Positions 1 through 64,000 of a DNA stretch of 64,000 nt are shown in pieces (positions within the stretch are counted from its first letter, which is position 1; each line of letters starts with the position of its first letter). Under the pieces are notes generated by a model. It saw nothing but the letters and a program-made list of their open reading frames with translations. It searched no databases and had not been told where the DNA came from. The stretch spans positions 3,410,001 through 3,474,000 of the forward strand of contig NZ_CP013417.1 of NCBI RefSeq assembly GCF_001524445.2, read 5' to 3'. Position numbers and translations under genes: made by a program. The stretch comes from Burkholderia savannae. GTDB taxonomy: Bacteria; Pseudomonadota; Gammaproteobacteria; Burkholderiales; Burkholderiaceae.

Positions 1-2814
1 GCGACGGGCGCGGGCTGGCAGCCGCCGCCCGACGGCACCGGCGCGACCACCTCGATCTACGACGCGCTCGGCCGCCTCGTGCAGCTCACGCGGCCCGACG
101 GGCTCGTCGTGACGAGCCGCCGCGAAGGCGACACGGTGATCACGAGCGAGACATGGCCGGGCGCCGCGGCGGCCGACGTCGAGCGGCAGGTGTACGACGC
201 GGCGGGCCAGCTCGTGTCGGTCGCGCGCAACGCGGGCGATCACTGGGTCGAGCAGCGCTACGGCTATGCGCCGTCGGGCAAGGTCAGCGACGTGACGCTG
301 CCGGGCGGCGCGCACGTCGCGTTCACGCTCGACCTGCTCGGCCGCGTGTTCGCGCAGCAAAGCCCCGACACGGGCCGCACGGTGTTCTTCCTCGACGCAT
401 CGGACAACCAGCGCGCGCGCACGAACGCGGCGGGCCAGATCGTGCGCACCGACGTCGACGCGATGAACCGCGTGACGAACGTGTATCACGACGCGGAGGC
501 GACGCCGCGCGTGCGCTACGAATATGCCGACGCGAGCGGCGCGCCGCCCGCCGACGGCATTACCGCGAATCGCTTCACGCGCGTATGGCGCATCACCGAC
601 GAGATCGGCGCGGTCGTCTTCGAATACGACGAAGCGGGACGCAAGACGACCACCGCGCGCACCGTCGCCGCCACCGGGCAAAGCTTCGTCACGCGGCGCG
701 CGTACGACGCGCTCGGTCGCCTCGCGAATGCGACGCTGCCCGCGACCGCGCCGGGCGGCGCGGCCCGTACGATCGACTACGGCTATGCGGCCGACGGGCG
801 GCTCGTGAGCGCATCGGGCGTCGTGAAGGACGCGGCCTACGATTTGTTCGGACGCCTGACGTCGATCGATTACGCGAACGGCGCGTCGACGCTGATCGAC
901 TACGCGGCGAACGCGGGCGGCATCGCGCGCGTGCGCGTGCTCGACGCATCGCGCAACGTACTGCGCGACACGACGCTCACGCGCCGCGACGGCCTCGCCA
1001 CGACGCTCGCGAGCGCGAACGCCGCGGACGACAGCGTCGACTTCGGCTACGACGCGCTGCGCCGCCTGACGAGCGCGAACTACCGGCAAGGCGCGACGGC
1101 CGCGGACACGCACGGCTGGACCTTCGACGACGCGTTCAACGCGACGGCCGCCACGGACGCGGGCGCGCTGACGTACGAGCCGGGCACGCACCGGCTCGCG
1201 TCGATCGGCGGCGCGGCGATCGCGTTCGACGCCGCCGGCCGGATGACGACGGGCCGCTTCGGCGCGGCGGCGTTCGACGCGGCCGATCATCTGAGCGGCG
1301 TGACGCTGCCCGACGCGACGCAGATCGCGCACACCTACGACTACCAGGGCCGCCGCGCGCGCTCGACGAAGAACGGCGCGCAAACCTACTTCAGCCCGAC
1401 CGAGGACATCGAATTCCAGGGCGACGCGGCGATCGTATGGATCACGTTCGGCAGGCAGCGGATCGCGGCCGACATCGGCGGCGCGCTGACCTTCGTGCAT
1501 CCGAACGCGCTCGGCGTGATGGATCTCGTCACCGATTCGAACGGCGCGTACGGCACGCGCGTGCGGCAAACGCCGTTCGGTTACGCGCGCCCGGCCGACG
1601 GCGCGGCGCTTGCGGGCGGCGTCGCCGTGGTGGCGCTCGCGCTCGGCGCGACGGACGCGACGGGCCTCGTCTGCCACGGCCTGCGGTGGTACGACCCGCG
1701 CGCAGGCCAGTTCATCAGCCCCGACCCCGTCGTGACGAGCGTGTACACGGTCGGCTCGTGGAACCCGTACGCGTACTGCCTCGGCAATCCGATCCTGCTC
1801 GCGGACCCGAACGGCTGCAGCTTCCTGAGCGTGCTCGAGATCATCGGCGTCGCGATCCTCGCGGCGGCTTGCGTCGTCGGCGCGATTTTCACGGGCGGCG
1901 CGACGCTCGTCGCGCTCGGCGTGCTGTCCGCGAACATCGGCGGGTGGCTCCTCGCGGGCGTCGCGCTCGGCAGCCTGGGCGGCGCGATCGCGGGCGAGCT
2001 CGCCGCGCAGAAGGCGGGCGGCAATCTGTGGGCGGGCGCGTTCCTCGGCGCGTTCCTGGGCGGCGCGACGTCGCTGATCGGCGGCGCGCTCGGCGGCGCG
2101 GCCGCGGCCGGCATCGACACGCTGATCGGCGGCACGAAAACATTCCTGTCGTTCGTCGCGGCGGGCGCGATCCAGGGCACGCTCGCGGGCGCGGGCACGG
2201 GGCTCGCGATCGGCTATGCGGGCGGCAAGGGCAACGCCGAATCGATGCTGATCGCGATGGCGAAGGGCGCCGCATGGGGCGCGGTGCTCGGCACGCTGCT
2301 CGGCGCGGGCATCGGCGCGATCGCGGGCACGGGCATCAGCGGCGCGGCGAAGCCGGACAACTTCCTGAACATCGGCGCGTTCGGCCAGAAGTTCGCGGAT
2401 TTCACGAGCACGTCGACGGCGATCAACTCGGCCGACAACGCAGCGGGCGTGACCGAATCGCTCGCGCAACTGTCGATGCCGAACGGCTTCAACGCGAGCA
2501 ACATGCTCGGCCTGCTGCCGAACCTCGTGACGACGAACGAACAGGCGGCGGGCTGGTTCTCGATTCCGATCGGATGGCTCGGGCCGGGCGTGCTGAACGA
2601 CGCGGGATTCGCGGGGCTCGTCGATACGTCGATGGCGCTCGACCAGGCGGGGCTCAGCTACGCGCACCAGATCTCGCTGCTGCTCGGCGCCGCGCCCTAC
2701 TTCATCGACTACGCGGCGACGATGGCGCAAATCGTCGACGCGAACGGCGTGAACAGCTTCGAGACGGCGTTCAACAAGGCGTTCGGATCGGGGAATCCGA
2801 GCAACACGGGGTGA
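1..2814 (+). CDS. Rhs/YD-repeat protein, 3' part (5' end outside window)
   Basis: The frame is open from base 1, so only the C-terminal 937 residues or so are present. YD-repeat motifs (YDALGRL, YDAAGQL, FDLLGR-like) recur through the first ~550 residues, followed by the Rhs core end motif YDPRAGQFISPDPV and then DPNG. In this family the conserved core forms a shell and the variable region after it is the effector. Here that region is about 340 residues: a very Gly/Ala-rich stretch with several hydrophobic helices, then a polar tail that I do not recognise as a known toxin. It could be a membrane-acting effector, but that is inference. The TGA stop is at 2812-2814. Secretion route and partner (VgrG, PAAR) cannot be judged because the N-terminus is missing. 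Confidence 0.9.
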   Translation, partial: ATGAGWQPPPDGTGATTSIYDALGRLVQLTRPDGLVVTSRREGDTVITSETWPGAAAADVERQVYDAAGQLVSVARNAGDHWVEQRYGYAPSGKVSDVTLPGGAHVAFTLDLLGRVFAQQSPDTGRTVFFLDASDNQRARTNAAGQIVRTDVDAMNRVTNVYHDAEATPRVRYEYADASGAPPADGITANRFTRVWRITDEIGAVVFEYDEAGRKTTTARTVAATGQSFVTRRAYDALGRLANATLPATAPGGAARTIDYGYAADGRLVSASGVVKDAAYDLFGRLTSIDYANGASTLIDYAANAGGIARVRVLDASRNVLRDTTLTRRDGLATTLASANAADDSVDFGYDALRRLTSANYRQGATAADTHGWTFDDAFNATAATDAGALTYEPGTHRLASIGGAAIAFDAAGRMTTGRFGAAAFDAADHLSGVTLPDATQIAHTYDYQGRRARSTKNGAQTYFSPTEDIEFQGDAAIVWITFGRQRIAADIGGALTFVHPNALGVMDLVTDSNGAYGTRVRQTPFGYARPADGAALAGGVAVVALALGATDATGLVCHGLRWYDPRAGQFISPDPVVTSVYTVGSWNPYAYCLGNPILLADPNGCSFLSVLEIIGVAILAAACVVGAIFTGGATLVALGVLSANIGGWLLAGVALGSLGGAIAGELAAQKAGGNLWAGAFLGAFLGGATSLIGGALGGAAAAGIDTLIGGTKTFLSFVAAGAIQGTLAGAGTGLAIGYAGGKGNAESMLIAMAKGAAWGAVLGTLLGAGIGAIAGTGISGAAKPDNFLNIGAFGQKFADFTSTSTAINSADNAAGVTESLAQLSMPNGFNASNMLGLLPNLVTTNEQAAGWFSIPIGWLGPGVLNDAGFAGLVDTSMALDQAGLSYAHQISLLLGAAPYFIDYAATMAQIVDANGVNSFETAFNKAFGSGNPSNTG

Positions 2815-3236
2815 CGCAAACGAACCCGGATCGCGGTTCGCCGTGCTCGCAAACGGAACGACATGGGAAACGAGACAGAAAACGAAATGGGAAGCGCTCG
2901 ACGCCGCACGCATCGCACGCATCGCCGGGCGTCGAATGTCGACGATCGCTTGCCGCCGCGCAATGCTCGCCCGCGGCGAGCTCGCTCACGCGGAACATCG
3001 CCGAGATCCGTTCGCTCTCCTGAGCGCGCGTCGCCTCGCGCGCTCGACGCGTCGGCGCTTTTGAACCCGCGCGCACGCGACCGAGCGTCGACGCAAGCGC
3101 CCGCCGCTCCGATCGGCGCGTGTGGCTTCGCGCGAGGCCGCACGCGCTCGATTTCGAGCGTGCCCCGACAGGCGCGACCGGCCGACTGAACCGGACGCCG
3201 GCGCCGAAGCGAGATGCCGCGAGGCTGGAGAGTGCG
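2815..3236. other. Gene-free stretch after the Rhs gene
   Basis: About 420 bases between the Rhs stop and the next credible start. Several short open frames exist on both strands, but they overlap each other, are arginine-rich GC artefacts and have no good ribosome site. I see no clear terminator or promoter. Confidence 0.5.
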
Positions 3237-3680
3237 ATGAAAGCGTTCAGGCAAATATTCGACGCCATTCAGGCCGAGACGGTGGAGCCCGTATCGGCTC
3301 GCATCGGGATTCCGGTTAAAACCGACGTCACCGCGACTTTCGACTGGATAAGCGGCTACCTGGACGCCCATCCTGAATTCGTCGTAAAACTTTATATCCA
3401 CCGAGCCAATCCCAAATTCGAATCGATCTCGGCGTTGGTGACGAAGAAATCGATGGCGCAGGCGAAACGTTCCGGCGACTTTCAGCTTCTCTTGACCAGT
3501 TTCGGCGGCGCCGGACAAGGATCGCTGCCGGGCGTCGCCCGATTCGTGCTGCGGACATACGAATGTCCGGAATGTCATCGCCAGGTGGACATCATTCCAC
3601 TCGACGGCGTGCCGCCGCCCAAGTGTCAGAACGGCCATTCGCCCCGTGAAATGGAAGTCGCGGCGGGGTCGCCGGCATGA
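3237..3680 (+). CDS. Hypothetical protein with C-terminal zinc ribbon
   Basis: A 147-residue protein, not recognised. The ATG at 3237 follows a purine-rich ribosome site (GGCTGGAGAG), which favours it over an upstream in-frame ATG at 3120. The first ~105 residues look like a mixed alpha/beta domain. The end carries CPEC, then about 16 residues, then a C-x3-H pair, a plausible zinc ribbon. Its stop overlaps the ATG of the following membrane protein (ATGA), so the two are translationally coupled and probably act together. Being just downstream of an Rhs gene, an immunity or accessory role is possible, but nothing in the sequence shows it. GC content is lower than in the flanking genes. Confidence 0.75.
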   Translation: MKAFRQIFDAIQAETVEPVSARIGIPVKTDVTATFDWISGYLDAHPEFVVKLYIHRANPKFESISALVTKKSMAQAKRSGDFQLLLTSFGGAGQGSLPGVARFVLRTYECPECHRQVDIIPLDGVPPPKCQNGHSPREMEVAAGSPA

Positions 3681-4645
3681 AGTTCGATGCGCTGTTCGAA
3701 GCGGGATTCAAGGAGCTGGGCGCCAGGTTCTTCCTCGTCGCGTTCCTGCCGATCCTGTCGGTGGCCGTGTTGATCGTGGGACTGAATGCGTCGGGCGCGC
3801 CTGCGGCGTCCCCGTCATGGGCGAGTTTTGCGAAGGCGATACGAGAACTGGACCTGACCCAATCGCTCGGGCTGATATTCGCCGTGCTCGTATTGTCTCT
3901 CCTCACCATGCCGTTGCAGGAAGCGCTGGTGCGGGTGCTCGAGGGCTATTGGGGAAAACTGGCGTCATCCAGCCGCCTCGGGAAGCTCTTTTTGAATCGG
4001 CAGAAGAAGAAAAGAGACGCGCTGGTCGCCATCGTGCAAAACATCGAACAGCCGCCGACACCGAGCCGGAAATCGGAAGTCGACTCGGCGGCGCGCCGGC
4101 TGCTCAAGTACTACCCCGCCGAAGACCGGCTGCTTCCTACGAGCCTCGGCAACGCACTCCGAGCGGCCGAGGATCTCGCGACCAGCCGCTACGGGCTCGA
4201 CGCCGTGACCGTCTGGCCGAGGCTCTACCCGCACATCGGCGAGGGGCTGGGCCGCCTCGTCGATAGCGCCCGCAACCAGCTCGACGTTTCCGTTCGTCTC
4301 GTGCCCACGTTCGTCGTCTGCGCACTCGTGTCGTTCGGATTCCTGTTGCGTCACGGATACTGGCTTCTGGTGCCCTTCGGGTTCGTCGCGATGGCGTGCC
4401 TCGGCTACCGCGCGGCGGTGGAATCGGCCGCCGCCTTCGGCGCGGTGATGAATGCGGCCATCGACATCCACCGGTTCGACATGGTCAAGGGGCTGCATTT
4501 TCCGATGGCCGACAACCTGGCCTCCGAGAGGCGGATCAACCAGGCGATCAGCAATTTCCTGCGCCAAGGGATTCCCCATGAATTGCCGTACGTGCATCCG
4601 AAAGCCGGCGACGAAGGCAAGACGCGAACGACGAACGGCGCGTGA
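3677..4645 (+). CDS. Hypothetical membrane protein
   Basis: 322 residues. Hydrophobic segments lie at about residues 17-38 and 58-80, then a long soluble region, then two close segments at about 208-250. The soluble middle is charged and Lys/Arg-rich after the second segment (RQKKKRDALV). It starts inside the stop codon of the zinc-ribbon gene (ATGA at 3677), so the pair forms an operon. I do not recognise the family. The layout, two helices, a cytosolic domain and two more helices, would fit a sensor, channel or immunity protein, with no evidence to choose. Confidence 0.75.
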   Translation: MKFDALFEAGFKELGARFFLVAFLPILSVAVLIVGLNASGAPAASPSWASFAKAIRELDLTQSLGLIFAVLVLSLLTMPLQEALVRVLEGYWGKLASSSRLGKLFLNRQKKKRDALVAIVQNIEQPPTPSRKSEVDSAARRLLKYYPAEDRLLPTSLGNALRAAEDLATSRYGLDAVTVWPRLYPHIGEGLGRLVDSARNQLDVSVRLVPTFVVCALVSFGFLLRHGYWLLVPFGFVAMACLGYRAAVESAAAFGAVMNAAIDIHRFDMVKGLHFPMADNLASERRINQAISNFLRQGIPHELPYVHPKAGDEGKTRTTNGA

Positions 4646-4772
4646 CGACACACCGGTGCGCATGCCGACCGACGGCCGAACAGGCGCGAATCTCCGCATG
4701 GATCAACTTCCGCTATCCCCTCCGGCCGTCCCACAGCGCTAAACTAAAGGCGCCAAAGCCGGAGAACACACC

Positions 4773-5090
4773 ATGATTCCTCCCGACCCTGAAAGCACCT
4801 TCCGCGGCTTGCCGTTGACGCCCGAGCAGAACGCTGAAGTAAGGCATTACATCAAGATTCGAACTCAGCGCGGCTTACCGTGGGACACGCCTGAACTGCA
4901 GGCGATGATTCGCGACATGATGCTGCCGCCGGAGGAAGATGCCGGCGCGGCGGATTTCCTGTCGGACGAGACGCGAGCGGTCGCCGAACGCGCGATGTCG
5001 TCGGTGGAAGACGAGATGGACCCCATCGAGGCAAACGAGGAATGGCGAGCGGCCATGGAAGCGGAAAACATGAAGGGCCTGCGTCGGTGA
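4773..5090 (+). CDS. Small acidic hypothetical protein
   Basis: 105 residues, soluble and acidic in its second half, with no signal peptide or recognisable motif. The ATG has a good ribosome site (CCGGAGAACACACC). It lies about 130 bases after the membrane-protein gene on the same strand. The lack of a competing frame with a better start and the clean start signal make it a likely real gene. Function unknown. Confidence 0.6.
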   Translation: MIPPDPESTFRGLPLTPEQNAEVRHYIKIRTQRGLPWDTPELQAMIRDMMLPPEEDAGAADFLSDETRAVAERAMSSVEDEMDPIEANEEWRAAMEAENMKGLRR

Positions 5091-5255
5091 CGCCCCTTCC
5101 CGCGCCACGAAGCCGCCCCGCACGACGCCCCGCCACGCGAGACGACGTATGTCGATCGTCGGCCCCGCCGCGCGTGAGGCGCGCGACGCCGATCGCGTCG
5201 GCGCGGCGAAACGCGCGGCGCGCTCATTGAACATCGAACGCACGGGAGAACGACC

Positions 5256-5531
5256 ATGCGACTGATCGAACCGAACGAACACAAGGACTATCTCGCGGCG
5301 CTGCACGGCCGCGGCCTGTCGGGAAGCGATTTCGCGCTTCGCGAAACGGACACGACGGACCCGAAGAGCGACGAAAACTTCGGCCAGATGGGCTTCGTCA
5401 CGATCACCCGACGCTCGACGCACGTGACGAAGGAATATCCGCTCGGCGACGCGAGCGACTGGCTCCAGCACTTCAAGAACGATTTAGAAACGGGCGCGTT
5501 CGACGAAGCGAACGACAGCCAGCACACCTGA
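5256..5531 (+). CDS. Small hypothetical protein
   Basis: 91 residues, soluble, acidic, with a compact predicted fold and no recognised family. The start has a clear ribosome site (GGGAGAACGACC) 5-8 bases before the ATG. It is separated from the previous small gene by about 165 bases and followed by a long gene-free stretch. Function unknown. Confidence 0.6.
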   Translation: MRLIEPNEHKDYLAALHGRGLSGSDFALRETDTTDPKSDENFGQMGFVTITRRSTHVTKEYPLGDASDWLQHFKNDLETGAFDEANDSQHT

Positions 5532-6184
5532 GCGTGACCGGCACGCGATGCGTTGCCGCCCGAACGCGTACGCCGAAATCGTCCGCCGCTGCATGCGCGA
5601 AGCCGGCATCTCGACGGCTCCGACATCATCCGAACCGGAAACGTCCCGCATGCCGTCGGCGGGCCGCCATCGATCGCGCGACGACCGCAGCAAACTCATT
5701 CGCGAACGTTCAATGCAGACGGGCAACCTTGGCCATCGCCGACACTTGAATCGAACATGCGCTCGGCGCGCCTGTGCCCGGCGCGGCGCCGCGCGCACCG
5801 CGTAACTCGGCGACATCCTGTTGAACGTTCGGCCGTCGCCGGTTACGCGTCGCACAAATCCGAGGATCTCTCGTTCCCGATGCGCGTCGATCAACGAGAT
5901 CAACGCAATAAACGCGACAATCTCGACAAACGCGGAATATTCCGAATGCCGCATGCGAGCACGCGCGGCGCCAGCCGGACCACCCGTCCTCACTAACCGG
6001 CCGATCGTTTCACGCCGCGTATCGCGCAAGGCCGCACGCGTGCGATCCATGCACGCCGCCGAAGCGCCGTCGAACCGATTTCACACGGCACGCCGCCCTC
6101 CGAACATCGCGGTTTTCGTGCAACTCGCCATTACCGTGAATTAGGGCCATGTCTTTCGATTCAATTCAGGCGCCGAATCAATAA

Positions 6185-6202
6185 CCTGTCATCTTAGACA
6201 GG
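6185..6202. promoter_or_regulatory. Inverted repeat upstream of RiPP precursor (possible operator)
   Basis: CCTGTC, six bases, GACAGG: a perfect 6-bp dyad in the AT-rich region about 180 bases before the precursor start. It lacks a T-run, so an operator is more likely than a terminator. No regulator gene lies in the cluster. Confidence 0.35.
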
Positions 6203-6276
6203 AACCTTTAAATTAGCTTGCTGTTTGTTTATTTAACATGCTAGCCTTCCCAGGCCTTGGATATTTGTCAAACCGG

Positions 6277-6297
6277 ATAATCAATTTTTTTGATTAT
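6277..6297. promoter_or_regulatory. Second inverted repeat upstream of RiPP precursor
   Basis: ATAATCA, seven bases (ATTTTTT), TGATTAT: a perfect 7-bp dyad about 80 bases before the precursor start. It could be a binding site overlapping the promoter. The left arm contains GATAAT, close to a -10 hexamer, but no good -35 is visible at the right distance. Confidence 0.35.
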
Positions 6298-6378
6298 TTA
6301 CAAAAATTCCATGGCGGCAATCCGACTTCATGCTGACTGATGTCTTCTTATGTTGATCTATCCATTGAGGAGCAATAT

Positions 6379-6693
6379 ATGAGTATCGTCGCTGGACCTT
6401 TCCCGTATGAAAACATCACGCGCCGCACGACCGACGAGGAACGTGCTCAAATCGAACGCATCGATCTGAACGACGGCGACATCGAACGTCTCGTCGATCT
6501 GTTCCGCGACGGCCTGCGCGAAACGGCGCAATTTCACAGCGCCGCCGTGCAAAACAACTTCCAGATCCGCGCCGAGGTTTCCGTCCGCCTGTCCCGGCCG
6601 ATCCAGAGCGAGGACGGCGCCAGGGTCGAGGAAATCGTCAGTCGCAGCACCATCGACGAAACGATCGAATCGAAAAAGGTCTTCAAGAACTGA
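6379..6693 (+). CDS. Candidate RiPP precursor peptide (BMA_0021/BMA_0022-like TOMM family?)
   Basis: 104 residues from the ATG at 6379, chosen because GAGGAG lies 8-13 bases before it; an upstream ATG at 6340 would give 117 residues but has no ribosome site. The peptide is charged, helix-prone in its first 60 residues (DLNDGDIERLVDLFRDGL), has no cysteine, and ends in a Ser/Thr/Lys-rich tail (ESKKVFKN). It stands first in a YcaO/TfuA operon, the usual place of a precursor. I recall a Burkholderia family of about 110-residue putative TOMM precursors (BMA_0021/BMA_0022); membership is suspected from size and context, not verified. Without cysteines, azole formation is limited to Ser/Thr, so thioamidation or hydroxylation of the backbone or side chains fits better. 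It could instead be an accessory protein with the true core elsewhere. Confidence 0.65.
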   Translation: MSIVAGPFPYENITRRTTDEERAQIERIDLNDGDIERLVDLFRDGLRETAQFHSAAVQNNFQIRAEVSVRLSRPIQSEDGARVEEIVSRSTIDETIESKKVFKN

Positions 6694-6730
6694 TCCTTTC
6701 GTCTCGACGAATCACCCCTAAATGATTCAA

Positions 6731-6765
6731 GTCGCCCCGCAGTGCAGCATTTACTGTCGGGCGAT
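6731..6765 (+). promoter_or_regulatory. Stem-loop between precursor and ycaO
   Basis: Thirteen paired positions with one mismatch and two G-U pairs: GTCGCCC-CGCAGT pairs with ACTG-TCGGGCGAT around a 9-base loop. There is no strong T-run, so it may be a leaky terminator or an RNA-stabilising hairpin. Either would give more precursor than enzyme transcript, as is common in RiPP operons. Confidence 0.5.
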
Positions 6766-6850
6766 TATCGATTCATTTATCGCCTCAATGATTTCCATCT
6801 TTATTGCGCATGACTGACATGCCACATTTGCTTTTCATACAGGCAGTGTG

Positions 6851-8077
6851 ATGCAAGAACATCCGGTCTATTTCGAGACATCCTCATCTTCGAATCAGTC
6901 GTTCATGCCGCCGTCGTCACATGACCTGGCCGAAACGCTGGCATTGACGCAACCCTATCTCGAACGCTGCGGAATCACGCGGGTGACGGATATCACGCGG
7001 ATGGACGTCATCGGCGTGCCGGTGTATTCGGCCATTCGCCCGCTGTCGCTGACGCTCGCCGTCAATGCCGGCAAAGGCATGACGCGCGAAGCGGCCAGGA
7101 TCAGCGCGATCATGGAGGCGATCGAGTATTGGCATGCGGAGCGGATACCGGCCGAGACCGCGCATTTTGCGTCCTCGGCCGCCATGCAGGCCGAGCACGG
7201 CATTTCGATACTCGACTTTTGCCCGGAACTGGGCGCGACGTTGAAGCGCACGCAACCCATCGGCTGGGTGCCGCTCGAAAACCTCTCGGGCGCGGGCAAC
7301 GTATTCGTGCCGATGGAGTGCGTGTTCATGCCGTGCCCGCCCCCGTACGGAGCGAACTTCCTGCGGGCCACCAGTTGCGGGATGGCGTGCGGAACGACGA
7401 TCGAACAAGCAACCTTGCACGCGATCTGCGAGGTGGTCGAACGGCATCAGCAGTCGTTCGACACCGTCTCGCCCCGCTCCCGCGCGACGCCGCTGCGCCT
7501 GCTGGCCGGGGACGCGGCCGGGCTTGCGCAGCGGATCGACGCGGCGGGACTGACGCTCAAGATGCGCTCCCGGTACGACATGGGCCTCTTTTTCGTCGAC
7601 GCCGTCGTGGCGGCCACGGAGGGCGCCAGCTTGTCGTACGTGAACGGCGGGACGGCGTGCCACTCGGATTTCCAGTCGGCCGCTCGCGCCGCCCTGCTGG
7701 AAGCGGTTCAAAGCCGCCTGACGGTGATCCACGGCGGCCGCGACGATCTCGACGAACGTCTCGCGCCATCGGAAAGCAAGACGTACGACGCCAGCAAAGC
7801 CGAGATCGAACACATCCTCGACGCGTATTCGAGCGGCATCGAGGTCACGGAACAGGACATCCGCATGCGCTCGCCCGAGCACGCCGTCACGCGGCTGATC
7901 GACGAGATCCGCTCGGCCGGCTTTGCGCGGGTCCTGCGCCATCGTTTCACGCAGCCGGACGATCCTCTCCAGGTGGTGCGCGTCGTCATTCCGCAAATGG
8001 AGCACTTCTCCCGCGCCACCGGCAAGGTGGGGCGGCGCCTGCTGGATTACATTCGCTCGACGGGAGGGCGGCCGTGA
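6851..8077 (+). CDS. YcaO family ATP-dependent backbone-modifying enzyme
   Basis: About 408 residues (a GTG three bases earlier, at 6848, is also possible). YcaO enzymes use ATP to activate peptide-bond oxygens. The ATP/Mg-binding signature elements are visible: MEAIEYWHAE near residue 95, the ICEVVERH block near 197, and LLEAVQSR near 283. The C-terminus (STGGRP) lacks the proline-rich PxPxP tail of azoline-forming YcaO proteins, and there is no E1-like or ocin-ThiF partner gene. Together with the adjoining TfuA gene, this points to the thioamide-forming class. The stop overlaps the next start (GTGA), so ycaO and tfuA are coupled. The substrate is presumably the upstream peptide. Function at family level is secure; thioamidation is inference from context. 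Confidence 0.93.
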   Translation: MQEHPVYFETSSSSNQSFMPPSSHDLAETLALTQPYLERCGITRVTDITRMDVIGVPVYSAIRPLSLTLAVNAGKGMTREAARISAIMEAIEYWHAERIPAETAHFASSAAMQAEHGISILDFCPELGATLKRTQPIGWVPLENLSGAGNVFVPMECVFMPCPPPYGANFLRATSCGMACGTTIEQATLHAICEVVERHQQSFDTVSPRSRATPLRLLAGDAAGLAQRIDAAGLTLKMRSRYDMGLFFVDAVVAATEGASLSYVNGGTACHSDFQSAARAALLEAVQSRLTVIHGGRDDLDERLAPSESKTYDASKAEIEHILDAYSSGIEVTEQDIRMRSPEHAVTRLIDEIRSAGFARVLRHRFTQPDDPLQVVRVVIPQMEHFSRATGKVGRRLLDYIRSTGGRP

Positions 8078-8724
8078 TCTGCCACGTGTTCGTCGGCCCC
8101 ACCGCGTTCGGCTTGCCAAATCGGCTCCTGGTCCGCCCGGATCTGGTGATTCACGGACCGGCCGCGCGCGGCGACATCCGCGCGTTGGGCGGCACGCTTT
8201 CGCGCGGCGCGGCCGTCGCATTGATCGACGGCCGCTTTGGAGACGTGCCGTCCGTCGCCCATTGGGAGATTCTGGAAATGCTCGACGCCGGCGTGCGCGT
8301 CTTCGGGCTGTCCTCGATGGGAGCCATACGCGCCGCGGAATTGCAACGGTACGGCATGACGCCGTATGGCTCGGTAGCGCAGCGCTTCGTCGACGATCCC
8401 GATCTTCCGGATGACGAAGTGATGATGCTTCACTCGCCTCGCCCTCCGTACGCGCCGATTTCGGAGCCGCTGGTTCATTTGCGCGAAGGTGCGCGCCACC
8501 TGGTCGCCCGCGAAATTTTGTCCGATGAACAGGCAGCGCGAATCATCGGCGATCTGCGCGAACGATGGTTCGGCGAGCGGACCTGGGAGACGCTGATCGA
8601 TTCGGCCGCGCAACAGGGCGTCGACCGAAGCGCGCTCCTTCGCGCGCTCGGCGATCCGCAGCGCTACCGGGTCAAGTCGCGGGACCTGGAGAACTTCCTC
8701 CATGACGAGCCCTGGGCAAGTTGA
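8074..8724 (+). CDS. TfuA-like protein (thioamidation partner of YcaO)
   Basis: 216 residues from GTG 8074, which overlaps the ycaO stop. The hallmark block is clear: VFVGPT at the start, then HWEILEMLDAGVRVFGLSSM followed by GAIRAAEL and GMTPYGSV. TfuA proteins accompany thioamide-forming YcaO enzymes; from memory, published work on an archaeal pair showed TfuA releasing sulfide from a thiocarboxylated sulfur-carrier protein for the YcaO reaction. Here the cluster also encodes such a carrier (15340-15612) and an E1-like activator (13967-15139), which fits that mechanism. The C-terminal part (from about residue 130) is less conserved. Confidence 0.92.
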   Translation: MICHVFVGPTAFGLPNRLLVRPDLVIHGPAARGDIRALGGTLSRGAAVALIDGRFGDVPSVAHWEILEMLDAGVRVFGLSSMGAIRAAELQRYGMTPYGSVAQRFVDDPDLPDDEVMMLHSPRPPYAPISEPLVHLREGARHLVAREILSDEQAARIIGDLRERWFGERTWETLIDSAAQQGVDRSALLRALGDPQRYRVKSRDLENFLHDEPWAS

Positions 8725-8725
8725 C

Positions 8726-9493
8726 ATGAAAAAAATCGACGAGATTTTTCACGGACTCCCTTTCCTCGACGAGCCGTTCAAATCGGACCTGCTGCTGACG
8801 CTGATCGGCCGGGTGCGAAAAATCCTGGGCGACGACATCGTCGGTCCCGCCATCGACGCCGACTGGCTCGATCCCGATCAAGCCCTGAAGCTTCGAGGCG
8901 CCGCCGGCATCGGTTGCGATCTCCCGTTGCTCCCGCTCTCCGCCCTGCAATTGCAGCAGGTGCGATCGGCGCGCGCGAGCATCGTCGAAGCGGCGCCCGA
9001 ATGGCAGCGGCTGATCCTGTTCCCGGTGAAATACCACCGGCTCGACAGCAGCGACGTGATCGGGTGCTCGTGCTACGCGACACCGCAACGCGTGTTCCTC
9101 TCCGACGCCGCATTCGCCACGCCACGAGAACTCTGCGAGCAGATCATCCACGAGCATTGCCATAACTGGATGTACTTCCTCGAGGAACTGATGCCGTTTC
9201 ATCGAATCGACTACCGGGAAGTCTTCGTCCTGCCTTCCGGAACCGCCAATCGCAATCCGACGGAAGTCATCGGCGCGGCGCACGTCGCCGCGACGCTCGC
9301 GCATTGGTACGCGAGGCAGGCCGATGCGCCGTCGCAACGGCGCGTCCGCGACCTGCTCACTTATCTGGACGGCTGCGTCGGCATTCTGCGCGCGCTGCCG
9401 CACGATTCATTGCTGCCGGCCGGCGCCGAAATCGCGTCGCTCCTTGCCCGATCCAATGAACGATTCCCCAGGAGAGGCGATCTTGTTTCGTGA
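8726..9493 (+). CDS. HExxH-motif protein, putative peptide-modifying (beta-hydroxylase-type) enzyme
   Basis: 255 residues from ATG 8726; an in-frame ATG at 8702 would overlap tfuA and add 8 residues. The only strong motif is IIHEHCHNWMYFLEE, an HExxH metal site at residues 142-146. Proteins with HExxH in RiPP clusters were first taken for proteases; several are now described as 2-oxoglutarate-dependent peptide beta-hydroxylases. That role fits the cluster, which also has a second oxygenase-like gene, but a metallopeptidase removing the leader cannot be excluded. No signal peptide or membrane segment. Its end overlaps the next gene by up to 38 bases. Confidence 0.75.
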   Translation: MKKIDEIFHGLPFLDEPFKSDLLLTLIGRVRKILGDDIVGPAIDADWLDPDQALKLRGAAGIGCDLPLLPLSALQLQQVRSARASIVEAAPEWQRLILFPVKYHRLDSSDVIGCSCYATPQRVFLSDAAFATPRELCEQIIHEHCHNWMYFLEELMPFHRIDYREVFVLPSGTANRNPTEVIGAAHVAATLAHWYARQADAPSQRRVRDLLTYLDGCVGILRALPHDSLLPAGAEIASLLARSNERFPRRGDLVS

Positions 9494-10091
9494 AATTGCT
9501 CCGTCACTGTGGCAGTGCTGGCCCGTGTTCATTTACCGGCAGGTGCTCGACGACGCGGCCGAGATCAACGCGCGGCTCGCCGACGCGATCTCGAAGCGCG
9601 CGTCGACCGAGCCGAGCGCGAAGGCCAGCAACGCCGACGCATGGCAATCCGCGGCGGACTTCTTCGGTCACGACGACGCCGACAGGACGTTCCTCGTCGA
9701 GCGCATCACCACCGCGATGCGCCAGATGAACCGGCTGTCCGGCATCACCACCGACGACTTCGACGTCATCCTGGAAGGGTGGAGCGTCATCAATCGCGCG
9801 GGGCATCACCACAACCATCACATCCACCACAGCTCGGTCTGGTCCGGCGTGTATTACGTTCGCACCCCGGCCGGCTGCGCATCCGCCGCGCGAGACGGCG
9901 CGATCGAATTCATCGACCCTCGCCATGCCGCGCCCGTGACCGCGCGCAGCATCCGGACGATCCGCCCGGTCGGCGGATCGCTGCTGCTGTTCCCGAGCTG
10001 GCTCGAGCACTGGGTGCATCCTCACTACGAGGCCGGCGAGCGCATCTGCGTGCCGTTCAACATCTACCTGATGCCGAGGATGAGCCGATGA
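9456..10091 (+). CDS. Putative 2-oxoglutarate/Fe(II)-dependent oxygenase
   Basis: 211 residues from ATG 9456. A TTG at 9483 has a better ribosome site (AGGAGAGG) and would give 202 residues, so the start is uncertain. The family pattern is visible: a His-rich stretch at residues 117-125 leading into SSVWSGVYYVR, then LLLFPSWLEHWVHPH (about 176-190), then GERICVPFNIYLMP. In the TIGR02466-type oxygenases the His residues of the first block, the His after FPSWLxH, and the later Arg bind iron and 2-oxoglutarate. It probably hydroxylates the RiPP. It overlaps the HExxH gene before it and the next gene (ATGA at 10088). Confidence 0.8.
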   Translation: MNDSPGEAILFREIAPSLWQCWPVFIYRQVLDDAAEINARLADAISKRASTEPSAKASNADAWQSAADFFGHDDADRTFLVERITTAMRQMNRLSGITTDDFDVILEGWSVINRAGHHHNHHIHHSSVWSGVYYVRTPAGCASAARDGAIEFIDPRHAAPVTARSIRTIRPVGGSLLLFPSWLEHWVHPHYEAGERICVPFNIYLMPRMSR

Positions 10092-10702
10092 TCGACCTGA
10101 TACTCGAATGGCCCACCTACATCCTGTCGGGAACGATGCCGCCGGATGCGCTGGCCGCCGCCCAAAAGCGCGCCGCCGATCCGGCCGGCATCCTGCGTCT
10201 CGAGGACGCGATCGGCCCGATCGTCGCGGACGCGCCGCACGCGCGGGCGCTCGGCGACGCCGAACTCCGCGAGCCGCGGATCGAGACCTGGTACGCAGGA
10301 CACCTCGAAGCGCTGTGCGACGACATGCCCGACGCGACGCACATCGTCATCGTCGTGCTCGACGTGTCGAGCGACGAGGCCGCGCCACCGGCGAATTATT
10401 CGGGCACCTTGATGATCCGCGACCCCCGCGCGGGCTGCGCCAGCGTCTTCGTTCCCGGCCTGCCGTATGGCCGGCCGTTCGAATTCGTCGCGCGGCCCGG
10501 CGCATACGTCTGCTACCCGGCATGGCTGCGCTGCGCGGTTCTCCCCGTCAACGCCGGTCACGAGATCCGCCTGTTGCGCGCCAAACTGGTCATGAAGCGG
10601 CCCGGCGCGCACGATCGGCCCGAGCACCGTCAACTCGATCTCGACGGGCGCCCGGACGTAAACGACATCGAACGCGCCGACCGTTCGCGCGCCTCGGCAT
10701 GA
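10088..10702 (+). CDS. Degenerate oxygenase-like protein (probable non-catalytic paralogue)
   Basis: 204 residues. By eye its second half aligns with the preceding oxygenase: NYSGTLMIRDPRAGCASVF matches the WSGVYYVR-region, PGAYVCYPAWLRCAVLPV matches the FPSWLEHWVHPH block, and GHEIRLLRAKLVMK matches GERICVPFNIYLM. The His residues of both metal-binding blocks are replaced (SSDEAAPPA before NYSG; RCAVLPV after the tryptophan), while the Arg of the last block is kept. It may be a partner or scaffold subunit of the neighbouring enzyme. It starts and ends in ATGA overlaps with its neighbours. The relationship is my reading, not a computed alignment. Confidence 0.65.
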   Translation: MIDLILEWPTYILSGTMPPDALAAAQKRAADPAGILRLEDAIGPIVADAPHARALGDAELREPRIETWYAGHLEALCDDMPDATHIVIVVLDVSSDEAAPPANYSGTLMIRDPRAGCASVFVPGLPYGRPFEFVARPGAYVCYPAWLRCAVLPVNAGHEIRLLRAKLVMKRPGAHDRPEHRQLDLDGRPDVNDIERADRSRASA

Positions 10703-12039
10703 ACGCCAATCGAATCCTGAAGATCCTGAAGATCGAATCGATCTCGGTCAACGTGACGCGGCTCCAGATCGGCCTCGTCTGCGTCGGGCTCGCCAGCGAC
10801 GCGTTCCGTTACGCGTTCGCATGGTGGGTGCTGAAGATCAACGGCTCGGTGGTCGAATTCGGCAGCCTGCTCGCCGCGATGACCTTCGCCCAGACCACGT
10901 CGACGCTCGGCGTGGGCGCCCTCGGCGACATGTGGAATCCGATGAAGGTGCTGCGATCGGCCGTGTGCCTTCAGGGCGCGACGATTGCGATCCTCGCGGC
11001 GTGGGCCGGATTCGGTCCGTATCATTTCCCGCTCGCGATGCTCTTGTCGATCGTCCTGTCGCTGTTCGTCGGCGCGATCGAACCGTTGACCAACGTTGCG
11101 ATCGCGTCCATCGCGCCGGCGGGGCAGGTCACGCGAGTCATGGCGCAACGGGGCGCGCTCGCAAGCGGAACGAAGCTGCTGGGCCCGCTCATGGCGGGCG
11201 CAATGGTGTCGGTCTTCGGCGCGGCCGGAACCCTGCTCGCCTCGGCGGCATTCGCCGGCGCCTCCTGCTTGATCTTCGTTCCGCTTCGAATCGACGACGA
11301 CAATCGCGCCGAGCAGCCCGGCGCGATGTCGTTTCTCTCGTCATGGGCGCGCAAGACCGCCGCCGGCCTCCGCACCTTCTATCAAGTGAAGGTCGACTTC
11401 TATTTTTGCGTCATGACGTGCATGGCGAACTTCGCGCTCCCCGCGTTTTTTCTGGTCGCGCTTCCTTACCTGGTCATTCAGGTGCTCAACTTCCCCGCCA
11501 GCATGCTCGGCATCTTCGACGGCATTTTTTGCGCCGGCATGTTCGTCGGAGGCATGCGCGTGGTGATGTGGCTCAACCGGGCCGTCGGCAAGCAGCATGC
11601 CGTGTTTCTGTCGATGGCCGCGCTCGCCGCGATGATCTTTTCGTTCACCGTCACGCGTCAGCCCGTCGTCATGAGCGGCGCATTGTTCATCGGCGGGATG
11701 TTCATGATGACGATCTTCGTCAATATCGGCGGACTGCGCGCGGTGGCCACGCCGAAGCACTATCGCACCCGCATGTTCGCCACCGCATCGTTTCTCGTCT
11801 CTCTTTCGATCACGCCCGGAATCGCTTTCGTCACGTTCGCCACGCAACGCGCGGGAATCGACGCGGCGCTCGGATCGATCGCGGGCATCTGCATCGTGTC
11901 GGCGGTCGCGATCTACTTCATTCCGAACTCGCGCAAGGTTCTCGAGATGACCGAGCGCGACGCCGAAAACGCGTATCAGCGGCTATATCCCGCTGCGTTC
12001 CTCAAGCCTGACGCCGGCGGCCGCGAGATGGCCGGCTGA
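10699..12039 (+). CDS. MFS transporter, probable RiPP exporter or self-protection
   Basis: 446 residues from ATG 10699, overlapping the previous stop. About 10-12 hydrophobic segments are spread over the protein (for example LQIGLVCVGLASDAF near the start, and ALPAFFLVALPYLVIQVL in the middle). The pattern is of the drug/peptide efflux MFS type (MFS_3/enterobactin-exporter-like), though the usual loop 2-3 motif is weak (GALGDMWNPMKVLR). Position inside the cluster suggests export of the modified peptide. The C-terminus is cytosolic and charged. Confidence 0.85.
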   Translation: MNANRILKILKIESISVNVTRLQIGLVCVGLASDAFRYAFAWWVLKINGSVVEFGSLLAAMTFAQTTSTLGVGALGDMWNPMKVLRSAVCLQGATIAILAAWAGFGPYHFPLAMLLSIVLSLFVGAIEPLTNVAIASIAPAGQVTRVMAQRGALASGTKLLGPLMAGAMVSVFGAAGTLLASAAFAGASCLIFVPLRIDDDNRAEQPGAMSFLSSWARKTAAGLRTFYQVKVDFYFCVMTCMANFALPAFFLVALPYLVIQVLNFPASMLGIFDGIFCAGMFVGGMRVVMWLNRAVGKQHAVFLSMAALAAMIFSFTVTRQPVVMSGALFIGGMFMMTIFVNIGGLRAVATPKHYRTRMFATASFLVSLSITPGIAFVTFATQRAGIDAALGSIAGICIVSAVAIYFIPNSRKVLEMTERDAENAYQRLYPAAFLKPDAGGREMAG

Positions 12040-12088
12040 CGGATCAGCCTGGCAGGCAATCCGGTTCGCCACTCCATCGACCCATACC

Positions 12089-13087
12089 ATGAGCCCGAAC
12101 TCCCTGGAAATCATCTTTGCGCAAAGCATCCTGCCTCATGCATTCTTCGCCGCCTTGCGCGTCGGCTTGTATTCGGCGCTCACGCGCGCGCCGGCGCCGG
12201 CGGAGGCGATCGCGCGGAAGCTCGGGCTATCGCGGCGCGCGGCCAGCGTGCTGCTCGACTCGCAGGTCCTGATCGGGCTCGTCAAACGGGATTCGGACAC
12301 GCGCTATAGCGCGAGCGAAGAAGCCGCGACGTTCCTGCATCCGGACGGGACGGGCTATTGCGCGGCCATCTACGACAAGTGGCTCCAAGCGCTGCGCAAC
12401 CTCGATTCGGCATTGCGGGACGACGCGCCCGCGATCGACGTCACGTCTGCGGCCTTTCAGCCCGAGTGGGTTCATTATGCGAGAAAGAGCCTGGTGTCCT
12501 GGCCGGACGAAGCGAGACTCGCGATGCAGGATTGGAGCGACCTCATTGCTCGAGGCCAGGTGCGTCCCGACAGCCGCGTCGCCTACTTCGCGAGCGGCGC
12601 GGGGGTATTCGGCATGGCGCTCGCGCAATTTTCCGAGCGCTGCCGCGTCGTGCTGCTCGATCGGCCCGACGTCCTGAGCGTCGCGCGGCGCGTCGCGTCG
12701 CTGATGCGCGTCGGCGAGCGCGTGCAATGCCATCCGTTCGAATTGCGGCGAGCAGCCCGCGAGGACGATCGCCGTGCGCCGCTGCCCGCGGTCGACATGG
12801 CGATATTCCGCGAAACGCTCCACTATCTTCCGCCCGACGAAGTCCGGATGCTGCTCGAGCGGGCCCGGAACACGTTCGAGCACGTCGACAAGATGCTCGT
12901 CATCAATCGATTCCTGAACGACGCGCGCACCGGGCCCCGCCCCTGCTTCATCGACAACGCGTACATGGCCGCCACCTCGCCGCACTGGGAAAGCTACACC
13001 GAGTCCGAAATCGGATCGATCTTCTCGGATGCCGGCTATCCGGTACGCACGCAGATCAACGAACGAACCTGGCTCTTCTCTCGCTAG
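12089..13087 (+). CDS. O-methyltransferase family 2-type SAM methyltransferase
   Basis: 332 residues. The N-terminal ~90 residues form the dimerisation/winged-helix domain (ALTRAPAPAEAIARKLGLSR, LLDSQVLIGLV), followed by a Rossmann domain. SAM motif I is altered: YFASGAGVFGMAL stands where DVGGGxG is usual; then VVLLDRPDVL (motif II), and RETLHYLPPDEVRMLL as in family members. It probably methylates an oxygen or a carboxyl group of the RiPP, perhaps one introduced by the hydroxylases. It lies 49 bases after the transporter on the same strand with no terminator between. Confidence 0.85.
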   Translation: MSPNSLEIIFAQSILPHAFFAALRVGLYSALTRAPAPAEAIARKLGLSRRAASVLLDSQVLIGLVKRDSDTRYSASEEAATFLHPDGTGYCAAIYDKWLQALRNLDSALRDDAPAIDVTSAAFQPEWVHYARKSLVSWPDEARLAMQDWSDLIARGQVRPDSRVAYFASGAGVFGMALAQFSERCRVVLLDRPDVLSVARRVASLMRVGERVQCHPFELRRAAREDDRRAPLPAVDMAIFRETLHYLPPDEVRMLLERARNTFEHVDKMLVINRFLNDARTGPRPCFIDNAYMAATSPHWESYTESEIGSIFSDAGYPVRTQINERTWLFSR

Positions 13088-13122
13088 TCCCCATCGATCC
13101 ACTCACTGCTTAGGCTGCCACC

Positions 13123-13800
13123 ATGAACGCATCCAACGTCTACAGCAATTTCTACAAAGTCGAGCGAACGGGCGGAGATCATCTGAGCGACGGCGGAGGG
13201 CCGTTCGGCTTCGACATCACCGTGGCGCTCCAGGCCGATTACCTCATTCGCTTCCATCGATGCGACGCCATACTGGAAACCGGCAGCTTCCGCGGCGACA
13301 CAACGGCCTATCTCAGCCACGCTTACCCGGACCTGCCCGTCTTGACCTGCGACATCGATCCCGACAACGCGAAGTTCGCGCAAGTCCGGTTGCGCGCGCA
13401 GGCAAACGTCACCGCCACACATGCGGATTCCCGCGAATTTCTCCGCCGCCATCTGCCGAAATATCAGCGCCCCTTCGTCTATCTCGACGCGCACTGGTAC
13501 GACGACTGGCCGCTCGGGCAAGAGCTGGAGCTGATCGATCGCGGCGTGATCTGCATTGACGACTTCGATATCGGGCACCCGCGATTCGCATTCGATCACT
13601 ACGACGACGTGGTGTGCGGGCCCGACATATTGAAGCCGCATCGCAGCCGAATCCCGTTTTTCTATACGAACAACCCGCTCGGGAAATACCCGTTTCCCTG
13701 CCTGCAGATCGGCCGCCGAAGCGGCAAGGCGTACATGGAAATCGGCATGGGGGATTCGGCGTTGTCGCAAAGCGACTGGTTTCTGAAGCGGGAAAACTAG
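13123..13800 (+). CDS. Class I SAM methyltransferase-like protein
   Basis: 225 residues. LETGSFRGDTTAYLS near residue 50 is a SAM motif I variant, followed by LTCDIDPDNAKFAQV (acidic loop) and HADSREFLRRHLP. FVYLDAHWYDDWPLGQEL near residue 120 resembles the metal-dependent methyltransferase/cephalosporin hydroxylase-like group. The role is uncertain: a second methylation of the RiPP is the simplest reading. It is 35 bases after the previous gene and runs with it. Confidence 0.7.
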   Translation: MNASNVYSNFYKVERTGGDHLSDGGGPFGFDITVALQADYLIRFHRCDAILETGSFRGDTTAYLSHAYPDLPVLTCDIDPDNAKFAQVRLRAQANVTATHADSREFLRRHLPKYQRPFVYLDAHWYDDWPLGQELELIDRGVICIDDFDIGHPRFAFDHYDDVVCGPDILKPHRSRIPFFYTNNPLGKYPFPCLQIGRRSGKAYMEIGMGDSALSQSDWFLKREN

Positions 13801-13966
13801 GACGCCGCCATCGACATCGTGATCGCCGATCCCATGCGCTCGTCGAACCTCCGCATCCGCGGTTCTCGGCAGCTCGCCCGTCCGGAGCGATCGCGGGCGC
13901 GCGGGCAGCGAATCGGCTCGCTCATCGCGCCCCCCACCGCCTTCAATCGCAATCGGACCACGCCCC

Positions 13967-15139
13967 ATGAAACTGCCCCCGCTCGTCACGAGACGCCCGC
14001 CGTTATCCCGCGAGGAATTGTCCCGCTACAGCCGGCACATCCTGCTTCCCGAGATCGGCCTGCAAGGTCAGCAGCGCCTCAAGGGAAGCCGGGTGCTCGT
14101 CGTGGGCGCGGGCGGGCTCGGCTCGCCCGTGCTGCTCTATCTCGCGGCGGCGGGTGTCGGTACGCTCGGCATCGTCGATTTCGATCGCGTGGATATCTCC
14201 AATTTGCAGCGGCAAGTCATCCACCGAATGTCGACGGTCGGCCGTTTGAAGACCGACAGCGCACGCGACGCGATTCTCGATCTGAATCCGCATGTCGACG
14301 TGCGCGCTCACGACGAACGGCTCGACAACGACAACGCCGTGCCGTTGTTCCGGCAATACGACATCGTCGTCGACGGCACCGACAATTTCGCGACCCGCTA
14401 CCTGGTCAACGACGCCTGCGTCCTGGCCGACAGGCCGTATGTCTGGGGATCGATCTATCGCTTCGAGGGGCAGGCGTCGGTGTTCTGGGAAGCGGCGCCG
14501 GGCGGCACCGGCGTCAATTACCGCGATCTGTATCCCGAGCCGCCGCCGCCGGAACTGGCGCCGTCGTGCTCGGAAGGCGGCGTGCTCGGCGTGCTGTGCG
14601 CATCGATCGCGTCGATCATGGCGACCGAAACCGTCAAGCTCATCACGGGTGCGGGTGATTCGCTGCTCGGCCGGCTTGCGGTCTACGACGCGCTGGAGAT
14701 GCGCTGCCGGTTCCTGCCGCTGCGGCGTGCGCCCGGGCGCCAGCCGATCACCGCGCTCGCCGATTATCGGCACTTCTGCAATCCCGCCGTGCGGCAGCCG
14801 CCGAACGGGGAGACGATCGCGCCCGGCGTCGACGTTGCGGAACTCAAGCGCTTGCTGGACGCCGGCGCGCCGCTCGAGCTCATCGACGTGCGCGAGCCGA
14901 ACGAGTGGGATCTCGTTCGCATTCCGGGCGCGCGGCTCGTCCCGAAACAGCAGATGCTCGCCGGCGGCATGACGACGCTCGACAAATCTCGGCGAACCGT
15001 CATCTACTGCAAAGGCGGCGCCCGCTCGCAAGAAGTCGTGCAGGCGATGCGGCGCGCCGGTTTCACGGACGTCAGCAATCTCGACGGAGGCGTGCTCGCC
15101 TGGGTCCGCCTGATCGATCCGTCGCTGCCGTCATATTGA
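13967..15139 (+). CDS. moeZ: E1-like adenylyltransferase/sulfurtransferase (MoeB-rhodanese fusion, MoeZ-type)
   Basis: 390 residues. The N-terminal ThiF/MoeB domain has VVGAGGLGSPVLLYLAAAGV (ATP site), DNFATRYLVND, and PSCSEGGVLGVL (catalytic region). The C-terminal rhodanese domain (from ~285) has the active loop YCKGGARS with Cys348. Such fusions adenylate the C-terminal Gly of a small sulfur carrier and load it with sulfur as a thiocarboxylate. The likely partner is encoded 200 bases downstream. It could serve general sulfur metabolism, but its position after the RiPP genes suggests it feeds YcaO/TfuA. A 166-base gap with no terminator separates it from the methyltransferase gene. Confidence 0.92.
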   Translation: MKLPPLVTRRPPLSREELSRYSRHILLPEIGLQGQQRLKGSRVLVVGAGGLGSPVLLYLAAAGVGTLGIVDFDRVDISNLQRQVIHRMSTVGRLKTDSARDAILDLNPHVDVRAHDERLDNDNAVPLFRQYDIVVDGTDNFATRYLVNDACVLADRPYVWGSIYRFEGQASVFWEAAPGGTGVNYRDLYPEPPPPELAPSCSEGGVLGVLCASIASIMATETVKLITGAGDSLLGRLAVYDALEMRCRFLPLRRAPGRQPITALADYRHFCNPAVRQPPNGETIAPGVDVAELKRLLDAGAPLELIDVREPNEWDLVRIPGARLVPKQQMLAGGMTTLDKSRRTVIYCKGGARSQEVVQAMRRAGFTDVSNLDGGVLAWVRLIDPSLPSY

Positions 15140-15339
15140 GCGCGTCGGGCGTCGACGCAACCGTTGCGATGCAGACGAATCCGGCGCGCGACGCCGACGC
15201 ATTGCGGCCGGGGCGCGCGCGAAGGCACATGCAGAGCGTTCGCGCGGCCGAAACAACTGCGGAAGGCATCGGTCGGCAACCTCGCCGTGTTGCCGACGCC
15301 CCCGCTTCCCGCCCAACCGATTCCCTTTTCTTGCCCGCC

Positions 15340-15612
15340 ATGACTATTACGATTCAGATTCCGACCATCATGCGCTCGCTGACGCGCGATCAGAAATACG
15401 TCGAAGCGCACGGCCAGACCGTCATCGAAGCCATCGCCCACCTCGAGCGGAACTACCCGGGCCTACAACGACGACTGATGCAGGGCGATCAACTGCATCG
15501 CTTCGTCAACATCTATGTCAACGACGACGACATCCGCTTCAACGGCGGCCTTTCTGCTCGTCTGAGGGACGGGGATACGATCACCATCCTGCCGGCCGTG
15601 GCCGGCGGCTAG
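15340..15612 (+). CDS. ThiS/MoaD/CysO-type sulfur carrier protein
   Basis: 90 residues from ATG 15340; a longer upstream frame is non-conserved in appearance. The ubiquitin-like fold pattern is clear (VNIYVNDDDIRFNGGL, then LRDGDTITILPAVAGG), and the protein ends exactly in Gly-Gly, the residue that is adenylated and thiocarboxylated. It resembles CysO/MoaD-like carriers that use MoeZ-type activators. No JAMM protease or cysteine synthase lies beside it, which argues against the mycobacterial-style cysteine route and for delivery to TfuA. The 200 bases before it hold no gene. A hairpin terminator follows. Confidence 0.9.
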   Translation: MTITIQIPTIMRSLTRDQKYVEAHGQTVIEAIAHLERNYPGLQRRLMQGDQLHRFVNIYVNDDDIRFNGGLSARLRDGDTITILPAVAGG

Positions 15613-15639
15613 CCCGCGCCGCGACGCACTGCCAACAAA

Positions 15640-15670
15640 AAAGCCCGCAACCACGAGGGCTGCGAGCTTT
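15640..15670. terminator. Bidirectional terminator between sulfur carrier gene and ssb
   Basis: AAAGCCCGCA pairs with TGCGAGCTTT (one mismatch) around an 11-base loop, with an A-run on the left and TTT on the right. It lies between convergent genes. Confidence 0.65.
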
Positions 15671-15706
15671 CTGGCTACCGCTTCGAAGAGAGACGGTCGG
15701 GGCGTC

Positions 15707-16255
15707 TTAGAACGGAATGTCGTCATCCATCTCGTCGAAACCGCCGCCCGCCGGCGCGCTGGGGCGGCTCGCGCCACCGCCACCGCCGCCGTTGCGCGCG
15801 CCCGCCGCGCCGCCGCCCGACGCGCGACCACCGCCACCGCCACCGCTGCGCTCCGTATCGCGGCCGCCGCCGTAACCACCGCCGCCGTAGCCGCCTTCGT
15901 CACCGCCGCCGCCCGAACCGCCGCGGCCGCCGAGCATCTGCATCTGGTCCGCGACGATTTCGGTCGAGTAACGGTCCTGGCCGTCCTGGCCTTGCCACTT
16001 GCGCGTGCGGATGCGGCCCTCGATGTACACCGACGAGCCCTTCTTCAGATACTCGCTGACGATCTCGGCAAGGCGGCCGAAGAACGCGACGCGGTGCCAT
16101 TCGGTCATTTCCTTGAATTCGCCGGACGCCTTGTCCTTGTAGCGATCGGTCGTCGCGAGGCGGATGTTCGCCACCGCGTCGCCGCTCGGCAGATAACGCA
16201 CTTCGGGATCGGCGCCGAGATTGCCGACGAGAATGACCTTGTTGACGGATGCCAT
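15707..16255 (-). CDS. ssb: Single-stranded DNA-binding protein
   Basis: 182 residues from the ATG at 16255 ([19 protein letters not shown]), preceded by a GGAG ribosome site; the 13 residues upstream in the frame are not typical. The OB-fold covers about residues 1-110, followed by a long Gly-rich linker and the acidic tail DEMDDDIPF that binds partner proteins. Coats ssDNA in replication, recombination and repair. Located 113 bases after an MFS gene on the same strand. Confidence 0.97.
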
Positions 16256-16368
16256 GTGTTTCTCCAGTTGATTCGATGCCAAACAGCGCGGCAAAACCGT
16301 TCACGGCTTCATCGGCCGGCGTGTGCCGGAGCGGCAACACGCCGTGCGCTTCGAAGGGCGTTCGCGTG

Positions 16369-17556
16369 TCAGGCTTTGCGCGGCGGCTGTTTCATGCCGG
16401 CCGCGATTATAAGCCACACGGCTACGAGCGCCGAGCACGCGAAAAACACCGTGTCCGCGCCGCCGTGCTTCAGCAGCACGCCGCCGACCACGCCGCCCAA
16501 CGCGAGCCCGATCGACTGCGTCGTGTTGTACACGCCCGTGGCCGCGCCCTTGCGCGAACCCGGCGCGAGCTTCGACACGAGCGACGGCTGCGACGCCTCC
16601 AGAATGTTGAAGCCCAGGAAGTAGACGAACAGGATTGCCGCGACAATCAATATCGTATGCGTTGCCATGCCGAGCAACAGTTGGCCGATCAGGATAGCCG
16701 CAATTCCGCCCAATAGCACGGGCTTCATCTTTCCCTGTTTTTCCGCGACGATGATGGCCGGCACCATCATCACGAACGCGAGCCCCATCACCGGCAGATA
16801 GACCTGCCAGTGCGACGCGACGGGCAGCCCGCCGTCGACGAGAAGGCGCGGCACGACGAGAAAGAGCGCGGTCTGCGTCGCGTGCAGCACGAGCACGCCG
16901 AAGTTCAAGCGCAGCAGCTCGACGTTGTGCAGCACTTCGGCGAACGGAGCCGGCACGTGCACGGGCCGCGGCGCGTCCGGCACGACCCAAAGCACGACGC
17001 CGATCGCCGCGATCGACAGCGCGCCGACGATCGCGAAGAGCCCGCTCATTCCGACCCAGTGGAACACGATCGGCGCGCCGACGATCGCGACCGCGAACGA
17101 CATGCCGATCGAGCCGCCCACCATCGCCATCGCCTTCGTTCGGTTGTGCTCGGACGTCAGATCCGCGATGAACGCGAGCACCGCCGACGATACCGCCCCC
17201 ATTCCCTGGATGACCCGGCCGACGATGATCCACGTGATGTCGTGCGCGAACGCCGCGACGAAGCTGCCGAGCGCGAAGATCAGCAGGCCCGCGGCGATCA
17301 CCGGCTTGCGCCCGAACTTGTCCGACGCCCAGCCGTAAAAAATGTAAAGCAGCGATTGCGTGACGCCGTAAGCGCCGAGCGCGATGCCGACGAGCACGAC
17401 GTTGTCGCCGCCCGGGATCGTCTTCGCGTAGACGGAGAACACCGGCATGATCATGAACAGACCGAGCATGCGCAGCGCGAAGATCGCCGCGAGCGACGCG
17501 GTCGCGCGCAGCTCGGGTGCGCTCATGCGAGTGGAGGTAGCGGACGGATTGGACAT
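16369..17556 (-). CDS. MFS transporter (YajR/drug-efflux-like)
   Basis: 395 residues with about 12 hydrophobic segments. The MFS loop motif is present as [13 protein letters not shown] near residue 80, and [17 protein letters not shown] fits the drug:H+ antiporter signature. Inner-membrane efflux of an unknown compound. Transcribed divergently from uvrA and followed by ssb on the same strand. Confidence 0.9.
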
Positions 17557-17768
17557 CGGGCGTGTGTTCGATTGAATCGGTGGTCCGCCCGCTGCCGGGC
17601 GGCGGGAGATCCGGGCCGGCCGCCTGCCGCCGCGCGCCGCCTCGCTGCGGCCCGGGCGTCGCGAAAGCCCGCTGCCGGGTGGCGCGGGAATTGGTTGGGA
17701 GCCTGAAACGACGGACTCGAAAAGTCGTTATAGTAGCAGGTTTGGTTCTCTCATCTTCCGCCGGGTTC

Positions 17769-20636
17769 ATGGAACAAATACGTATCCGTGGGGCGCGCAC
17801 CCACAACCTGAAGAACGTCAATCTCGACCTTCCGCGGCACAAACTGATCGTGATCACGGGCCTCTCCGGCTCGGGCAAATCGTCGCTCGCGTTCGACACG
17901 TTGTACGCCGAAGGCCAGCGGCGCTACGTCGAGAGCCTGTCGGCGTATGCGCGCCAGTTCCTGCAGTTGATGGAGAAGCCGGACGTCGACCTGATCGAGG
18001 GCCTGTCGCCCGCGATCTCGATCGAGCAGAAGGCGACGTCGCACAATCCCCGCTCGACGGTCGGCACCGTCACCGAAATTCACGACTATCTGCGGCTTTT
18101 GTACGCACGCGTGGGCACGCCGTACTGCCCGGATCACGAGATCCCGCTCGAGGCGCAGAGCGTGTCGCAGATGGTCGACGCGGCGCTCGCGCTGCCCGAG
18201 GAAACCAAGCTGATGATCCTCGCGCCCGTCGTCGCGAACCGCAAGGGCGAGCATGCGGAGCTGTTCGAGGAAATGCAGGCGCAGGGCTTCGTGCGCTTTC
18301 GCGTCCGCTCGGGCGGCGGCGCGGCGAACGAAGGCGTCGCGAAGATCCACGAAGTCGATTCGCTGCCGAAGCTCAAGAAGAACGACAAGCACACGATCGA
18401 CGTCGTCGTCGATCGCCTGAAGGTTCGCCCGGACATGAAGCAGCGGCTCGCCGAATCGTTCGAGACCGCGCTGCGCCTGGCCGACGGCCGCGCGATCGCG
18501 CTCGAGATGGACACCGACCGCGAACACCTGTTCAGCTCGAAGTTCGCGTGCCCGGTGTGCTCGTACTCGCTGCAGGAGCTCGAGCCGCGCCTGTTCTCGT
18601 TCAACAACCCGATGGGCGCGTGCCCCGAATGCGACGGCCTCGGCCAGATCACGTTCTTCGATCCGAAGCGGGTCGTCGCGCACCCGTCGCTGTCGCTCGC
18701 GGCGGGCGCGGTGAAGGGCTGGGACCGGCGCAACCAGTTCTACTTCCAGATGCTGCAGAGCCTCGCGGCGTTCTACGATTTCGACATCGACACCGCGTTC
18801 GAGGACTTGCCCGAGAAGATCAAGAAGATCCTGCTGTACGGCTCGGGCAAGCAGACGATCCCGTTCTCGTACATCAACGAGCGCGGCCGCACGACGATCC
18901 GCGAGCACGTGTTCGAAGGGATCATCCCGAACCTCGAGCGACGCTACCGCGAGACCGATTCGGCCGCGGTGCGCGAGGAGCTCGCGAAATATCAGAACAA
19001 CCAGCCGTGCCCGTCGTGCGACGGCACGCGCCTGCGCCGCGAGGCGCGCTTCGTGCGCGTCGGCCAGGGCGACTACGCGCGCGCGATCTACGAAGTGAGC
19101 GGCTGGCCGCTGCGCGACGCGCTCGGCTACTTCGACGGCCTCACGCTCGACGGCGCGAAGCGCGAGATCGCCGACAAGGTGATCAAGGAAATCGTCGCGC
19201 GGCTCACGTTCCTGAACAACGTCGGCCTCGACTACCTGTCGCTCGAGCGCAGCGCGGAAACGCTGTCGGGCGGCGAGGCGCAGCGCATCCGGCTCGCGTC
19301 GCAGATCGGCTCGGGCCTGACAGGCGTGATGTACGTGCTCGACGAGCCGTCGATCGGCCTGCACCAGCGCGACAACGACCGCCTGATCGCGACGCTCAAG
19401 CACCTGCGCGACCTCGGCAACTCGGTGATCGTCGTCGAGCACGACGAGGACATGATCCGCACGGCCGATTACGTCGTCGACATGGGCCCGGGCGCGGGCG
19501 AGCACGGCGGCGCGATCGTCGCCGAAGGCACGCCGAAGCAGGTTCAGGCGAACGGCGATTCGCTGACGGGCCAGTACCTCGTCGGCAAGCGCACGATCGA
19601 GTATCCGGACGAGCGAATCGGGCCCGATCCCGAGCGGATGCTGCGCATCGTCGACGCGCACGGCAACAACCTGAAGCACGTCGACCTCGATCTGCCCGTC
19701 GGCCTCTTGACCTGCATCACCGGCGTATCGGGCTCCGGCAAGTCGACGCTCATCAACGACACGCTGTACAACGCGGTCGCGCGCCACCTGTACGGCTCGG
19801 CCACGGAGCCGGCGCCGCACGAGTCGATCGAGGGCCTCGAGCACTTCGACAAGGTGATCAACGTCGATCAATCGCCGATCGGCCGCACGCCGCGCTCGAA
19901 CCCGGCCACCTACACGGGCGTCTTCACGCCGATCCGCGAGCTGTTCGCGGGCGTGCCGGCGTCGAAGGAACGCGGCTACGATCCGGGCCGCTTCTCGTTC
20001 AACGTGAAGGGCGGGCGCTGCGAGTCGTGCCAGGGCGACGGCGTGCTGAAGGTCGAGATGCACTTCCTGCCGGACGTCTACGTGCCGTGCGACGTCTGCC
20101 ACGGCAAGCGCTACAACCGCGAGACGCTCGAAGTCCAATACAAGGGCAAGAACATCAGCGAAGTGCTGGAGATGACGGTCGAGCACGCGTACGGGTTCTT
20201 CGGCGCGGTGCCCGTCGTCGCGCGCAAGCTGAAGACGCTGCTCGACGTCGGCCTGGGGTACATCCGGCTCGGCCAGTCGGCCACGACTTTGTCCGGCGGC
20301 GAGGCGCAGCGCGTGAAGCTGTCGCTGGAGCTCTCCAAGCGCGACACGGGCCGCACGCTGTACATCCTCGACGAGCCGACGACCGGCCTGCACTTCCACG
20401 ACATCGCGCTCTTGCTCGAAGTGATCCACCGGCTGCGCGACCAGGGCAACACGGTCGTGATCATCGAGCACAACCTCGACGTGATCAAGACGGCCGACTG
20501 GGTGATCGATCTCGGGCCGGAAGGCGGCGCGGGCGGCGGCCAGATCATCGCGCAAGGCACGCCCGAGCAGATCGCGAAGACGAAGGCGAGCTTCACCGGC
20601 AAGTACCTCGCGCCGCTCCTCAAGCGCGGCAAGTAA
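17769..20636 (+). CDS. uvrA: Excinuclease ABC subunit A
   Basis: 955 residues from ATG 17769 ([17 protein letters not shown]); the longer upstream frame is not conserved-looking. Two ABC ATPase modules: Walker [13 protein letters not shown] near residue 35 and [12 protein letters not shown] near 655; signature LSGGEAQRI and LSGGEAQRV; zinc-finger cysteines CPVCSYSL and CESCQGDG...[10 protein letters not shown]. Recognises DNA lesions with UvrB in nucleotide excision repair. The 212-base gap to the divergent MFS gene shows TATAGT at 17729 but no clear LexA box. Confidence 0.98.
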
Positions 20637-20643
20637 GCGGGAC

Positions 20644-20674
20644 GCGGCCGCCGGGCGCAACGTCCGGCGGCCGC
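20644..20674 (+). terminator. GC-rich hairpin after uvrA
   Basis: Perfect 11-bp stem (GCGGCCGCCGG / CCGGCGGCCGC, 9-base loop) eight bases after the uvrA stop. No T-run follows, so termination strength is uncertain. Confidence 0.5.
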
Positions 20675-20773
20675 CCGGCTCGCGCGCGGCGCGCGGCGCC
20701 GTGCCGGCCTCGCGCGGCCGATACGGCGCTACATTCTTCCTTACAAGATCCTAATATTTAGGTCGATAATCGT

Positions 20774-20782
20774 TGCTATACT
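20774..20782 (+). promoter_or_regulatory. Extended -10 promoter candidate for the AI-2E permease gene
   Basis: TGCTATACT: an extended -10 (TGnTATACT) 73 bases before the start. No good -35 hexamer is seen, as is usual for extended -10 promoters. Confidence 0.4.
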
Positions 20783-20854
20783 TCGCGGCGATACAGGGTT
20801 ACGCCCGCTTGCGGCCACAAGCGCGCCGAGTAGCCTCCGAATACAGGGATAGTC

Positions 20855-21940
20855 ATGGAGAAGCAATCTGAGCCGCCGCGCGAGCCGCAGACGCGGGAGC
20901 CGCACCTGCGCAGCGTCCGGCTGACGAGCGATTTCAGCCTGCCGAAGCTTTCGGCGATCGAGATCGGCAGCTACCTCCTCGCCCTCGTCGGCCTGTGGCT
21001 CGTCCTGCACCTGAAGCTGCTCGGCGGCCTCTTGGCCGGCCTGCTCGTCTATCAGCTCGTCCACATGATCGCGCCCGCGATCGAACGCCACATGTCGAGC
21101 CAGCGCGCGCGCTGGCTCGCGGTCGTGCTGCTGTCGGCCGCAATCGTCGGCGGGCTCGCGAGCCTCACGATCGCGGTCATCGAGCATTTCGAGCACACCG
21201 TGCCGAACGCGCAGAATCTGCTCGGCCAGGTGATGCAGATCATCGACCAGGCGCGCACCCGCACCCCCGAGTGGATCGCGAACCTGCTGCCCGTGGACGC
21301 CGAGCAGATGCGCGCGAAGGCGGCGGGCCTGATGAACAAGCATATGGATCAGCTGCAGCAAGGCGGCAAGAGCGTCGCGCGCGGGTTCGGGCATGTGCTG
21401 TTCGGGATGATCATCGGCGCGATGATCGCGATCGGCGTCGATCGCCACAAACCGCGCCAGCCGCTGTCGACCGCGCTCGTCACGCGGATCTCGCGCTTCG
21501 CCGACGCGTTCCGCCAGATCGTGTTCGCGCAGATCAAGATTTCGGCGCTCAACGCGTTCTTCACGGCGATCTACCTGCTCGCCGCGCTGCCGGTCTTCCA
21601 TCAGCGGCTACCGCTGTCGAAGACGCTCGTGCTCGTCACCTTCATCGCGGGCCTGCTGCCCGTCGTCGGCAATCTGATCTCGAACACGCTGATCGTCGCG
21701 GTGTCGCTGTCGGTCAGCATGGGCACGGCGATCGCGTCGCTCGTGTTCCTCGTCGTGATCCACAAGCTCGAATACTTCCTGAACGCGAGGATCATCGGCG
21801 GGCAGATCGAATCGCGCGCATGGGAGCTGCTGCTCGCGATGCTCGTGATGGAAGCCGCGTTCGGCGTGCCCGGCGTGATCGCCGCGCCGATCTTCTATGC
21901 GTACATCAAGCGCGAGCTGATCTACTTGCGGCTCATCTGA
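20855..21940 (+). CDS. AI-2E family transporter (PerM-like permease)
   Basis: 361 residues. Paired hydrophobic segments near the start (IGSYLLALVGLWLVLHL, GGLLAGLLVYQLVHMI), a middle helical region, then several segments to the end (LVTFIAGLLPVVGNLISNTL and PGVIAAPIFYAYIK are typical of the family). Family members are inner-membrane permeases; substrates include autoinducer-2 export or ions in some, so the specific role is open. Stands alone between uvrA and the convergent purU. Confidence 0.88.
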   Translation: MEKQSEPPREPQTREPHLRSVRLTSDFSLPKLSAIEIGSYLLALVGLWLVLHLKLLGGLLAGLLVYQLVHMIAPAIERHMSSQRARWLAVVLLSAAIVGGLASLTIAVIEHFEHTVPNAQNLLGQVMQIIDQARTRTPEWIANLLPVDAEQMRAKAAGLMNKHMDQLQQGGKSVARGFGHVLFGMIIGAMIAIGVDRHKPRQPLSTALVTRISRFADAFRQIVFAQIKISALNAFFTAIYLLAALPVFHQRLPLSKTLVLVTFIAGLLPVVGNLISNTLIVAVSLSVSMGTAIASLVFLVVIHKLEYFLNARIIGGQIESRAWELLLAMLVMEAAFGVPGVIAAPIFYAYIKRELIYLRLI

Positions 21941-21996
21941 GCGGCGCGCGCCGCGCGGCCGTCCGGCGGGATGCGTCGGCGAATTCCGTTGCGGGC

Positions 21997-22074
21997 GCGA
22001 ACGCTGTAGCGAACGCATCGTCGCGAACGCGCCCGCGCAGACGCTGCGTCGCGCGAACGCGTCATCGCGAACGC
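21997..22074 (+). repeat. Five scattered copies of GCGAACGC
   Basis: GCGAACGC occurs at 21997, 22009, 22023, 22053 and 22067, in a gene-free gap just before the terminator. Spacing is irregular (12, 14, 30 and 14 bases). Confidence 0.6.
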
Positions 22075-22100
22075 GCCGCGGCGAACCCAAAGAAGGCAAA

Positions 22101-22132
22101 GGCCGCGTCCGTCACCGGACGCGGCCTTCTTT
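22101..22132. terminator. Bidirectional terminator between AI-2E permease gene and purU
   Basis: GGCCGCGTCCG-TCAC-CGGACGCGGCC, a perfect 11-bp stem with a 4-base loop, flanked by AAAGAAGGCAAA and TTCTTTATTT, so it can serve both convergent genes. Confidence 0.9.
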
Positions 22133-22225
22133 ATTTCGGTCGCGGTTCGGCCGCGGCGAAGCGGCGCGCGCCTCCCGCAGCCGAGCCGACGCACGCCGAC
22201 CGGCCGGAAGACGCACGCGGCCCGC

Positions 22226-23107
22226 TTAGCGGAACACCACCGTCTTCGTGCCGTTCAGCACGATCCGATGCTCGACGTGCCACTTGACCGCGCGCGCGAG
22301 CGTCACGCATTCGACGTCGCGGCCGACGGCCGTCAGCTCGTCCGGCGTCATGCTGTGATCGACGCGCTCGACTTCCTGCTCGATGATCGGGCCCTCGTCG
22401 AGATCGGTCGTCACGTAGTGCGCGGTCGCGCCGATCAGCTTCACGCCGCGGTCGAACGCCTGGTAATAAGGCTTCGCGCCCTTGAAGCTCGGCAGGAACG
22501 AATGATGGATGTTGATCGCGCGGCCGGCGAGCCGCTCGCACATGTTCGACGACAGGATCTGCATGTAGCGCGCGAGCACGACGAGATCGGCCGAATGCTC
22601 GTCGATCACCTCGAACACGCGCGCCTCCTGCGCGGCCTTCGCGTCGGCCGACGCGCCCGCGGCGAGCGGGAAGTGATGGAACGGGATGTCGTAGCTCGCG
22701 GCGAGCTGATAGAAATCCTTGTGGTTCGACACGATCGCCGAGATCTCGATCGGCAACTGGCCCGTGCGATAGCGGAACAGCAGGTCGTTCAGACAATGGC
22801 CGATCTTCGACACGAGGATCACGACGCGCGGCTTCACCGACGCGTCGTGCAGCTCCCAGCGCATCGCGAACTGCTCGGCGAGCGGCGCGAACTCGGCGCG
22901 CAGGCCGTCGAGCGCGGCCGCGGCGGGCGCGCCGCCCGTCTGCTCGAAATGCACGCGCATGAAGAATTCGCCGGTGCGGCTGTCGCCGAACTGCGCCGAA
23001 TCGAGGATGTTGCTGCCGCGCTCGAGCAGGAAGCCCGAGACCGCGTGAACGATGCCGCGCCGGTCCGGGCACGACAGTTTCAGGATAAAGCTGTGATCGG
23101 CCGACAT
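22226..23107 (-). CDS. purU: Formyltetrahydrofolate deformylase
   Basis: 293 residues. N-terminal ACT domain (ILKLSCPDRRGIVHAVSGFL) and C-terminal formyltransferase-fold domain with INIHHSFLPSFKGAKPY and HYVTTDLDEGPII, the hydrolase signature. Converts 10-formyl-THF to THF and formate, balancing one-carbon units and supplying formate to PurT. Convergent with the AI-2E permease gene. Confidence 0.96.
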   Translation of the reverse strand: MSADHSFILKLSCPDRRGIVHAVSGFLLERGSNILDSAQFGDSRTGEFFMRVHFEQTGGAPAAAALDGLRAEFAPLAEQFAMRWELHDASVKPRVVILVSKIGHCLNDLLFRYRTGQLPIEISAIVSNHKDFYQLAASYDIPFHHFPLAAGASADAKAAQEARVFEVIDEHSADLVVLARYMQILSSNMCERLAGRAINIHHSFLPSFKGAKPYYQAFDRGVKLIGATAHYVTTDLDEGPIIEQEVERVDHSMTPDELTAVGRDVECVTLARAVKWHVEHRIVLNGTKTVVFR

Positions 23108-23162
23108 GACCGGGACTCCCTTCTCTTACTCTAATCTTGCGAACAATGGATTCGTGCCGCGC

Positions 23163-24014
23163 TCAGCCGAGCGGCGGCGGCGCGAACAGCGCGTCGAGCC
23201 CGCGCGCGTCGTCGTGCGAGATCGCGCGGTGGCGCAGCAGGCTGTCGAGCATCGCGAGGCTCGCGTCGACGGTGGCTTCTCCCGCGCGCAGCCACGCGAC
23301 GATTTCGTCGACGCCGGCGAGCAGATGCTCGGCGACTTCGCCGTCCTGATTGTGGGGCGCGAAATCGGCGGGCAGCGGCAGATCGTAGACGAAGATCTGC
23401 TCGGCCTGCGTGCCTTCCGGCAGCGAGCACAGCACGTGCGCGACGCGGCCGGGAATCGCGCGCGCGGCGAGCTCGGCCGGAATGCCCGCTTCTTCCCAGC
23501 ATTCCTTCGCGATCGTGTCCTCGATCCCGAGCCCCCAGCCGATGCCGCCCGCGACGACGTTGTCGAGCATGCCCGGATCGGTCGCCTTCGTCGCGCTGCG
23601 GCGGCCGAGCCACATCGCGAGCGGCGCCGAAGGCGCGTATTCTACGACGCCGTTCAGATGCACCGCGTACGTCATCGTACCGAAGAAGCGCGACGCCGCC
23701 CGCTCGATGTACGCAAGCGGCGGATCGTCGAAACGGTTGCGGATCGCGTAGATCTCGTCGCGCCAGCCGGGAATCGCGCCTTCCGCCGCCAGCGCGCCGA
23801 TCGGGCTCGCGAGCGCCATGCTGCGCGCGTCGACGCTGTCGTAGCGCGCGGCGAGCTCGACGCATCCCGCCGGAAACTCGAACACGTCGGGCCAGCGCGC
23901 AAGGCACGCGACGTCGTCGCGGCGCAGCCAGCCGACCCGGCGGCCGGCGATCCGGAACGGCACGTGCGCGGCCGGATCGAAGCGGCGCGCGGCGGCGATG
24001 CACGGAAACGTCAT
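23163..24014 (-). CDS. NUDIX hydrolase with DUF4743 N-terminal domain
   Basis: 283 residues from ATG 24014 (MTFPCIAAARRFDP); the longer frame upstream runs over the neighbouring gene. The N-terminal ~120 residues match the DUF4743 type found in front of NUDIX domains of the yeast thiamine-diphosphate phosphatase-like group. The NUDIX box is GLGIEDTIAKECWEEAGIP near residue 160, with REUxEE as KECWEEAG. It probably hydrolyses a nucleoside- or thiamine-type diphosphate. Same strand as the LysE-type gene, with an 11-base gap. Confidence 0.85.
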   Translation of the reverse strand: MTFPCIAAARRFDPAAHVPFRIAGRRVGWLRRDDVACLARWPDVFEFPAGCVELAARYDSVDARSMALASPIGALAAEGAIPGWRDEIYAIRNRFDDPPLAYIERAASRFFGTMTYAVHLNGVVEYAPSAPLAMWLGRRSATKATDPGMLDNVVAGGIGWGLGIEDTIAKECWEEAGIPAELAARAIPGRVAHVLCSLPEGTQAEQIFVYDLPLPADFAPHNQDGEVAEHLLAGVDEIVAWLRAGEATVDASLAMLDSLLRHRAISHDDARGLDALFAPPPLG

Positions 24015-24025
24015 CGCGCGCTCCG

Positions 24026-24640
24026 TCAGTCCTTCAGCGCGACACGCAGGCCGAGCGCGATGAACGCCGCGCCCGCGAGCCTGTCGAGCCACACGCCCAC
24101 GCGCGGGCGGCGCTTGAGCCACGTGCCGATCACGCCCGCGCCGGCGCCGAACACCGAGAACACGATGGCCGTCTGCGCCATGAAGAGCGCGCCGAGCTCG
24201 AGCATCTGCAGCGCAACGGGCTGCGCGCCGTGCGGATCGACGAACTGCGGCAGGAACACGACGAAGAAGAGCGTCACCTTCGGGTTCAGCAGGTTGCCGA
24301 TCACGCTCTGGCGGAAGATCGTCGACAGCGGCTGCGGCGCGCGCTCGTGCGCGGTCGCGAGGCCTTTGCTGCGCAGCGCCTTGATGCCGATCCAGATCAG
24401 ATACGCGCCGCCCGCGAGCTTGAGCAGATGGAACGCGACGGGCGACGAGCGCAGCAGCGCGGCCACGCCGAACGCGGCGAGCGTCGTATGGAACAGCACG
24501 CCCGACGCGAAGCCGAGCGCCGCGACGACGCCGGCCGCGCGGCCTTGCGAGATGCCGCGCGCGAGCACTTGCAGGTTGTCGGGGCCGGGCGCGACGGTAA
24601 TCGCGATCGACGTGGCGAGGAACAGCATGAAGTTCGGCAT
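24026..24640 (-). CDS. LysE/RhtB family amino-acid exporter
   Basis: 204 residues, six hydrophobic segments. The family signature is at the start (ITVAPGPDNLQVLARGISQG), followed by GFASGVLFH and NPKVTLFFVVFLPQFVD. Inner-membrane efflux of an amino acid or derivative; substrate not readable. Followed closely by the NUDIX gene on the same strand. Confidence 0.93.
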   Translation of the reverse strand: MPNFMLFLATSIAITVAPGPDNLQVLARGISQGRAAGVVAALGFASGVLFHTTLAAFGVAALLRSSPVAFHLLKLAGGAYLIWIGIKALRSKGLATAHERAPQPLSTIFRQSVIGNLLNPKVTLFFVVFLPQFVDPHGAQPVALQMLELGALFMAQTAIVFSVFGAGAGVIGTWLKRRPRVGVWLDRLAGAAFIALGLRVALKD

Positions 24641-24719
24641 CGTGAGCTCGCTTGTATCGGTGGACGATGAACTGGCGTTGACTGCAACTTGAACCGGATG
24701 GGCTGACGGCGCGCCGCGC

Positions 24720-25286
24720 TCAGTGTCCGGAAAATTCGGTCACGGTATAAAGCGGCAGGCCGGCTTGGCGCAGCAGCGCCGAGCCGCCGAGATCCGGCAG
24801 ATCGACGATCGCCGCGCCTTCGACGACGACCGCGCCGAGCCGCTCGAGCAGGTTCTTGCCCGCCAGCATCGTGCCGCCCGTCGCGATCAGGTCGTCGACG
24901 ATGACGACGCGCTCGCCCGGCCGGCACGCGTCCTCGTGAATCTCCACGGCCGCGGTGCCGTACTCCAGCGCGTACGACTCGCGCTGCGTCTTGTACGGCA
25001 GCTTGCCCGCCTTGCGGATCGGCACGAAGCCGACCGACAGCTCGTACGCGACGATCGGCGCGATGATGAAGCCGCGCGCGTCGAGGCCGGCGATGTAGTC
25101 GAGCTTCGCGTCGACGTAGCGCTCGACGAACAGGTCGACGAGCACGCGCAGCGCCTTCGCGCTCTGCAGAAGCGGCGTGATGTCGCGGAACATCACGCCC
25201 GGCTGCGGCCAGTTCGGCACCGTGCGGATGCGGCTGCGAATGAACTCGACGGAATCGAGCTGCGCGTCCGACGACGTGGACATCAT
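24720..25286 (-). CDS. apt: Adenine phosphoribosyltransferase
   Basis: 188 residues with a double ATG at 25286/25283 preceded by TCGGAG. PRPP-binding motif [16 protein letters not shown] near residue 125, and [20 protein letters not shown] near 70. Makes AMP from adenine and PRPP in purine salvage. An 82-base gap separates it from the LysE-type gene. Confidence 0.97.
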
Positions 25287-25382
25287 GAAAATCTCCGAAA
25301 AAAACGGCGCCGGAATCTCGCGCCGCCCGCCGATCGCTCGACTACCCCAAAACCACGCCAAAAAATCAGCGGCCGCGCGGCC

Positions 25383-27392
25383 TCATGCCGCGGCGGCCGA
25401 TCCGCCGTCGCGCCGGTGCCGCGACAGCCGCTCCTCGGCCTCCGCGAGCGCTTCCGGCAGCCCGCGAAGCACGACGATGTCGCTCGCGCGCAGCTTCGTC
25501 TCGGGGTCAGGCTCGACGCCGCGAATCCCGTGCCGGCGGATCGCGGTCACCTCGAGGCCGAGCGCGAACAGCCCCAGCTCGGCCAGCGAGCGGCCGACCG
25601 CGTCCGAACGCGCGTCGACGGGCACCGATTGTAGCCGCACCTGCTCGTGGTCGTCGTCGTCCGCGTCGTCCGCGCCGTGGAAGTAGCCGCGCAGCAGGCT
25701 GTAGCGCTCGTCGCGCATCTCCTCGACGCGCCGCACGACGCGCCGCATCGGCACGCCCATCAGCACGAGCGTGTGCGACGCGAGCATCAGGCTGCCTTCG
25801 ACGATCTCCGGGATCACCTCGGTCGCGCCGGCTGCGAGCAGCTTCTCGAGATCGGCGTCGTCGACGGTGCGCACGATCGCGGGCAGCGTCGGCTCGAGCT
25901 CGTGCACGTTGTGCAGCACGCGCAGCGCGGACGGCGTGTTCGCGTACGTGACGGCCACGGCCGCCGCGCGGTGGATGCCCGCCGCGAGCAGCGACTCGCG
26001 GCGCGCCGCGTCGCCGAACACGACCGATTCGCCCGCCGCGGCGGCGGCCGTCACGCGGTCCGGATCGAGGTCGAGCGCGACGTACGCGATCCCTTCCTGC
26101 TCGAGCATCCGCGCGAGGTTCTGCCCGGCGCGGCCGTAGCCGCAAATGATCACGTGGCCCTTCTGCTTGATGCTCTGCGTGGCGATCCGCGTCATCTGCA
26201 GCGACTGCTGCATCCATTCGGCCGCGGACAGCCGCATCACGATCCGGTCCGCGTTCTGGATCAGGAACGGCGCGGCGAGCATCGACAGCAGCATCGACGC
26301 GAGGATCGACTGCAGGAGCGTCGCGTCGACCAGATGCCGATCGAGGATCAGGTTCAACAGCACGAAGCCGAATTCGCCCGCCTGCGCGAGCCCGAGCCCC
26401 GTGCGCATCGCGACGCCGGGCGTCGCGCCGAACGCGCGCGCGAGCCCCGTGATCATCACGCTCTTGAGCAGCACCTGGCCGGCGAAGAACGCGAGCACGA
26501 GGAACGGATGCCGCCAGATCACGCTCGGGTCGAGCAGCATCCCGGTCGTCACGAAGAAGAGGCCGAGCAGCACGTCGCGAAACGGCTTGATGTCCTCCTC
26601 CACCTGATGCCGGTAGGGCGTCTCGGAGATCAGCATCCCGGCGATGAACGCGCCGAGCGCGAGCGACAGCCCGAAGCGGTCGGTGATGAACGCGGCGCCG
26701 AGCGTGATGAGCAGCAGGTTCAGCACGAACAGCTCCTGCGAGCGCCGCCGCGCGACGACGTTCATCCAGCGCGTCATGAAGCGCTGGCCGACGATCAGCA
26801 GCAGCGCGAGCGCGACGACGATCTTCACCGCCGCGAGCCCGAGCGACATCGCGAGATCCTTCGACGACTCGCCGCCGAACGCGGCGATCACGATGAGCAG
26901 CGGCACGACGGCGAGATCCTGAAACAGCAGCACGCCGAAGATGTTGCGGCCGTGCTCGGTCTCGATCTCGAGCCGCTCGGCGAGCATCTTCGAGACGATC
27001 GCCGTCGACGACATCGCGAGCGCGCCGCCGAGCGCGACGCTGCCTTCCCACGTGATATGCATCCAGCGCTCGAAGAGCGCGCCGAGCAGCAGCGCGACCG
27101 CGATCGTGCCGAGCACCTGTGCGAGCCCGAGCCCGAACACGAGCCGGCGCATCGCGCGCAGCTTCGACAACGAGAACTCGAGGCCGATCGAGAACATCAG
27201 GAACACGACGCCGAATTCGGCGAGGTGCTCGGCGCGCTCGAGATCGGCCGCGAAGCCCAGCGCATGCGGGCCGACCAGGATGCCGACCGTCAGATAGCCG
27301 AGCATCGGCGGCAGGTTCAGCGATCGGAACACGACGACGCCCGCCACCGAGGCAAGCAGCAGCAGAAGCGTCATTTCGAGCGGGGAAATCAC
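25383..27392 (-). CDS. KefB-type monovalent cation:proton antiporter (CPA2) with RCK domain
   Basis: About 669 residues from GTG 27392; ATG 27374 is an alternative six codons later. The first ~390 residues are a 12-13-segment Na/H exchanger domain (GALAMSSTAIVSKMLAER is a family hallmark). Then a TrkA-N nucleotide-binding domain (HVIICGYGRAGQNLARML near residue 420) and a TrkA-C domain at the end, with an acidic linker (DDADDDDHEQ). Likely K+/H+ antiport controlled by NAD(H). Divergent from kdsD. Confidence 0.93.
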   Translation of the reverse strand: MISPLEMTLLLLLASVAGVVVFRSLNLPPMLGYLTVGILVGPHALGFAADLERAEHLAEFGVVFLMFSIGLEFSLSKLRAMRRLVFGLGLAQVLGTIAVALLLGALFERWMHITWEGSVALGGALAMSSTAIVSKMLAERLEIETEHGRNIFGVLLFQDLAVVPLLIVIAAFGGESSKDLAMSLGLAAVKIVVALALLLIVGQRFMTRWMNVVARRRSQELFVLNLLLITLGAAFITDRFGLSLALGAFIAGMLISETPYRHQVEEDIKPFRDVLLGLFFVTTGMLLDPSVIWRHPFLVLAFFAGQVLLKSVMITGLARAFGATPGVAMRTGLGLAQAGEFGFVLLNLILDRHLVDATLLQSILASMLLSMLAAPFLIQNADRIVMRLSAAEWMQQSLQMTRIATQSIKQKGHVIICGYGRAGQNLARMLEQEGIAYVALDLDPDRVTAAAAAGESVVFGDAARRESLLAAGIHRAAAVAVTYANTPSALRVLHNVHELEPTLPAIVRTVDDADLEKLLAAGATEVIPEIVEGSLMLASHTLVLMGVPMRRVVRRVEEMRDERYSLLRGYFHGADDADDDDHEQVRLQSVPVDARSDAVGRSLAELGLFALGLEVTAIRRHGIRGVEPDPETKLRASDIVVLRGLPEALAEAEERLSRHRRDGGSAAAA

Positions 27393-27503
27393 GGGCGAAG
27401 CGTCCTCGTTCGTCGTCGGCGCCGCATGACGGACGCCGGGTTGGGCCGGGAGACTACTCGGGAAGATGGGCGCAAGGGGCCCGGCGCGGCGAACAAACGC
27501 CTT

Positions 27504-27512
27504 TGCTATACT
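27504..27512 (+). promoter_or_regulatory. Extended -10 promoter of the kdsD operon
   Basis: TGCTATACT ends only six bases before the kdsD ATG, so the transcript would begin at or next to the start codon. See the leaderless-transcript finding. Confidence 0.45.
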
Positions 27513-27518
27513 CCGCGC

Positions 27519-28502
27519 ATGATAGCGAAAATCAATGATGATCGGGCGCTCGCGCTCGCCCGCGACGTGCTCGACATCGAGGCGAACGCCGTGCGCGCGC
27601 TCGCCGACCAGCTCGACGGCGAATTCGTCGCCGCGGTCGGGCTGCTTCTGAATTGCCGCGGCCGCGTCGTCGTGTCCGGGATCGGCAAATCGGGGCACAT
27701 CGCCCGCAAGATCGCCGCGACGCTCGCCAGCACCGGCACTCCCGCGTTTTTCGTTCACCCGGCCGAAGCCAGCCACGGCGATCTCGGCATGGTCACCAAG
27801 GACGACGTGTTCATCGCGATCTCGAACTCCGGCGAATCGGAGGAGCTCGTCGCAATCCTACCGCTCATCAAGCGCCTCGGCGCGAAGCTGATCGCGATGA
27901 CGGGCCGCCCGGCGTCGAGCCTCGCGACGCTGTCCGACGTCCACCTGAACGCGGGCGTCGCGAAGGAGGCGTGCCCGCTGAACCTCGCGCCGACGGCCAG
28001 CACGACGGCCGCGCTCGCGCTCGGCGACGCGCTCGCGGTCGCGGTGCTCGACGCGCGCGGCTTCGGCTCCGACGATTTCGCGCGCTCGCATCCGGGCGGC
28101 GCGCTCGGCCGGCGCCTCCTCACGTACGTGCGCGACGTGATGCGCACGGGCGACGAGGTGCCCGCCGTGCCGCTCGGCGCGACGCTCGCCGACGCCCTCT
28201 TCCAGATCACCGCGAAGCGGATGGGAATGACGGCCGTCGTCGACGACGCGGGCCGCGTGGCCGGCATCTTCACCGACGGCGATCTGCGCCGCGTGCTCGA
28301 GCGCGACGGCGACTTCCGCCGCCTGCCGATCGCCGACGTAATGACGCGCAATCCGCGCACGATAGCGCCGGATCACCTCGCCGTCGAGGCGGTGGAACTG
28401 ATGGAGCGCCACCGGATCAACCAGATGCTCGTCGTCGACGAGCGGGGCGCGCTGATCGGCGCGCTCAACATGCACGATCTGTTCTCGAAGAAGGTGATTT
28501 GA
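27519..28502 (+). CDS. kdsD: D-arabinose 5-phosphate isomerase
   Basis: 327 residues from ATG 27519 (MIAKINDDRALALARDVL). An SIS sugar-isomerase domain (VVVSGIGKSGHIARKIAATL; HPAEASHGDLGMV) is followed by two CBS domains (from ~210: VMRTGDEVP; DVMTRNPRTI). Converts ribulose-5-P to arabinose-5-P, the first step to Kdo for LPS. The stop overlaps kdsC (TGATG). No ribosome site precedes the ATG. Confidence 0.96.
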   Translation: MIAKINDDRALALARDVLDIEANAVRALADQLDGEFVAAVGLLLNCRGRVVVSGIGKSGHIARKIAATLASTGTPAFFVHPAEASHGDLGMVTKDDVFIAISNSGESEELVAILPLIKRLGAKLIAMTGRPASSLATLSDVHLNAGVAKEACPLNLAPTASTTAALALGDALAVAVLDARGFGSDDFARSHPGGALGRRLLTYVRDVMRTGDEVPAVPLGATLADALFQITAKRMGMTAVVDDAGRVAGIFTDGDLRRVLERDGDFRRLPIADVMTRNPRTIAPDHLAVEAVELMERHRINQMLVVDERGALIGALNMHDLFSKKVI

Positions 28503-29041
28503 TGTCCGCGCCCCCTGTCACGGCGGCCGAGCGCGCGAGCCGCGTGAAGCTGATGATTTTCGACGTCGACGGCGTGCTGACCGACGGCGGCCTCCATTTC
28601 ACCGCGACGGGCGACACGATGAAGTCGTTCAACACGCTCGACGGCCACGGCGTGAAGCTCCTCGGCGAAGCCGGCGTCGCGACCGCGATCATCACCGGCC
28701 GCCGCTCGGAAGCGGTCGCCGCGCGCGCGAAGGAAATGCGGATCGCGCACCTGCATCAGGGCGTCGAGGACAAGCTCGCCGTGTTCGGCGAGCTGCTGCG
28801 CGCGCTCGGCCTCGAGGCCGCCGAGTGCGGCTACATGGGCGACGACTGGCCCGACCTCGCGGTGATGCTGCGCTGCGGCTTCGCGGCCGCGCCGGCGAAC
28901 GCGCATCCGGACGTGATCGCGCGCGCGCACTGGGTCGCCGAGGCTCGCGGCGGCCACGGCGCGGTGCGCGAAGTGTGCGACGCGATCCTGCGCGCGCAGC
29001 ACCGCTACGACGCGCTGCTCGCGGCCGCCTGCGGAGTCTGA
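28502..29041 (+). CDS. kdsC: 3-deoxy-D-manno-octulosonate 8-phosphate phosphatase
   Basis: 179 residues. HAD superfamily: FDVDGVLTDGGL near the N-terminus (nucleophile Asp), TGRRSEAV, and GDDWPDLAVM. Removes phosphate from Kdo-8-P. It begins in the kdsD stop codon and is followed after four bases by lptC, so Kdo synthesis and LPS transport are co-transcribed. Confidence 0.96.
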   Translation: MSAPPVTAAERASRVKLMIFDVDGVLTDGGLHFTATGDTMKSFNTLDGHGVKLLGEAGVATAIITGRRSEAVAARAKEMRIAHLHQGVEDKLAVFGELLRALGLEAAECGYMGDDWPDLAVMLRCGFAAAPANAHPDVIARAHWVAEARGGHGAVREVCDAILRAQHRYDALLAAACGV

Positions 29042-29045
29042 GCGG

Positions 29046-29660
29046 ATGGACGGCAAATTCCGGCTGACTTCGATGATCCCGCTCGTCGCGATGGCGGCGC
29101 TCGCGGGCGGCACGTACTGGCTGCTGCAGGCGACGCTGCCGCCGCCCGGCGAGGCGGTCGTGCGGCCGAAATCGCACACGCCCGACTATTTCGCGGACAA
29201 TTTCTCCGTCACCGAGCTCGACCAGACGGGCTCGACCCAGTACCGGCTGGCGGCGGCGGGCCTCGTCCACTACGAAGACGACGAGACGAGCGACCTGACT
29301 CAGCCCGCGCTGCGCGCGTTCCAGCCCGGCAAGCCGACCGTGACCGCGACCGCCAAGCGCGGCGTCGTCAACGGCGACGTGTCGATCGTCGATTTGTATG
29401 ACGAAGCGCGGATCGTACGCGCGGCGGGCGCGGGCGACCCGCCGATGCAGGCGGATTCCGAGCATTTCCGGGTGTTGGTCAACGACGATGTGATCGAGAC
29501 CGAAAAGCCGGTTAAACTTCAGCGCGGCCTGTCGATCGCGAACGCCGCCGCCGGGATGAAGTACAACAACGTCACCCGAGTCATCGAACTCTACGGCAAC
29601 GTGCGCGGCACGATCGCCTCTTCCGACGCGTCCGGCGGCGCTCCAGGCCAACCCAAGTAA
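29046..29660 (+). CDS. lptC: LPS export system protein LptC
   Basis: 204 residues. One N-terminal membrane anchor (MIPLVAMAALAGGTYWLL) and a periplasmic beta-jellyroll region (DYFADNFSVTELDQTGSTQY...). Links the LptBFG transporter to LptA in the periplasmic LPS bridge. Sits between kdsC and lptA, as is standard. Confidence 0.93.
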   Translation: MDGKFRLTSMIPLVAMAALAGGTYWLLQATLPPPGEAVVRPKSHTPDYFADNFSVTELDQTGSTQYRLAAAGLVHYEDDETSDLTQPALRAFQPGKPTVTATAKRGVVNGDVSIVDLYDEARIVRAAGAGDPPMQADSEHFRVLVNDDVIETEKPVKLQRGLSIANAAAGMKYNNVTRVIELYGNVRGTIASSDASGGAPGQPK

Positions 29661-29678
29661 CTCACCACGCGGGACTGC

Positions 29679-30344
29679 ATGAACGAATCGTTCCCTTGTT
29701 TATTCCAGAGCGGCGCACGCCGCGTCGTCCGCGCGGTGCTCGCGGCGGCGCTCGTCGCGGCGCCGCTCGCGGGCGTCGCGCCCGCAGCCCATGCCGAAAA
29801 GGCCGACCGCGACAAGCCGATCAACGTCGAAGCGGACAACCTGACCTATGACGACCTGAAGCAGGTCACGGTCGCGACGGGCAACGTCGTCATCACGAAG
29901 GGCACGATCCTGATCAAGGGCGACCGCGTCGAGGTGCGCCAGGACGCGCAGGGCTACCAGTACGCGACCGCGACGGCCTCCGGCAAGAAGCACGCATCGT
30001 TTCGCCAGAAGCGCGAAGGCCTCGACGAATACATCGACGGCGACGCCGAGCGAATCGACTACGACGGCAAGCAGGATCTGACCACGCTGACGACGAACGC
30101 GACCGTGCGCCGCCTGCAAGGCCTGTCCACCGTCGCCGACACGGTTCACGGCAGCGTGATCACCTACGACGGCCAGCGCGACTTCTACACCGCGCGCGGC
30201 GGCAAGGACGTCGTCGCGCCGGGCAACCCGGGCGGGCGCGTGCGCGCGATGCTGACGCCGAAGAACAGCGGCCCGGCGCCGCTGTCCGGCGGCCCCGCGC
30301 AGCTCTCGCCGTCGAACAGCCTGCAGGGAGCACCGAACCCGTGA
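29679..30344 (+). CDS. lptA: LPS transport periplasmic protein LptA
   Basis: 221 residues. Signal peptide [20 protein letters not shown] with cleavage after AHA, then the OstA/LptA beta-jellyroll ([29 protein letters not shown]). The end is a Pro/Gly/Ser-rich tail. Forms the periplasmic bridge for LPS. Its TGA overlaps the GTG start of lptB. Confidence 0.95.
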
Positions 30345-31117
30345 ACGCGCTCCCCAATCGCCAGCCGGCCGGCACGTCGAGCTCGCTCGTCGTGCGCAAC
30401 CTGAAGAAGCGCTACGGCTCGCGCACCGTCGTCAAGGACGTATCGCTCGACGTGAAGAGCGGCGAAGTCGTCGGCCTGCTCGGCCCGAACGGCGCCGGCA
30501 AGACGACGTCGTTCTACATGATCGTCGGCCTCGTGCCGCTCGACGCGGGCGACATCTCGCTGAACGGCAGCCCGATCAGCCTGATGCCGATCCACAAGCG
30601 CGCGTCGCTCGGCCTGTCGTACCTGCCGCAGGAAGCGTCGGTGTTCCGCAAGCTGACCGTCGAGCAGAACATCCGCGCGGTGCTCGAACTGCAGCACGGC
30701 GACAACGGCAAGCGGCTGTCCAAGGACGAGATCGGCGCGCGCGCGGAGGCGCTCCTCGAAGAGCTGCAGATCGCGCACCTGCGCGACAATCCGGCGCTGT
30801 CGCTGTCGGGCGGCGAGCGCCGCCGCGTCGAGATCGCGCGCGCGCTCGCGAGCAACCCGAGCTTCATTCTGCTCGACGAGCCGTTCGCGGGCGTCGATCC
30901 GATCGCGGTGCTCGAAATCCAGAAGATCGTGAAGTTCCTGAAGCAGCGCAATATCGGCGTGCTGATCACCGATCACAACGTGCGCGAGACGCTCGGCATC
31001 TGCGATCACGCGTACATCATCAGCGACGGCTCGGTGCTCGCGTCCGGCGCTCCGAAGGAAATCATCGAAAACGAAAGCGTGCGGCGCGTCTACCTCGGCG
31101 AGCACTTCCGCATGTGA
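30341..31117 (+). CDS. lptB: LPS export ABC transporter ATP-binding protein LptB
   Basis: 258 residues from a GTG that overlaps the lptA stop. Walker [17 protein letters not shown], signature [15 protein letters not shown], Walker [17 protein letters not shown], and the switch His in ITDHNVRET. Powers LPS extraction from the inner membrane with LptFG. The N-terminus carries about 17 extra residues before the ABC fold. Confidence 0.97.
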
Positions 31118-31284
31118 GCGGCGCGGGACACGATCCCGCGGCCGTCCTTTCCCAGGCGCGATCCGCGCCGTCCCTCCGCACGTTCGGCATGCGCCGGGCG
31201 TGCGCATTCGCGCGCCAAGCGTCATCCCGAATGCCTCAACGCGCCGCCCTCGTGGCAAACTTCCGGCATGACTCCCTTTTTGCC

Positions 31285-32793
31285 ATGAAAGCCAGCCTCC
31301 AACTCCGCCTGTCGCAGCATCTCGCGCTCACGCCCCAGCTTCAACAGTCGATCCGGCTGCTGCAGCTATCGACGCTCGAACTGCAACAGGAAGTCGCGAC
31401 GGCGATCGCGCAGAACCCGCTGCTCGAAAACGACGACGACTGGATCGCGAGCCCGCTGCGCGTCGCGGCCGACGGCTCGGTGATCGCGCAGACGCCCGCG
31501 TCGCCCGCACCCGAGCCGATGCAGGGCGCGTCGAACGGCACGAGTGCGACGAATGAGCGCACCGAGCGCGACGAGCCCGCCGGCGTCGACGAATACGACA
31601 GCTATTCGGCCGACAGCGGCGACGCGAACCAATGGAACCTCGACGACTTCGGCCGCTCGCCCGCCGCCTCCGACGACGACGATCTGCCGCCGATGCAGAT
31701 CCACGAAACGTCGACCTCGCTGCGCGACCATCTGATGGCGCAACTGCGCGTCACGCAGGCGAGCCCGCGCGATCGCGCGCTCGTCACGTTCCTGATCGAA
31801 TCGCTCGACGACGACGGCTATCTGGCGGCGCCGCTCGATGAAGTGCTTTCCGATCTGCCGGCGGAGCTCGAAGTCGACGTCGACGAACTGAGCGCGGCGC
31901 TCGCGCTCCTGCACAGCTTCGATCCGGCCGGCGTCGGCGCGCGCTCCGCATCCGAGTGCCTGAAGCTGCAGCTGCTGCGCCTCGATCCGTCCCCTACGCG
32001 CGCGCTCGCGCTCGATATCGTGTCGCAGCATCTCGAGCTGCTCGCCGCGCGCGATTTCACGCGCTTGCGCAAGCAACTGAAAGCGACCGACGACGAACTG
32101 CGCGACGCGCACGCGCTGATCCGCTCGCTCGAGCCGTTCCCCGGCGCGGCGTACGGCAAGGCCGAAGCGGACTACGTGGTGCCCGACATCATCGTGAAGA
32201 AGACGGGCCAGAACTGGCAGGCGGAACTCAATCCGGAAGTCGTGCCGCGGCTGCGGATCAACCACCTGTACGCGAACATCCTGCGCAACAGCCGCGGCGA
32301 TCCGAGCACGGGCTCGCTCAAGCAGCAACTGCAGGAAGCGCGCTGGCTGATCAAGAACATTCAGCAGCGATTCGAGACGATCCTGCGCGTCGCGCAGGCG
32401 ATTGTCGAACGTCAGAAGAATTTCTTCGCGCACGGCGAAATTGCGATGCGCCCCTTGGTTTTGCGGGAAATAGCTGATACGCTGGGCCTACACGAATCGA
32501 CTGTCTCCCGTGTGACAACCGGCAAGTACATGCTGACCCCGTTCGGCACACTTGAATTTAAGTACTTCTTCGGATCGCACGTTTCGACAGACACCGGAGG
32601 TGCCGCGTCGTCGACGGCCATCCGCGCCCTCATCAAACAACTGATAGGAGCCGAAGACCCCAAATCCCCTCTTTCGGATAGTCGTATAGCCGAGCTGCTA
32701 GCGGAACAAGGGTTCGTGGTCGCGCGCCGCACGGTTGCCAAATATCGCGAAGCCCTCAAGATCCCGGCGGTGAATCTGCGCAAGTCTTTGTAG
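31285..32793 (+). CDS. rpoN: RNA polymerase sigma-54 factor
   Basis: 502 residues from ATG 31285. Region I is Gln/Leu-rich ([20 protein letters not shown]), followed by an acidic region II (residues ~55-130), the core-binding region and the RpoN box [12 protein letters not shown] near the end. The same frame is open back to an ATG at 31114, overlapping the lptB stop, but the 57 extra residues look unlike sigma-54. The 3' quarter is less GC-rich than the rest. A target promoter lies in this window (50618). Confidence 0.96.
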
Positions 32794-32943
32794 CCCGTCG
32801 CCACGCGGCGGGTGTTTTCCGGCCGCCGCATAGTCGACGGCAAAGCCTGCCGACCGATTCGCTCGCGCGCCGAGCGGCGGCAAGCGGAACCGGCAGGCAT
32901 GCCGCCTCTATGCGGAAGGTGGTCATTAGCTTGGAGAAGCACT

Positions 32944-33300
32944 ATGAACCTGAAGATCAGTGGACACCATCTCGAAGTCACGCCTGCTATCCGCGAATAC
33001 GTGATCACCAAGCTCGATAGGGTGCTACGGCATAGCGATCAGGTCATTGATGGCGCTGTGATCCTCACGGTCGACAACCACAAGGAGAAGGACAAGCGGC
33101 AAAAGGCGGAAATCACGCTGCATCTGAAGGGAAAGGATATCTTCGTCGAAAGCGCGAACGGCGACATGTACGCGGCGATCGATCTGCTGATCGACAAGCT
33201 CGACCGCCAGGTCGTCAAGCACATGGAGCGCCTGCAGACGCACGCGCACGAGCCGATCAAGCATCAGGCCGTCGAACAGATCGAACTTCCGCCGCAATGA
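32944..33300 (+). CDS. hpf: Ribosome hibernation promoting factor
   Basis: 118 residues, short-type HPF/Yhb[21 protein letters not shown], and the ladder of basic residues [23 protein letters not shown] precedes the ATG. Binds the 30S subunit in stationary phase; usually co-located with rpoN. Within the 150-base gap from rpoN, GCCTGCCG (32845) and CGGCAGGC (32891) can pair in the leader. Confidence 0.95.
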
Positions 33301-33325
33301 GCGCGGCGCGACAGCGCCGGCCGAA

Positions 33326-33351
33326 CCGCCCGCCTCGACGGGCGGTTTTTT
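33326..33351 (+). terminator. Terminator after hpf
   Basis: CCGCCCG-CCTCGA-CGGGCGG followed by TTTTTT, a classic rho-independent terminator about 26 bases after the hpf stop. Confidence 0.92.
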
Positions 33352-33444
33352 ATTGTGCAAACCGCTGTGGCGCGACGCGCGCATGTGCGGCGCCCGGGCG
33401 ATTCCCGGCGCTTTGCACGGTGCGCGGCGCCGTCTGCAGTGCTC

Positions 33445-33450
33445 TATAAT
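33445..33450 (+). promoter_or_regulatory. -10 hexamer upstream of ptsN
   Basis: TATAAT, a perfect consensus -10 after the hpf terminator and before ptsN. The nearest -35-like sequence (TTGCAC at 33413) is 26 bases away, too far, so the promoter is only a candidate. Confidence 0.35.
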
Positions 33451-33587
33451 GTGTCGGTTATTATCGGGGGCGATGAACCGGTTCGCCGCGCTTCACAGGT
33501 CTCCGTCGCCAAACGCCGTCCTTTTTGACCGACATGGAAAATCAGTCCGCCGCGAGGAGACCCCAGGCCGCCCCTATGCCTGCCAAC

Positions 33588-34043
33588 ATGAATCGCCTAG
33601 CCAAAATCCTGCCTTTGGAGAACGTCGTCGTCGGCCTCTCCGTCACCAGCAAGAAACGCGTCTTCGAACAAGCCGGGCTGATCTTCGAGAATCAGAACGG
33701 CATCGCCCGCAGCACCGTCACCGACAATCTGTTCGCGCGCGAGCGGCTCGGCTCGACGGGCCTCGGCGAAGGCGTCGCCATTCCGCATGGCCGGATCAAG
33801 GGGCTCAAGCACCCGCTCGCCGCGTTCGTGCGGCTTGCCGAGCCGATCCCGTTCGAGGCGCCGGACGGCCAGCCCGTGTCGCTCTTGATCTTCCTGCTCG
33901 TGCCCGAGCAGGCGACGCAGGCGCATCTCGAAATCCTCTCCGAAATTGCCCAACTGCTGTCCGACCGCGACACTCGCGAGCGTCTGCACACCGAACCGGA
34001 TCGCGACGAGTTGCATCAACTCCTGACTCAGTGGCAACCTTAA
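33588..34043 (+). CDS. ptsN: PTS IIA-like nitrogen regulatory protein
   Basis: 151 residues from ATG 33588 (MNRLAKILPLENVVVGLS); in-frame ATGs at 33534 and 33576 would lengthen the N-terminus and none has a clear ribosome site. The phosphorylated His is in GVAIPHGRI. Part of the nitrogen PTS that senses N status and modulates K+ transport and other targets. Lies in the rpoN-hpf-ptsN-hprK-rapZ series. Confidence 0.95.
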   Translation: MNRLAKILPLENVVVGLSVTSKKRVFEQAGLIFENQNGIARSTVTDNLFARERLGSTGLGEGVAIPHGRIKGLKHPLAAFVRLAEPIPFEAPDGQPVSLLIFLLVPEQATQAHLEILSEIAQLLSDRDTRERLHTEPDRDELHQLLTQWQP

Positions 34044-34171
34044 GCTGATCGGGGCGGTTCGTTCCCCATTGCGTCGCGGCCCGCGCCGCCGAGTCGAGCC
34101 GCCCGCCGCCGGGCCGGCGCCGCAACCGTCGTTGCAGCGTCCGGGCGCCGGCTCCTTGGAGTGACGGACTC

Positions 34172-35140
34172 ATGGATACGTCCAGCATCAACGCCCAGAG
34201 CATCTTCGACGACAACGCAGCCATGCTGAAGCTCAGCTGGCTGACGGGGCATGAAGGCTGGGAACGCGGGTTTTCCGCCGATACGGTCGCGAACGCGACG
34301 TCGAGCGCCGACCTCGTCGGCCACCTGAACCTGATCCACCCGAACCGGATTCAGGTGCTCGGCGAAGCCGAAATCGACTACTACCAGCGCCAGACCGACG
34401 AAGACCGCTCGCGCCACATGGCCGAGCTGATCGCCCTCGAGCCGCCGTTCCTCGTCGTCGCCGGCGGCGCCGCCGCGCCGCCCGAGCTCGTCCTGCGCTG
34501 CACGCGCTCGTCGACGCCGCTCTTCACGACGCCGATGTCGGCCGCCGCGGTAATCGACAGCCTGCGCCTCTACATGTCGCGCATCCTCGCGCCGCGCGCG
34601 ACGCTGCACGGCGTGTTCCTCGACATCCTCGGAATGGGCGTGCTGCTGACGGGCGATTCGGGCCTCGGCAAGAGCGAGCTCGGCCTCGAGCTGATCAGCC
34701 GCGGCCACGGGCTCGTCGCCGACGACGCGGTCGACTTCGTCCGACTTGGCCCCGATTTCGTCGAAGGGCGCTGCCCGCCGCTGCTGCAAAACCTGCTCGA
34801 AGTGCGCGGCCTCGGCCTCCTCGACATCAAGACGATCTTCGGCGAAACGGCCGTGCGCCGGAAGATGAAGCTCAAGCTGATCGTGCAACTCGTGCGCCGG
34901 CCGGACGGCGAGTTCCAGCGGCTGCCGCTCGAAAGCCAGACGGTCGACGTGCTGGGGCTGCCGATCAGCAAGGTGACGATCCAGGTGGCGGCGGGCCGCA
35001 ACCTCGCGGTGCTCGTCGAGGCGGCGGTGCGCAACACGATCTTGCAGCTGCGCGGCATCGACACGCTGCGCGACTTCATGGACCGCCAGCGCCTCGCGAT
35101 GCAGGACCCGGACAGCCAGTTTCCCGGCAAGCTCGTGTAA
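34172..35140 (+). CDS. hprK: HPr kinase/phosphorylase
   Basis: 322 residues. Walker [15 protein letters not shown] near residue 155 and the signature [17 protein letters not shown]. Phosphorylates HPr/NPr on serine; in proteobacteria it acts with PtsN and RapZ. A 128-base gap after ptsN contains no gene. Confidence 0.96.
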
Positions 35141-35182
35141 CCCGCGCCGGCTCCCGCTCGCCACGCTGGCGCAACGAGCCGG

Positions 35183-35191
35183 TGCTATGAT
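35183..35191 (+). promoter_or_regulatory. Extended -10 candidate upstream of rapZ
   Basis: TGCTATGAT, 25 bases before the ATG. No -35 visible. rapZ may also be read through from hprK. Confidence 0.3.
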
Positions 35192-35215
35192 GAAACGTCA
35201 GGATTTTCTCTTTCC

Positions 35216-36109
35216 ATGCGCATTGTCCTCATCACCGGCATCTCCGGCTCCGGCAAGTCCGTCGCGCTGAACGCGCTGGAGGACGCGGGCTACTATTGCG
35301 TCGACAATCTGCCGCCGCACGTGCTGCCCGAGCTCGCCCGCTACCTCGCCAACGAAGGCCAGAACCGGCTCGCCGTCGCGATCGACGCGCGCTCGAGCGC
35401 ATCGCTCGACGAAATGCCCGGCCTCATCCGCGCGTTGTCGCGCGAGCACGACGTGCGCGTGCTGTTCCTGAACGCGAGCACGCAGGCGCTGATCCAGCGC
35501 TTCTCCGAGACGCGCCGCCGCCATCCGCTGTCGGGCTCGCCGTCGCACGACGCGGACGTGGGCCTCCTCGTATCGCTCGAAGAGGCGATCGAGCGCGAAC
35601 GCGATCTCGTTGCGCCGCTCGCCGAATTCGGCCACCAGATCGACACGAGCAATCTGCGCGCGAACGTGCTGCGCACGTGGGTCAAGCGCTTCATCGAGCA
35701 GAAGAACGACGATCTCGTGCTGATGTTCGAATCGTTCGGCTTCAAGCGCGGCGTGCCGCTCGACGCCGATTTCATGTTCGACGTGCGCGCGCTGCCGAAC
35801 CCGTACTATGACCACGAGCTGCGCCCGCTCACCGGGGTCGACCAGCCTGTCGTCGCGTTTCTCGACGCATTGCCTGTCGTCCATCAAATGCTGGACGACA
35901 TCGAGTCGTTTCTCGTCAAGTGGCTGCCGCATTTCCGCGAGGATAATCGCAGCTACCTGACGGTCGCGATCGGCTGCACGGGCGGCCAGCATCGGTCGGT
36001 GTTCCTCGCGGAGACGCTCGCCGCGCGTCTTTCGAGGCAGGCCAACGTGATCGTGCGGCATCGTGACGCGCCCGTCGCCGTGGACGCGTCGTCGCGGCTC
36101 GTCACCTAG
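35216..36109 (+). CDS. rapZ: RNase adapter protein RapZ
   Basis: 297 residues. P-loop [19 protein letters not shown] at the N-terminus and the C-terminal block [18 protein letters not shown]. Family members bind RNA and tune glucosamine-6-P synthase expression, and bind nucleotides. Follows hprK after 75 bases. Confidence 0.96.
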
Positions 36110-36135
36110 CGCCGCTCACTTTTCGCGTGCCCGCC

Positions 36136-36768
36136 ATGTCCTCTCTGTCGACCACCCTCATCGATTTGCCGCTGTTTCCACTGCATACGGTGTTGTTTCC
36201 GGGCGGACAGTTGCCCCTGAAAGTCTTCGAGGCGCGTTATCTGGACATGGCGCGCGCGTGCATGCGCGACGAGGCGCCATTCGGCGTGTGCCTGCTGAAG
36301 AGCGGCCCCGAAGTCGCTCAGGAAGGCGAAGTATCGGTGCCCGAGACGATCGGCTGCATGGCGCGCATCGTCGAATGCGACACCGGCGAATTCGGCATGC
36401 TGTTCCTGCGCACGATCGGCACGCAGCGCTTCGAGCTGCTGTCGCATCGGGTCGAGGCGAACGGCCTCCTCGTGGGCATCGCCGAGCCGATGCAGGACGA
36501 CATCCCGCTCGAAGGCGACGAAGCGCTCGCGCAATTCGGCGCATGCGCGGAAGCGCTCGAGCGGATCGTCGACGTCCTGCGCAAATCCGACGCCGAATTG
36601 CCGTTCGTCGAGCCGTTTCGCTTCGGCGATCCGACGTGGGTGTCGAACCGGCTCGCGGAAGTGCTGCCGCTCGATCTGCGCGCGCGGCAGAAGCTGATGG
36701 AGTTTCCCGACGTCGGCGCGCGAATCGACGCGGTTCATCGCGAACTGAATCGTCACGGCTGGCTGTAG
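36136..36768 (+). CDS. LON N-terminal domain protein
   Basis: 210 residues (a GTG three codons upstream is possible). Contains only the substrate-binding domain of Lon: DLPLFPLHTVLFPGGQLPL and KVFEARYLDM at the start. No AAA or protease domain. Small stand-alone LON proteins of this type are common; their role is unknown. Starts 26 bases after rapZ. Confidence 0.9.
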   Translation: MSSLSTTLIDLPLFPLHTVLFPGGQLPLKVFEARYLDMARACMRDEAPFGVCLLKSGPEVAQEGEVSVPETIGCMARIVECDTGEFGMLFLRTIGTQRFELLSHRVEANGLLVGIAEPMQDDIPLEGDEALAQFGACAEALERIVDVLRKSDAELPFVEPFRFGDPTWVSNRLAEVLPLDLRARQKLMEFPDVGARIDAVHRELNRHGWL

Positions 36769-37091
36769 ACGCGCAATGCGCGCGGTTGCCCCGCGGGCAT
36801 CGCGGCAAGCCGACCTGATGCGTTCGGCGTCGTTGCCGTTATCGGCGTTCCAGGCACGAGCCGCGTGCGCGCGCCCGATCGAATGCTCGATTCGTCCGCG
36901 CAACTCACGCGTTCGCGCACGACGCTCGCGGTAATCACGGCAATCCCGGCAAGCGCCGTCGCCCCGCGATGAAAGCGAGCCGGACGCGGCCGCCGCCCTT
37001 GCGCTTCGCCGTCGACGTCACATGTTTTCGCCGCACGTGTTCGCCGCATCGAATCGCCTGCCCCCTCGGTGTCCGCGCGACCGCTCCCCGC
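36769..37091. other. Gene-free convergent gap
   Basis: About 320 bases between the LON gene and mutY, which converge here. No terminator with a T-run and no credible small gene seen. Confidence 0.5.
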
Positions 37092-38198
37092 CTAAAGCAA
37101 CGACCCGCTCAACCCGTCGAGCAGCTTGCGCACCGGGGCCGGCACGCCGTACGCGTCGAGCTTGTCGAGCGCAACCCATGCCGTCTCGTCGTCGGCCGCC
37201 TGCAGCGCGCCGCCCATCGCGCTGGCGAGCTCGGCGAGCCTCGGCTCGATCTCGAGCTTGAAGTGCGTGAACGTATGCGTGAACGGCGCGAGTGCCGCGA
37301 GCGCCGCGCCGCCTAATTCGCGCGCACGCCGCGCGAGCGCGGCGTCGCCGTCCGCTTCGGGCAGACTCCACAAACCGCCCCAGATGCCCGTGGGCGGACG
37401 CCGCTGCAACAGCACCGCGTCGCCGTCGCGCAGCACGAGCATCCACGTACGGCGCGTCGGCACCGCCTTCTTCGGGCGCGCGGCGGGCAGTTCGCGTTGC
37501 CGCCCGCTTCGCTCGGCGGCGCAGTCCCCCGCGAACGGGCAGCGCGCGCAATCGGGCTTGCCGCGCACGCAAAGCGTCGCGCCGAGATCCATCAAGCCCT
37601 GCGTGTACGCGGTGACGTCGGCCTGTTCGGCCGCATCGGGCAGCAGCGACTCGGCGAGCGCCCACATCTCGTTCTCGACGCGCTTGTCGCCCGGAAAGCC
37701 CTCGACGCCGAATACGCGCGCGAGCACCCGCTTCACGTTGCCGTCGAGGATCGTCGCGCGCGCGCCGAACGCGAACGACGCGATCGCCGCGGCCGTCGAC
37801 CGGCCGATGCCCGGCAGCTCGGCGAGCGCTTCGGGCGACGCCGGGAACGCGCCGCCGTGCAGCTCGACGACCGCCTGCGCGCAGCGATGCAGATTGCGCG
37901 CGCGCGAGTAGTAGCCGAGCCCGGCCCAGAGCGCCATCACGTCGTCGATCGGCGCGGCCGCGAGCGCGGCGACGTCCGGATAGCGCTGGAGAAAGCGCAC
38001 GTAGTACGGCACGACGGTCGACACCTGCGTCTGCTGCAACATGATCTCCGACAGCCAGATCCGGTACGGTTCGCGCGTGTTCTGCCACGGCAGGTCGTGA
38101 CGGCCGTGCTTGCGCTGCCATGCGATCAGCGTCGGCGCGAAGGCGGCGTGAAGCGGCGTGACGGCGGGCGGCGCGGGGGGAATGCGGGGCGGTTTCAA
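37092..38198 (-). CDS. mutY: A/G-specific adenine glycosylase
   Basis: 368 residues. HhH-GPD core: LPWQNTREPYRIWLSEIMLQ, PGIGRSTAAAIASFAFG, catalytic Asp in QGLMDLGATLC, and the [4Fe-4S] cluster Cys-x6-Cys-x2-Cys-x5-Cys (CVRGKPDCARCPFAGDC). The C-terminal NUDIX-like domain recognises 8-oxoG. Removes A opposite 8-oxoG. Starts eight bases after the mutM stop, so the two GO-system glycosylases are co-transcribed. Confidence 0.97.
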   Translation of the reverse strand: MKPPRIPPAPPAVTPLHAAFAPTLIAWQRKHGRHDLPWQNTREPYRIWLSEIMLQQTQVSTVVPYYVRFLQRYPDVAALAAAPIDDVMALWAGLGYYSRARNLHRCAQAVVELHGGAFPASPEALAELPGIGRSTAAAIASFAFGARATILDGNVKRVLARVFGVEGFPGDKRVENEMWALAESLLPDAAEQADVTAYTQGLMDLGATLCVRGKPDCARCPFAGDCAAERSGRQRELPAARPKKAVPTRRTWMLVLRDGDAVLLQRRPPTGIWGGLWSLPEADGDAALARRARELGGAALAALAPFTHTFTHFKLEIEPRLAELASAMGGALQAADDETAWVALDKLDAYGVPAPVRKLLDGLSGSLL

Positions 38199-38206
38199 GA
38201 TTTATT

Positions 38207-39037
38207 TCAACGCTGGCAATTCGGACAAAAATAAGTGGACCGCTGACCCTGGACGATCTGGCGGATCGGCGAGCCGCACACCCGGCACGGCTCGCCCGCG
38301 CGATCGTAGACGAAGCAGTCGAGCTGGAAGTAGCCGCTTTCGCCGTTGCTGCCGACGAAGTCGCGCAGCGTGCTGCCGCCGCGCTCGATCGCGTCGGCGA
38401 GCGTCGCGCGCACGGCCTCGGCGAGGCGCTCGTAGCGCGGCAGCGACACGCGCCCGGCCGCCGCGGTCGGCCGGATGCCGGCGCGAAAGAGGCTCTCGGA
38501 CGCATAGATGTTGCCGACGCCGACGACGATGTCGCCCGCGAGCAGCGCCTGCTTGACGGCCACCTTGCGCCCGCGCGTGCGCTTGTAAAGGAGCTCGCCG
38601 GTAAACGCGGCCGAGAACGGCTCGACGCCGAGGCTCGCGAGAAGCGGATGCGCATGCACGTCGCCCGCGTCGCGCGGATGCCAGAGCACCGCGCCGAAGC
38701 GTCGCGGATCGCGAAAGCGCAGCACGAACTCGTCGAAGATCCAGTCGACGTGATCGTGCTTCGCGGGCGCGGGCGGCGGCGCGTCGTTCGGCAGCACGCG
38801 CAGCGTGCCTGTCATGCCGAGATGGACGATGAACCATCCGGCGTCGACTTCGAACAGCAGGTACTTGCCGCGCCGCTCGACGCTCAGCACCTCGCGCGAC
38901 TTCAGCATCTCGGCGAAGCCCGCGGGCACGGGCCAGCGCAGCATCGCGGTGCGCACGTCGACGCGCTTCACGCGTCGCCCGGCGACGAACGGCTCGATGC
39001 CTCGGCGCGTAACCTCGACTTCCGGCAACTCTGGCAT
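38207..39037 (-). CDS. mutM: Formamidopyrimidine-DNA glycosylase
   Basis: 276 residues. N-terminal PELPEVE with catalytic Pro2 and Glu3, HLGMTG, and the C-terminal zinc finger CRVCGSPI...CPNCQR. Removes 8-oxoguanine and Fapy lesions. First gene of a mutM-mutY operon. Confidence 0.98.
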
Positions 39038-39078
39038 GTTTTACGGGTCTCTATCTGGCTAATGGCATTGGTGCGCGT

Positions 39079-39100
39079 ATTGTAGCGAGCGCGTTACAAT
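39079..39100. promoter_or_regulatory. Divergent -10 pair between mutM and the TPR gene
   Basis: ATTGTA at 39079 and TACAAT at 39095 form a 6-bp dyad with a 10-base spacer. Read on each strand, both are TACAAT, good -10 hexamers for mutM (minus) and the TPR gene (plus). -35 elements are weak. Confidence 0.4.
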
Positions 39101-39125
39101 CGGCTGAAACATTGAACGGATTTCC

Positions 39126-40946
39126 ATGACCTTGCCCTCGAAGCTGTCCCAGAAGCGCCCTGCCGCTGCGCGCGGCCCGCGCGCCGTCCCGGTGCGCCGC
39201 GCGATCGGCGCCGCGCTCGTCGCGGCGTGGGCGCTCGCCGCGTTCCCCGCTCACGCGCAGGACGACGCAGGCGACGACGCCCCTCGGGCCGCGTTCGCGT
39301 CGATGCTGCCGGAAGAGCAGAAGGATCTGCCGAACGTCTCGCTGACGAGCCAGATCGTCTACCAGGTGCTCGCGGCCGAGGTCGCGCTGCAACGCAATCT
39401 CCCGGCCCCCGCGTACCAGACCTACCTCGCGCTCGCGCGCGACACCCGCGATCCGCGGATGGCCCAGCGCGCGACCGAGATCGCGCTCGCCGCGCAGAGC
39501 CCCGCGGACGCGCTGACGGCCGCGAATCTGTGGCGCGAGTATTCGCCGGATTCGCCCCGCGCCGCGCAGGTCGACGCCGCGCTCCTCGTGCTCGGCGGCA
39601 AGCCGGCCGACGCGCAGCCGATGCTCGCGCAGGAGCTCGCGCGCGCGACGGGCGCGAACCGCGGCGAAGCGATCATCGCGCTGCAGGCGCTGCTCGCGCG
39701 CGGCCCGAACCGCGTCGGCGGCCTGACGGTGCTTCAGGATCTGCTGAAGAACGATATGAACCGGCCGGAGGCGCGGATCGCGATCGCGCGCCAGCAGCTC
39801 GCGACCGACGACAAGAACGGCGCGACGCAATCGCTGAAGGAGGCGCTGCGGCTCAAGCCCGACTATCTGCCGGCCGCGCTGATGCTGTCGCAGATGGGTC
39901 CGGGCGAGCGCGCGACCGGGATCGAATCGTTCGAGAAGTTCGTCCAGCAGAATCCGAAATCGCGCGACGGCCGCCTCGCGCTCGCGCAGCTCTACCTCGC
40001 CGACGATCGGCTCGACGACGCGCAGAAGCAGTTCGACGCGATGCGCCGCAACGATTCGGGCGACCCGACGCCGCTCATGGCGATCGCGCTCATCAAGATC
40101 CAGCAGAAGCACCTCGACGACGCGACCAAGTACCTGAAGCAATACGTGAAGGTCGCGCAGAAGAAGCCTGGGGCGGACGTCGGCCAGGCGTACGTCTATC
40201 TCGCGCAGATCGCGCTCGACCAGGGCAACGATGCGCTCGCCGGCCAATGGCTCGACAAGGTCGACGAATCGAGCCAGCAATACGTGCCCGCGCAGGTCAC
40301 GCGCGCGCAGCTCCTGCAGAAGCAGGGCAAGGTCGACGAGGCGCGCAAGCTGCTCGCTAACCTGCAGGTGTCCGACCCGCGCGACGCCGCGGTGATCGCG
40401 CGCACCGACGCGTCGATCCTCTTCACGTCGAAGCGCTACAAGGAAGCTGCGGACCGGCTCGCGCAGGCGGTCGAGGATTACCCGGACGATCCCGATCTGC
40501 GCTACGACTACGCGATGGCCTGCGAGAAGATCGGCCAGTACACGATGATGGAGCAGCAGTTGCGCCTGCTGATGCGCGCGCAGCCGGACAATCCGCAGGC
40601 ATACAACGCGCTCGGCTATTCGCTCGCCGATCGCAATCTGCGCCTGCAGGAAGCGGATAAGCTGATCGAGAAGGCCAGCTCGCTCGCGCCGAACGACGCG
40701 TTCATCATGGACAGCCTCGGCTGGATCAAGTACCGCCTCGGCGACACGGCAGGCGCGACGAAGGTCCTGAAGCGCGCTTACGACCTGCAGCCGAACGCGG
40801 AAATCGGCGCGCATCTCGGAGAAGTGCTGTGGAAAAGCGGCGCGCAGGACGAAGCGCGCGCCGCGTGGCGCGCCGCGCAGAAGCTCGAGCCCGACAACGA
40901 TACGCTCGTGCAGACGCTCAAGCGCTTTCAGGTGAACGGACTTTGA
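39126..40946 (+). CDS. TPR-repeat exported protein
   Basis: 606 residues. Signal peptide ALVAAWALAAFPAHA, then tetratricopeptide repeats throughout (for example NPQAYNALGYSLADRNLRL and AFIMDSLGWIKYRLGDTAGA near the end). Probably a periplasmic or membrane-linked scaffold. Its stop overlaps lolB (TGATG), so it is coupled to the lipoprotein pathway gene. Confidence 0.9.
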   Translation: MTLPSKLSQKRPAAARGPRAVPVRRAIGAALVAAWALAAFPAHAQDDAGDDAPRAAFASMLPEEQKDLPNVSLTSQIVYQVLAAEVALQRNLPAPAYQTYLALARDTRDPRMAQRATEIALAAQSPADALTAANLWREYSPDSPRAAQVDAALLVLGGKPADAQPMLAQELARATGANRGEAIIALQALLARGPNRVGGLTVLQDLLKNDMNRPEARIAIARQQLATDDKNGATQSLKEALRLKPDYLPAALMLSQMGPGERATGIESFEKFVQQNPKSRDGRLALAQLYLADDRLDDAQKQFDAMRRNDSGDPTPLMAIALIKIQQKHLDDATKYLKQYVKVAQKKPGADVGQAYVYLAQIALDQGNDALAGQWLDKVDESSQQYVPAQVTRAQLLQKQGKVDEARKLLANLQVSDPRDAAVIARTDASILFTSKRYKEAADRLAQAVEDYPDDPDLRYDYAMACEKIGQYTMMEQQLRLLMRAQPDNPQAYNALGYSLADRNLRLQEADKLIEKASSLAPNDAFIMDSLGWIKYRLGDTAGATKVLKRAYDLQPNAEIGAHLGEVLWKSGAQDEARAAWRAAQKLEPDNDTLVQTLKRFQVNGL

Positions 40947-41572
40947 TGACGACGCCGCGTTTTGCCCGGTCGCGTGCGCACGCCGCGCGCGGCTTTGTCC
41001 TCGCCGCGGCGGCCGCCATCGCGCTCGCCGGCTGCGCGACGCAGCCCGAGCGAGCGAGCGCCTCCATCGCGCCGAACGCGCTGCAAACCGAGCAGAACCG
41101 CGCTTACACGGGCCGCTTCGCGGTCCAGTACCAGGATCAGCTCGGCAATCCGCGCAACGTCTACGGCAATTTCGATTGGCAGGAGCAAGACGCGAGCGTG
41201 TCGCTCGAACTGCGCAGCCCGCTCGGCCAGACGCTGGCCGTCGTGAAGTCGGCGCCGAGCGGCGCGTCGCTCGAACTGCCGAATCGCCAGCCTCAATACG
41301 CGCCCGACGTCGGCGAGCTGATGCAGCGCGCGCTCGGCTTCGCGCTGCCGCTCGACGGCCTGCGCTACTGGCTGCTGCCCACGCCCGCGCCGGCGACGCC
41401 CGCGACGACGGTGCGCGACCCGCAGGACGGCACGCGGATCAAGGAGATCCGCCAGGACGGCTGGACCATCGATTACATCGCGTACGCCGATGCGCCCGCC
41501 GCCGGCGTGAAGCGCATCAACCTGGTGCGGCAAACGCCGCCGCTCGACATCAAGCTCGTGCTCGACCGCTGA
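40946..41572 (+). CDS. lolB: Outer-membrane lipoprotein LolB
   Basis: 208 residues. Signal peptide with lipobox LAGC (Cys at about residue 31), then the LolB fold ([33 protein letters not shown]). Accepts lipoproteins from LolA and inserts them in the outer membrane. Next to ispE, the standard order. Confidence 0.95.
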
Positions 41573-41606
41573 ACGCGCGCTTTTGCCCGACAACGTTTCC
41601 TCAAGC

Positions 41607-42488
41607 ATGACCGATACGACCCGCTCGCTGCGCGACTGCCTCGCCCCGGCGAAACTGAACCTGTTCCTGCACATCACGGGCCGCCGCCCGGACGGCTATC
41701 ACGAACTGCAAAGCGTATTCCAGCTGCTCGACTGGGGCGACACGCTGCATTTCACGCTGCGCGACGACGGCAAGGTGTCACGCAAAACCGACGTGCCGGG
41801 CGTGCCGGAGCAAACCGATCTCGTCGTGCGCGCGGCGTCGCTGCTGAAGGCGCACGCGGGCGTCGAAGCCGGCGTCGACATCGAGATCGACAAGCGCCTG
41901 CCGATGGGCGCGGGCCTCGGCGGCGGCAGCTCGGACGCGGCGACGACGCTGCTTGCGCTCAACCGCCTGTGGAAACTCGATTTGCCGCGAGAGGAACTGC
42001 AATCGCTCGCGGTGAAGCTCGGCGCCGACGTGCCCTTTTTCGTGTTCGGCAAAAATGCGTTCGCGGAGGGTATCGGAGAAGCATTGCAGCAGGTACAATT
42101 GCCGGCTCGTTGGTTCCTGGTTGTGACGCCACGGGTTCATGTTCCGACCGCAGCGATTTTCTCCGATAAATCGTTGACAAGGGATTCAAAGCCCATCACA
42201 ATTACGGACTTTCTTGCACAGCAAAGCCGCGACGCAGGATGGCCGGACAGCTTCGGCCGGAATGACATGCAGCAAGTTGTGACGAGCAAGTACGCGGAAG
42301 TTGCAAAGGTGGTCGAATGGTTTTATAATCTGACCCCCGCGCGGATGACCGGCTCTGGAGCTAGCGTGTTTGCAGCGTTCAGGAGCAAGGCTGAAGCAGA
42401 AGCGGCGCAAGCCAAACTGCCGGCCGGCTGGAACAGCGCAATTGCCGAGAGCTTGAGTGAGCATCCACTCTTCGCTTTCGCGTCATAA
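41607..42488 (+). CDS. ispE: 4-diphosphocytidyl-2-C-methyl-D-erythritol kinase
   Basis: 293 residues from ATG 41607. GHMP kinase: [23 protein letters not shown] loop [17 protein letters not shown] near residue 100, and [10 protein letters not shown] near the end. Isoprenoid (MEP) pathway. From about 42050 the GC falls and codons such as TTG, ACA, AGG and TCA appear, unlike the first half. Confidence 0.97.
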
Positions 42489-42542
42489 AGTTTTTGCGCC
42501 ATCGGATGGCCTACACTTCCGGTGGAGCTCAAAGTTAAGTGT

Positions 42543-42619
42543 AGGGGAGTCGCCAAGTTGGTCAAGGCACCGGATTTTGATTCCGGCATGCGAGGGTTCG
42601 AGTCCTTCCTCCCCTGCCA
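42543..42619 (+). tRNA. tRNA-Gln (anticodon TTG)
   Basis: Full cloverleaf: acceptor AGGGGAG pairs with CTCCCCT, anticodon stem CCGGA/TCCGG with loop TTTTGAT (anticodon TTG), T-arm GAGGGTTCGAGTCCTTC, discriminator G and encoded CCA. Lies between ispE and prs. Confidence 0.97.
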
Positions 42620-42665
42620 AAATTTCTTTCCCGCATTTCCCGCCTAAGCCCGAAGCAGGTGCACG

Positions 42666-43622
42666 ATGAGCAGCCATGACGGCCTGATGGTTTTTACTGG
42701 CAACGCCAATCCCGCGCTTGCTCAGGAAGTCGTCAAAATTCTTGGTATTCCCCTCGGCAAAGCGATGGTCAGCCGTTTCTCCGACGGCGAGATCCAGGTC
42801 GAAATCCAGGAAAACGTGCGCGGCAAGGACGTCTTCGTCCTGCAATCCACGTGCGCGCCGACGAACGACAACCTGATGGAACTGATGATCATGGTCGATG
42901 CGTTGAAGCGCGCATCCGCAGGCCGGATCACCGCCGCCATCCCCTACTTCGGCTATGCGCGCCAGGATCGCCGTCCGCGTTCGGCGCGCGTCGCGATCTC
43001 CGCGAAGGTCGTCGCGAACATGCTGGAAATCGCCGGCGTCGAGCGGATCATCACGATGGATCTGCACGCCGACCAGATTCAAGGCTTCTTCGACATCCCC
43101 GTCGACAACATCTACGCGACGCCGATCCTGCTGGGCGACCTGCGCAAGCAGAACTACTCGGATCTGCTCGTCGTGTCGCCGGACGTCGGCGGCGTCGTGC
43201 GCGCCCGCGCGCTCGCGAAGCAGTTGAACTGCGATCTCGCGATCATCGACAAGCGCCGTCCGAAGGCGAACGTCGCCGAAGTGATGAACATCATCGGTGA
43301 AGTCGAAGGCCGCACCTGCGTGATCATGGACGACATGGTCGACACGGCGGGCACGCTCTGCAAGGCCGCGCAAGTGCTGAAGGAGCGAGGCGCGAAGCAG
43401 GTGTTCGCGTACGCGACGCACCCGGTGCTCTCGGGCGGCGCGGGCGACCGGATCGCCGCCTCGGCGCTCGACGAGCTCGTCGTCACCGACACGATTCCGC
43501 TGTCCGCCGAATCGCTCTCGTGCCCGAAGATCCGCTCGCTGTCGAGCGCGGGCCTTCTCGCCGAAACGTTCTCGCGGATTCGCCGCGGCGATTCGGTGAT
43601 GTCGCTGTTCGCGGAATCGTAA
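42666..43622 (+). CDS. prs: Ribose-phosphate pyrophosphokinase
   Basis: 318 residues. [19 protein letters not shown] at the start, ATP-flexible loop [15 protein letters not shown] loop [14 protein letters not shown]. Makes PRPP for nucleotides, His and Trp. Next to tRNA-Gln and followed by a terminator. Confidence 0.98.
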
Positions 43623-43650
43623 AGCGATCCGCCGCAAAGTGGTTTAGCGC

Positions 43651-43678
43651 AAAAGCGAAGCGACGAGCTTCGCTTTTT
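43651..43678 (+). terminator. Terminator after prs
   Basis: AAAAGCGAAGC-GACGA-GCTTCGCTTTTT: perfect 11-bp stem with a T-run, about 30 bases after the stop. Confidence 0.92.
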
Positions 43679-43785
43679 GCACAATCGGCCGGGACCGACG
43701 AACCCCCGGCCATTCGATCGGGGGCCTCATGCAGTCGCGGGGCCCCGTTTTACTGCCTGGTCGCGGGCAGCAAATGGAGAAACAC

Positions 43786-44400
43786 ATGAAAGTCGTCGCT
43801 TTCGAGCGCCAACAGCAAGGTACGGGTGCGAGCCGCCGCCTGCGCAACGCCGGTAAGACCACGGGTATCGTGTACGGTGGTGAAACCGCCCCGCAAATGA
43901 TCGAGCTCGATCACAACGCGCTGTGGCACGCGCTGAAGAAGGAAGCCTTCCACTCGTCGATCCTCGACCTCGAAGTGGCCGGCAAGTCGCAACGCGTCCT
44001 GCTGCGTGACGTGCAATACCACCCGTTCCGTCAGCTCGTGCTGCACGTGGACTTCCAGCGCATCGATCCGAAGAAGAAGCTGCACACGAAGGTGCCGCTG
44101 CACTTCCTGAACGCGGAAACGAGCCCGGCCGTGAAGCTGTCGAGCGCGGTCGTGTCGCACGTCGTGACGGAAATCGAAATCGAGTGCCTGCCGGCCGACC
44201 TGCCGGAATTCCTCGAAGTCGATCTGTCGAAGATCGAAGCAGGCCAGTCGCTGCACGCGAAGGACATCGCGCTGCCGAACGGCGTCGCGCTGACCGCGCA
44301 CGGCGACGCGGAAAACCCGGTGGTCGCTTCGGCGACGATCCCGGCTGGCGCCGTGTCGGAAGAAGCGGCTGCGGGCGAAGGCGAAACGCCGGCCGCCTAA
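43786..44400 (+). CDS. rplY: 50S ribosomal protein L25/general stress protein Ctc
   Basis: 204 residues from ATG 43786, with GGAGA before it. N-terminal L25 domain ([40 protein letters not shown]) and the C-terminal TL5/CTC domain. Binds 5S rRNA. The acidic, Ala-rich tail ([13 protein letters not shown]) is usual. Confidence 0.96.
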
Positions 44401-44448
44401 GCGCCCTTCGAACCCGCCTTTCGAACCGTTTCGCACGACGGTCGACGA

Positions 44449-44476
44449 CCCGCCGCGGCTTGCCCGGCGGGTTTTT
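44449..44476 (+). terminator. Terminator after rplY
   Basis: CCCGCCG, nine-base loop, CGGCGGG, then TTTTT. Lies between rplY and pth. Confidence 0.9.
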
Positions 44477-44523
44477 CATTTTTGCAGCCCGCCAGGGCGA
44501 GCCCTGACGGGCAAGCGTTCATC

Positions 44524-45129
44524 ATGATCAAACTGATCGTCGGCCTCGGCAATCCCGGGGCGGAATACACCGCGACGCGCCACAACGCAGGCTTCTGGCT
44601 CGTCGACCAGCTCGCGCGCGAAGCCGGCGCGACGCTGCGCGACGAGCGGCGCTTTCATGGCTTCTACGCGAAAGCGCGCCTCCACGGCGAGGAAGTGCAT
44701 CTGCTCGAGCCGCAGACGTACATGAACCGCTCCGGCCAATCGGTCGTCGCGCTCGCGCATTTCTTCAAGATCCTGCCGAACGAAATCCTCGTCGCGCACG
44801 ACGAGCTCGACCTGCCGCCCGGCGCGGTCAAGTTGAAGCTCGGCGGCGGCAGCGGTGGCCACAACGGCCTCAAGGACATCTCCGCGCATCTGTCTTCGCA
44901 GCAGTACTGGCGGCTGCGGATCGGCATCGGCCATCCGCGCGACCTGATTCCCGAAAGCGCGCGCGCGGGCGCGAAACCCGATGTCGCGAACTTCGTGCTG
45001 AAGCCGCCGCGCAAGGATGAGCAGGACGTGATCGACGCCGCGATCGAACGCGCGCTCGCCGTGATGCCCACCGTCGTCAAGGGCGAGACCGAGCGCGCGA
45101 TGATGCAGCTGCATCGCAACGGCGCCTGA
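44524..45129 (+). CDS. pth: Peptidyl-tRNA hydrolase
   Basis: 201 residues from ATG 44524. [19 protein letters not shown] contains the catalytic His region; [12 protein letters not shown] and RLRIGIGHP are family blocks. Recycles peptidyl-tRNA. An in-frame start at 44482 is upstream but lies in the terminator region. Confidence 0.97.
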
Positions 45130-45207
45130 GTCGGGCGTTCTTCCCGCCTTCTCGCGCCGCGCGCGCATCGGTTAAGCTGGTTGTTTTACCGCATCAGGAG
45201 CCACGTG

Positions 45208-46275
45208 GTGAGCCGTTACTGGAGCGACATCGTCCATCAACTCGAGCCGTACGTGCCGGGCGAGCAGCCGGCGCTCGCGCATCCCGTCAAGCTGAACACG
45301 AACGAGAACCCGTATCCGCCGTCGCCGCGCGCGGTCGACGCGATCCGGCGCGAGCTCGGCGACACGGGCGAGGCGCTGCGCCGCTATCCGGACCCCGTCG
45401 CGCGCAAGCTGCGCGAGGCGGTCGCCGCGCATCACGGCGTCGCGCCCGAGCAGGTGTTCGCCGGCAACGGCTCGGACGAAGTGCTTGCGCACGTGTTCCA
45501 GGCGCTCCTGCGGCACGACAAGCCGCTGCGCTTCCCGGACATCACGTACAGCTTCTACCCGACCTATGCGCGGCTCTATCGCGTCGCGTGCGAGACGGTG
45601 CCGCTCGCCGACGATTTCTCGATCGTCGTCGACGACTATCTCGACGACGCCGGCTGCGTGCTGTTCCCGAACCCGAACGCGCCGACGGGCCGCGCGCTGC
45701 CGCTTTCCGACATCGAGCGGATCGTCGCCGCGAATCCGAGCTCGGTCGTCGTGATCGACGAGGCGTATGTCGACTTCGGCGCGGAATCGGCCGTGTCGCT
45801 GATCTCCCGCTACCCGAACCTGCTCGTCGTGCATACCGCGTCGAAGGCGCGCTCGCTCGCCGGCATGCGCGTCGGTTTCGCGTTCGGCGACGTCGCGCTG
45901 ATCGATGCGCTCACGCGCGTGAAGGACAGCTTCAACTCCTACCCGCTCGATCGTCTCGCGCAGGCCGCGACGCAGGCTTCTTACGAGGACGACGCGTGGT
46001 TCCAGGCCACGCGAAAGCGGGTGATCGCGAGCCGCGAGCGGCTCGTCGGCGCGCTGGCCGCGCTCGGCTTCGACGTCGTGCCGTCGGCGGCGAACTTCGT
46101 GTTCGCGCGCCACCCGCGCCATGATGCGGCGACGCTTGCCACGCAACTGAAGCAGCGGGAGATTTTCGTGCGGCACTTCAAGCTGCCGCGAATCGATCAG
46201 CACCTGCGCATCACGGTCGGCACCGACGCCGAGTGCGACACGCTCGTCGCGGCGCTGCGCGAGTTGCTCGCGTAG
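45208..46275 (+). CDS. hisC: Histidinol-phosphate aminotransferase
   Basis: 355 residues from GTG 45208, supported by AGGAG seven bases before it. PLP fold type [13 protein letters not shown] near the start, [22 protein letters not shown], and the PLP Lys in [15 protein letters not shown]. Histidine synthesis. Separate from any his operon here, so a second copy in the genome is possible. A 10-base repeat (CACGTACGAA, then CACGTACGAA, then CACGAGCGAA) lies about 35 bases downstream. Confidence 0.94.
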
Positions 46276-46428
46276 CGGCTCGCCGGCACGGACTCGCGAC
46301 GAACCGCACAAACACGTACGAACACGTACGAACACGAGCGAAACCGATGGCGGCGACGGTACGGCGGCGGACAGCCCGCCGCCGCCTTTCCGCGCCGGCG
46401 CGCTTCGCCCGTCAATCGCCGCGGCGCA

Positions 46429-47367
<939 letters not shown>

Positions 47368-47994
47368 TTATTCATCATTTTCGCGTTGCAGCAAATGATA
47401 GTGGACGGCGCCTGCCTTGCCGTGCCGCGTCACCTGCCAGCCGGCGAGCGACGCGTGCGCGGACGCATCGAGCTGCGCGCCCGTCTCGACATACAGATAG
47501 CCGCCCGGCGCGACGAGATCCGGCGCGAGCGCGAGCGCGCGCGCGAACGCGGCCGCGTCGCCGAACGGCGGATCGACGAACACGATGTCGAACGAGCGCG
47601 GCGCGAGGCCCGCGGCGATGCGCAGCGCGTCGGCTTCTGCGATCTCGATCGCGCGCGCGGCAAGCTTGTCCTTCAGCGCGCGAAGCTGCTGCGCGGCGCG
47701 CGGATGGCGCTCGACCATCACGACGCTCGCCGCGCCGCGCGACGCGGCCTCGAAGCCGAGCGCGCCGCTGCCCGCGAACAGATCGAGGCAGCGCCGGCCT
47801 TCGAGATCCTGGCCGAGCCAGTTGAAGAGCGTCTCGCGCACGCGGTCGGGCGTCGGACGCAGGCCGTCCAGGTCGAGCACCGGAAGCGGCGTGCGCTTCC
47901 AGTCGCCGCCGATGATGCGGATCGTGTGCGGCTTGCCGCGGCCGGCCGCTGGGGCTCGCTGCGCCGGCGGCCGCGCCGAAGAGGAACGGGACAT
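47368..47994 (-). CDS. rsmD: 16S rRNA (guanine(966)-N(2))-methyltransferase
   Basis: 208 residues. IRIIGGDWKRTPLPV, RVRETLFNWL, SAM motif CLDLFAGSGALGFEA, and catalytic VFVDPPF. The first ~20 residues are a low-complexity extension. Methylates G966 of 16S rRNA. Divergent from ftsY across a 255-base gap without a visible gene. Confidence 0.95.
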   Translation of the reverse strand: MSRSSSARPPAQRAPAAGRGKPHTIRIIGGDWKRTPLPVLDLDGLRPTPDRVRETLFNWLGQDLEGRRCLDLFAGSGALGFEAASRGAASVVMVERHPRAAQQLRALKDKLAARAIEIAEADALRIAAGLAPRSFDIVFVDPPFGDAAAFARALALAPDLVAPGGYLYVETGAQLDASAHASLAGWQVTRHGKAGAVHYHLLQRENDE

Positions 47995-48249
47995 ACCGAA
48001 GAATTCGTGACGGAAACGTTGGAAACGGAATCAACCGATCGGAAGCGGCGCGATGCGCCGCGATGACGCGCACGTTACCACAAGCGGCGCGCAGGCCATG
48101 CCGCTGCCGCGCGGCGAAGCCCCGGCGCCTGATAAAATGTCCCGTTTCCGGCGCGCGAGCACGCCGCACGCGCGCCGCCGGGCTCGCTCACCAAGCCCTG
48201 CCGACCGGCGCACCCGGCGCCGCGCGCCGCCTCTTCCGCAAGCGAAACC

Positions 48250-49542
48250 ATGTTCAGCTTCTTCAAACGATTCAAGAAAGCGCCCGACGCCGCACCGGCC
48301 GAGCCGCAGCAAGCGCCCGAAGCGCCGCAGGACGACACCGGCGGCCCGGCCGCGTCCGAGGCCGCGCGGGTTGATGCGCCCGCCGCCCCCGCCGCTGCGC
48401 TCCCGCGCGACGAGGCGCCGTCGCGCGCCGTCACACAGACGCCCGCGCCCGCAACGCCGCCTGCCGCCCCTTCCGTCAGTGCGCCGGAATCGCCGGTCCG
48501 ACAGCCGCCCGCCGCCACGCCGGCCCGCGCGGCCGCCGAGCCCGCGCCGTCCGTCGTGATGACGGTCACGCCGTCGGCGAACGGCCGCGACGGCGTCGTC
48601 GAGACGGTCGAGATCGTGCCGCCGCCCGCGCCCGAGCCGACCGCGAAGAAATCGTGGCTCGCGCGGCTGAAGTCCGGCCTCTCGAAGACGAGCTCGAGCA
48701 TCACGAACGTGTTCGTCAACACGAAGATCGACGAGGCGCTCTACGAGGAGCTCGAAACGGCGCTGCTGATGTCGGATGCCGGCGTCGACGCGACCGAGCA
48801 TCTGCTCGGCGCGCTGCGCGAAAAGGTGCGCACGGGCCGCCTCACCGATCCGCAGCAGGTGAAGGACGCGCTGCGCGACCTGCTCGTCGATCTGCTGGAG
48901 CCGCTCGAGAAGTCGCTCGTGCTCGGGCGCGCGCAGCCGCTCGTGATGATGATCGCGGGCGTGAACGGCGCGGGCAAGACGACGAGCATCGGCAAGCTCG
49001 CGAAGCATCTGCAGAGCTTCGACCAGTCGGTGATGCTCGCGGCGGGCGACACGTTCCGCGCGGCCGCGCGCGAACAGCTCGCGATCTGGGGCGAGCGCAA
49101 CAACGTGACGGTGGTCCAGCAGGAGAGCGGCGACCCGGCCGCGGTGATCTTCGACGCGGTCAGCGCCGCGCGCGCGCGCAACATCGACGTGATGATGGCC
49201 GACACCGCGGGCCGCCTGCCGACGCAGCTGCATCTGATGGAGGAGCTCCGGAAGGTGAAGCGCGTGATCGGCAAGGCGCACGACGGCGCGCCGCACGAGG
49301 TGCTGCTCGTGATCGACGCGAACACGGGCCAGAACGCACTCACGCAGGTGAAGGCGTTCGACGACGCGCTCGGCCTCACGGGCCTCATCGTCACGAAGCT
49401 CGACGGCACCGCGAAGGGCGGCATCCTCGCCGCGATCGCGCGGCAGCGGCCGATTCCGGTGTATTTCATCGGCATCGGCGAGAAGGTCGAGGATCTGCAG
49501 CCGTTCAGCGCGGCGGAATTCTCGGACGCGCTGCTCGGCTAA
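48250..49542 (+). CDS. ftsY: Signal recognition particle receptor FtsY
   Basis: 430 residues. A variable Pro/Ala-rich N-terminal region to ~130, then the NG domain: [55 protein letters not shown], and GIGEKVEDLQPF. Docks SRP-ribosome complexes at the inner membrane. Confidence 0.97.
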   Translation: MFSFFKRFKKAPDAAPAEPQQAPEAPQDDTGGPAASEAARVDAPAAPAAALPRDEAPSRAVTQTPAPATPPAAPSVSAPESPVRQPPAATPARAAAEPAPSVVMTVTPSANGRDGVVETVEIVPPPAPEPTAKKSWLARLKSGLSKTSSSITNVFVNTKIDEALYEELETALLMSDAGVDATEHLLGALREKVRTGRLTDPQQVKDALRDLLVDLLEPLEKSLVLGRAQPLVMMIAGVNGAGKTTSIGKLAKHLQSFDQSVMLAAGDTFRAAAREQLAIWGERNNVTVVQQESGDPAAVIFDAVSAARARNIDVMMADTAGRLPTQLHLMEELRKVKRVIGKAHDGAPHEVLLVIDANTGQNALTQVKAFDDALGLTGLIVTKLDGTAKGGILAAIARQRPIPVYFIGIGEKVEDLQPFSAAEFSDALLG

Positions 49543-49602
49543 TCCGCGCCGCGCGGCGCCAGCCGGTCGCCATTCCGGCGATCCGGCCCGCCACGCAACG
49601 AA

Positions 49603-49629
49603 ACGGGCGCCCCGAGGCGCCCGTTTTTC
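49603..49629. terminator. Terminator between ftsY and maiA
   Basis: ACGGGCGCC-CCGA-GGCGCCCGT followed by TTTTTC, between convergent genes. Confidence 0.92.
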
Positions 49630-49653
49630 ATGGGCGCGCGGCCGACGCCGCGC

Positions 49654-50298
49654 TCACTCGGCGTCCGGCTGCGCGGCGGGCGCGGCCGCCCTGAAAGCGT
49701 CGAGCGTCATCGCGTGATCGTGGATGCGCCGAATCGTCGGGAACCGCTCGAGGCCGATCGAGAAGCGCTGCGCATTGAACACCTGCGGCACGATGCAGAG
49801 ATCGGCGAGCGTCGGCGTATCGCCGAAGCACAGCTTGCCCGTGCGCGGGTCGCTCGAAAGACGCGTCTCGAGCGTCTTGAAGCCGTCCTCGATCCAGTGG
49901 CGATACCACGCGTCCTTCGCGTAGTCGTCGACCTTCAGCGTGTGCTTCAGGTACTTCAGCACGCGCAGATTGTTGAGCGGGTGAATCTCGCAGGCGACCT
50001 GCAGCGCGATCGCGCGCACGTACGCGCGGTCGACGGGCGCCTTCGGCAGCAGCGGCACGTCCGGATACGCTTCGTCGAGATATTCGACGATCGCGAGCGA
50101 CTGCTGCAGCGGCGAATCGCCGTCGATGAGCGTCGGCACGAGCGCGTCGGGGTTGAGCGCGCGATATTCGTCCGTCAATTGCTGGCCGCCGTCGCGCAGC
50201 AGATGCACCGGCACGTAGTCGAACGGCAGCTTCTTCAGATACAGCGCGATACGCACGCGAAACGCCGCCGAACTGCGGAAATAGCTATAGAGCTTCAT
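49654..50298 (-). CDS. maiA: Maleylacetoacetate isomerase (zeta-class GST)
   Basis: 214 residues. YSYFRSSAAFRVRIALYLK is the N-terminal GSH site of zeta GSTs (the Ser-Ser pair kept; SSCSWRVRIAL in the classic enzyme). C-terminal helical domain (HPLNNLRVLKYL). Tyrosine/homogentisate breakdown, although no fahA or hmgA lies here. Convergent with ftsY. Confidence 0.9.
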   Translation of the reverse strand: MKLYSYFRSSAAFRVRIALYLKKLPFDYVPVHLLRDGGQQLTDEYRALNPDALVPTLIDGDSPLQQSLAIVEYLDEAYPDVPLLPKAPVDRAYVRAIALQVACEIHPLNNLRVLKYLKHTLKVDDYAKDAWYRHWIEDGFKTLETRLSSDPRTGKLCFGDTPTLADLCIVPQVFNAQRFSIGLERFPTIRRIHDHAMTLDAFRAAAPAAQPDAE

Positions 50299-50476
50299 CA
50301 GTGTCCCTCATAGTCTCGATCGTCGATCTTCTCGCCGGCGTTCGCGCGCGACGGGCGGCGGGCAACGCGCCGCCGCGTTGCGGGCGCCCGCCGGCGTCGT
50401 CGAGCCGAACGCCGCGGCAACGGCCGAAAGTGTAACGCGGCTCGCGCCGCGCCGGTTTCGCGCCGCCGATCCGGCG

Positions 50477-50491
50477 GCACTTTGCTGGTGC
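50477..50491. promoter_or_regulatory. NtrC-type dyad 1 upstream of nirB
   Basis: GCAC-N7-GTGC (GCACTTTGCTGGTGC), matching the core of NtrC enhancer sites. It lies about 140 bases before the sigma-54-type promoter. Confidence 0.55.
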
Positions 50492-50505
50492 GTCGCCGCC
50501 GCGAT

Positions 50506-50520
50506 GCACGCTTCGCGTGC
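50506..50520. promoter_or_regulatory. NtrC-type dyad 2 upstream of nirB
   Basis: GCAC-N7-GTGC (GCACGCTTCGCGTGC), centre 29 bases from dyad 1, about three helical turns. Tandem sites on one face are typical of NtrC enhancers. Confidence 0.55.
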
Positions 50521-50617
50521 GAAACGGCTCGCCAGCCGTGCGCCGGCGCACCACGCGCACGCGCGCGATCGCCGCCCGATCCCCCGCCTTCCTTTTAAAT
50601 AGCGGCCAAATAAAAAG

Positions 50618-50633
50618 TGGCATGGCGATTGCT
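50618..50633 (+). promoter_or_regulatory. Sigma-54 promoter for nirBD-nasA
   Basis: TGGCATG-N4-TTGCT, with GG and GC separated by the required 10 bases. Close to the consensus TGGCACG-N4-TTGCW. Transcription should start about 50643-50645, 47-49 bases before nirB. The rest of the 390-base gap holds no gene. Confidence 0.75.
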
Positions 50634-50691
50634 ATTTTCCGTGAATCGATCACGGGCCCCCACGACAAGCGGCCCAGTCAGGAGATCCCCG

Positions 50692-53136
50692 ATGCGGAAG
50701 ATGAAGCTGGTGATGGTCGGCAACGGCATGGCCGGAGTGCGCACGCTCGAAGAATTGCTCAAGCTGGCGCCCGATCTGTATGACATAACGGTGTTCGGCG
50801 CCGAGCCGCATCCGAACTACAACCGGATTCTGCTGTCGCCCGTGCTCGCGGGCGAGCAGACGCTCGAGCAGATCGTCCTCAACGATTACGCGTGGTACGA
50901 ATCGCACGGCATCACGCTCCACGTCGGCAAGAAGATCGTGAAGATCGATCGCGTGAAGCGCGCCGTGATCGCCGAGGACGGCACCGAGGCCGCGTACGAC
51001 CGGCTGCTGCTCGCGACCGGCTCGAATCCGTTCATGCTGCCGATCCCGGGCGCGGATCTCGACGGCGTGCTCGGCTATCGCGACATCGCCGACACGCAGG
51101 CGATGATCGACGCCGCCGCACGGCACACGCACGCGGTGGTGATCGGCGGCGGCCTGCTCGGCCTCGAAGCGGCGAACGGCCTGAAGCTGCGCGGGATGGA
51201 CGTGACGGTCGTTCACCTCGCGCCGACGCTGCTCGAGCGCCAGCTCGACGCGACCGCGGGCAGCCTGTTGCGCGCGTCGCTCGAGGCGCGCGGCCTGACG
51301 TTTCTGATGCCGAAGGAAACGCAGGCGCTCGTCGGCGACGAAAGCGGCCGCGTGCGCGCGGTGCGCTTCAAGGACGGCGGCGAATGCAAGGCCGACCTCG
51401 TCGTGATGGCGGTCGGCATCCGCCCGAACACGGCGCTCGCCGAAAGCGCGGGGCTCTATTGCAACCGCGGAATCGTCGTCAGCGACACGATGCAGACCTA
51501 CGACCCGCGCATCTACGCGGTCGGCGAATGCGTGAGCCATCGCGGCATCGCGTACGGCCTCGTCGCGCCCCTCTTCGAGCAGGCGAAGGTCGCGGCGAAC
51601 CATCTCGCGCAGTTCGGCATCGGGCGCTACGCCGGCTCGGTCACGTCGACGAAGCTCAAGGTCACGGGCATCGATCTCTTCTCCGCGGGCGACTTCCTCG
51701 GCGGCGGCGACACGGAAGACATCACGTTGTCGGACCCGATCGCGGGCGTCTACAAGAAGCTCGTGGTCAAGGACGACAAGATCGTCGGCGCGTGCCTGTA
51801 CGGCGACACGGCGGACGGCGCGTGGTACTTCAGGCTGCTGCGCGAAGGCCGCAACATCGCCGACATCCGCGACACGCTGATGTTCGGCGAAACGAGCCTG
51901 GGCGACACCGGCCACAGCGGCGCGACGCGCGCGATGTCGATGGCCGACGACGCCGAGGTGTGCGGCTGCAACGGCGTGTGCAAGGGCACGATCGTCTCGG
52001 CGATCAAGGAAAAGGGCCTCTTCACGCTCGACGACGTGCGCAAGCACACGAAGGCGTCCGCATCGTGCGGCTCGTGCACGGGCCTGGTCGAGCAGATCCT
52101 GATGTCGACGCTGGGCGGCGACTACTCGGCGTCGCCGAAGGCGAAGCCCATATGCGGCTGCACCGATCATACGCATGCCGAAGTACGCACGGCGATTCGC
52201 GAGCACAAGCTGCTGTCGGTGCCCGACGCGATGCGCTTTCTCGAATGGCGCACGCCGAACGGCTGCGCGAGCTGCCGCCCGGCGCTCAACTATTACTGCA
52301 TCAGCACCTGGCCGCACGACGCGAAGGACGATCCGCAGTCGCGCTTCATCAACGAACGCGCGCACGCGAACATCCAGAAGGACGGCACGTATTCGGTCGT
52401 GCCGCGGATGTGGGGCGGCGTGACGACCGCTAGCGAGCTGCGCCGGATCGCGGACGTCGTCGACAAGTACGCGATCCCGACCGTCAAGGTGACGGGCGGG
52501 CAGCGCATCGACCTGCTCGGCGTGAAGAAGGAGGATCTGCCCGGCGTGTGGCGCGATCTCGGCATGCCGAGCGGCCACGCGTACGCGAAGGCGCTGCGCA
52601 CGGTGAAGACCTGCGTCGGCTCCGAATGGTGCCGCTTCGGCACGCAGGATTCGACGCTGATGGGCCAGCAGCTCGAACGCGCGCTGTGGCGGATGTACGC
52701 GCCGCACAAGGTGAAGCTCGCGGTGTCCGGCTGCCCGCGCAACTGCGCGGAATCGGGGATCAAGGACGTCGGCGTGATCGGCGTCGATTCGGGCTGGGAG
52801 ATCTATGTCGGCGGCAACGGTGGCATCAAGACCGAGGTCGCGCAGTTCTTCTGCAAGGTGAAGACGCACGAGGAAGTGCTCGAATACGCGGGTGCGTTCC
52901 TGCAGCTCTATCGCGAGGAAGGCTGGTATCTCGAGCGCACCGTGCACTATCTCGAGCGCGTCGGCATCGATCACGTGAAGGCGCGCGTGCTCGACGACGC
53001 CGACAACCGCCGCGCGCTCTGGGAGCGCCTGCAGTTCGCGTTGAAGGACGAGCCCGATCCGTGGCACGACACGAACGACGCGCGGGTCGATCTGCGCCAG
53101 TTCATCCCGATCGCGGTCGCGCCCGCCGATGCGTGA
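50692..53136 (+). CDS. nirB: NAD(P)H-dependent nitrite reductase large subunit
   Basis: 814 residues from ATG 50692 (AGGAG precedes it). N-terminal FAD/NAD domain (LVMVGNGMAGVRTLEELL; VVIGGGLLGLEAANGL), then two BFD-like [2Fe-2S] regions (CGCNGVCKGT...CGSC; CGCTDHTH...CASCRP), then the sirohaem/[4Fe-4S] reductase half with TCVGSEWCRFG and AVSGCPRNCAES. Reduces nitrite to ammonia for assimilation. First gene of nirB-nirD-nasA-ybiB. Confidence 0.97.
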   Translation: MRKMKLVMVGNGMAGVRTLEELLKLAPDLYDITVFGAEPHPNYNRILLSPVLAGEQTLEQIVLNDYAWYESHGITLHVGKKIVKIDRVKRAVIAEDGTEAAYDRLLLATGSNPFMLPIPGADLDGVLGYRDIADTQAMIDAAARHTHAVVIGGGLLGLEAANGLKLRGMDVTVVHLAPTLLERQLDATAGSLLRASLEARGLTFLMPKETQALVGDESGRVRAVRFKDGGECKADLVVMAVGIRPNTALAESAGLYCNRGIVVSDTMQTYDPRIYAVGECVSHRGIAYGLVAPLFEQAKVAANHLAQFGIGRYAGSVTSTKLKVTGIDLFSAGDFLGGGDTEDITLSDPIAGVYKKLVVKDDKIVGACLYGDTADGAWYFRLLREGRNIADIRDTLMFGETSLGDTGHSGATRAMSMADDAEVCGCNGVCKGTIVSAIKEKGLFTLDDVRKHTKASASCGSCTGLVEQILMSTLGGDYSASPKAKPICGCTDHTHAEVRTAIREHKLLSVPDAMRFLEWRTPNGCASCRPALNYYCISTWPHDAKDDPQSRFINERAHANIQKDGTYSVVPRMWGGVTTASELRRIADVVDKYAIPTVKVTGGQRIDLLGVKKEDLPGVWRDLGMPSGHAYAKALRTVKTCVGSEWCRFGTQDSTLMGQQLERALWRMYAPHKVKLAVSGCPRNCAESGIKDVGVIGVDSGWEIYVGGNGGIKTEVAQFFCKVKTHEEVLEYAGAFLQLYREEGWYLERTVHYLERVGIDHVKARVLDDADNRRALWERLQFALKDEPDPWHDTNDARVDLRQFIPIAVAPADA

Positions 53137-53191
53137 GACGCCGCGCATCGCGCCGCATCCGAGCCCAGTCAATCAGCAAGGAATTCGAATC

Positions 53192-53587
53192 ATGTCCGCC
53201 ACGCAACCCGAATGGATCGCCGTCTGCCGGCTCGACGACATCCCGCCGCTCGGCGCACGCGTTCTCACGCGTGACGCCGGCGCGCCGATCGCCCTCTTTC
53301 GCACCGCGAGCGACGCGGTGTTCGCGCTGCTCGACCGCTGCCCGCACAAGGGCGGCCCGCTGTCGCAAGGCATCGTCCACGGCGAGCAGGTCACGTGTCC
53401 GCTGCACGGCCTGAACCTCGCGTTCGCGAGCGGCTGCGCGCTGCCGCCCGACGACGGCTGCACGACCGTCTTCAGCGTGAAGCGCGACGGCGACGCGGTG
53501 CTGCTCGATCGCGCCGAGCTCGCGACGCTCGGCATCGACAGCGCGCCGCAGCCAGTCGCGCTCGTGTCGCCGGGCGCCGCCGCATGA
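53192..53587 (+). CDS. nirD: Nitrite reductase small subunit (Rieske-type)
   Basis: 131 residues from ATG 53192. Rieske-fold motifs C-x-H (CPHKGGPLSQG) and C-x2-H (CPLHGL) are both kept, unlike E. coli NirD, where they are absent. Partner of NirB. The stop overlaps the nasA ATG (ATGA). Confidence 0.95.
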   Translation: MSATQPEWIAVCRLDDIPPLGARVLTRDAGAPIALFRTASDAVFALLDRCPHKGGPLSQGIVHGEQVTCPLHGLNLAFASGCALPPDDGCTTVFSVKRDGDAVLLDRAELATLGIDSAPQPVALVSPGAAA

Positions 53588-56439
53588 CGATCGAGACGCT
53601 CGCGCAGCCCGCCGCGCAAGACACGCCCGACGCCGTGCGCGAAACGCGCTCGACGTGCTGCTATTGCGGCGTCGGCTGCGGCGTCGTGATCGAGACCCGG
53701 CGCGACGCCGACGGCCGCGACCGGATCGTCGGCGTGCGCGGCGACCCCGAGCATCCGGCGAACTTCGGGCGCCTGTGCTCGAAGGGCAGCACGCTGCATC
53801 TGACGGCGACGCCCGAGCGCTACGCGCAGACGCGCGCGACGCATCCCGAGCTGCGCCTGTCGCGCGACGCGGCGCGCACGCGCGTGTCGTGGGACGACGC
53901 GCTCGATCACGTCGCGCTGCGCTTCGCGCGCATCGTCGAGCAGCACGGGCCGGACGCGGTCGGCTTCTACATCTCCGGCCAGCTGCTGACCGAGGACTAC
54001 TACGTCTTCAACAAGCTCGCGAAGGGGCTCGTCGGCACGAACAACATCGATTCGAACTCGCGCCTTTGCATGAGCTCGGCCGTCGTCGGCTACAAGAAGA
54101 CGCTCGGCGCAGACGCGCCGCCGTGCAGCTACGAGGACCTCGATCATGCGGGCACCGTGCTGATCGCGGGCGCGAATCCCGCGTACGCGCATCCGATCCT
54201 GTACCGGCGGCTCGAAGCGGCGCGCGCGCGCAATCCGCAGATGAAGGTGATCGTCGCCGATCCGCGCCGCACCGATTCGGCGAGCGACGCGACGCTGCAT
54301 CTCGCGCTGCAGCCCGGCACCGACACGATGCTGTTCAACGCGATGCTGCACGTGCTGATCTGGGACGGCGCGCTCGATTCCGCGTTCATCGGCGCGCACA
54401 CGCAAGGCTTCGACGCATTGCGCGACTCGGTGCGCGACGCGACGCCCGCCGCGGCCGCGCAGGTTTGCGGGCTGCGCGCGGACGACATCGTGCAGGCCGC
54501 GCGCTGGTTCGGCGCGGGGCCGTCGCTGTCGCTGTACTGCCAGGGGCTCAACCAGTCGGCGACCGGCACGACGAAGAACGTCGCGCTCATCAACCTGCAT
54601 CTCGCGACGGGCCAGATCGGCAAGCCTGGCGCGGGGCCGTTCTCGCTGACGGGCCAGCCGAACGCGATGGGCGGCCGCGAGGTGGGCGGCATGGCGACGC
54701 TCGCGTCCGCGCACCGCGATCTCGCGAACCCGGCCGACCGCGCGGAAATCGCGCGCCTCTGGGGCGTGCCCGATCTGCCGGCGAAGCCGGGCCTCACCGC
54801 GGTCGAGATGTTCGAGCGGCTCGCCGAGGGCACGCTGAAGGCGATCTGGATCGTCTGCACGAACCCCGCGCACTCGATCCCGAGCCAGACGGTCGCGCGC
54901 GCGGGGCTCGAACGCGCGGAGTTCGTCGTGCTGCAGGACGCGTACGCGCACACGGGCACCGCGCCTTACGCCGACGTGCTGCTGCCCGCGGCCACGTGGG
55001 GCGAGAAGGAAGGCACGGTGACGAACTCCGAGCGGCGCATTTCACGCGTGCGCGCGGCGACGCAGCCGTACGGCGACGCGCGCGCCGACTGGCAAATCGC
55101 CGCCGACGTGGGCCGCCGGCTCGAAGCGCGGCTCGCGCCCGGCCGCCCGACCCTCTTTGCGCATGCGCACGCCGAAGCCGTGTGGAACGAACACCGCGCG
55201 ACGACGGTCGGCCGCGATTGCGACATCGGCGGGCTGTCGTGGCCGCTGCTCGCGCGCGACGGCCCGCAGCAATGGCCGTTTCCGGCGGGCGCCGAGCGCG
55301 GGCTCGCGCGCCTGTACGCGGACGGCCGCTTTCCGACCGCAGACGGCCGCGCGCGCTTCGTGCCCGCGCCGTATCAGCCGGTCGCCGAGGCGCTCGACGC
55401 GCGCTACCGCTTCGCGCTGACGACGGGCCGCCTGCGCGACCAATGGCACGGCGGCAGCCGCACCGGCTCGGTCGCGAAACTGTTCGCACACGCGCCGCAG
55501 CCTTGCGTCGAGCTCAATCCCGGCGATTGCGCCCGGCTCGCGCTCGGCCCGCACGACTTCGTCCACCTGACGTCGCGGCGCGGCAGCGCGCTCCTGCCCG
55601 CGCGCGCCGACGACGCGATCGGCCCCGGTCAGGCGTTCGCGCCGATGCACTGGGGCGACGAATACGTGTCGGGCGTCGCGGGCAATCGTGCGGCGATGGG
55701 CATCAACGCGCTCACGACGCCCGCGCGCGATCCGTACTCGCAGCAGCCCGAGCTCAAGCACGCGGCGATCAAGCTGCTGAAGGCCGACCTGCCGTGGCGC
55801 TGGCTGATCGCCGCGCGCGTGCCGGCCGACGCGATGCTCGCGCGCCAGCGGGCTGCGCGCGCGTTCTTCGCGCGCTTCCCGTATGCGAGCTGCGTGCCGT
55901 TCGGCACCGACGGCTACACGGGGCTCGCGTGGCGCGTCGCCGCGTACGAGCCCGCGCCCGCCGAGCTGCAACGCGAAATCGAGGCGCTCTTCGAATTGCC
56001 CGCGCAAGCGGCCGACGTGATGAGCTACGGCGACGCGCGGCGCGGCACCGGCCGGCGCGTGCGAATCGTCGACGGCGCGCTCGTCGCGTTCTCGGTCGCC
56101 GGCGCGGCGGGCGCGACCGAGGACGGCGCGGCCGCGCTGCGCGAGTACGTCGAGAGCGGCGCGGGCGTCGGCGCGCTCGGCCGCCTGCTGCTGTTCGCGG
56201 GCCGCGTGCCGCTGCAAACGGCGCCCGCGCGCGGCCGCACGATCTGCAACTGCGTGGGCGTGAGCGAGCGCGAGATCGGCGCCGTGCTGACGGCCGATGC
56301 GCCGTCCGCGGCGCCCGGCGAGCGGCTCGCGAACTTGCAAGAACGGCTCAAATGCGGTACTCAGTGTGGTTCCTGCATACCCGAGCTGCGCCGCCTGATC
56401 GCCGAAACCGCGACGGCCGCGGCCCCTTCCCCTCGATGA
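53584..56439 (+). CDS. nasA: Assimilatory nitrate reductase catalytic subunit
   Basis: 951 residues. N-terminal [4Fe-4S] site CCYCGVGCGV...RLCSKGS, the molybdopterin domains (SNSRLCMSSAVVGYK; GQPNAMGGREVGGMATL), a molydopterin-dinucleotide-binding domain (RDQWHGGSRTGS), and at the C-terminus a BFD-like [2Fe-2S] domain (CNCVGVSEREI...CGTQCGSCIPELRRL). Reduces nitrate to nitrite in the cytoplasm. The fused BFD domain probably takes electrons from a reductase or ferredoxin. No nitrate transporter gene lies in the window. Confidence 0.96.
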   Translation: MTIETLAQPAAQDTPDAVRETRSTCCYCGVGCGVVIETRRDADGRDRIVGVRGDPEHPANFGRLCSKGSTLHLTATPERYAQTRATHPELRLSRDAARTRVSWDDALDHVALRFARIVEQHGPDAVGFYISGQLLTEDYYVFNKLAKGLVGTNNIDSNSRLCMSSAVVGYKKTLGADAPPCSYEDLDHAGTVLIAGANPAYAHPILYRRLEAARARNPQMKVIVADPRRTDSASDATLHLALQPGTDTMLFNAMLHVLIWDGALDSAFIGAHTQGFDALRDSVRDATPAAAAQVCGLRADDIVQAARWFGAGPSLSLYCQGLNQSATGTTKNVALINLHLATGQIGKPGAGPFSLTGQPNAMGGREVGGMATLASAHRDLANPADRAEIARLWGVPDLPAKPGLTAVEMFERLAEGTLKAIWIVCTNPAHSIPSQTVARAGLERAEFVVLQDAYAHTGTAPYADVLLPAATWGEKEGTVTNSERRISRVRAATQPYGDARADWQIAADVGRRLEARLAPGRPTLFAHAHAEAVWNEHRATTVGRDCDIGGLSWPLLARDGPQQWPFPAGAERGLARLYADGRFPTADGRARFVPAPYQPVAEALDARYRFALTTGRLRDQWHGGSRTGSVAKLFAHAPQPCVELNPGDCARLALGPHDFVHLTSRRGSALLPARADDAIGPGQAFAPMHWGDEYVSGVAGNRAAMGINALTTPARDPYSQQPELKHAAIKLLKADLPWRWLIAARVPADAMLARQRAARAFFARFPYASCVPFGTDGYTGLAWRVAAYEPAPAELQREIEALFELPAQAADVMSYGDARRGTGRRVRIVDGALVAFSVAGAAGATEDGAAALREYVESGAGVGALGRLLLFAGRVPLQTAPARGRTICNCVGVSEREIGAVLTADAPSAAPGERLANLQERLKCGTQCGSCIPELRRLIAETATAAAPSPR

Positions 56440-57416
56440 CCGAAACTGACGCCAACGCCGCCCTGCCCGACCACTTCCCGTGCGCCCGCTTCATCAAGGA
56501 GATCGGGCGCGGACCGAACGGCGCACGCGCGCTGCCGTACGACGACGCGTTGGCGCTCTACCGCGCGATGCTCGACGGGCACGTATCCGACGTCGAGCTC
56601 GGCGCGATCCTGATCGCGTACCGGCTCAAGGGCGAGACGGCCGCCGAGCTCGCGGCGATGCTCGCCGCCGCGCAGGCGTCGTTCGAGCCGCTGCACGTGC
56701 AGGACGCCGCGTTCCACACGGTATCGATCCCGAGCTACAACGGCGCGCGCAGGCAGCCGAATCTCGTGCCGCTGCTCGCGCTGCTGCTCGCGCGCGAGGG
56801 CGTGCCGGTGCTCGTGCACGGCGTGACGGAAGACCCGGGCCGCGTGACGAGCGCGGAGATCTTCACCGAGCTGGCGATTGCGCCCGGCGGGTCGCACGAC
56901 GAAATCGAGGACACGCTCGCCGAGCGCCGCGCCGCGTTCGCGCCGATCGACGTGCTCGCGCCGCAGCTCGCGCGGCTCCTCGCGCTGCGGCGCGTGCTCG
57001 GCGTGCGCAACTCGACGCACACGGTCGTCAAGCTGCTGCAGCCGTTCGAGCCCGCCGGGCTGCGGCTCGTGAACTACACGCATCCGCCGTATCGCGACAG
57101 CCTCGTCGAGCTGTTCCGCGAACACCCGGCGGCCGGCGCGGGCGGCGCTTTGCTCGCGCGCGGCACCGAGGGCGAGGCGGTCGCCGACACGCGCCGCCAG
57201 GTGCAGGTCGACTGGCTGCACGACGGCCGGTGCGAGACGGTCGTCGAACCGGTGCGCTCGTCGCCCGACGCGCCGCCCGTCGAGCTGCCCGCGTCGCGCG
57301 ACGCGGCGACGACGGCCGCGTGGACCGACGCCGTGATGCGCGGCGAGATCCCGATTCCGGACGCGGTCGCGACGCAGGTCGAGACGATCGTGCGGCTCGC
57401 GCGGATCGTCGAATGA
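56436..57416 (+). CDS. ybiB: YbiB-like protein (TrpD2 family, anthranilate phosphoribosyltransferase-like)
   Basis: 326 residues, starting in the nasA stop codon (ATGA). Phosphoribosyltransferase fold: FIKEIGRGPNGARALPYDDA, VLVHGVTEDPGRVTS (altered PRPP loop), LGVRNSTHTVVKLLQP. YbiB proteins look like TrpD but lack its activity and bind nucleic acids. The strict coupling with nasA is recurrent in Burkholderia-like genomes as far as I recall; its job there is unclear. Confidence 0.9.
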   Translation: MTETDANAALPDHFPCARFIKEIGRGPNGARALPYDDALALYRAMLDGHVSDVELGAILIAYRLKGETAAELAAMLAAAQASFEPLHVQDAAFHTVSIPSYNGARRQPNLVPLLALLLAREGVPVLVHGVTEDPGRVTSAEIFTELAIAPGGSHDEIEDTLAERRAAFAPIDVLAPQLARLLALRRVLGVRNSTHTVVKLLQPFEPAGLRLVNYTHPPYRDSLVELFREHPAAGAGGALLARGTEGEAVADTRRQVQVDWLHDGRCETVVEPVRSSPDAPPVELPASRDAATTAAWTDAVMRGEIPIPDAVATQVETIVRLARIVE

Positions 57417-57495
57417 GCCGAATGAGCCTCGGAGCGCCGGCGGGCGGCGCGCCGCCCCCGGACATGCCGCCCGCCGCCTTCGAATACCCCGACGA

Positions 57496-57525
57496 TTGAC
57501 AGCCGCCGTCGACTTCGCATAGAGT
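57496..57525 (+). promoter_or_regulatory. Sigma-70 promoter for the leu leader
   Basis: TTGACA (57496-57501), 18-base spacer, TAGAGT (57520-57525). The start site would be close to 57532, next to the leader ATG. Confidence 0.55.
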
Positions 57526-57532
57526 TGTCGCC

Positions 57533-57607
57533 ATGCGTTCCTTCCAGAACACCCTCCGAATTACCTCCGGCCGCCTAGCGCGGCCGCTATCGCTACGACT
57601 AGCGTAA
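57533..57607 (+). CDS. leuA leader peptide (attenuator), 24 residues
   Basis: Reads MRSFQNTLRITSGRLARPLS then LRLA and a TAA stop. It has five leucine codons, four of them CTA at 57575, 57587, 57593 and 57599; CTA is rare in this high-GC genome. Stalling at these codons when Leu-tRNA is short would control leuA. A short dyad (TAGCG-CGGC-CGCTA at 57576-57589) overlaps the CTA codons, and GCGCCG/CGGCGC (57618-57637) follows. No classical terminator with a T-run directly after a stem is seen, though TTTTTT occurs at 57679. The remaining bases to leuA hold no gene. Confidence 0.7.
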   Translation: MRSFQNTLRITSGRLARPLSLRLA

Positions 57608-57824
57608 AGCTGTCGTGGCGCCGCGTCGTCCCGGCGCGGTCCCTCCCCTAGCAGTTCCCCGCAGTTTCTTTCTCGCAGTTTTTTACAACCCGTAGTCGTC
57701 AGCTTTCGTTCGTCGATCCGACGGGCGAATCGCGAAGATTCCGCGTCGTCGTGCCATCGGGCATGCACGTGCGCAGGCGGCGCCCACCGGCGCGTCATGC
57801 CGTCCGTCTTCGCTCGCGACTTGA

Positions 57825-59480
<1,656 letters not shown>

Positions 59481-59839
59481 CGCCGCGCGCAACGGCGGGC
59501 GAACGACAGGCGGACGACAGGCGGACGAACCTCGCGCGGCGCACGCCGCCGCGCGACAACCGGTGCGACGCGCGATCCGCGGCGCGCCGGCGCACGCCGG
59601 GCGGCTCACGAAACCGCACGGCGACGAAGGGCCCCGACGAGGGGCCGGAAGAACGGCCGAGAACGACGGCTGAGAAAAACGGCTGAGAAAAACGGTCGAG
59701 AAAGGACCAGGAAAGAGGCGCAAAAGCAGGCGGCGATTGCAGGCGGCAGTTGCGTGCGGGCTGGCGGACGAACGCGTGCTTCGCGCCCATGGCCCGTTCA
59801 CGCCGATAGCGGGGCGAAGAAACGGCAATAAACGGGGCC
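59481..59839. other. Gene-free gap with short repeats
   Basis: About 360 bases after leuA. Only short tandem repeats are seen: an 11-base unit (CGACAGGCGGA) twice near 59505-59526, and the 13-base array listed next. No terminator found. Confidence 0.5.
59654..59705 (+). repeat. Tandem repeat, 13-base unit, four copies
   Basis: Copies: CGGCCGAGAACGA, CGGCTGAGAAAAA twice identical, then CGGTCGAGAAAGG. A candidate VNTR. Confidence 0.8.
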
Positions 59840-60226
59840 TTAGCCCTCGGTCGCGCAGCGCGTCGCCTGCCATGCGAGCAGCCGCCAGCGGCCGCTTTCC
59901 TGCGTCTGAATCGCGGTGTAGGCGATCGGGAACACGAGGCCGCCGTTGTTCGTCTCCATCTCGATCAGCGCGCGCCCCGCGACGACGCACGTGGCATCGC
60001 CGACGGGCAGCACTTCCTGCGACTGGATCTCGATCTGCCGATAGCGACGGCGCCCTGCCGTGATCGCGTCGATGAACTGCTGCTTGGTCTCGCGTTTGCC
60101 GTTGGTGTGCACGTAATAGACGTTGTCGGACAGCAATGCGTCGAGCGCCTCGCCGTCGCCGTCGACCATCGCACGAAACCGGTCGCGCTCGAGCGCGCGA
60201 ATCGCATCGATCACCTTTGCCGCCAT
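59840..60226 (-). CDS. SnoaL-like/NTF2-fold small protein
   Basis: 128 residues from ATG 60226, with GAGGAG eight bases upstream (ATG 60232 is too close to it). Pattern of DUF4440/SnoaL-like proteins: FRAMVDGDGEALDALLSDNV, YYVHTNGKRETKQQF, and RWRLLAWQATRCA. Family members are isomerases, dimerisation domains or unknown; no active site can be assigned. Lies downstream of pagL on the same strand with a 41-base gap. Confidence 0.75.
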   Translation of the reverse strand: MAAKVIDAIRALERDRFRAMVDGDGEALDALLSDNVYYVHTNGKRETKQQFIDAITAGRRRYRQIEIQSQEVLPVGDATCVVAGRALIEMETNNGGLVFPIAYTAIQTQESGRWRLLAWQATRCATEG

Positions 60227-60267
60227 CGCCATGCTCCTCGACTGCATGCGCGCGTCCGGCGCGCCGA

Positions 60268-60837
60268 TCAGAAGTTGTATTGCACGTAGAGCTGGCTGAA
60301 ATTTATACCAGGATTCGGGTCTTTGATACCCGCGTTCGACACGTGCTGTAAACGGACACCCGCTTGATACTGCTGACGATTGCCGAATTGCGCGCCGATG
60401 CCGACCATGTCGGCGAACTGGAACGACGTCGACATCGAATAGTTCTGGGAGATCGTCGGATGCGACAGGAAGCGCACGCCGGCGCCCACCTCGACGAACG
60501 GCCGCACGTAGCCCGCGCTCTTGATGAATCGTATGATCGGCGTCGCGCCGACTTCCCAGACGCTGTCGTTGATCGCGTGATCGCCGGTATAGCGCCAGTA
60601 AGACACGTGCCCCTCGGCGACGAACGCGAAGTGCCAGCCGCCGATTTCCCACCAGGTCCAGTTCGGGTCCCAGACCACGCCGATGTCGCCCTTCTTCATG
60701 TCGTGATCGGCGACGCCGCCGCCGAGCTGCAATCCCCAGCGATCCGCGAAGGCGGCCCCGGAACCGCCGGCGAGCGCCGTTGCCACTGCGATCTGCACGA
60801 TGATCCGCCCCGCCCGACCGCCGTTCTTATCGTTCAT
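60268..60837 (-). CDS. pagL: Lipid A 3-O-deacylase PagL
   Basis: 189 residues from ATG 60837 (GGAG before it). Signal peptide IAVATALAGGSGAAFA, then an outer-membrane beta-barrel ending in aromatic YVQYNF. The PagL hallmark LQHVSNAGIKDPNPGINFSQ gives the catalytic His and Ser. The Glu expected shortly after (in the NPG-E region) is not evident; I is found there. Removes the 3-linked acyl chain of lipid A. Divergent from rpoH. Confidence 0.85.
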   Translation of the reverse strand: MNDKNGGRAGRIIVQIAVATALAGGSGAAFADRWGLQLGGGVADHDMKKGDIGVVWDPNWTWWEIGGWHFAFVAEGHVSYWRYTGDHAINDSVWEVGATPIIRFIKSAGYVRPFVEVGAGVRFLSHPTISQNYSMSTSFQFADMVGIGAQFGNRQQYQAGVRLQHVSNAGIKDPNPGINFSQLYVQYNF

Positions 60838-61113
60838 CTCTTTCTCCAACTTCTCTGGTTGAATAGAGCCTCGCCGCAATTCACACGCTGGGGCTCGAGA
60901 GAACAGCATCTTATGGTAAAGGACTTTTTCGATCGGCACCGTCTGACGAAATGGTTTTCTGCCGAATTGACAAGAATCAGGAACCTTTACCTGAAATGCC
61001 CGTAAAACAAACACTTACGGACAGCGGGCGCGGGCAGTGCCGCAGAAAGAGCTATCGCCCCCTCAAAAGCGATAGCAATTCGGGAACTCCGACGACCCTG
61101 TTCCTTCTAAGGA

Positions 61114-61140
61114 TTAGCACTCCGCTAGATGGAGTGCTAA
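61114..61140. promoter_or_regulatory. CIRCE operator (HrcA site) upstream of rpoH
   Basis: TTAGCACTC-N9-GAGTGCTAA, a perfect consensus match, 62 bases before the rpoH start. It overlaps a possible promoter (TTAGCA, 18-base spacer, TAAGAT at 61138). The rest of the 364-base gap holds no gene. Confidence 0.92.
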
Positions 61141-61201
61141 GATTCATCGAGGAATCGCCCCGGCAATGGGGCTCGTCCCTGATTCCAAAGGAGTTTTCTA
61201 C

Positions 61202-62137
<936 letters not shown>

Positions 62138-62189
62138 GCGCGCTCAAACCCGAACATCCGGCCCGCCGCGGCCGCGCCGAAACGAAAAA

Positions 62190-62219
62190 GCCCGCTGTCC
62201 GACGACAGCGGGCTTTTTT
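62190..62219 (+). terminator. Terminator after rpoH
   Basis: GCCCGCTGTC-CGAC-GACAGCGGGC followed by TTTTTT; an A-run precedes it. Confidence 0.93.
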
Positions 62220-62304
62220 GTGTGCCGCGAAACCGTGCGCGACGCGCGCATGCTTGACCAACATTATGAAAAATTTCATCCGGCGCATCGCGATTCGCGC
62301 AGAT

Positions 62305-62320
62305 CTTGAGCCAGCTCAAG
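62305..62320. promoter_or_regulatory. FNR/Anr-like box upstream of cydP
   Basis: CTTGAGCCAGCTCAAG, a perfect 7-bp dyad; the inner TTGAG-N4-CTCAA resembles TTGAT-N4-ATCAA. A TACAAT -10 candidate lies at 62385. The remaining bases between rpoH and cydP hold nothing else that I can name. Confidence 0.55.
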
Positions 62321-62478
62321 TTTCTGCGATCGCTTCGCGACGGAGTGCCGCAGCGCGGCACTAAGGGTTTTCCGGGACGCCTCCTACAATTGGGAGGACC
62401 GGCCAACAGATGCAGCGCGTATGCGAAACGCGTCACGAGACCGGCCAGTTTTGCGCCAACCGCGTTATCCCGGACATC

Positions 62479-62763
62479 ATGGCTTTGACTCTCGTCAACA
62501 AAAAGGCGTCGCCCCACGACACGCCGCCCGCCCCTCGGGCGGGCTGGCGCGCTCGGGTCGCCGCCTGGGCCCGTGGCCCGACCCTCGCGCGCGACCTCTC
62601 GATCGTGCTGCTCTTCAAGCTGATCCTGCTCGTCGCGCTCAAGTACGCATTCTTCAACCATCCGCAGGCCGAGCACATGTCGTTGCCGCCTGCCGTCGTC
62701 GCAGCAAAGCTGCTGTCGGCGACGCCATACGCACCCACTCAGGGAGACCGCCATGATAAGTAG
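62479..62763 (+). CDS. cydP: Cytochrome oxidase putative small subunit CydP
   Basis: 94 residues from ATG 62479 ([14 protein letters not shown]); a longer frame from 62410 lacks a ribosome site. One membrane segment ([20 protein letters not shown]) after a polar N-terminus. Small proteins of this type precede cydA in beta-proteobacteria. It overlaps cydA by 11 bases. Confidence 0.8.
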
Positions 62764-64000
62764 CGAAGTCGTCGATCTGTCGCGTCTGCAGTTCGGCATC
62801 ACAGCGCTCTACCATTTCCTCTTCGTCCCGCTCACGCTCGGCATGTCCTGGCTGCTCGTCATCATGGAGTCCGTCTACGTGATGACCGGCAAGCAGGTCT
62901 ACAAGGACATGACGCAGTTCTGGGGCAAGCTCTTCGGGATCAACTTCGCGATGGGCGTGACGACGGGGATCACGCTCGAATTCCAGTTCGGCACGAACTG
63001 GTCGTACTACTCGCACTACGTCGGCGACATCTTCGGCGTGCCGCTCGCCGTCGAAGGGCTGATGGCGTTCTTCCTCGAATCGACGTTCGTCGGCCTGTTC
63101 TTCTTCGGCTGGAACCGCCTGTCGAAGGTCCAGCACCTGATCGTCACGTTCCTCGTCGCGCTCGGCTCGAACCTGTCCGCGCTGTGGATTCTCGTCGCCA
63201 ACGGCTGGATGAACAACCCGGTCGGCGCCGAATTCAACTACCAGACGATGCGCATGGAGCTGTCGAACCTCTTCGACGTGATCTTCAACCCGGTGGCGCA
63301 GGTGAAGTTCGTGCACACGGTGTCGGCCGGCTACGTGACGGCCGCGATGTTCGTGCTCGGCGTGTCCGCGTGGTATCTGCTGAAGAAGCGCGACACCGAC
63401 TTCGCGCTGCGCTCGTTCGCGGTCGCCGCGGGCTTCGGCCTCGCGTCGACGCTGTGCGTGATCGTGCTCGGCGACGAATCCGGCTACACGACGGGCGAAG
63501 TGCAGAAGATCAAGCTCGCCGCGATCGAATCCGAATGGGAAACGCAGCCGGCGCCCGCGTCGTTCACGCTGATCGGCCTGCCGAACCAGGCCGAGGAGCG
63601 CACCGACTACGCGATCAAGATCCCGTATGCGCTCGGCCTCATCGCGACGCGTTCGATCGACGAGCCGGTGATCGGCCTGCGCGAGCTCGCCAAGCGCAGC
63701 GAAGAGCACATCCAGAGCGGGATGATCGCGTACGGCGCGCTGCAGAAGCTGAAGGCGGGCGACACGAGCGCCGAGACGAAGTCGACCTTCGACCAGCACA
63801 AGCAATATCTCGGCTATGGCCTGATGCTCAAGCAGTTCACGCCGAACGTGACCGACGCGACGCCCGAGCAGATCAAGGCCGCGGCCAAGCAGACGATTCC
63901 GCCCGTGGCGCCCGTGTTCTTCTCGTTCCGGATCATGGTGTTCCTCGGCTTCCTGTTCCTCGCGACCTTCATCGCCGCGTTCTGGTTCTGCGCGCGCCGC
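62753..64000 (+). CDS. cydA: Cytochrome bd ubiquinol oxidase subunit I (3' end outside window)
   Basis: Open for 416 codons to the last base. [20 protein letters not shown] starts it; the haem ligands His21 (ALYHFLF), His188 ([10 protein letters not shown]) and Met395 (FRIMVFLG) can be placed. Many membrane segments (for example [20 protein letters not shown]). High-affinity terminal oxidase used at low oxygen, which matches the FNR/Anr-like box upstream. Confidence 0.97.

What the first reader, a model, noticed from the sequence alone, without database searches (positions are those of the whole stretch)
6379..15612. RiPP cluster with YcaO, TfuA and its own sulfur-carrier system
A precursor-like gene, YcaO, TfuA, a HExxH protein, an oxygenase plus degenerate copy, an exporter and two methyltransferases run on one strand, mostly in ATGA/GTGA overlaps. 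They are followed by an E1-rhodanese protein and a Gly-Gly sulfur carrier. YcaO+TfuA is the thioamide-forming pair, and TfuA is reported (from memory) to free sulfide from a thiocarboxylated carrier. A cluster that supplies this carrier itself would be a self-contained thioamidation system. The product with hydroxylation and methylation is not known to me.
Basis: partly seen in the sequence, partly recalled or inferred. Interest (0 to 1): 0.9.

Follow-up and report, generated by a model that had tools for sequence, protein, structure and literature searches.

The report
Thioamide peptide cluster, borrowed sulfur supply
A Burkholderia gene cluster looks built to make a small modified peptide carrying sulfur in its backbone, and it brings its own sulfur-delivery pair, whose nearest readable relatives sit in a different (siderophore-like) pathway; clusters of this general kind are already known, but this version, with its paired oxygenase and apparently swapped-in sulfur carrier, is a new variant.

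Summary
In detail: precursor-like gene, YcaO, TfuA, HExxH protein, oxygenase plus degenerate partner, MFS exporter, two methyltransferases, E1-rhodanese and Gly-Gly carrier lie on one strand at 6379-15612. The HExxH protein falls in the aKG-HExxH peptide-hydroxylase family. The sulfur link is supported: all 3 of 65 Burkholderia species genomes with a strong YcaO of this type carry E1-rhodanese and a bare-GG carrier in the same cluster, and YcaO-TfuA-HExxH-carrier-E1-MFS recurs in Pseudomonas, Glaciimonas and Vibrio. That layout is already in print for Pseudomonas (PMC8719888), so 'self-contained thioamidation' is not new in kind. Unusual here: (1) the core (precursor, YcaO, TfuA, HExxH, oxygenase, pseudo-oxygenase, methyltransferase) is shared with one myxobacterial lineage that has no E1/carrier nearby; (2) this E1 and carrier are of another lineage, whose readable kin have a capped carrier and a JAMM protease; here both are absent, and the genome has no Prok-JAB match; (3) a close relative lost the segment, E1/carrier included. 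Best reading: a thioamidated, hydroxylated, methylated RiPP with a recruited sulfur relay. No product is shown. New variant of a known kind.

The parts
6379..6693 (+). precursor-like peptide, 104 aa; leader-like segment about residues 27-52, then H-S-A-A-V-Q-N-N (53-60), then a conserved C-terminal extension ending KKVFKN
   Evidence: 7 proteins at E<=0.1, itself included; myxobacterial relative beside YcaO; weak similarity to precursors of other YcaO-TfuA-HExxH clusters; low-confidence model: helix 32-56 then hairpin
6851..8077 (+). YcaO, McrA-thioamidation-like
   Evidence: PF02624 189 bits; TIGR03266 177 bits (below its equivalog cut-off 365); PDB 6PE3 (MJ1094) E 9.9e-16
8074..8724 (+). TfuA
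   Evidence: PF07812 108 bits; PDB 6XP8 TfuA E 1.5e-17; SMGA motif at residue 81
8726..9493 (+). aKG-HExxH-type peptide hydroxylase family protein
   Evidence: TIGR04267 48.5 bits over cut-off 40; ChlH 8S5F weak, E 0.066
9456..10091 (+). Fe(II)/2OG oxygenase, TIGR02466 / PF13759, His motifs kept
   Evidence: 43% identical to the myxobacterial copy
10088..10702 (+). pseudo-oxygenase partner, distal His lost (LRCAVLP against LEHWVHP)
   Evidence: no family; aligned with 9456-10091 and with the myxobacterial partner, which also lacks it
10699..12039 (+). MFS exporter
   Evidence: PF07690 79 bits; relative in the G010 cluster, 29%
12089..13087 (+). O-methyltransferase (Methyltransf_2 with dimerisation domain)
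13123..13800 (+). methyltransferase-like, part of the core shared with myxobacteria
   Evidence: 47% over 221 aa to L134; Methyltransf_24 below cut-off
13967..15139 (+). E1 (ThiF) fused to rhodanese; GAGGLG at 47, APSC at 198, CKGGARS at 348
   Evidence: tree
15140..15339 (+). gap where the nearest readable kin carry a JAMM (Prok-JAB) gene; none here
15340..15612 (+). sulfur carrier, MoaD/ThiS/CysO-like, 90 aa, bare C-terminal GG
   Evidence: TIGR01687 52 bits; PDB 4N6E_B and 3DWG_C

Best explanation
The cluster makes and exports a thioamide-containing RiPP. YcaO activates a backbone amide of the 104-aa precursor with ATP; the rhodanese half of the E1 protein supplies persulfide sulfur and its ThiF half adenylates the bare Gly-Gly end of the carrier, giving a thiocarboxylate; TfuA releases sulfide from it to YcaO. 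The aKG-HExxH protein and the 2OG oxygenase (working with its inactive partner) hydroxylate, or in the HExxH case possibly cut, the peptide; the methyltransferases cap it; the MFS pump exports it. The E1/carrier pair was recruited from a MoeZ/thiocarboxylate-pathway lineage and lost, or never had, the carrier cap and its JAMM protease. Shown: gene content, family membership, linkage, lineage, joint absence of cap and JAMM, selection on the pair, and loss of the segment in a relative. Inferred: every catalytic step, the core residues (I favour the H-x-A-A-V-Q-N-N stretch) and the product.
For: Family. Linkage: strong YcaO (E<=1e-40) in 3 of 65 genus genomes (G000, G010, G059); all 3 carry E1-rhodanese and a bare-GG carrier in the cluster, while matches covering both ThiF and rhodanese are in 9 of 65 genomes (read by me from the capped list); by my own arithmetic C(9,3)/C(65,3)=0.002. 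Elsewhere: of 33 YcaO loci (TfuA found at 32), E1 in 8, carrier in 7, both in 6 (several contigs are short, so lower bounds; L073 is the G059 locus again); order YcaO-TfuA-HExxH-carrier-E1-MFS in 6 loci (L047, L061, L063, L066, L070, L077). Coupling: 4 of 4 close E1/carrier kin (G006, G027, B. multivorans, G189) have carriers running past GG (RY, RS, RS, a 16-residue tail) and a JAMM gene between E1 and carrier (Prok-JAB by Pfam in G027 and B. multivorans; by similarity in G006 and G189), while the window and 9 of 9 YcaO-linked carriers (8 loci) end in bare GG; no Prok-JAB match in the whole genome, control rings in 8 of 14. dN/dS 0.205-0.217 (E1) and 0.19-0.24 (carrier) against G006/G027. In G021 the flanks lie either side of a 130-base scrap (94.6%) of window 10054-10183, so the cluster was once there and is gone, the right-hand loss ending just past the carrier gene.
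Against: No chemistry is shown. E1 and carrier are spaced off from the coupled genes (166 and 200 bases). The myxobacterial sister cluster has no E1/carrier in the stretches read (17.9 kb in L065, 30 kb in G596), so the core can work without a clustered supply, and 25 of 33 loci show no E1. An E1 of ThiF/MoeB type exists somewhere in 17 of 17 genomes looked at, so supply in trans is possible. Deletion in G021 can remove neighbours whatever their function. The context of the nearest E1 relatives (P0129-P0131, 85-88%, one from Ralstonia syzygii) could not be read. Pairwise dN/dS also covers time spent in another context. YcaO and TfuA score below the equivalog cut-offs of the McrA models, and of 8 HExxH proteins of kin clusters only 2 pass the TIGR04267 cut-off.
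Confidence: 0.7

Rival explanations
1. The E1 and carrier are a stranded remnant of a thioquinolobactin-like thiocarboxylate siderophore cluster that happens to lie next to the RiPP genes; the RiPP takes sulfur from housekeeping carriers.
For: Nearest readable kin of both genes (79% and 70%; G006, G027) have a JAMM gene between them and sit in loci like the B. multivorans one, whose proteins are tryptophan dioxygenase, FAD monooxygenase, alpha/beta hydrolase, aminotransferase and AMP-ligase by Pfam; decayed remnants occur in G017 and G058; the two genes are spaced off; the myxobacterial sister lacks them.
Against: Of the G006/G027 locus proteins searched, only E1, carrier and a distant aminotransferase (29-31%, at 45286-46296) match anywhere in the 64-kb window at E<=1e-5; both genes are intact, keep active-site motifs and are under purifying selection; cap and JAMM are absent together, as in the YcaO-linked carriers; the linkage recurs in two other Burkholderia clusters.
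Confidence: 0.17
2. The pair is a CysO/MoeZ-like general sulfur-assimilation module for cysteine or other metabolites, unrelated to the peptide.
For: Closest solved carriers are 4N6E_B (ThiS/MoaD family protein) and 3DWG_C (cfp10A; that this is CysO is recalled); 7996 proteins pass E 1e-80 with the E1, many of the named ones called MoeB or MoeZ (best 120 listed).
Against: No Mec+-type JAMM match in the genome, no CysM-like gene among the cluster's families, carrier rare in the genus (4 of 65).
Confidence: 0.08
3. The 104-aa protein is not a RiPP precursor but a small partner protein, and the modified substrate is elsewhere.
For: Conserved along most of its length, including the C-terminal end; longer than kin precursors (49-65 aa, 95 aa in the two-repeat cyanobacterial one). 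The window's own copy alone is not significant against the kin-precursor profile: 150 of 5000 shuffles reach it and it only ties for first among 317 window frames; the profile-profile probability is 13%.
Against: First gene of the operon in front of YcaO, conserved beside YcaO in a myxobacterium, and its family shares a leader-like segment with other precursors: best member 15.4 bits against at most 10.0 in 5000 shuffles of itself; profile score 20.25 against at most 17.58 in 200 column shuffles.
Confidence: 0.2

Closest known systems
Pseudomonas 'YcaO cluster' (PMC8719888, passage read)
   Same: precursor, YcaO, TfuA, 'unknown domain' protein (the HExxH position in our Pseudomonas loci), ubiquitin-like protein, E1/ThiF-like protein, MFS, methyltransferase
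   Different: short precursor (50-51 aa in L061, L063, L066), carrier and E1 inside the tight gene run and of another lineage, no 2OG oxygenase pair found there
YcaO-TfuA thioamidated RiPPs: thioviridamide group, thiovarsolins, std cluster (PMC6511847, PMC8120280, PMC13174530; passages read)
   Same: YcaO next to TfuA, precursor; in std also an MFS permease and Asn thioamidation followed by hydroxylation of a neighbouring residue
   Different: other precursors; std uses an MNIO and a carbamoyltransferase; no sulfur-relay gene in the std gene list of the passage
aKG-HEXXH enzymes ChlBH, BpmH, PflC, PosC (PMC12636437; abstract, introduction and one results section read)
   Same: same enzyme family; RiPP context
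   Different: partners described there are rSAM or MNIO enzymes, not YcaO-TfuA; substrates differ
Thioquinolobactin / PDTC / thioplatensimycin sulfur-carrier cassette (PMC6006322, passages read)
   Same: E1-rhodanese and carrier of a related lineage
   Different: capped carrier plus JAMM protease there; bare GG and no JAMM here
Archaeal ycaO-tfuA loci with thiF, moaD, moeB, rhodanese genes nearby (PMC5589413, passages read)
   Same: sulfur-relay genes next to ycaO-tfuA
   Different: protein substrate McrA, no RiPP tailoring genes described in the passages

Membership tests
YcaO-TfuA thioamidated RiPP cluster | ycaO and tfuA adjacent | tested here: met
   GTGA overlap 8074-8077; PF02624 and PF07812 over cut-off
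YcaO-TfuA thioamidated RiPP cluster | precursor peptide gene in the cluster | tested here: inconclusive
   104-aa gene kept beside YcaO also in a myxobacterial lineage; core not identified
YcaO-TfuA thioamidated RiPP cluster | S-for-O exchange in the peptide | not testable with these tools
   needs mass spectrometry
aKG-HExxH peptide hydroxylase | TIGR04267 score over cut-off and HExxH motif | tested here: met
   48.5 over 40 bits; HEHCH at 142
aKG-HExxH peptide hydroxylase | 2OG-dependent hydroxylation | not testable with these tools
   needs an enzyme assay
Carrier-fed thioamidation system | E1 and GG carrier in the YcaO-TfuA cluster | tested here: met
   this locus, G010, and 6 of 33 loci with both genes (L061, L063, L066, L070, L073 = G059, L077)
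Carrier-fed thioamidation system | TfuA hydrolyses this carrier's thiocarboxylate | not testable with these tools
   reported for ThiS-type carriers in Liu 2021, which is not held; seen only as cited in PMC13063428
Thioquinolobactin-type cassette | JAMM protease with capped carrier | tested here: not met
   bare GG; no Prok-JAB match in the genome
Thioquinolobactin-type cassette | kynurenine-pathway genes nearby | tested here: not met
   no match to such proteins of the G006/G027 loci in the window beyond a distant aminotransferase
CysO/MoeZ/Mec+ cysteine route | Mec+-type JAMM hydrolase | tested here: not met
CysO/MoeZ/Mec+ cysteine route | CysM-type synthase using the carrier | not tested
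   no such family among the cluster's genes; the whole genome was not searched
Pseudomonas YcaO cluster of PMC8719888 | gene order YcaO-TfuA-HExxH-carrier-E1-MFS | tested here: not met
   oxygenase pair, MFS and methyltransferases lie between HExxH and E1-carrier, and E1 precedes the carrier

The most novel reading that the evidence does not exclude
The sulfur supply of YcaO-TfuA clusters is a swappable module: this RiPP family, whose myxobacterial branch runs without a clustered supply, captured an E1/carrier pair from a thiocarboxylate-metabolite lineage and freed it from protease control by losing cap and JAMM together, so that TfuA accepts carriers only 17-24% identical to the usual ones. 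The product would be a new RiPP class with a thioamidated and hydroxylated Asn-Asn motif made by an HExxH enzyme plus an oxygenase/pseudo-oxygenase pair.
Probability: 0.33. Interest if true: 0.75.

Novelty: new variant of a known kind. Interest (0 to 1): 0.55.

Why it matters
It gives a natural test of how thioamide-forming enzymes get their sulfur: related YcaO-TfuA clusters with no clustered carrier (a myxobacterial lineage), with the usual carrier (Pseudomonas, Glaciimonas, Vibrio, two Burkholderia clusters) and with a carrier of another lineage (here). It also points to a family of untested RiPPs with a recurring N-N motif and an aKG-HExxH enzyme, and to a conserved pseudo-oxygenase partner.

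Tried and rejected
HExxH protein as a leader protease: not preferred, because TIGR04267 (hydroxylase family) is over cut-off and SprT-like is below; but PMC12636437 reports oxidative cleavage, and proteolysis without leader, by such enzymes, so cutting is not excluded. E1/carrier as a core Burkholderia locus: rejected (carrier in 23 of 299 family genomes at E<=1e-6, most at 33-37% identity). The precursor alignment scan of genome contigs found no relative by tblastn, yet genome search later found one in the genome of L065 and one in G596, so that negative was a limit of the method. My carrier query missed the divergent carriers of G010 and G059, found only by reading frames. Structure models were weak: precursor mean pLDDT 57.7, degenerate copy 50.6; the fold search of the latter had no match at E<=0.001, 6 of its top 7 rows being 2OG oxygenases with TM 0.24-0.33 and unrelated chains further down, so the pseudo-oxygenase call rests on alignment, not on the fold. 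The oxygenase against its copy in the window gives only E 0.008 by BLASTP; the myxobacterial pair bridges it. The promoter scan gave nothing above chance. The species of the window was not obtained. YcaO relatives in the plasmid collection are all below 60% identity (119 records).


Full report
What is there. Eleven genes lie on the + strand at 6379-15612. Pfam and NCBIfam support YcaO (PF02624, 189 bits; best NCBIfam model the McrA-thioamidation YcaO, 177 bits but below its cut-off), TfuA (PF07812, 108 bits), an aKG-HExxH-type peptide hydroxylase (TIGR04267, 48.5 bits, cut-off 40), a TIGR02466/PF13759 2OG oxygenase, an MFS pump, an O-methyltransferase, a second methyltransferase-like protein (below cut-off), ThiF plus rhodanese in one protein, and a MoaD/SAMP-like carrier. 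Solved relatives agree: 6PE3 for YcaO, 6XP8 for TfuA, ChlH 8S5F weakly (E 0.066) for the HExxH protein, Uba4/MoeB/ThiF for the E1, 4N6E_B and 3DWG_C for the carrier. The genes from YcaO to MFS are translationally tight; the methyltransferases, E1 and carrier are spaced by 49, 35, 166 and 200 bases.

Is the sulfur pair part of the cluster? In the 65 held genomes of the genus a strong YcaO of this type occurs in 3 (5 more have only weak hits, E 1.6e-5 to 8.7e-4). All three carry an E1-rhodanese and a bare-GG carrier within the cluster: this one, G010 (small ORF, YcaO, TfuA, HExxH, carrier, E1, MFS, methyltransferase-like) and G059 (carrier, E1, YcaO, TfuA behind a TIGR04267 protein; the further neighbours I named by eye as PqqD-, rSAM- and MATE-like). 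Matches covering ThiF and rhodanese occur in 9 of 65 genomes, as I read the capped list. A scan of genome contigs with a YcaO alignment gave 33 loci; profiles built here found TfuA at 32, E1 at 8, carrier at 7 and HExxH at 8 of the 33. L073 is the G059 locus again. The order YcaO-TfuA-HExxH-carrier-E1-MFS stands in L047, L061, L063, L066, L070 and L077. So linkage recurs, but 25 of 33 loci show no E1 in the stretch held, some of them short contigs. In 17 genomes reached through such loci a ThiF/MoeB-type E1 match exists somewhere in all 17, so supply in trans is always possible.

Lineages. The YcaO tree places the window with P0002, P0003, P0005 and the Sandaracinaceae/G596 sequence (98/96), away from the other E1/carrier-bearing clusters. 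L065 and G596 have identical YcaO, so they count as one lineage. The E1 tree places the window's E1 with P0129-P0131 (100/100), near the E1s of G006, G027 and Burkholderia sp. MSMB1835 (94/88 for the seven, 99/93 with Rugamonas), inside a MoeZ-like clade (100/99) away from the YcaO-linked E1s of the other clusters (several long branches, so the order among the latter is unsure). The carrier is 67-71% identical to the carriers of G006, G027 and G189 and 17-24% to nine YcaO-linked ones from eight loci. The thioquinolobactin-like label rests on gene content: tryptophan dioxygenase, FAD monooxygenase, alpha/beta hydrolase, aminotransferase and AMP-ligase with methyltransferase by Pfam in B. multivorans, with look-alike frames in G006/G027. 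G189 shares the E1-JAMM-carrier trio and ligase-like genes but showed no dioxygenase match on its 16.7-kb contig. No product is known for any of them here.

Cap and JAMM. In G006, G027, G189 and B. multivorans a JAMM gene lies between E1 and carrier (Prok-JAB by Pfam in two, by similarity in the other two), and the carrier runs on past GG (RY, RS, a 16-residue tail, RS). PMC6006322 (passages read) states that capped carriers typically need such a protease, QbsD being the example. The window's carrier ends at GG, the 200-base gap holds no such gene, and the genome has no Prok-JAB match while the control search rings in 8 of 14 genomes. The nine YcaO-linked carriers also end in bare GG. The pair is under purifying selection: dN/dS 0.205-0.217 and 0.19-0.24. 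Whether the cap was lost here or earlier is not known, since P0129-P0131 could not be read in context.

The site. In G021, a close relative (ssb region 91% identical), window 4703-5879 is followed by a 130-base piece matching 10054-10183 at 94.6% and then by window 15635 onward. The cluster was therefore once there and was lost, and the right-hand loss ends just past the carrier stop codon at 15612. Of the other seven regions compared, G017 has the left flank, about 2.2 kb of other DNA and ssb; G042 and G038 share a short left piece; the remaining four share the ssb side only.

The core and its tailoring. Sandaracinaceae MAG L065 and genome G596 (L134) carry the precursor relative (opposite strand), a methyltransferase, the second-methyltransferase relative (47%), YcaO, TfuA, HExxH, the oxygenase (43%) and the degenerate partner, without E1/carrier by profile in 17.9 kb and 30 kb. 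The partner lacks the distal His in both lineages, which argues for a kept pseudo-oxygenase. Precursors upstream of YcaO in kin clusters share a helix-like segment followed by H-E-S-N-N (Pseudomonas, Vibrio, Hoeflea), H-Q-A-N-N (G010, Glaciimonas) or, twice, S-E-A-D-N-N/D-N (a cyanobacterial MAG). The window family has H-x-A/S-A-V-Q-N-N near the matching place, the myxobacterial copy reading AVQGC instead. The statistical support is modest: the best family member beats all 5000 shuffles of itself and the profile score beats all 200 column shuffles, but the profile probability is only 13%, its aligned part stops before the N-N, and the window's own sequence alone does not stand out (150 of 5000 shuffles reach it). 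I therefore offer the N-N stretch as the likely core, not as shown.

What is known. PMC8719888 (passage read) lists a Pseudomonas cluster of precursor, YcaO, TfuA, unknown, ubiquitin-like, E1/ThiF-like, MFS and methyltransferase. PMC6511847 reports ThiS-like proteins in actinobacterial TfuA clusters; PMC5589413 reports thiF, moaD, moeB and rhodanese genes near archaeal ycaO-tfuA; PMC13063428 says thioamide-forming YcaOs of organisms outside high-sulfide settings tend to use a thiocarboxylated ThiS-like carrier and the TfuA hydrolase (passages read). PMC8120280 mentions a B. thailandensis cluster with fused tfuA-ycaO and two rSAM proteins, a different design. The searches in the held open-access library listed no paper that, by its title, abstract start or the passages I read, describes this cluster, its oxygenase/pseudo-oxygenase pair or the capture of a thiocarboxylate-type carrier; most listed papers I did not open, and subscription papers are mostly not held.

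Verdict. The finding is real and the main interpretation sound, but the kind of system is known. The variant is new, as far as I could see, in its tailoring pair, precursor and sulfur-pair lineage. Interest 0.55.

Noticed in passing
L115 (G021) 2768-3040, matching window 5879, 10054-10183, 15635: Deletion scar with a 130-base scrap of the oxygenase/pseudo-oxygenase junction: evidence that the cluster was present and lost in a close relative.
   Followed up: yes
L064 6442-6729: Cyanobacterial MAG precursor with two tandem repeats ending SEADNNN and SEADNDN in front of YcaO-TfuA-HExxH.
   Followed up: partly
L072 9528-9803, 15577-15846 and 9103-9339: Undibacterium terreum YcaO-TfuA locus with two different bare-GG carriers and a small ORF with a repeated EQTAMG motif.
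   Followed up: no
L134 10652-11749: JmjC_2 domain protein (PF08007) next to the myxobacterial precursor, same strand.
   Followed up: no
L125 1916-14125 (B. multivorans): Thioquinolobactin-like locus (AMP-ligase/methyltransferase, aminotransferase, E1, JAMM, carrier, tryptophan dioxygenase, FAD monooxygenase, hydrolase) in Burkholderia, with a capped carrier.
   Followed up: partly
window 79-2811: RHS-repeat protein upstream of the cluster, suggesting a variable region.
   Followed up: no
G017 C3:1294233-1294718 and G058 C3:70900-71262: Broken remnants of E1 (G017) and of E1 and carrier (G058) genes close to the G006/G027 type.
   Followed up: partly
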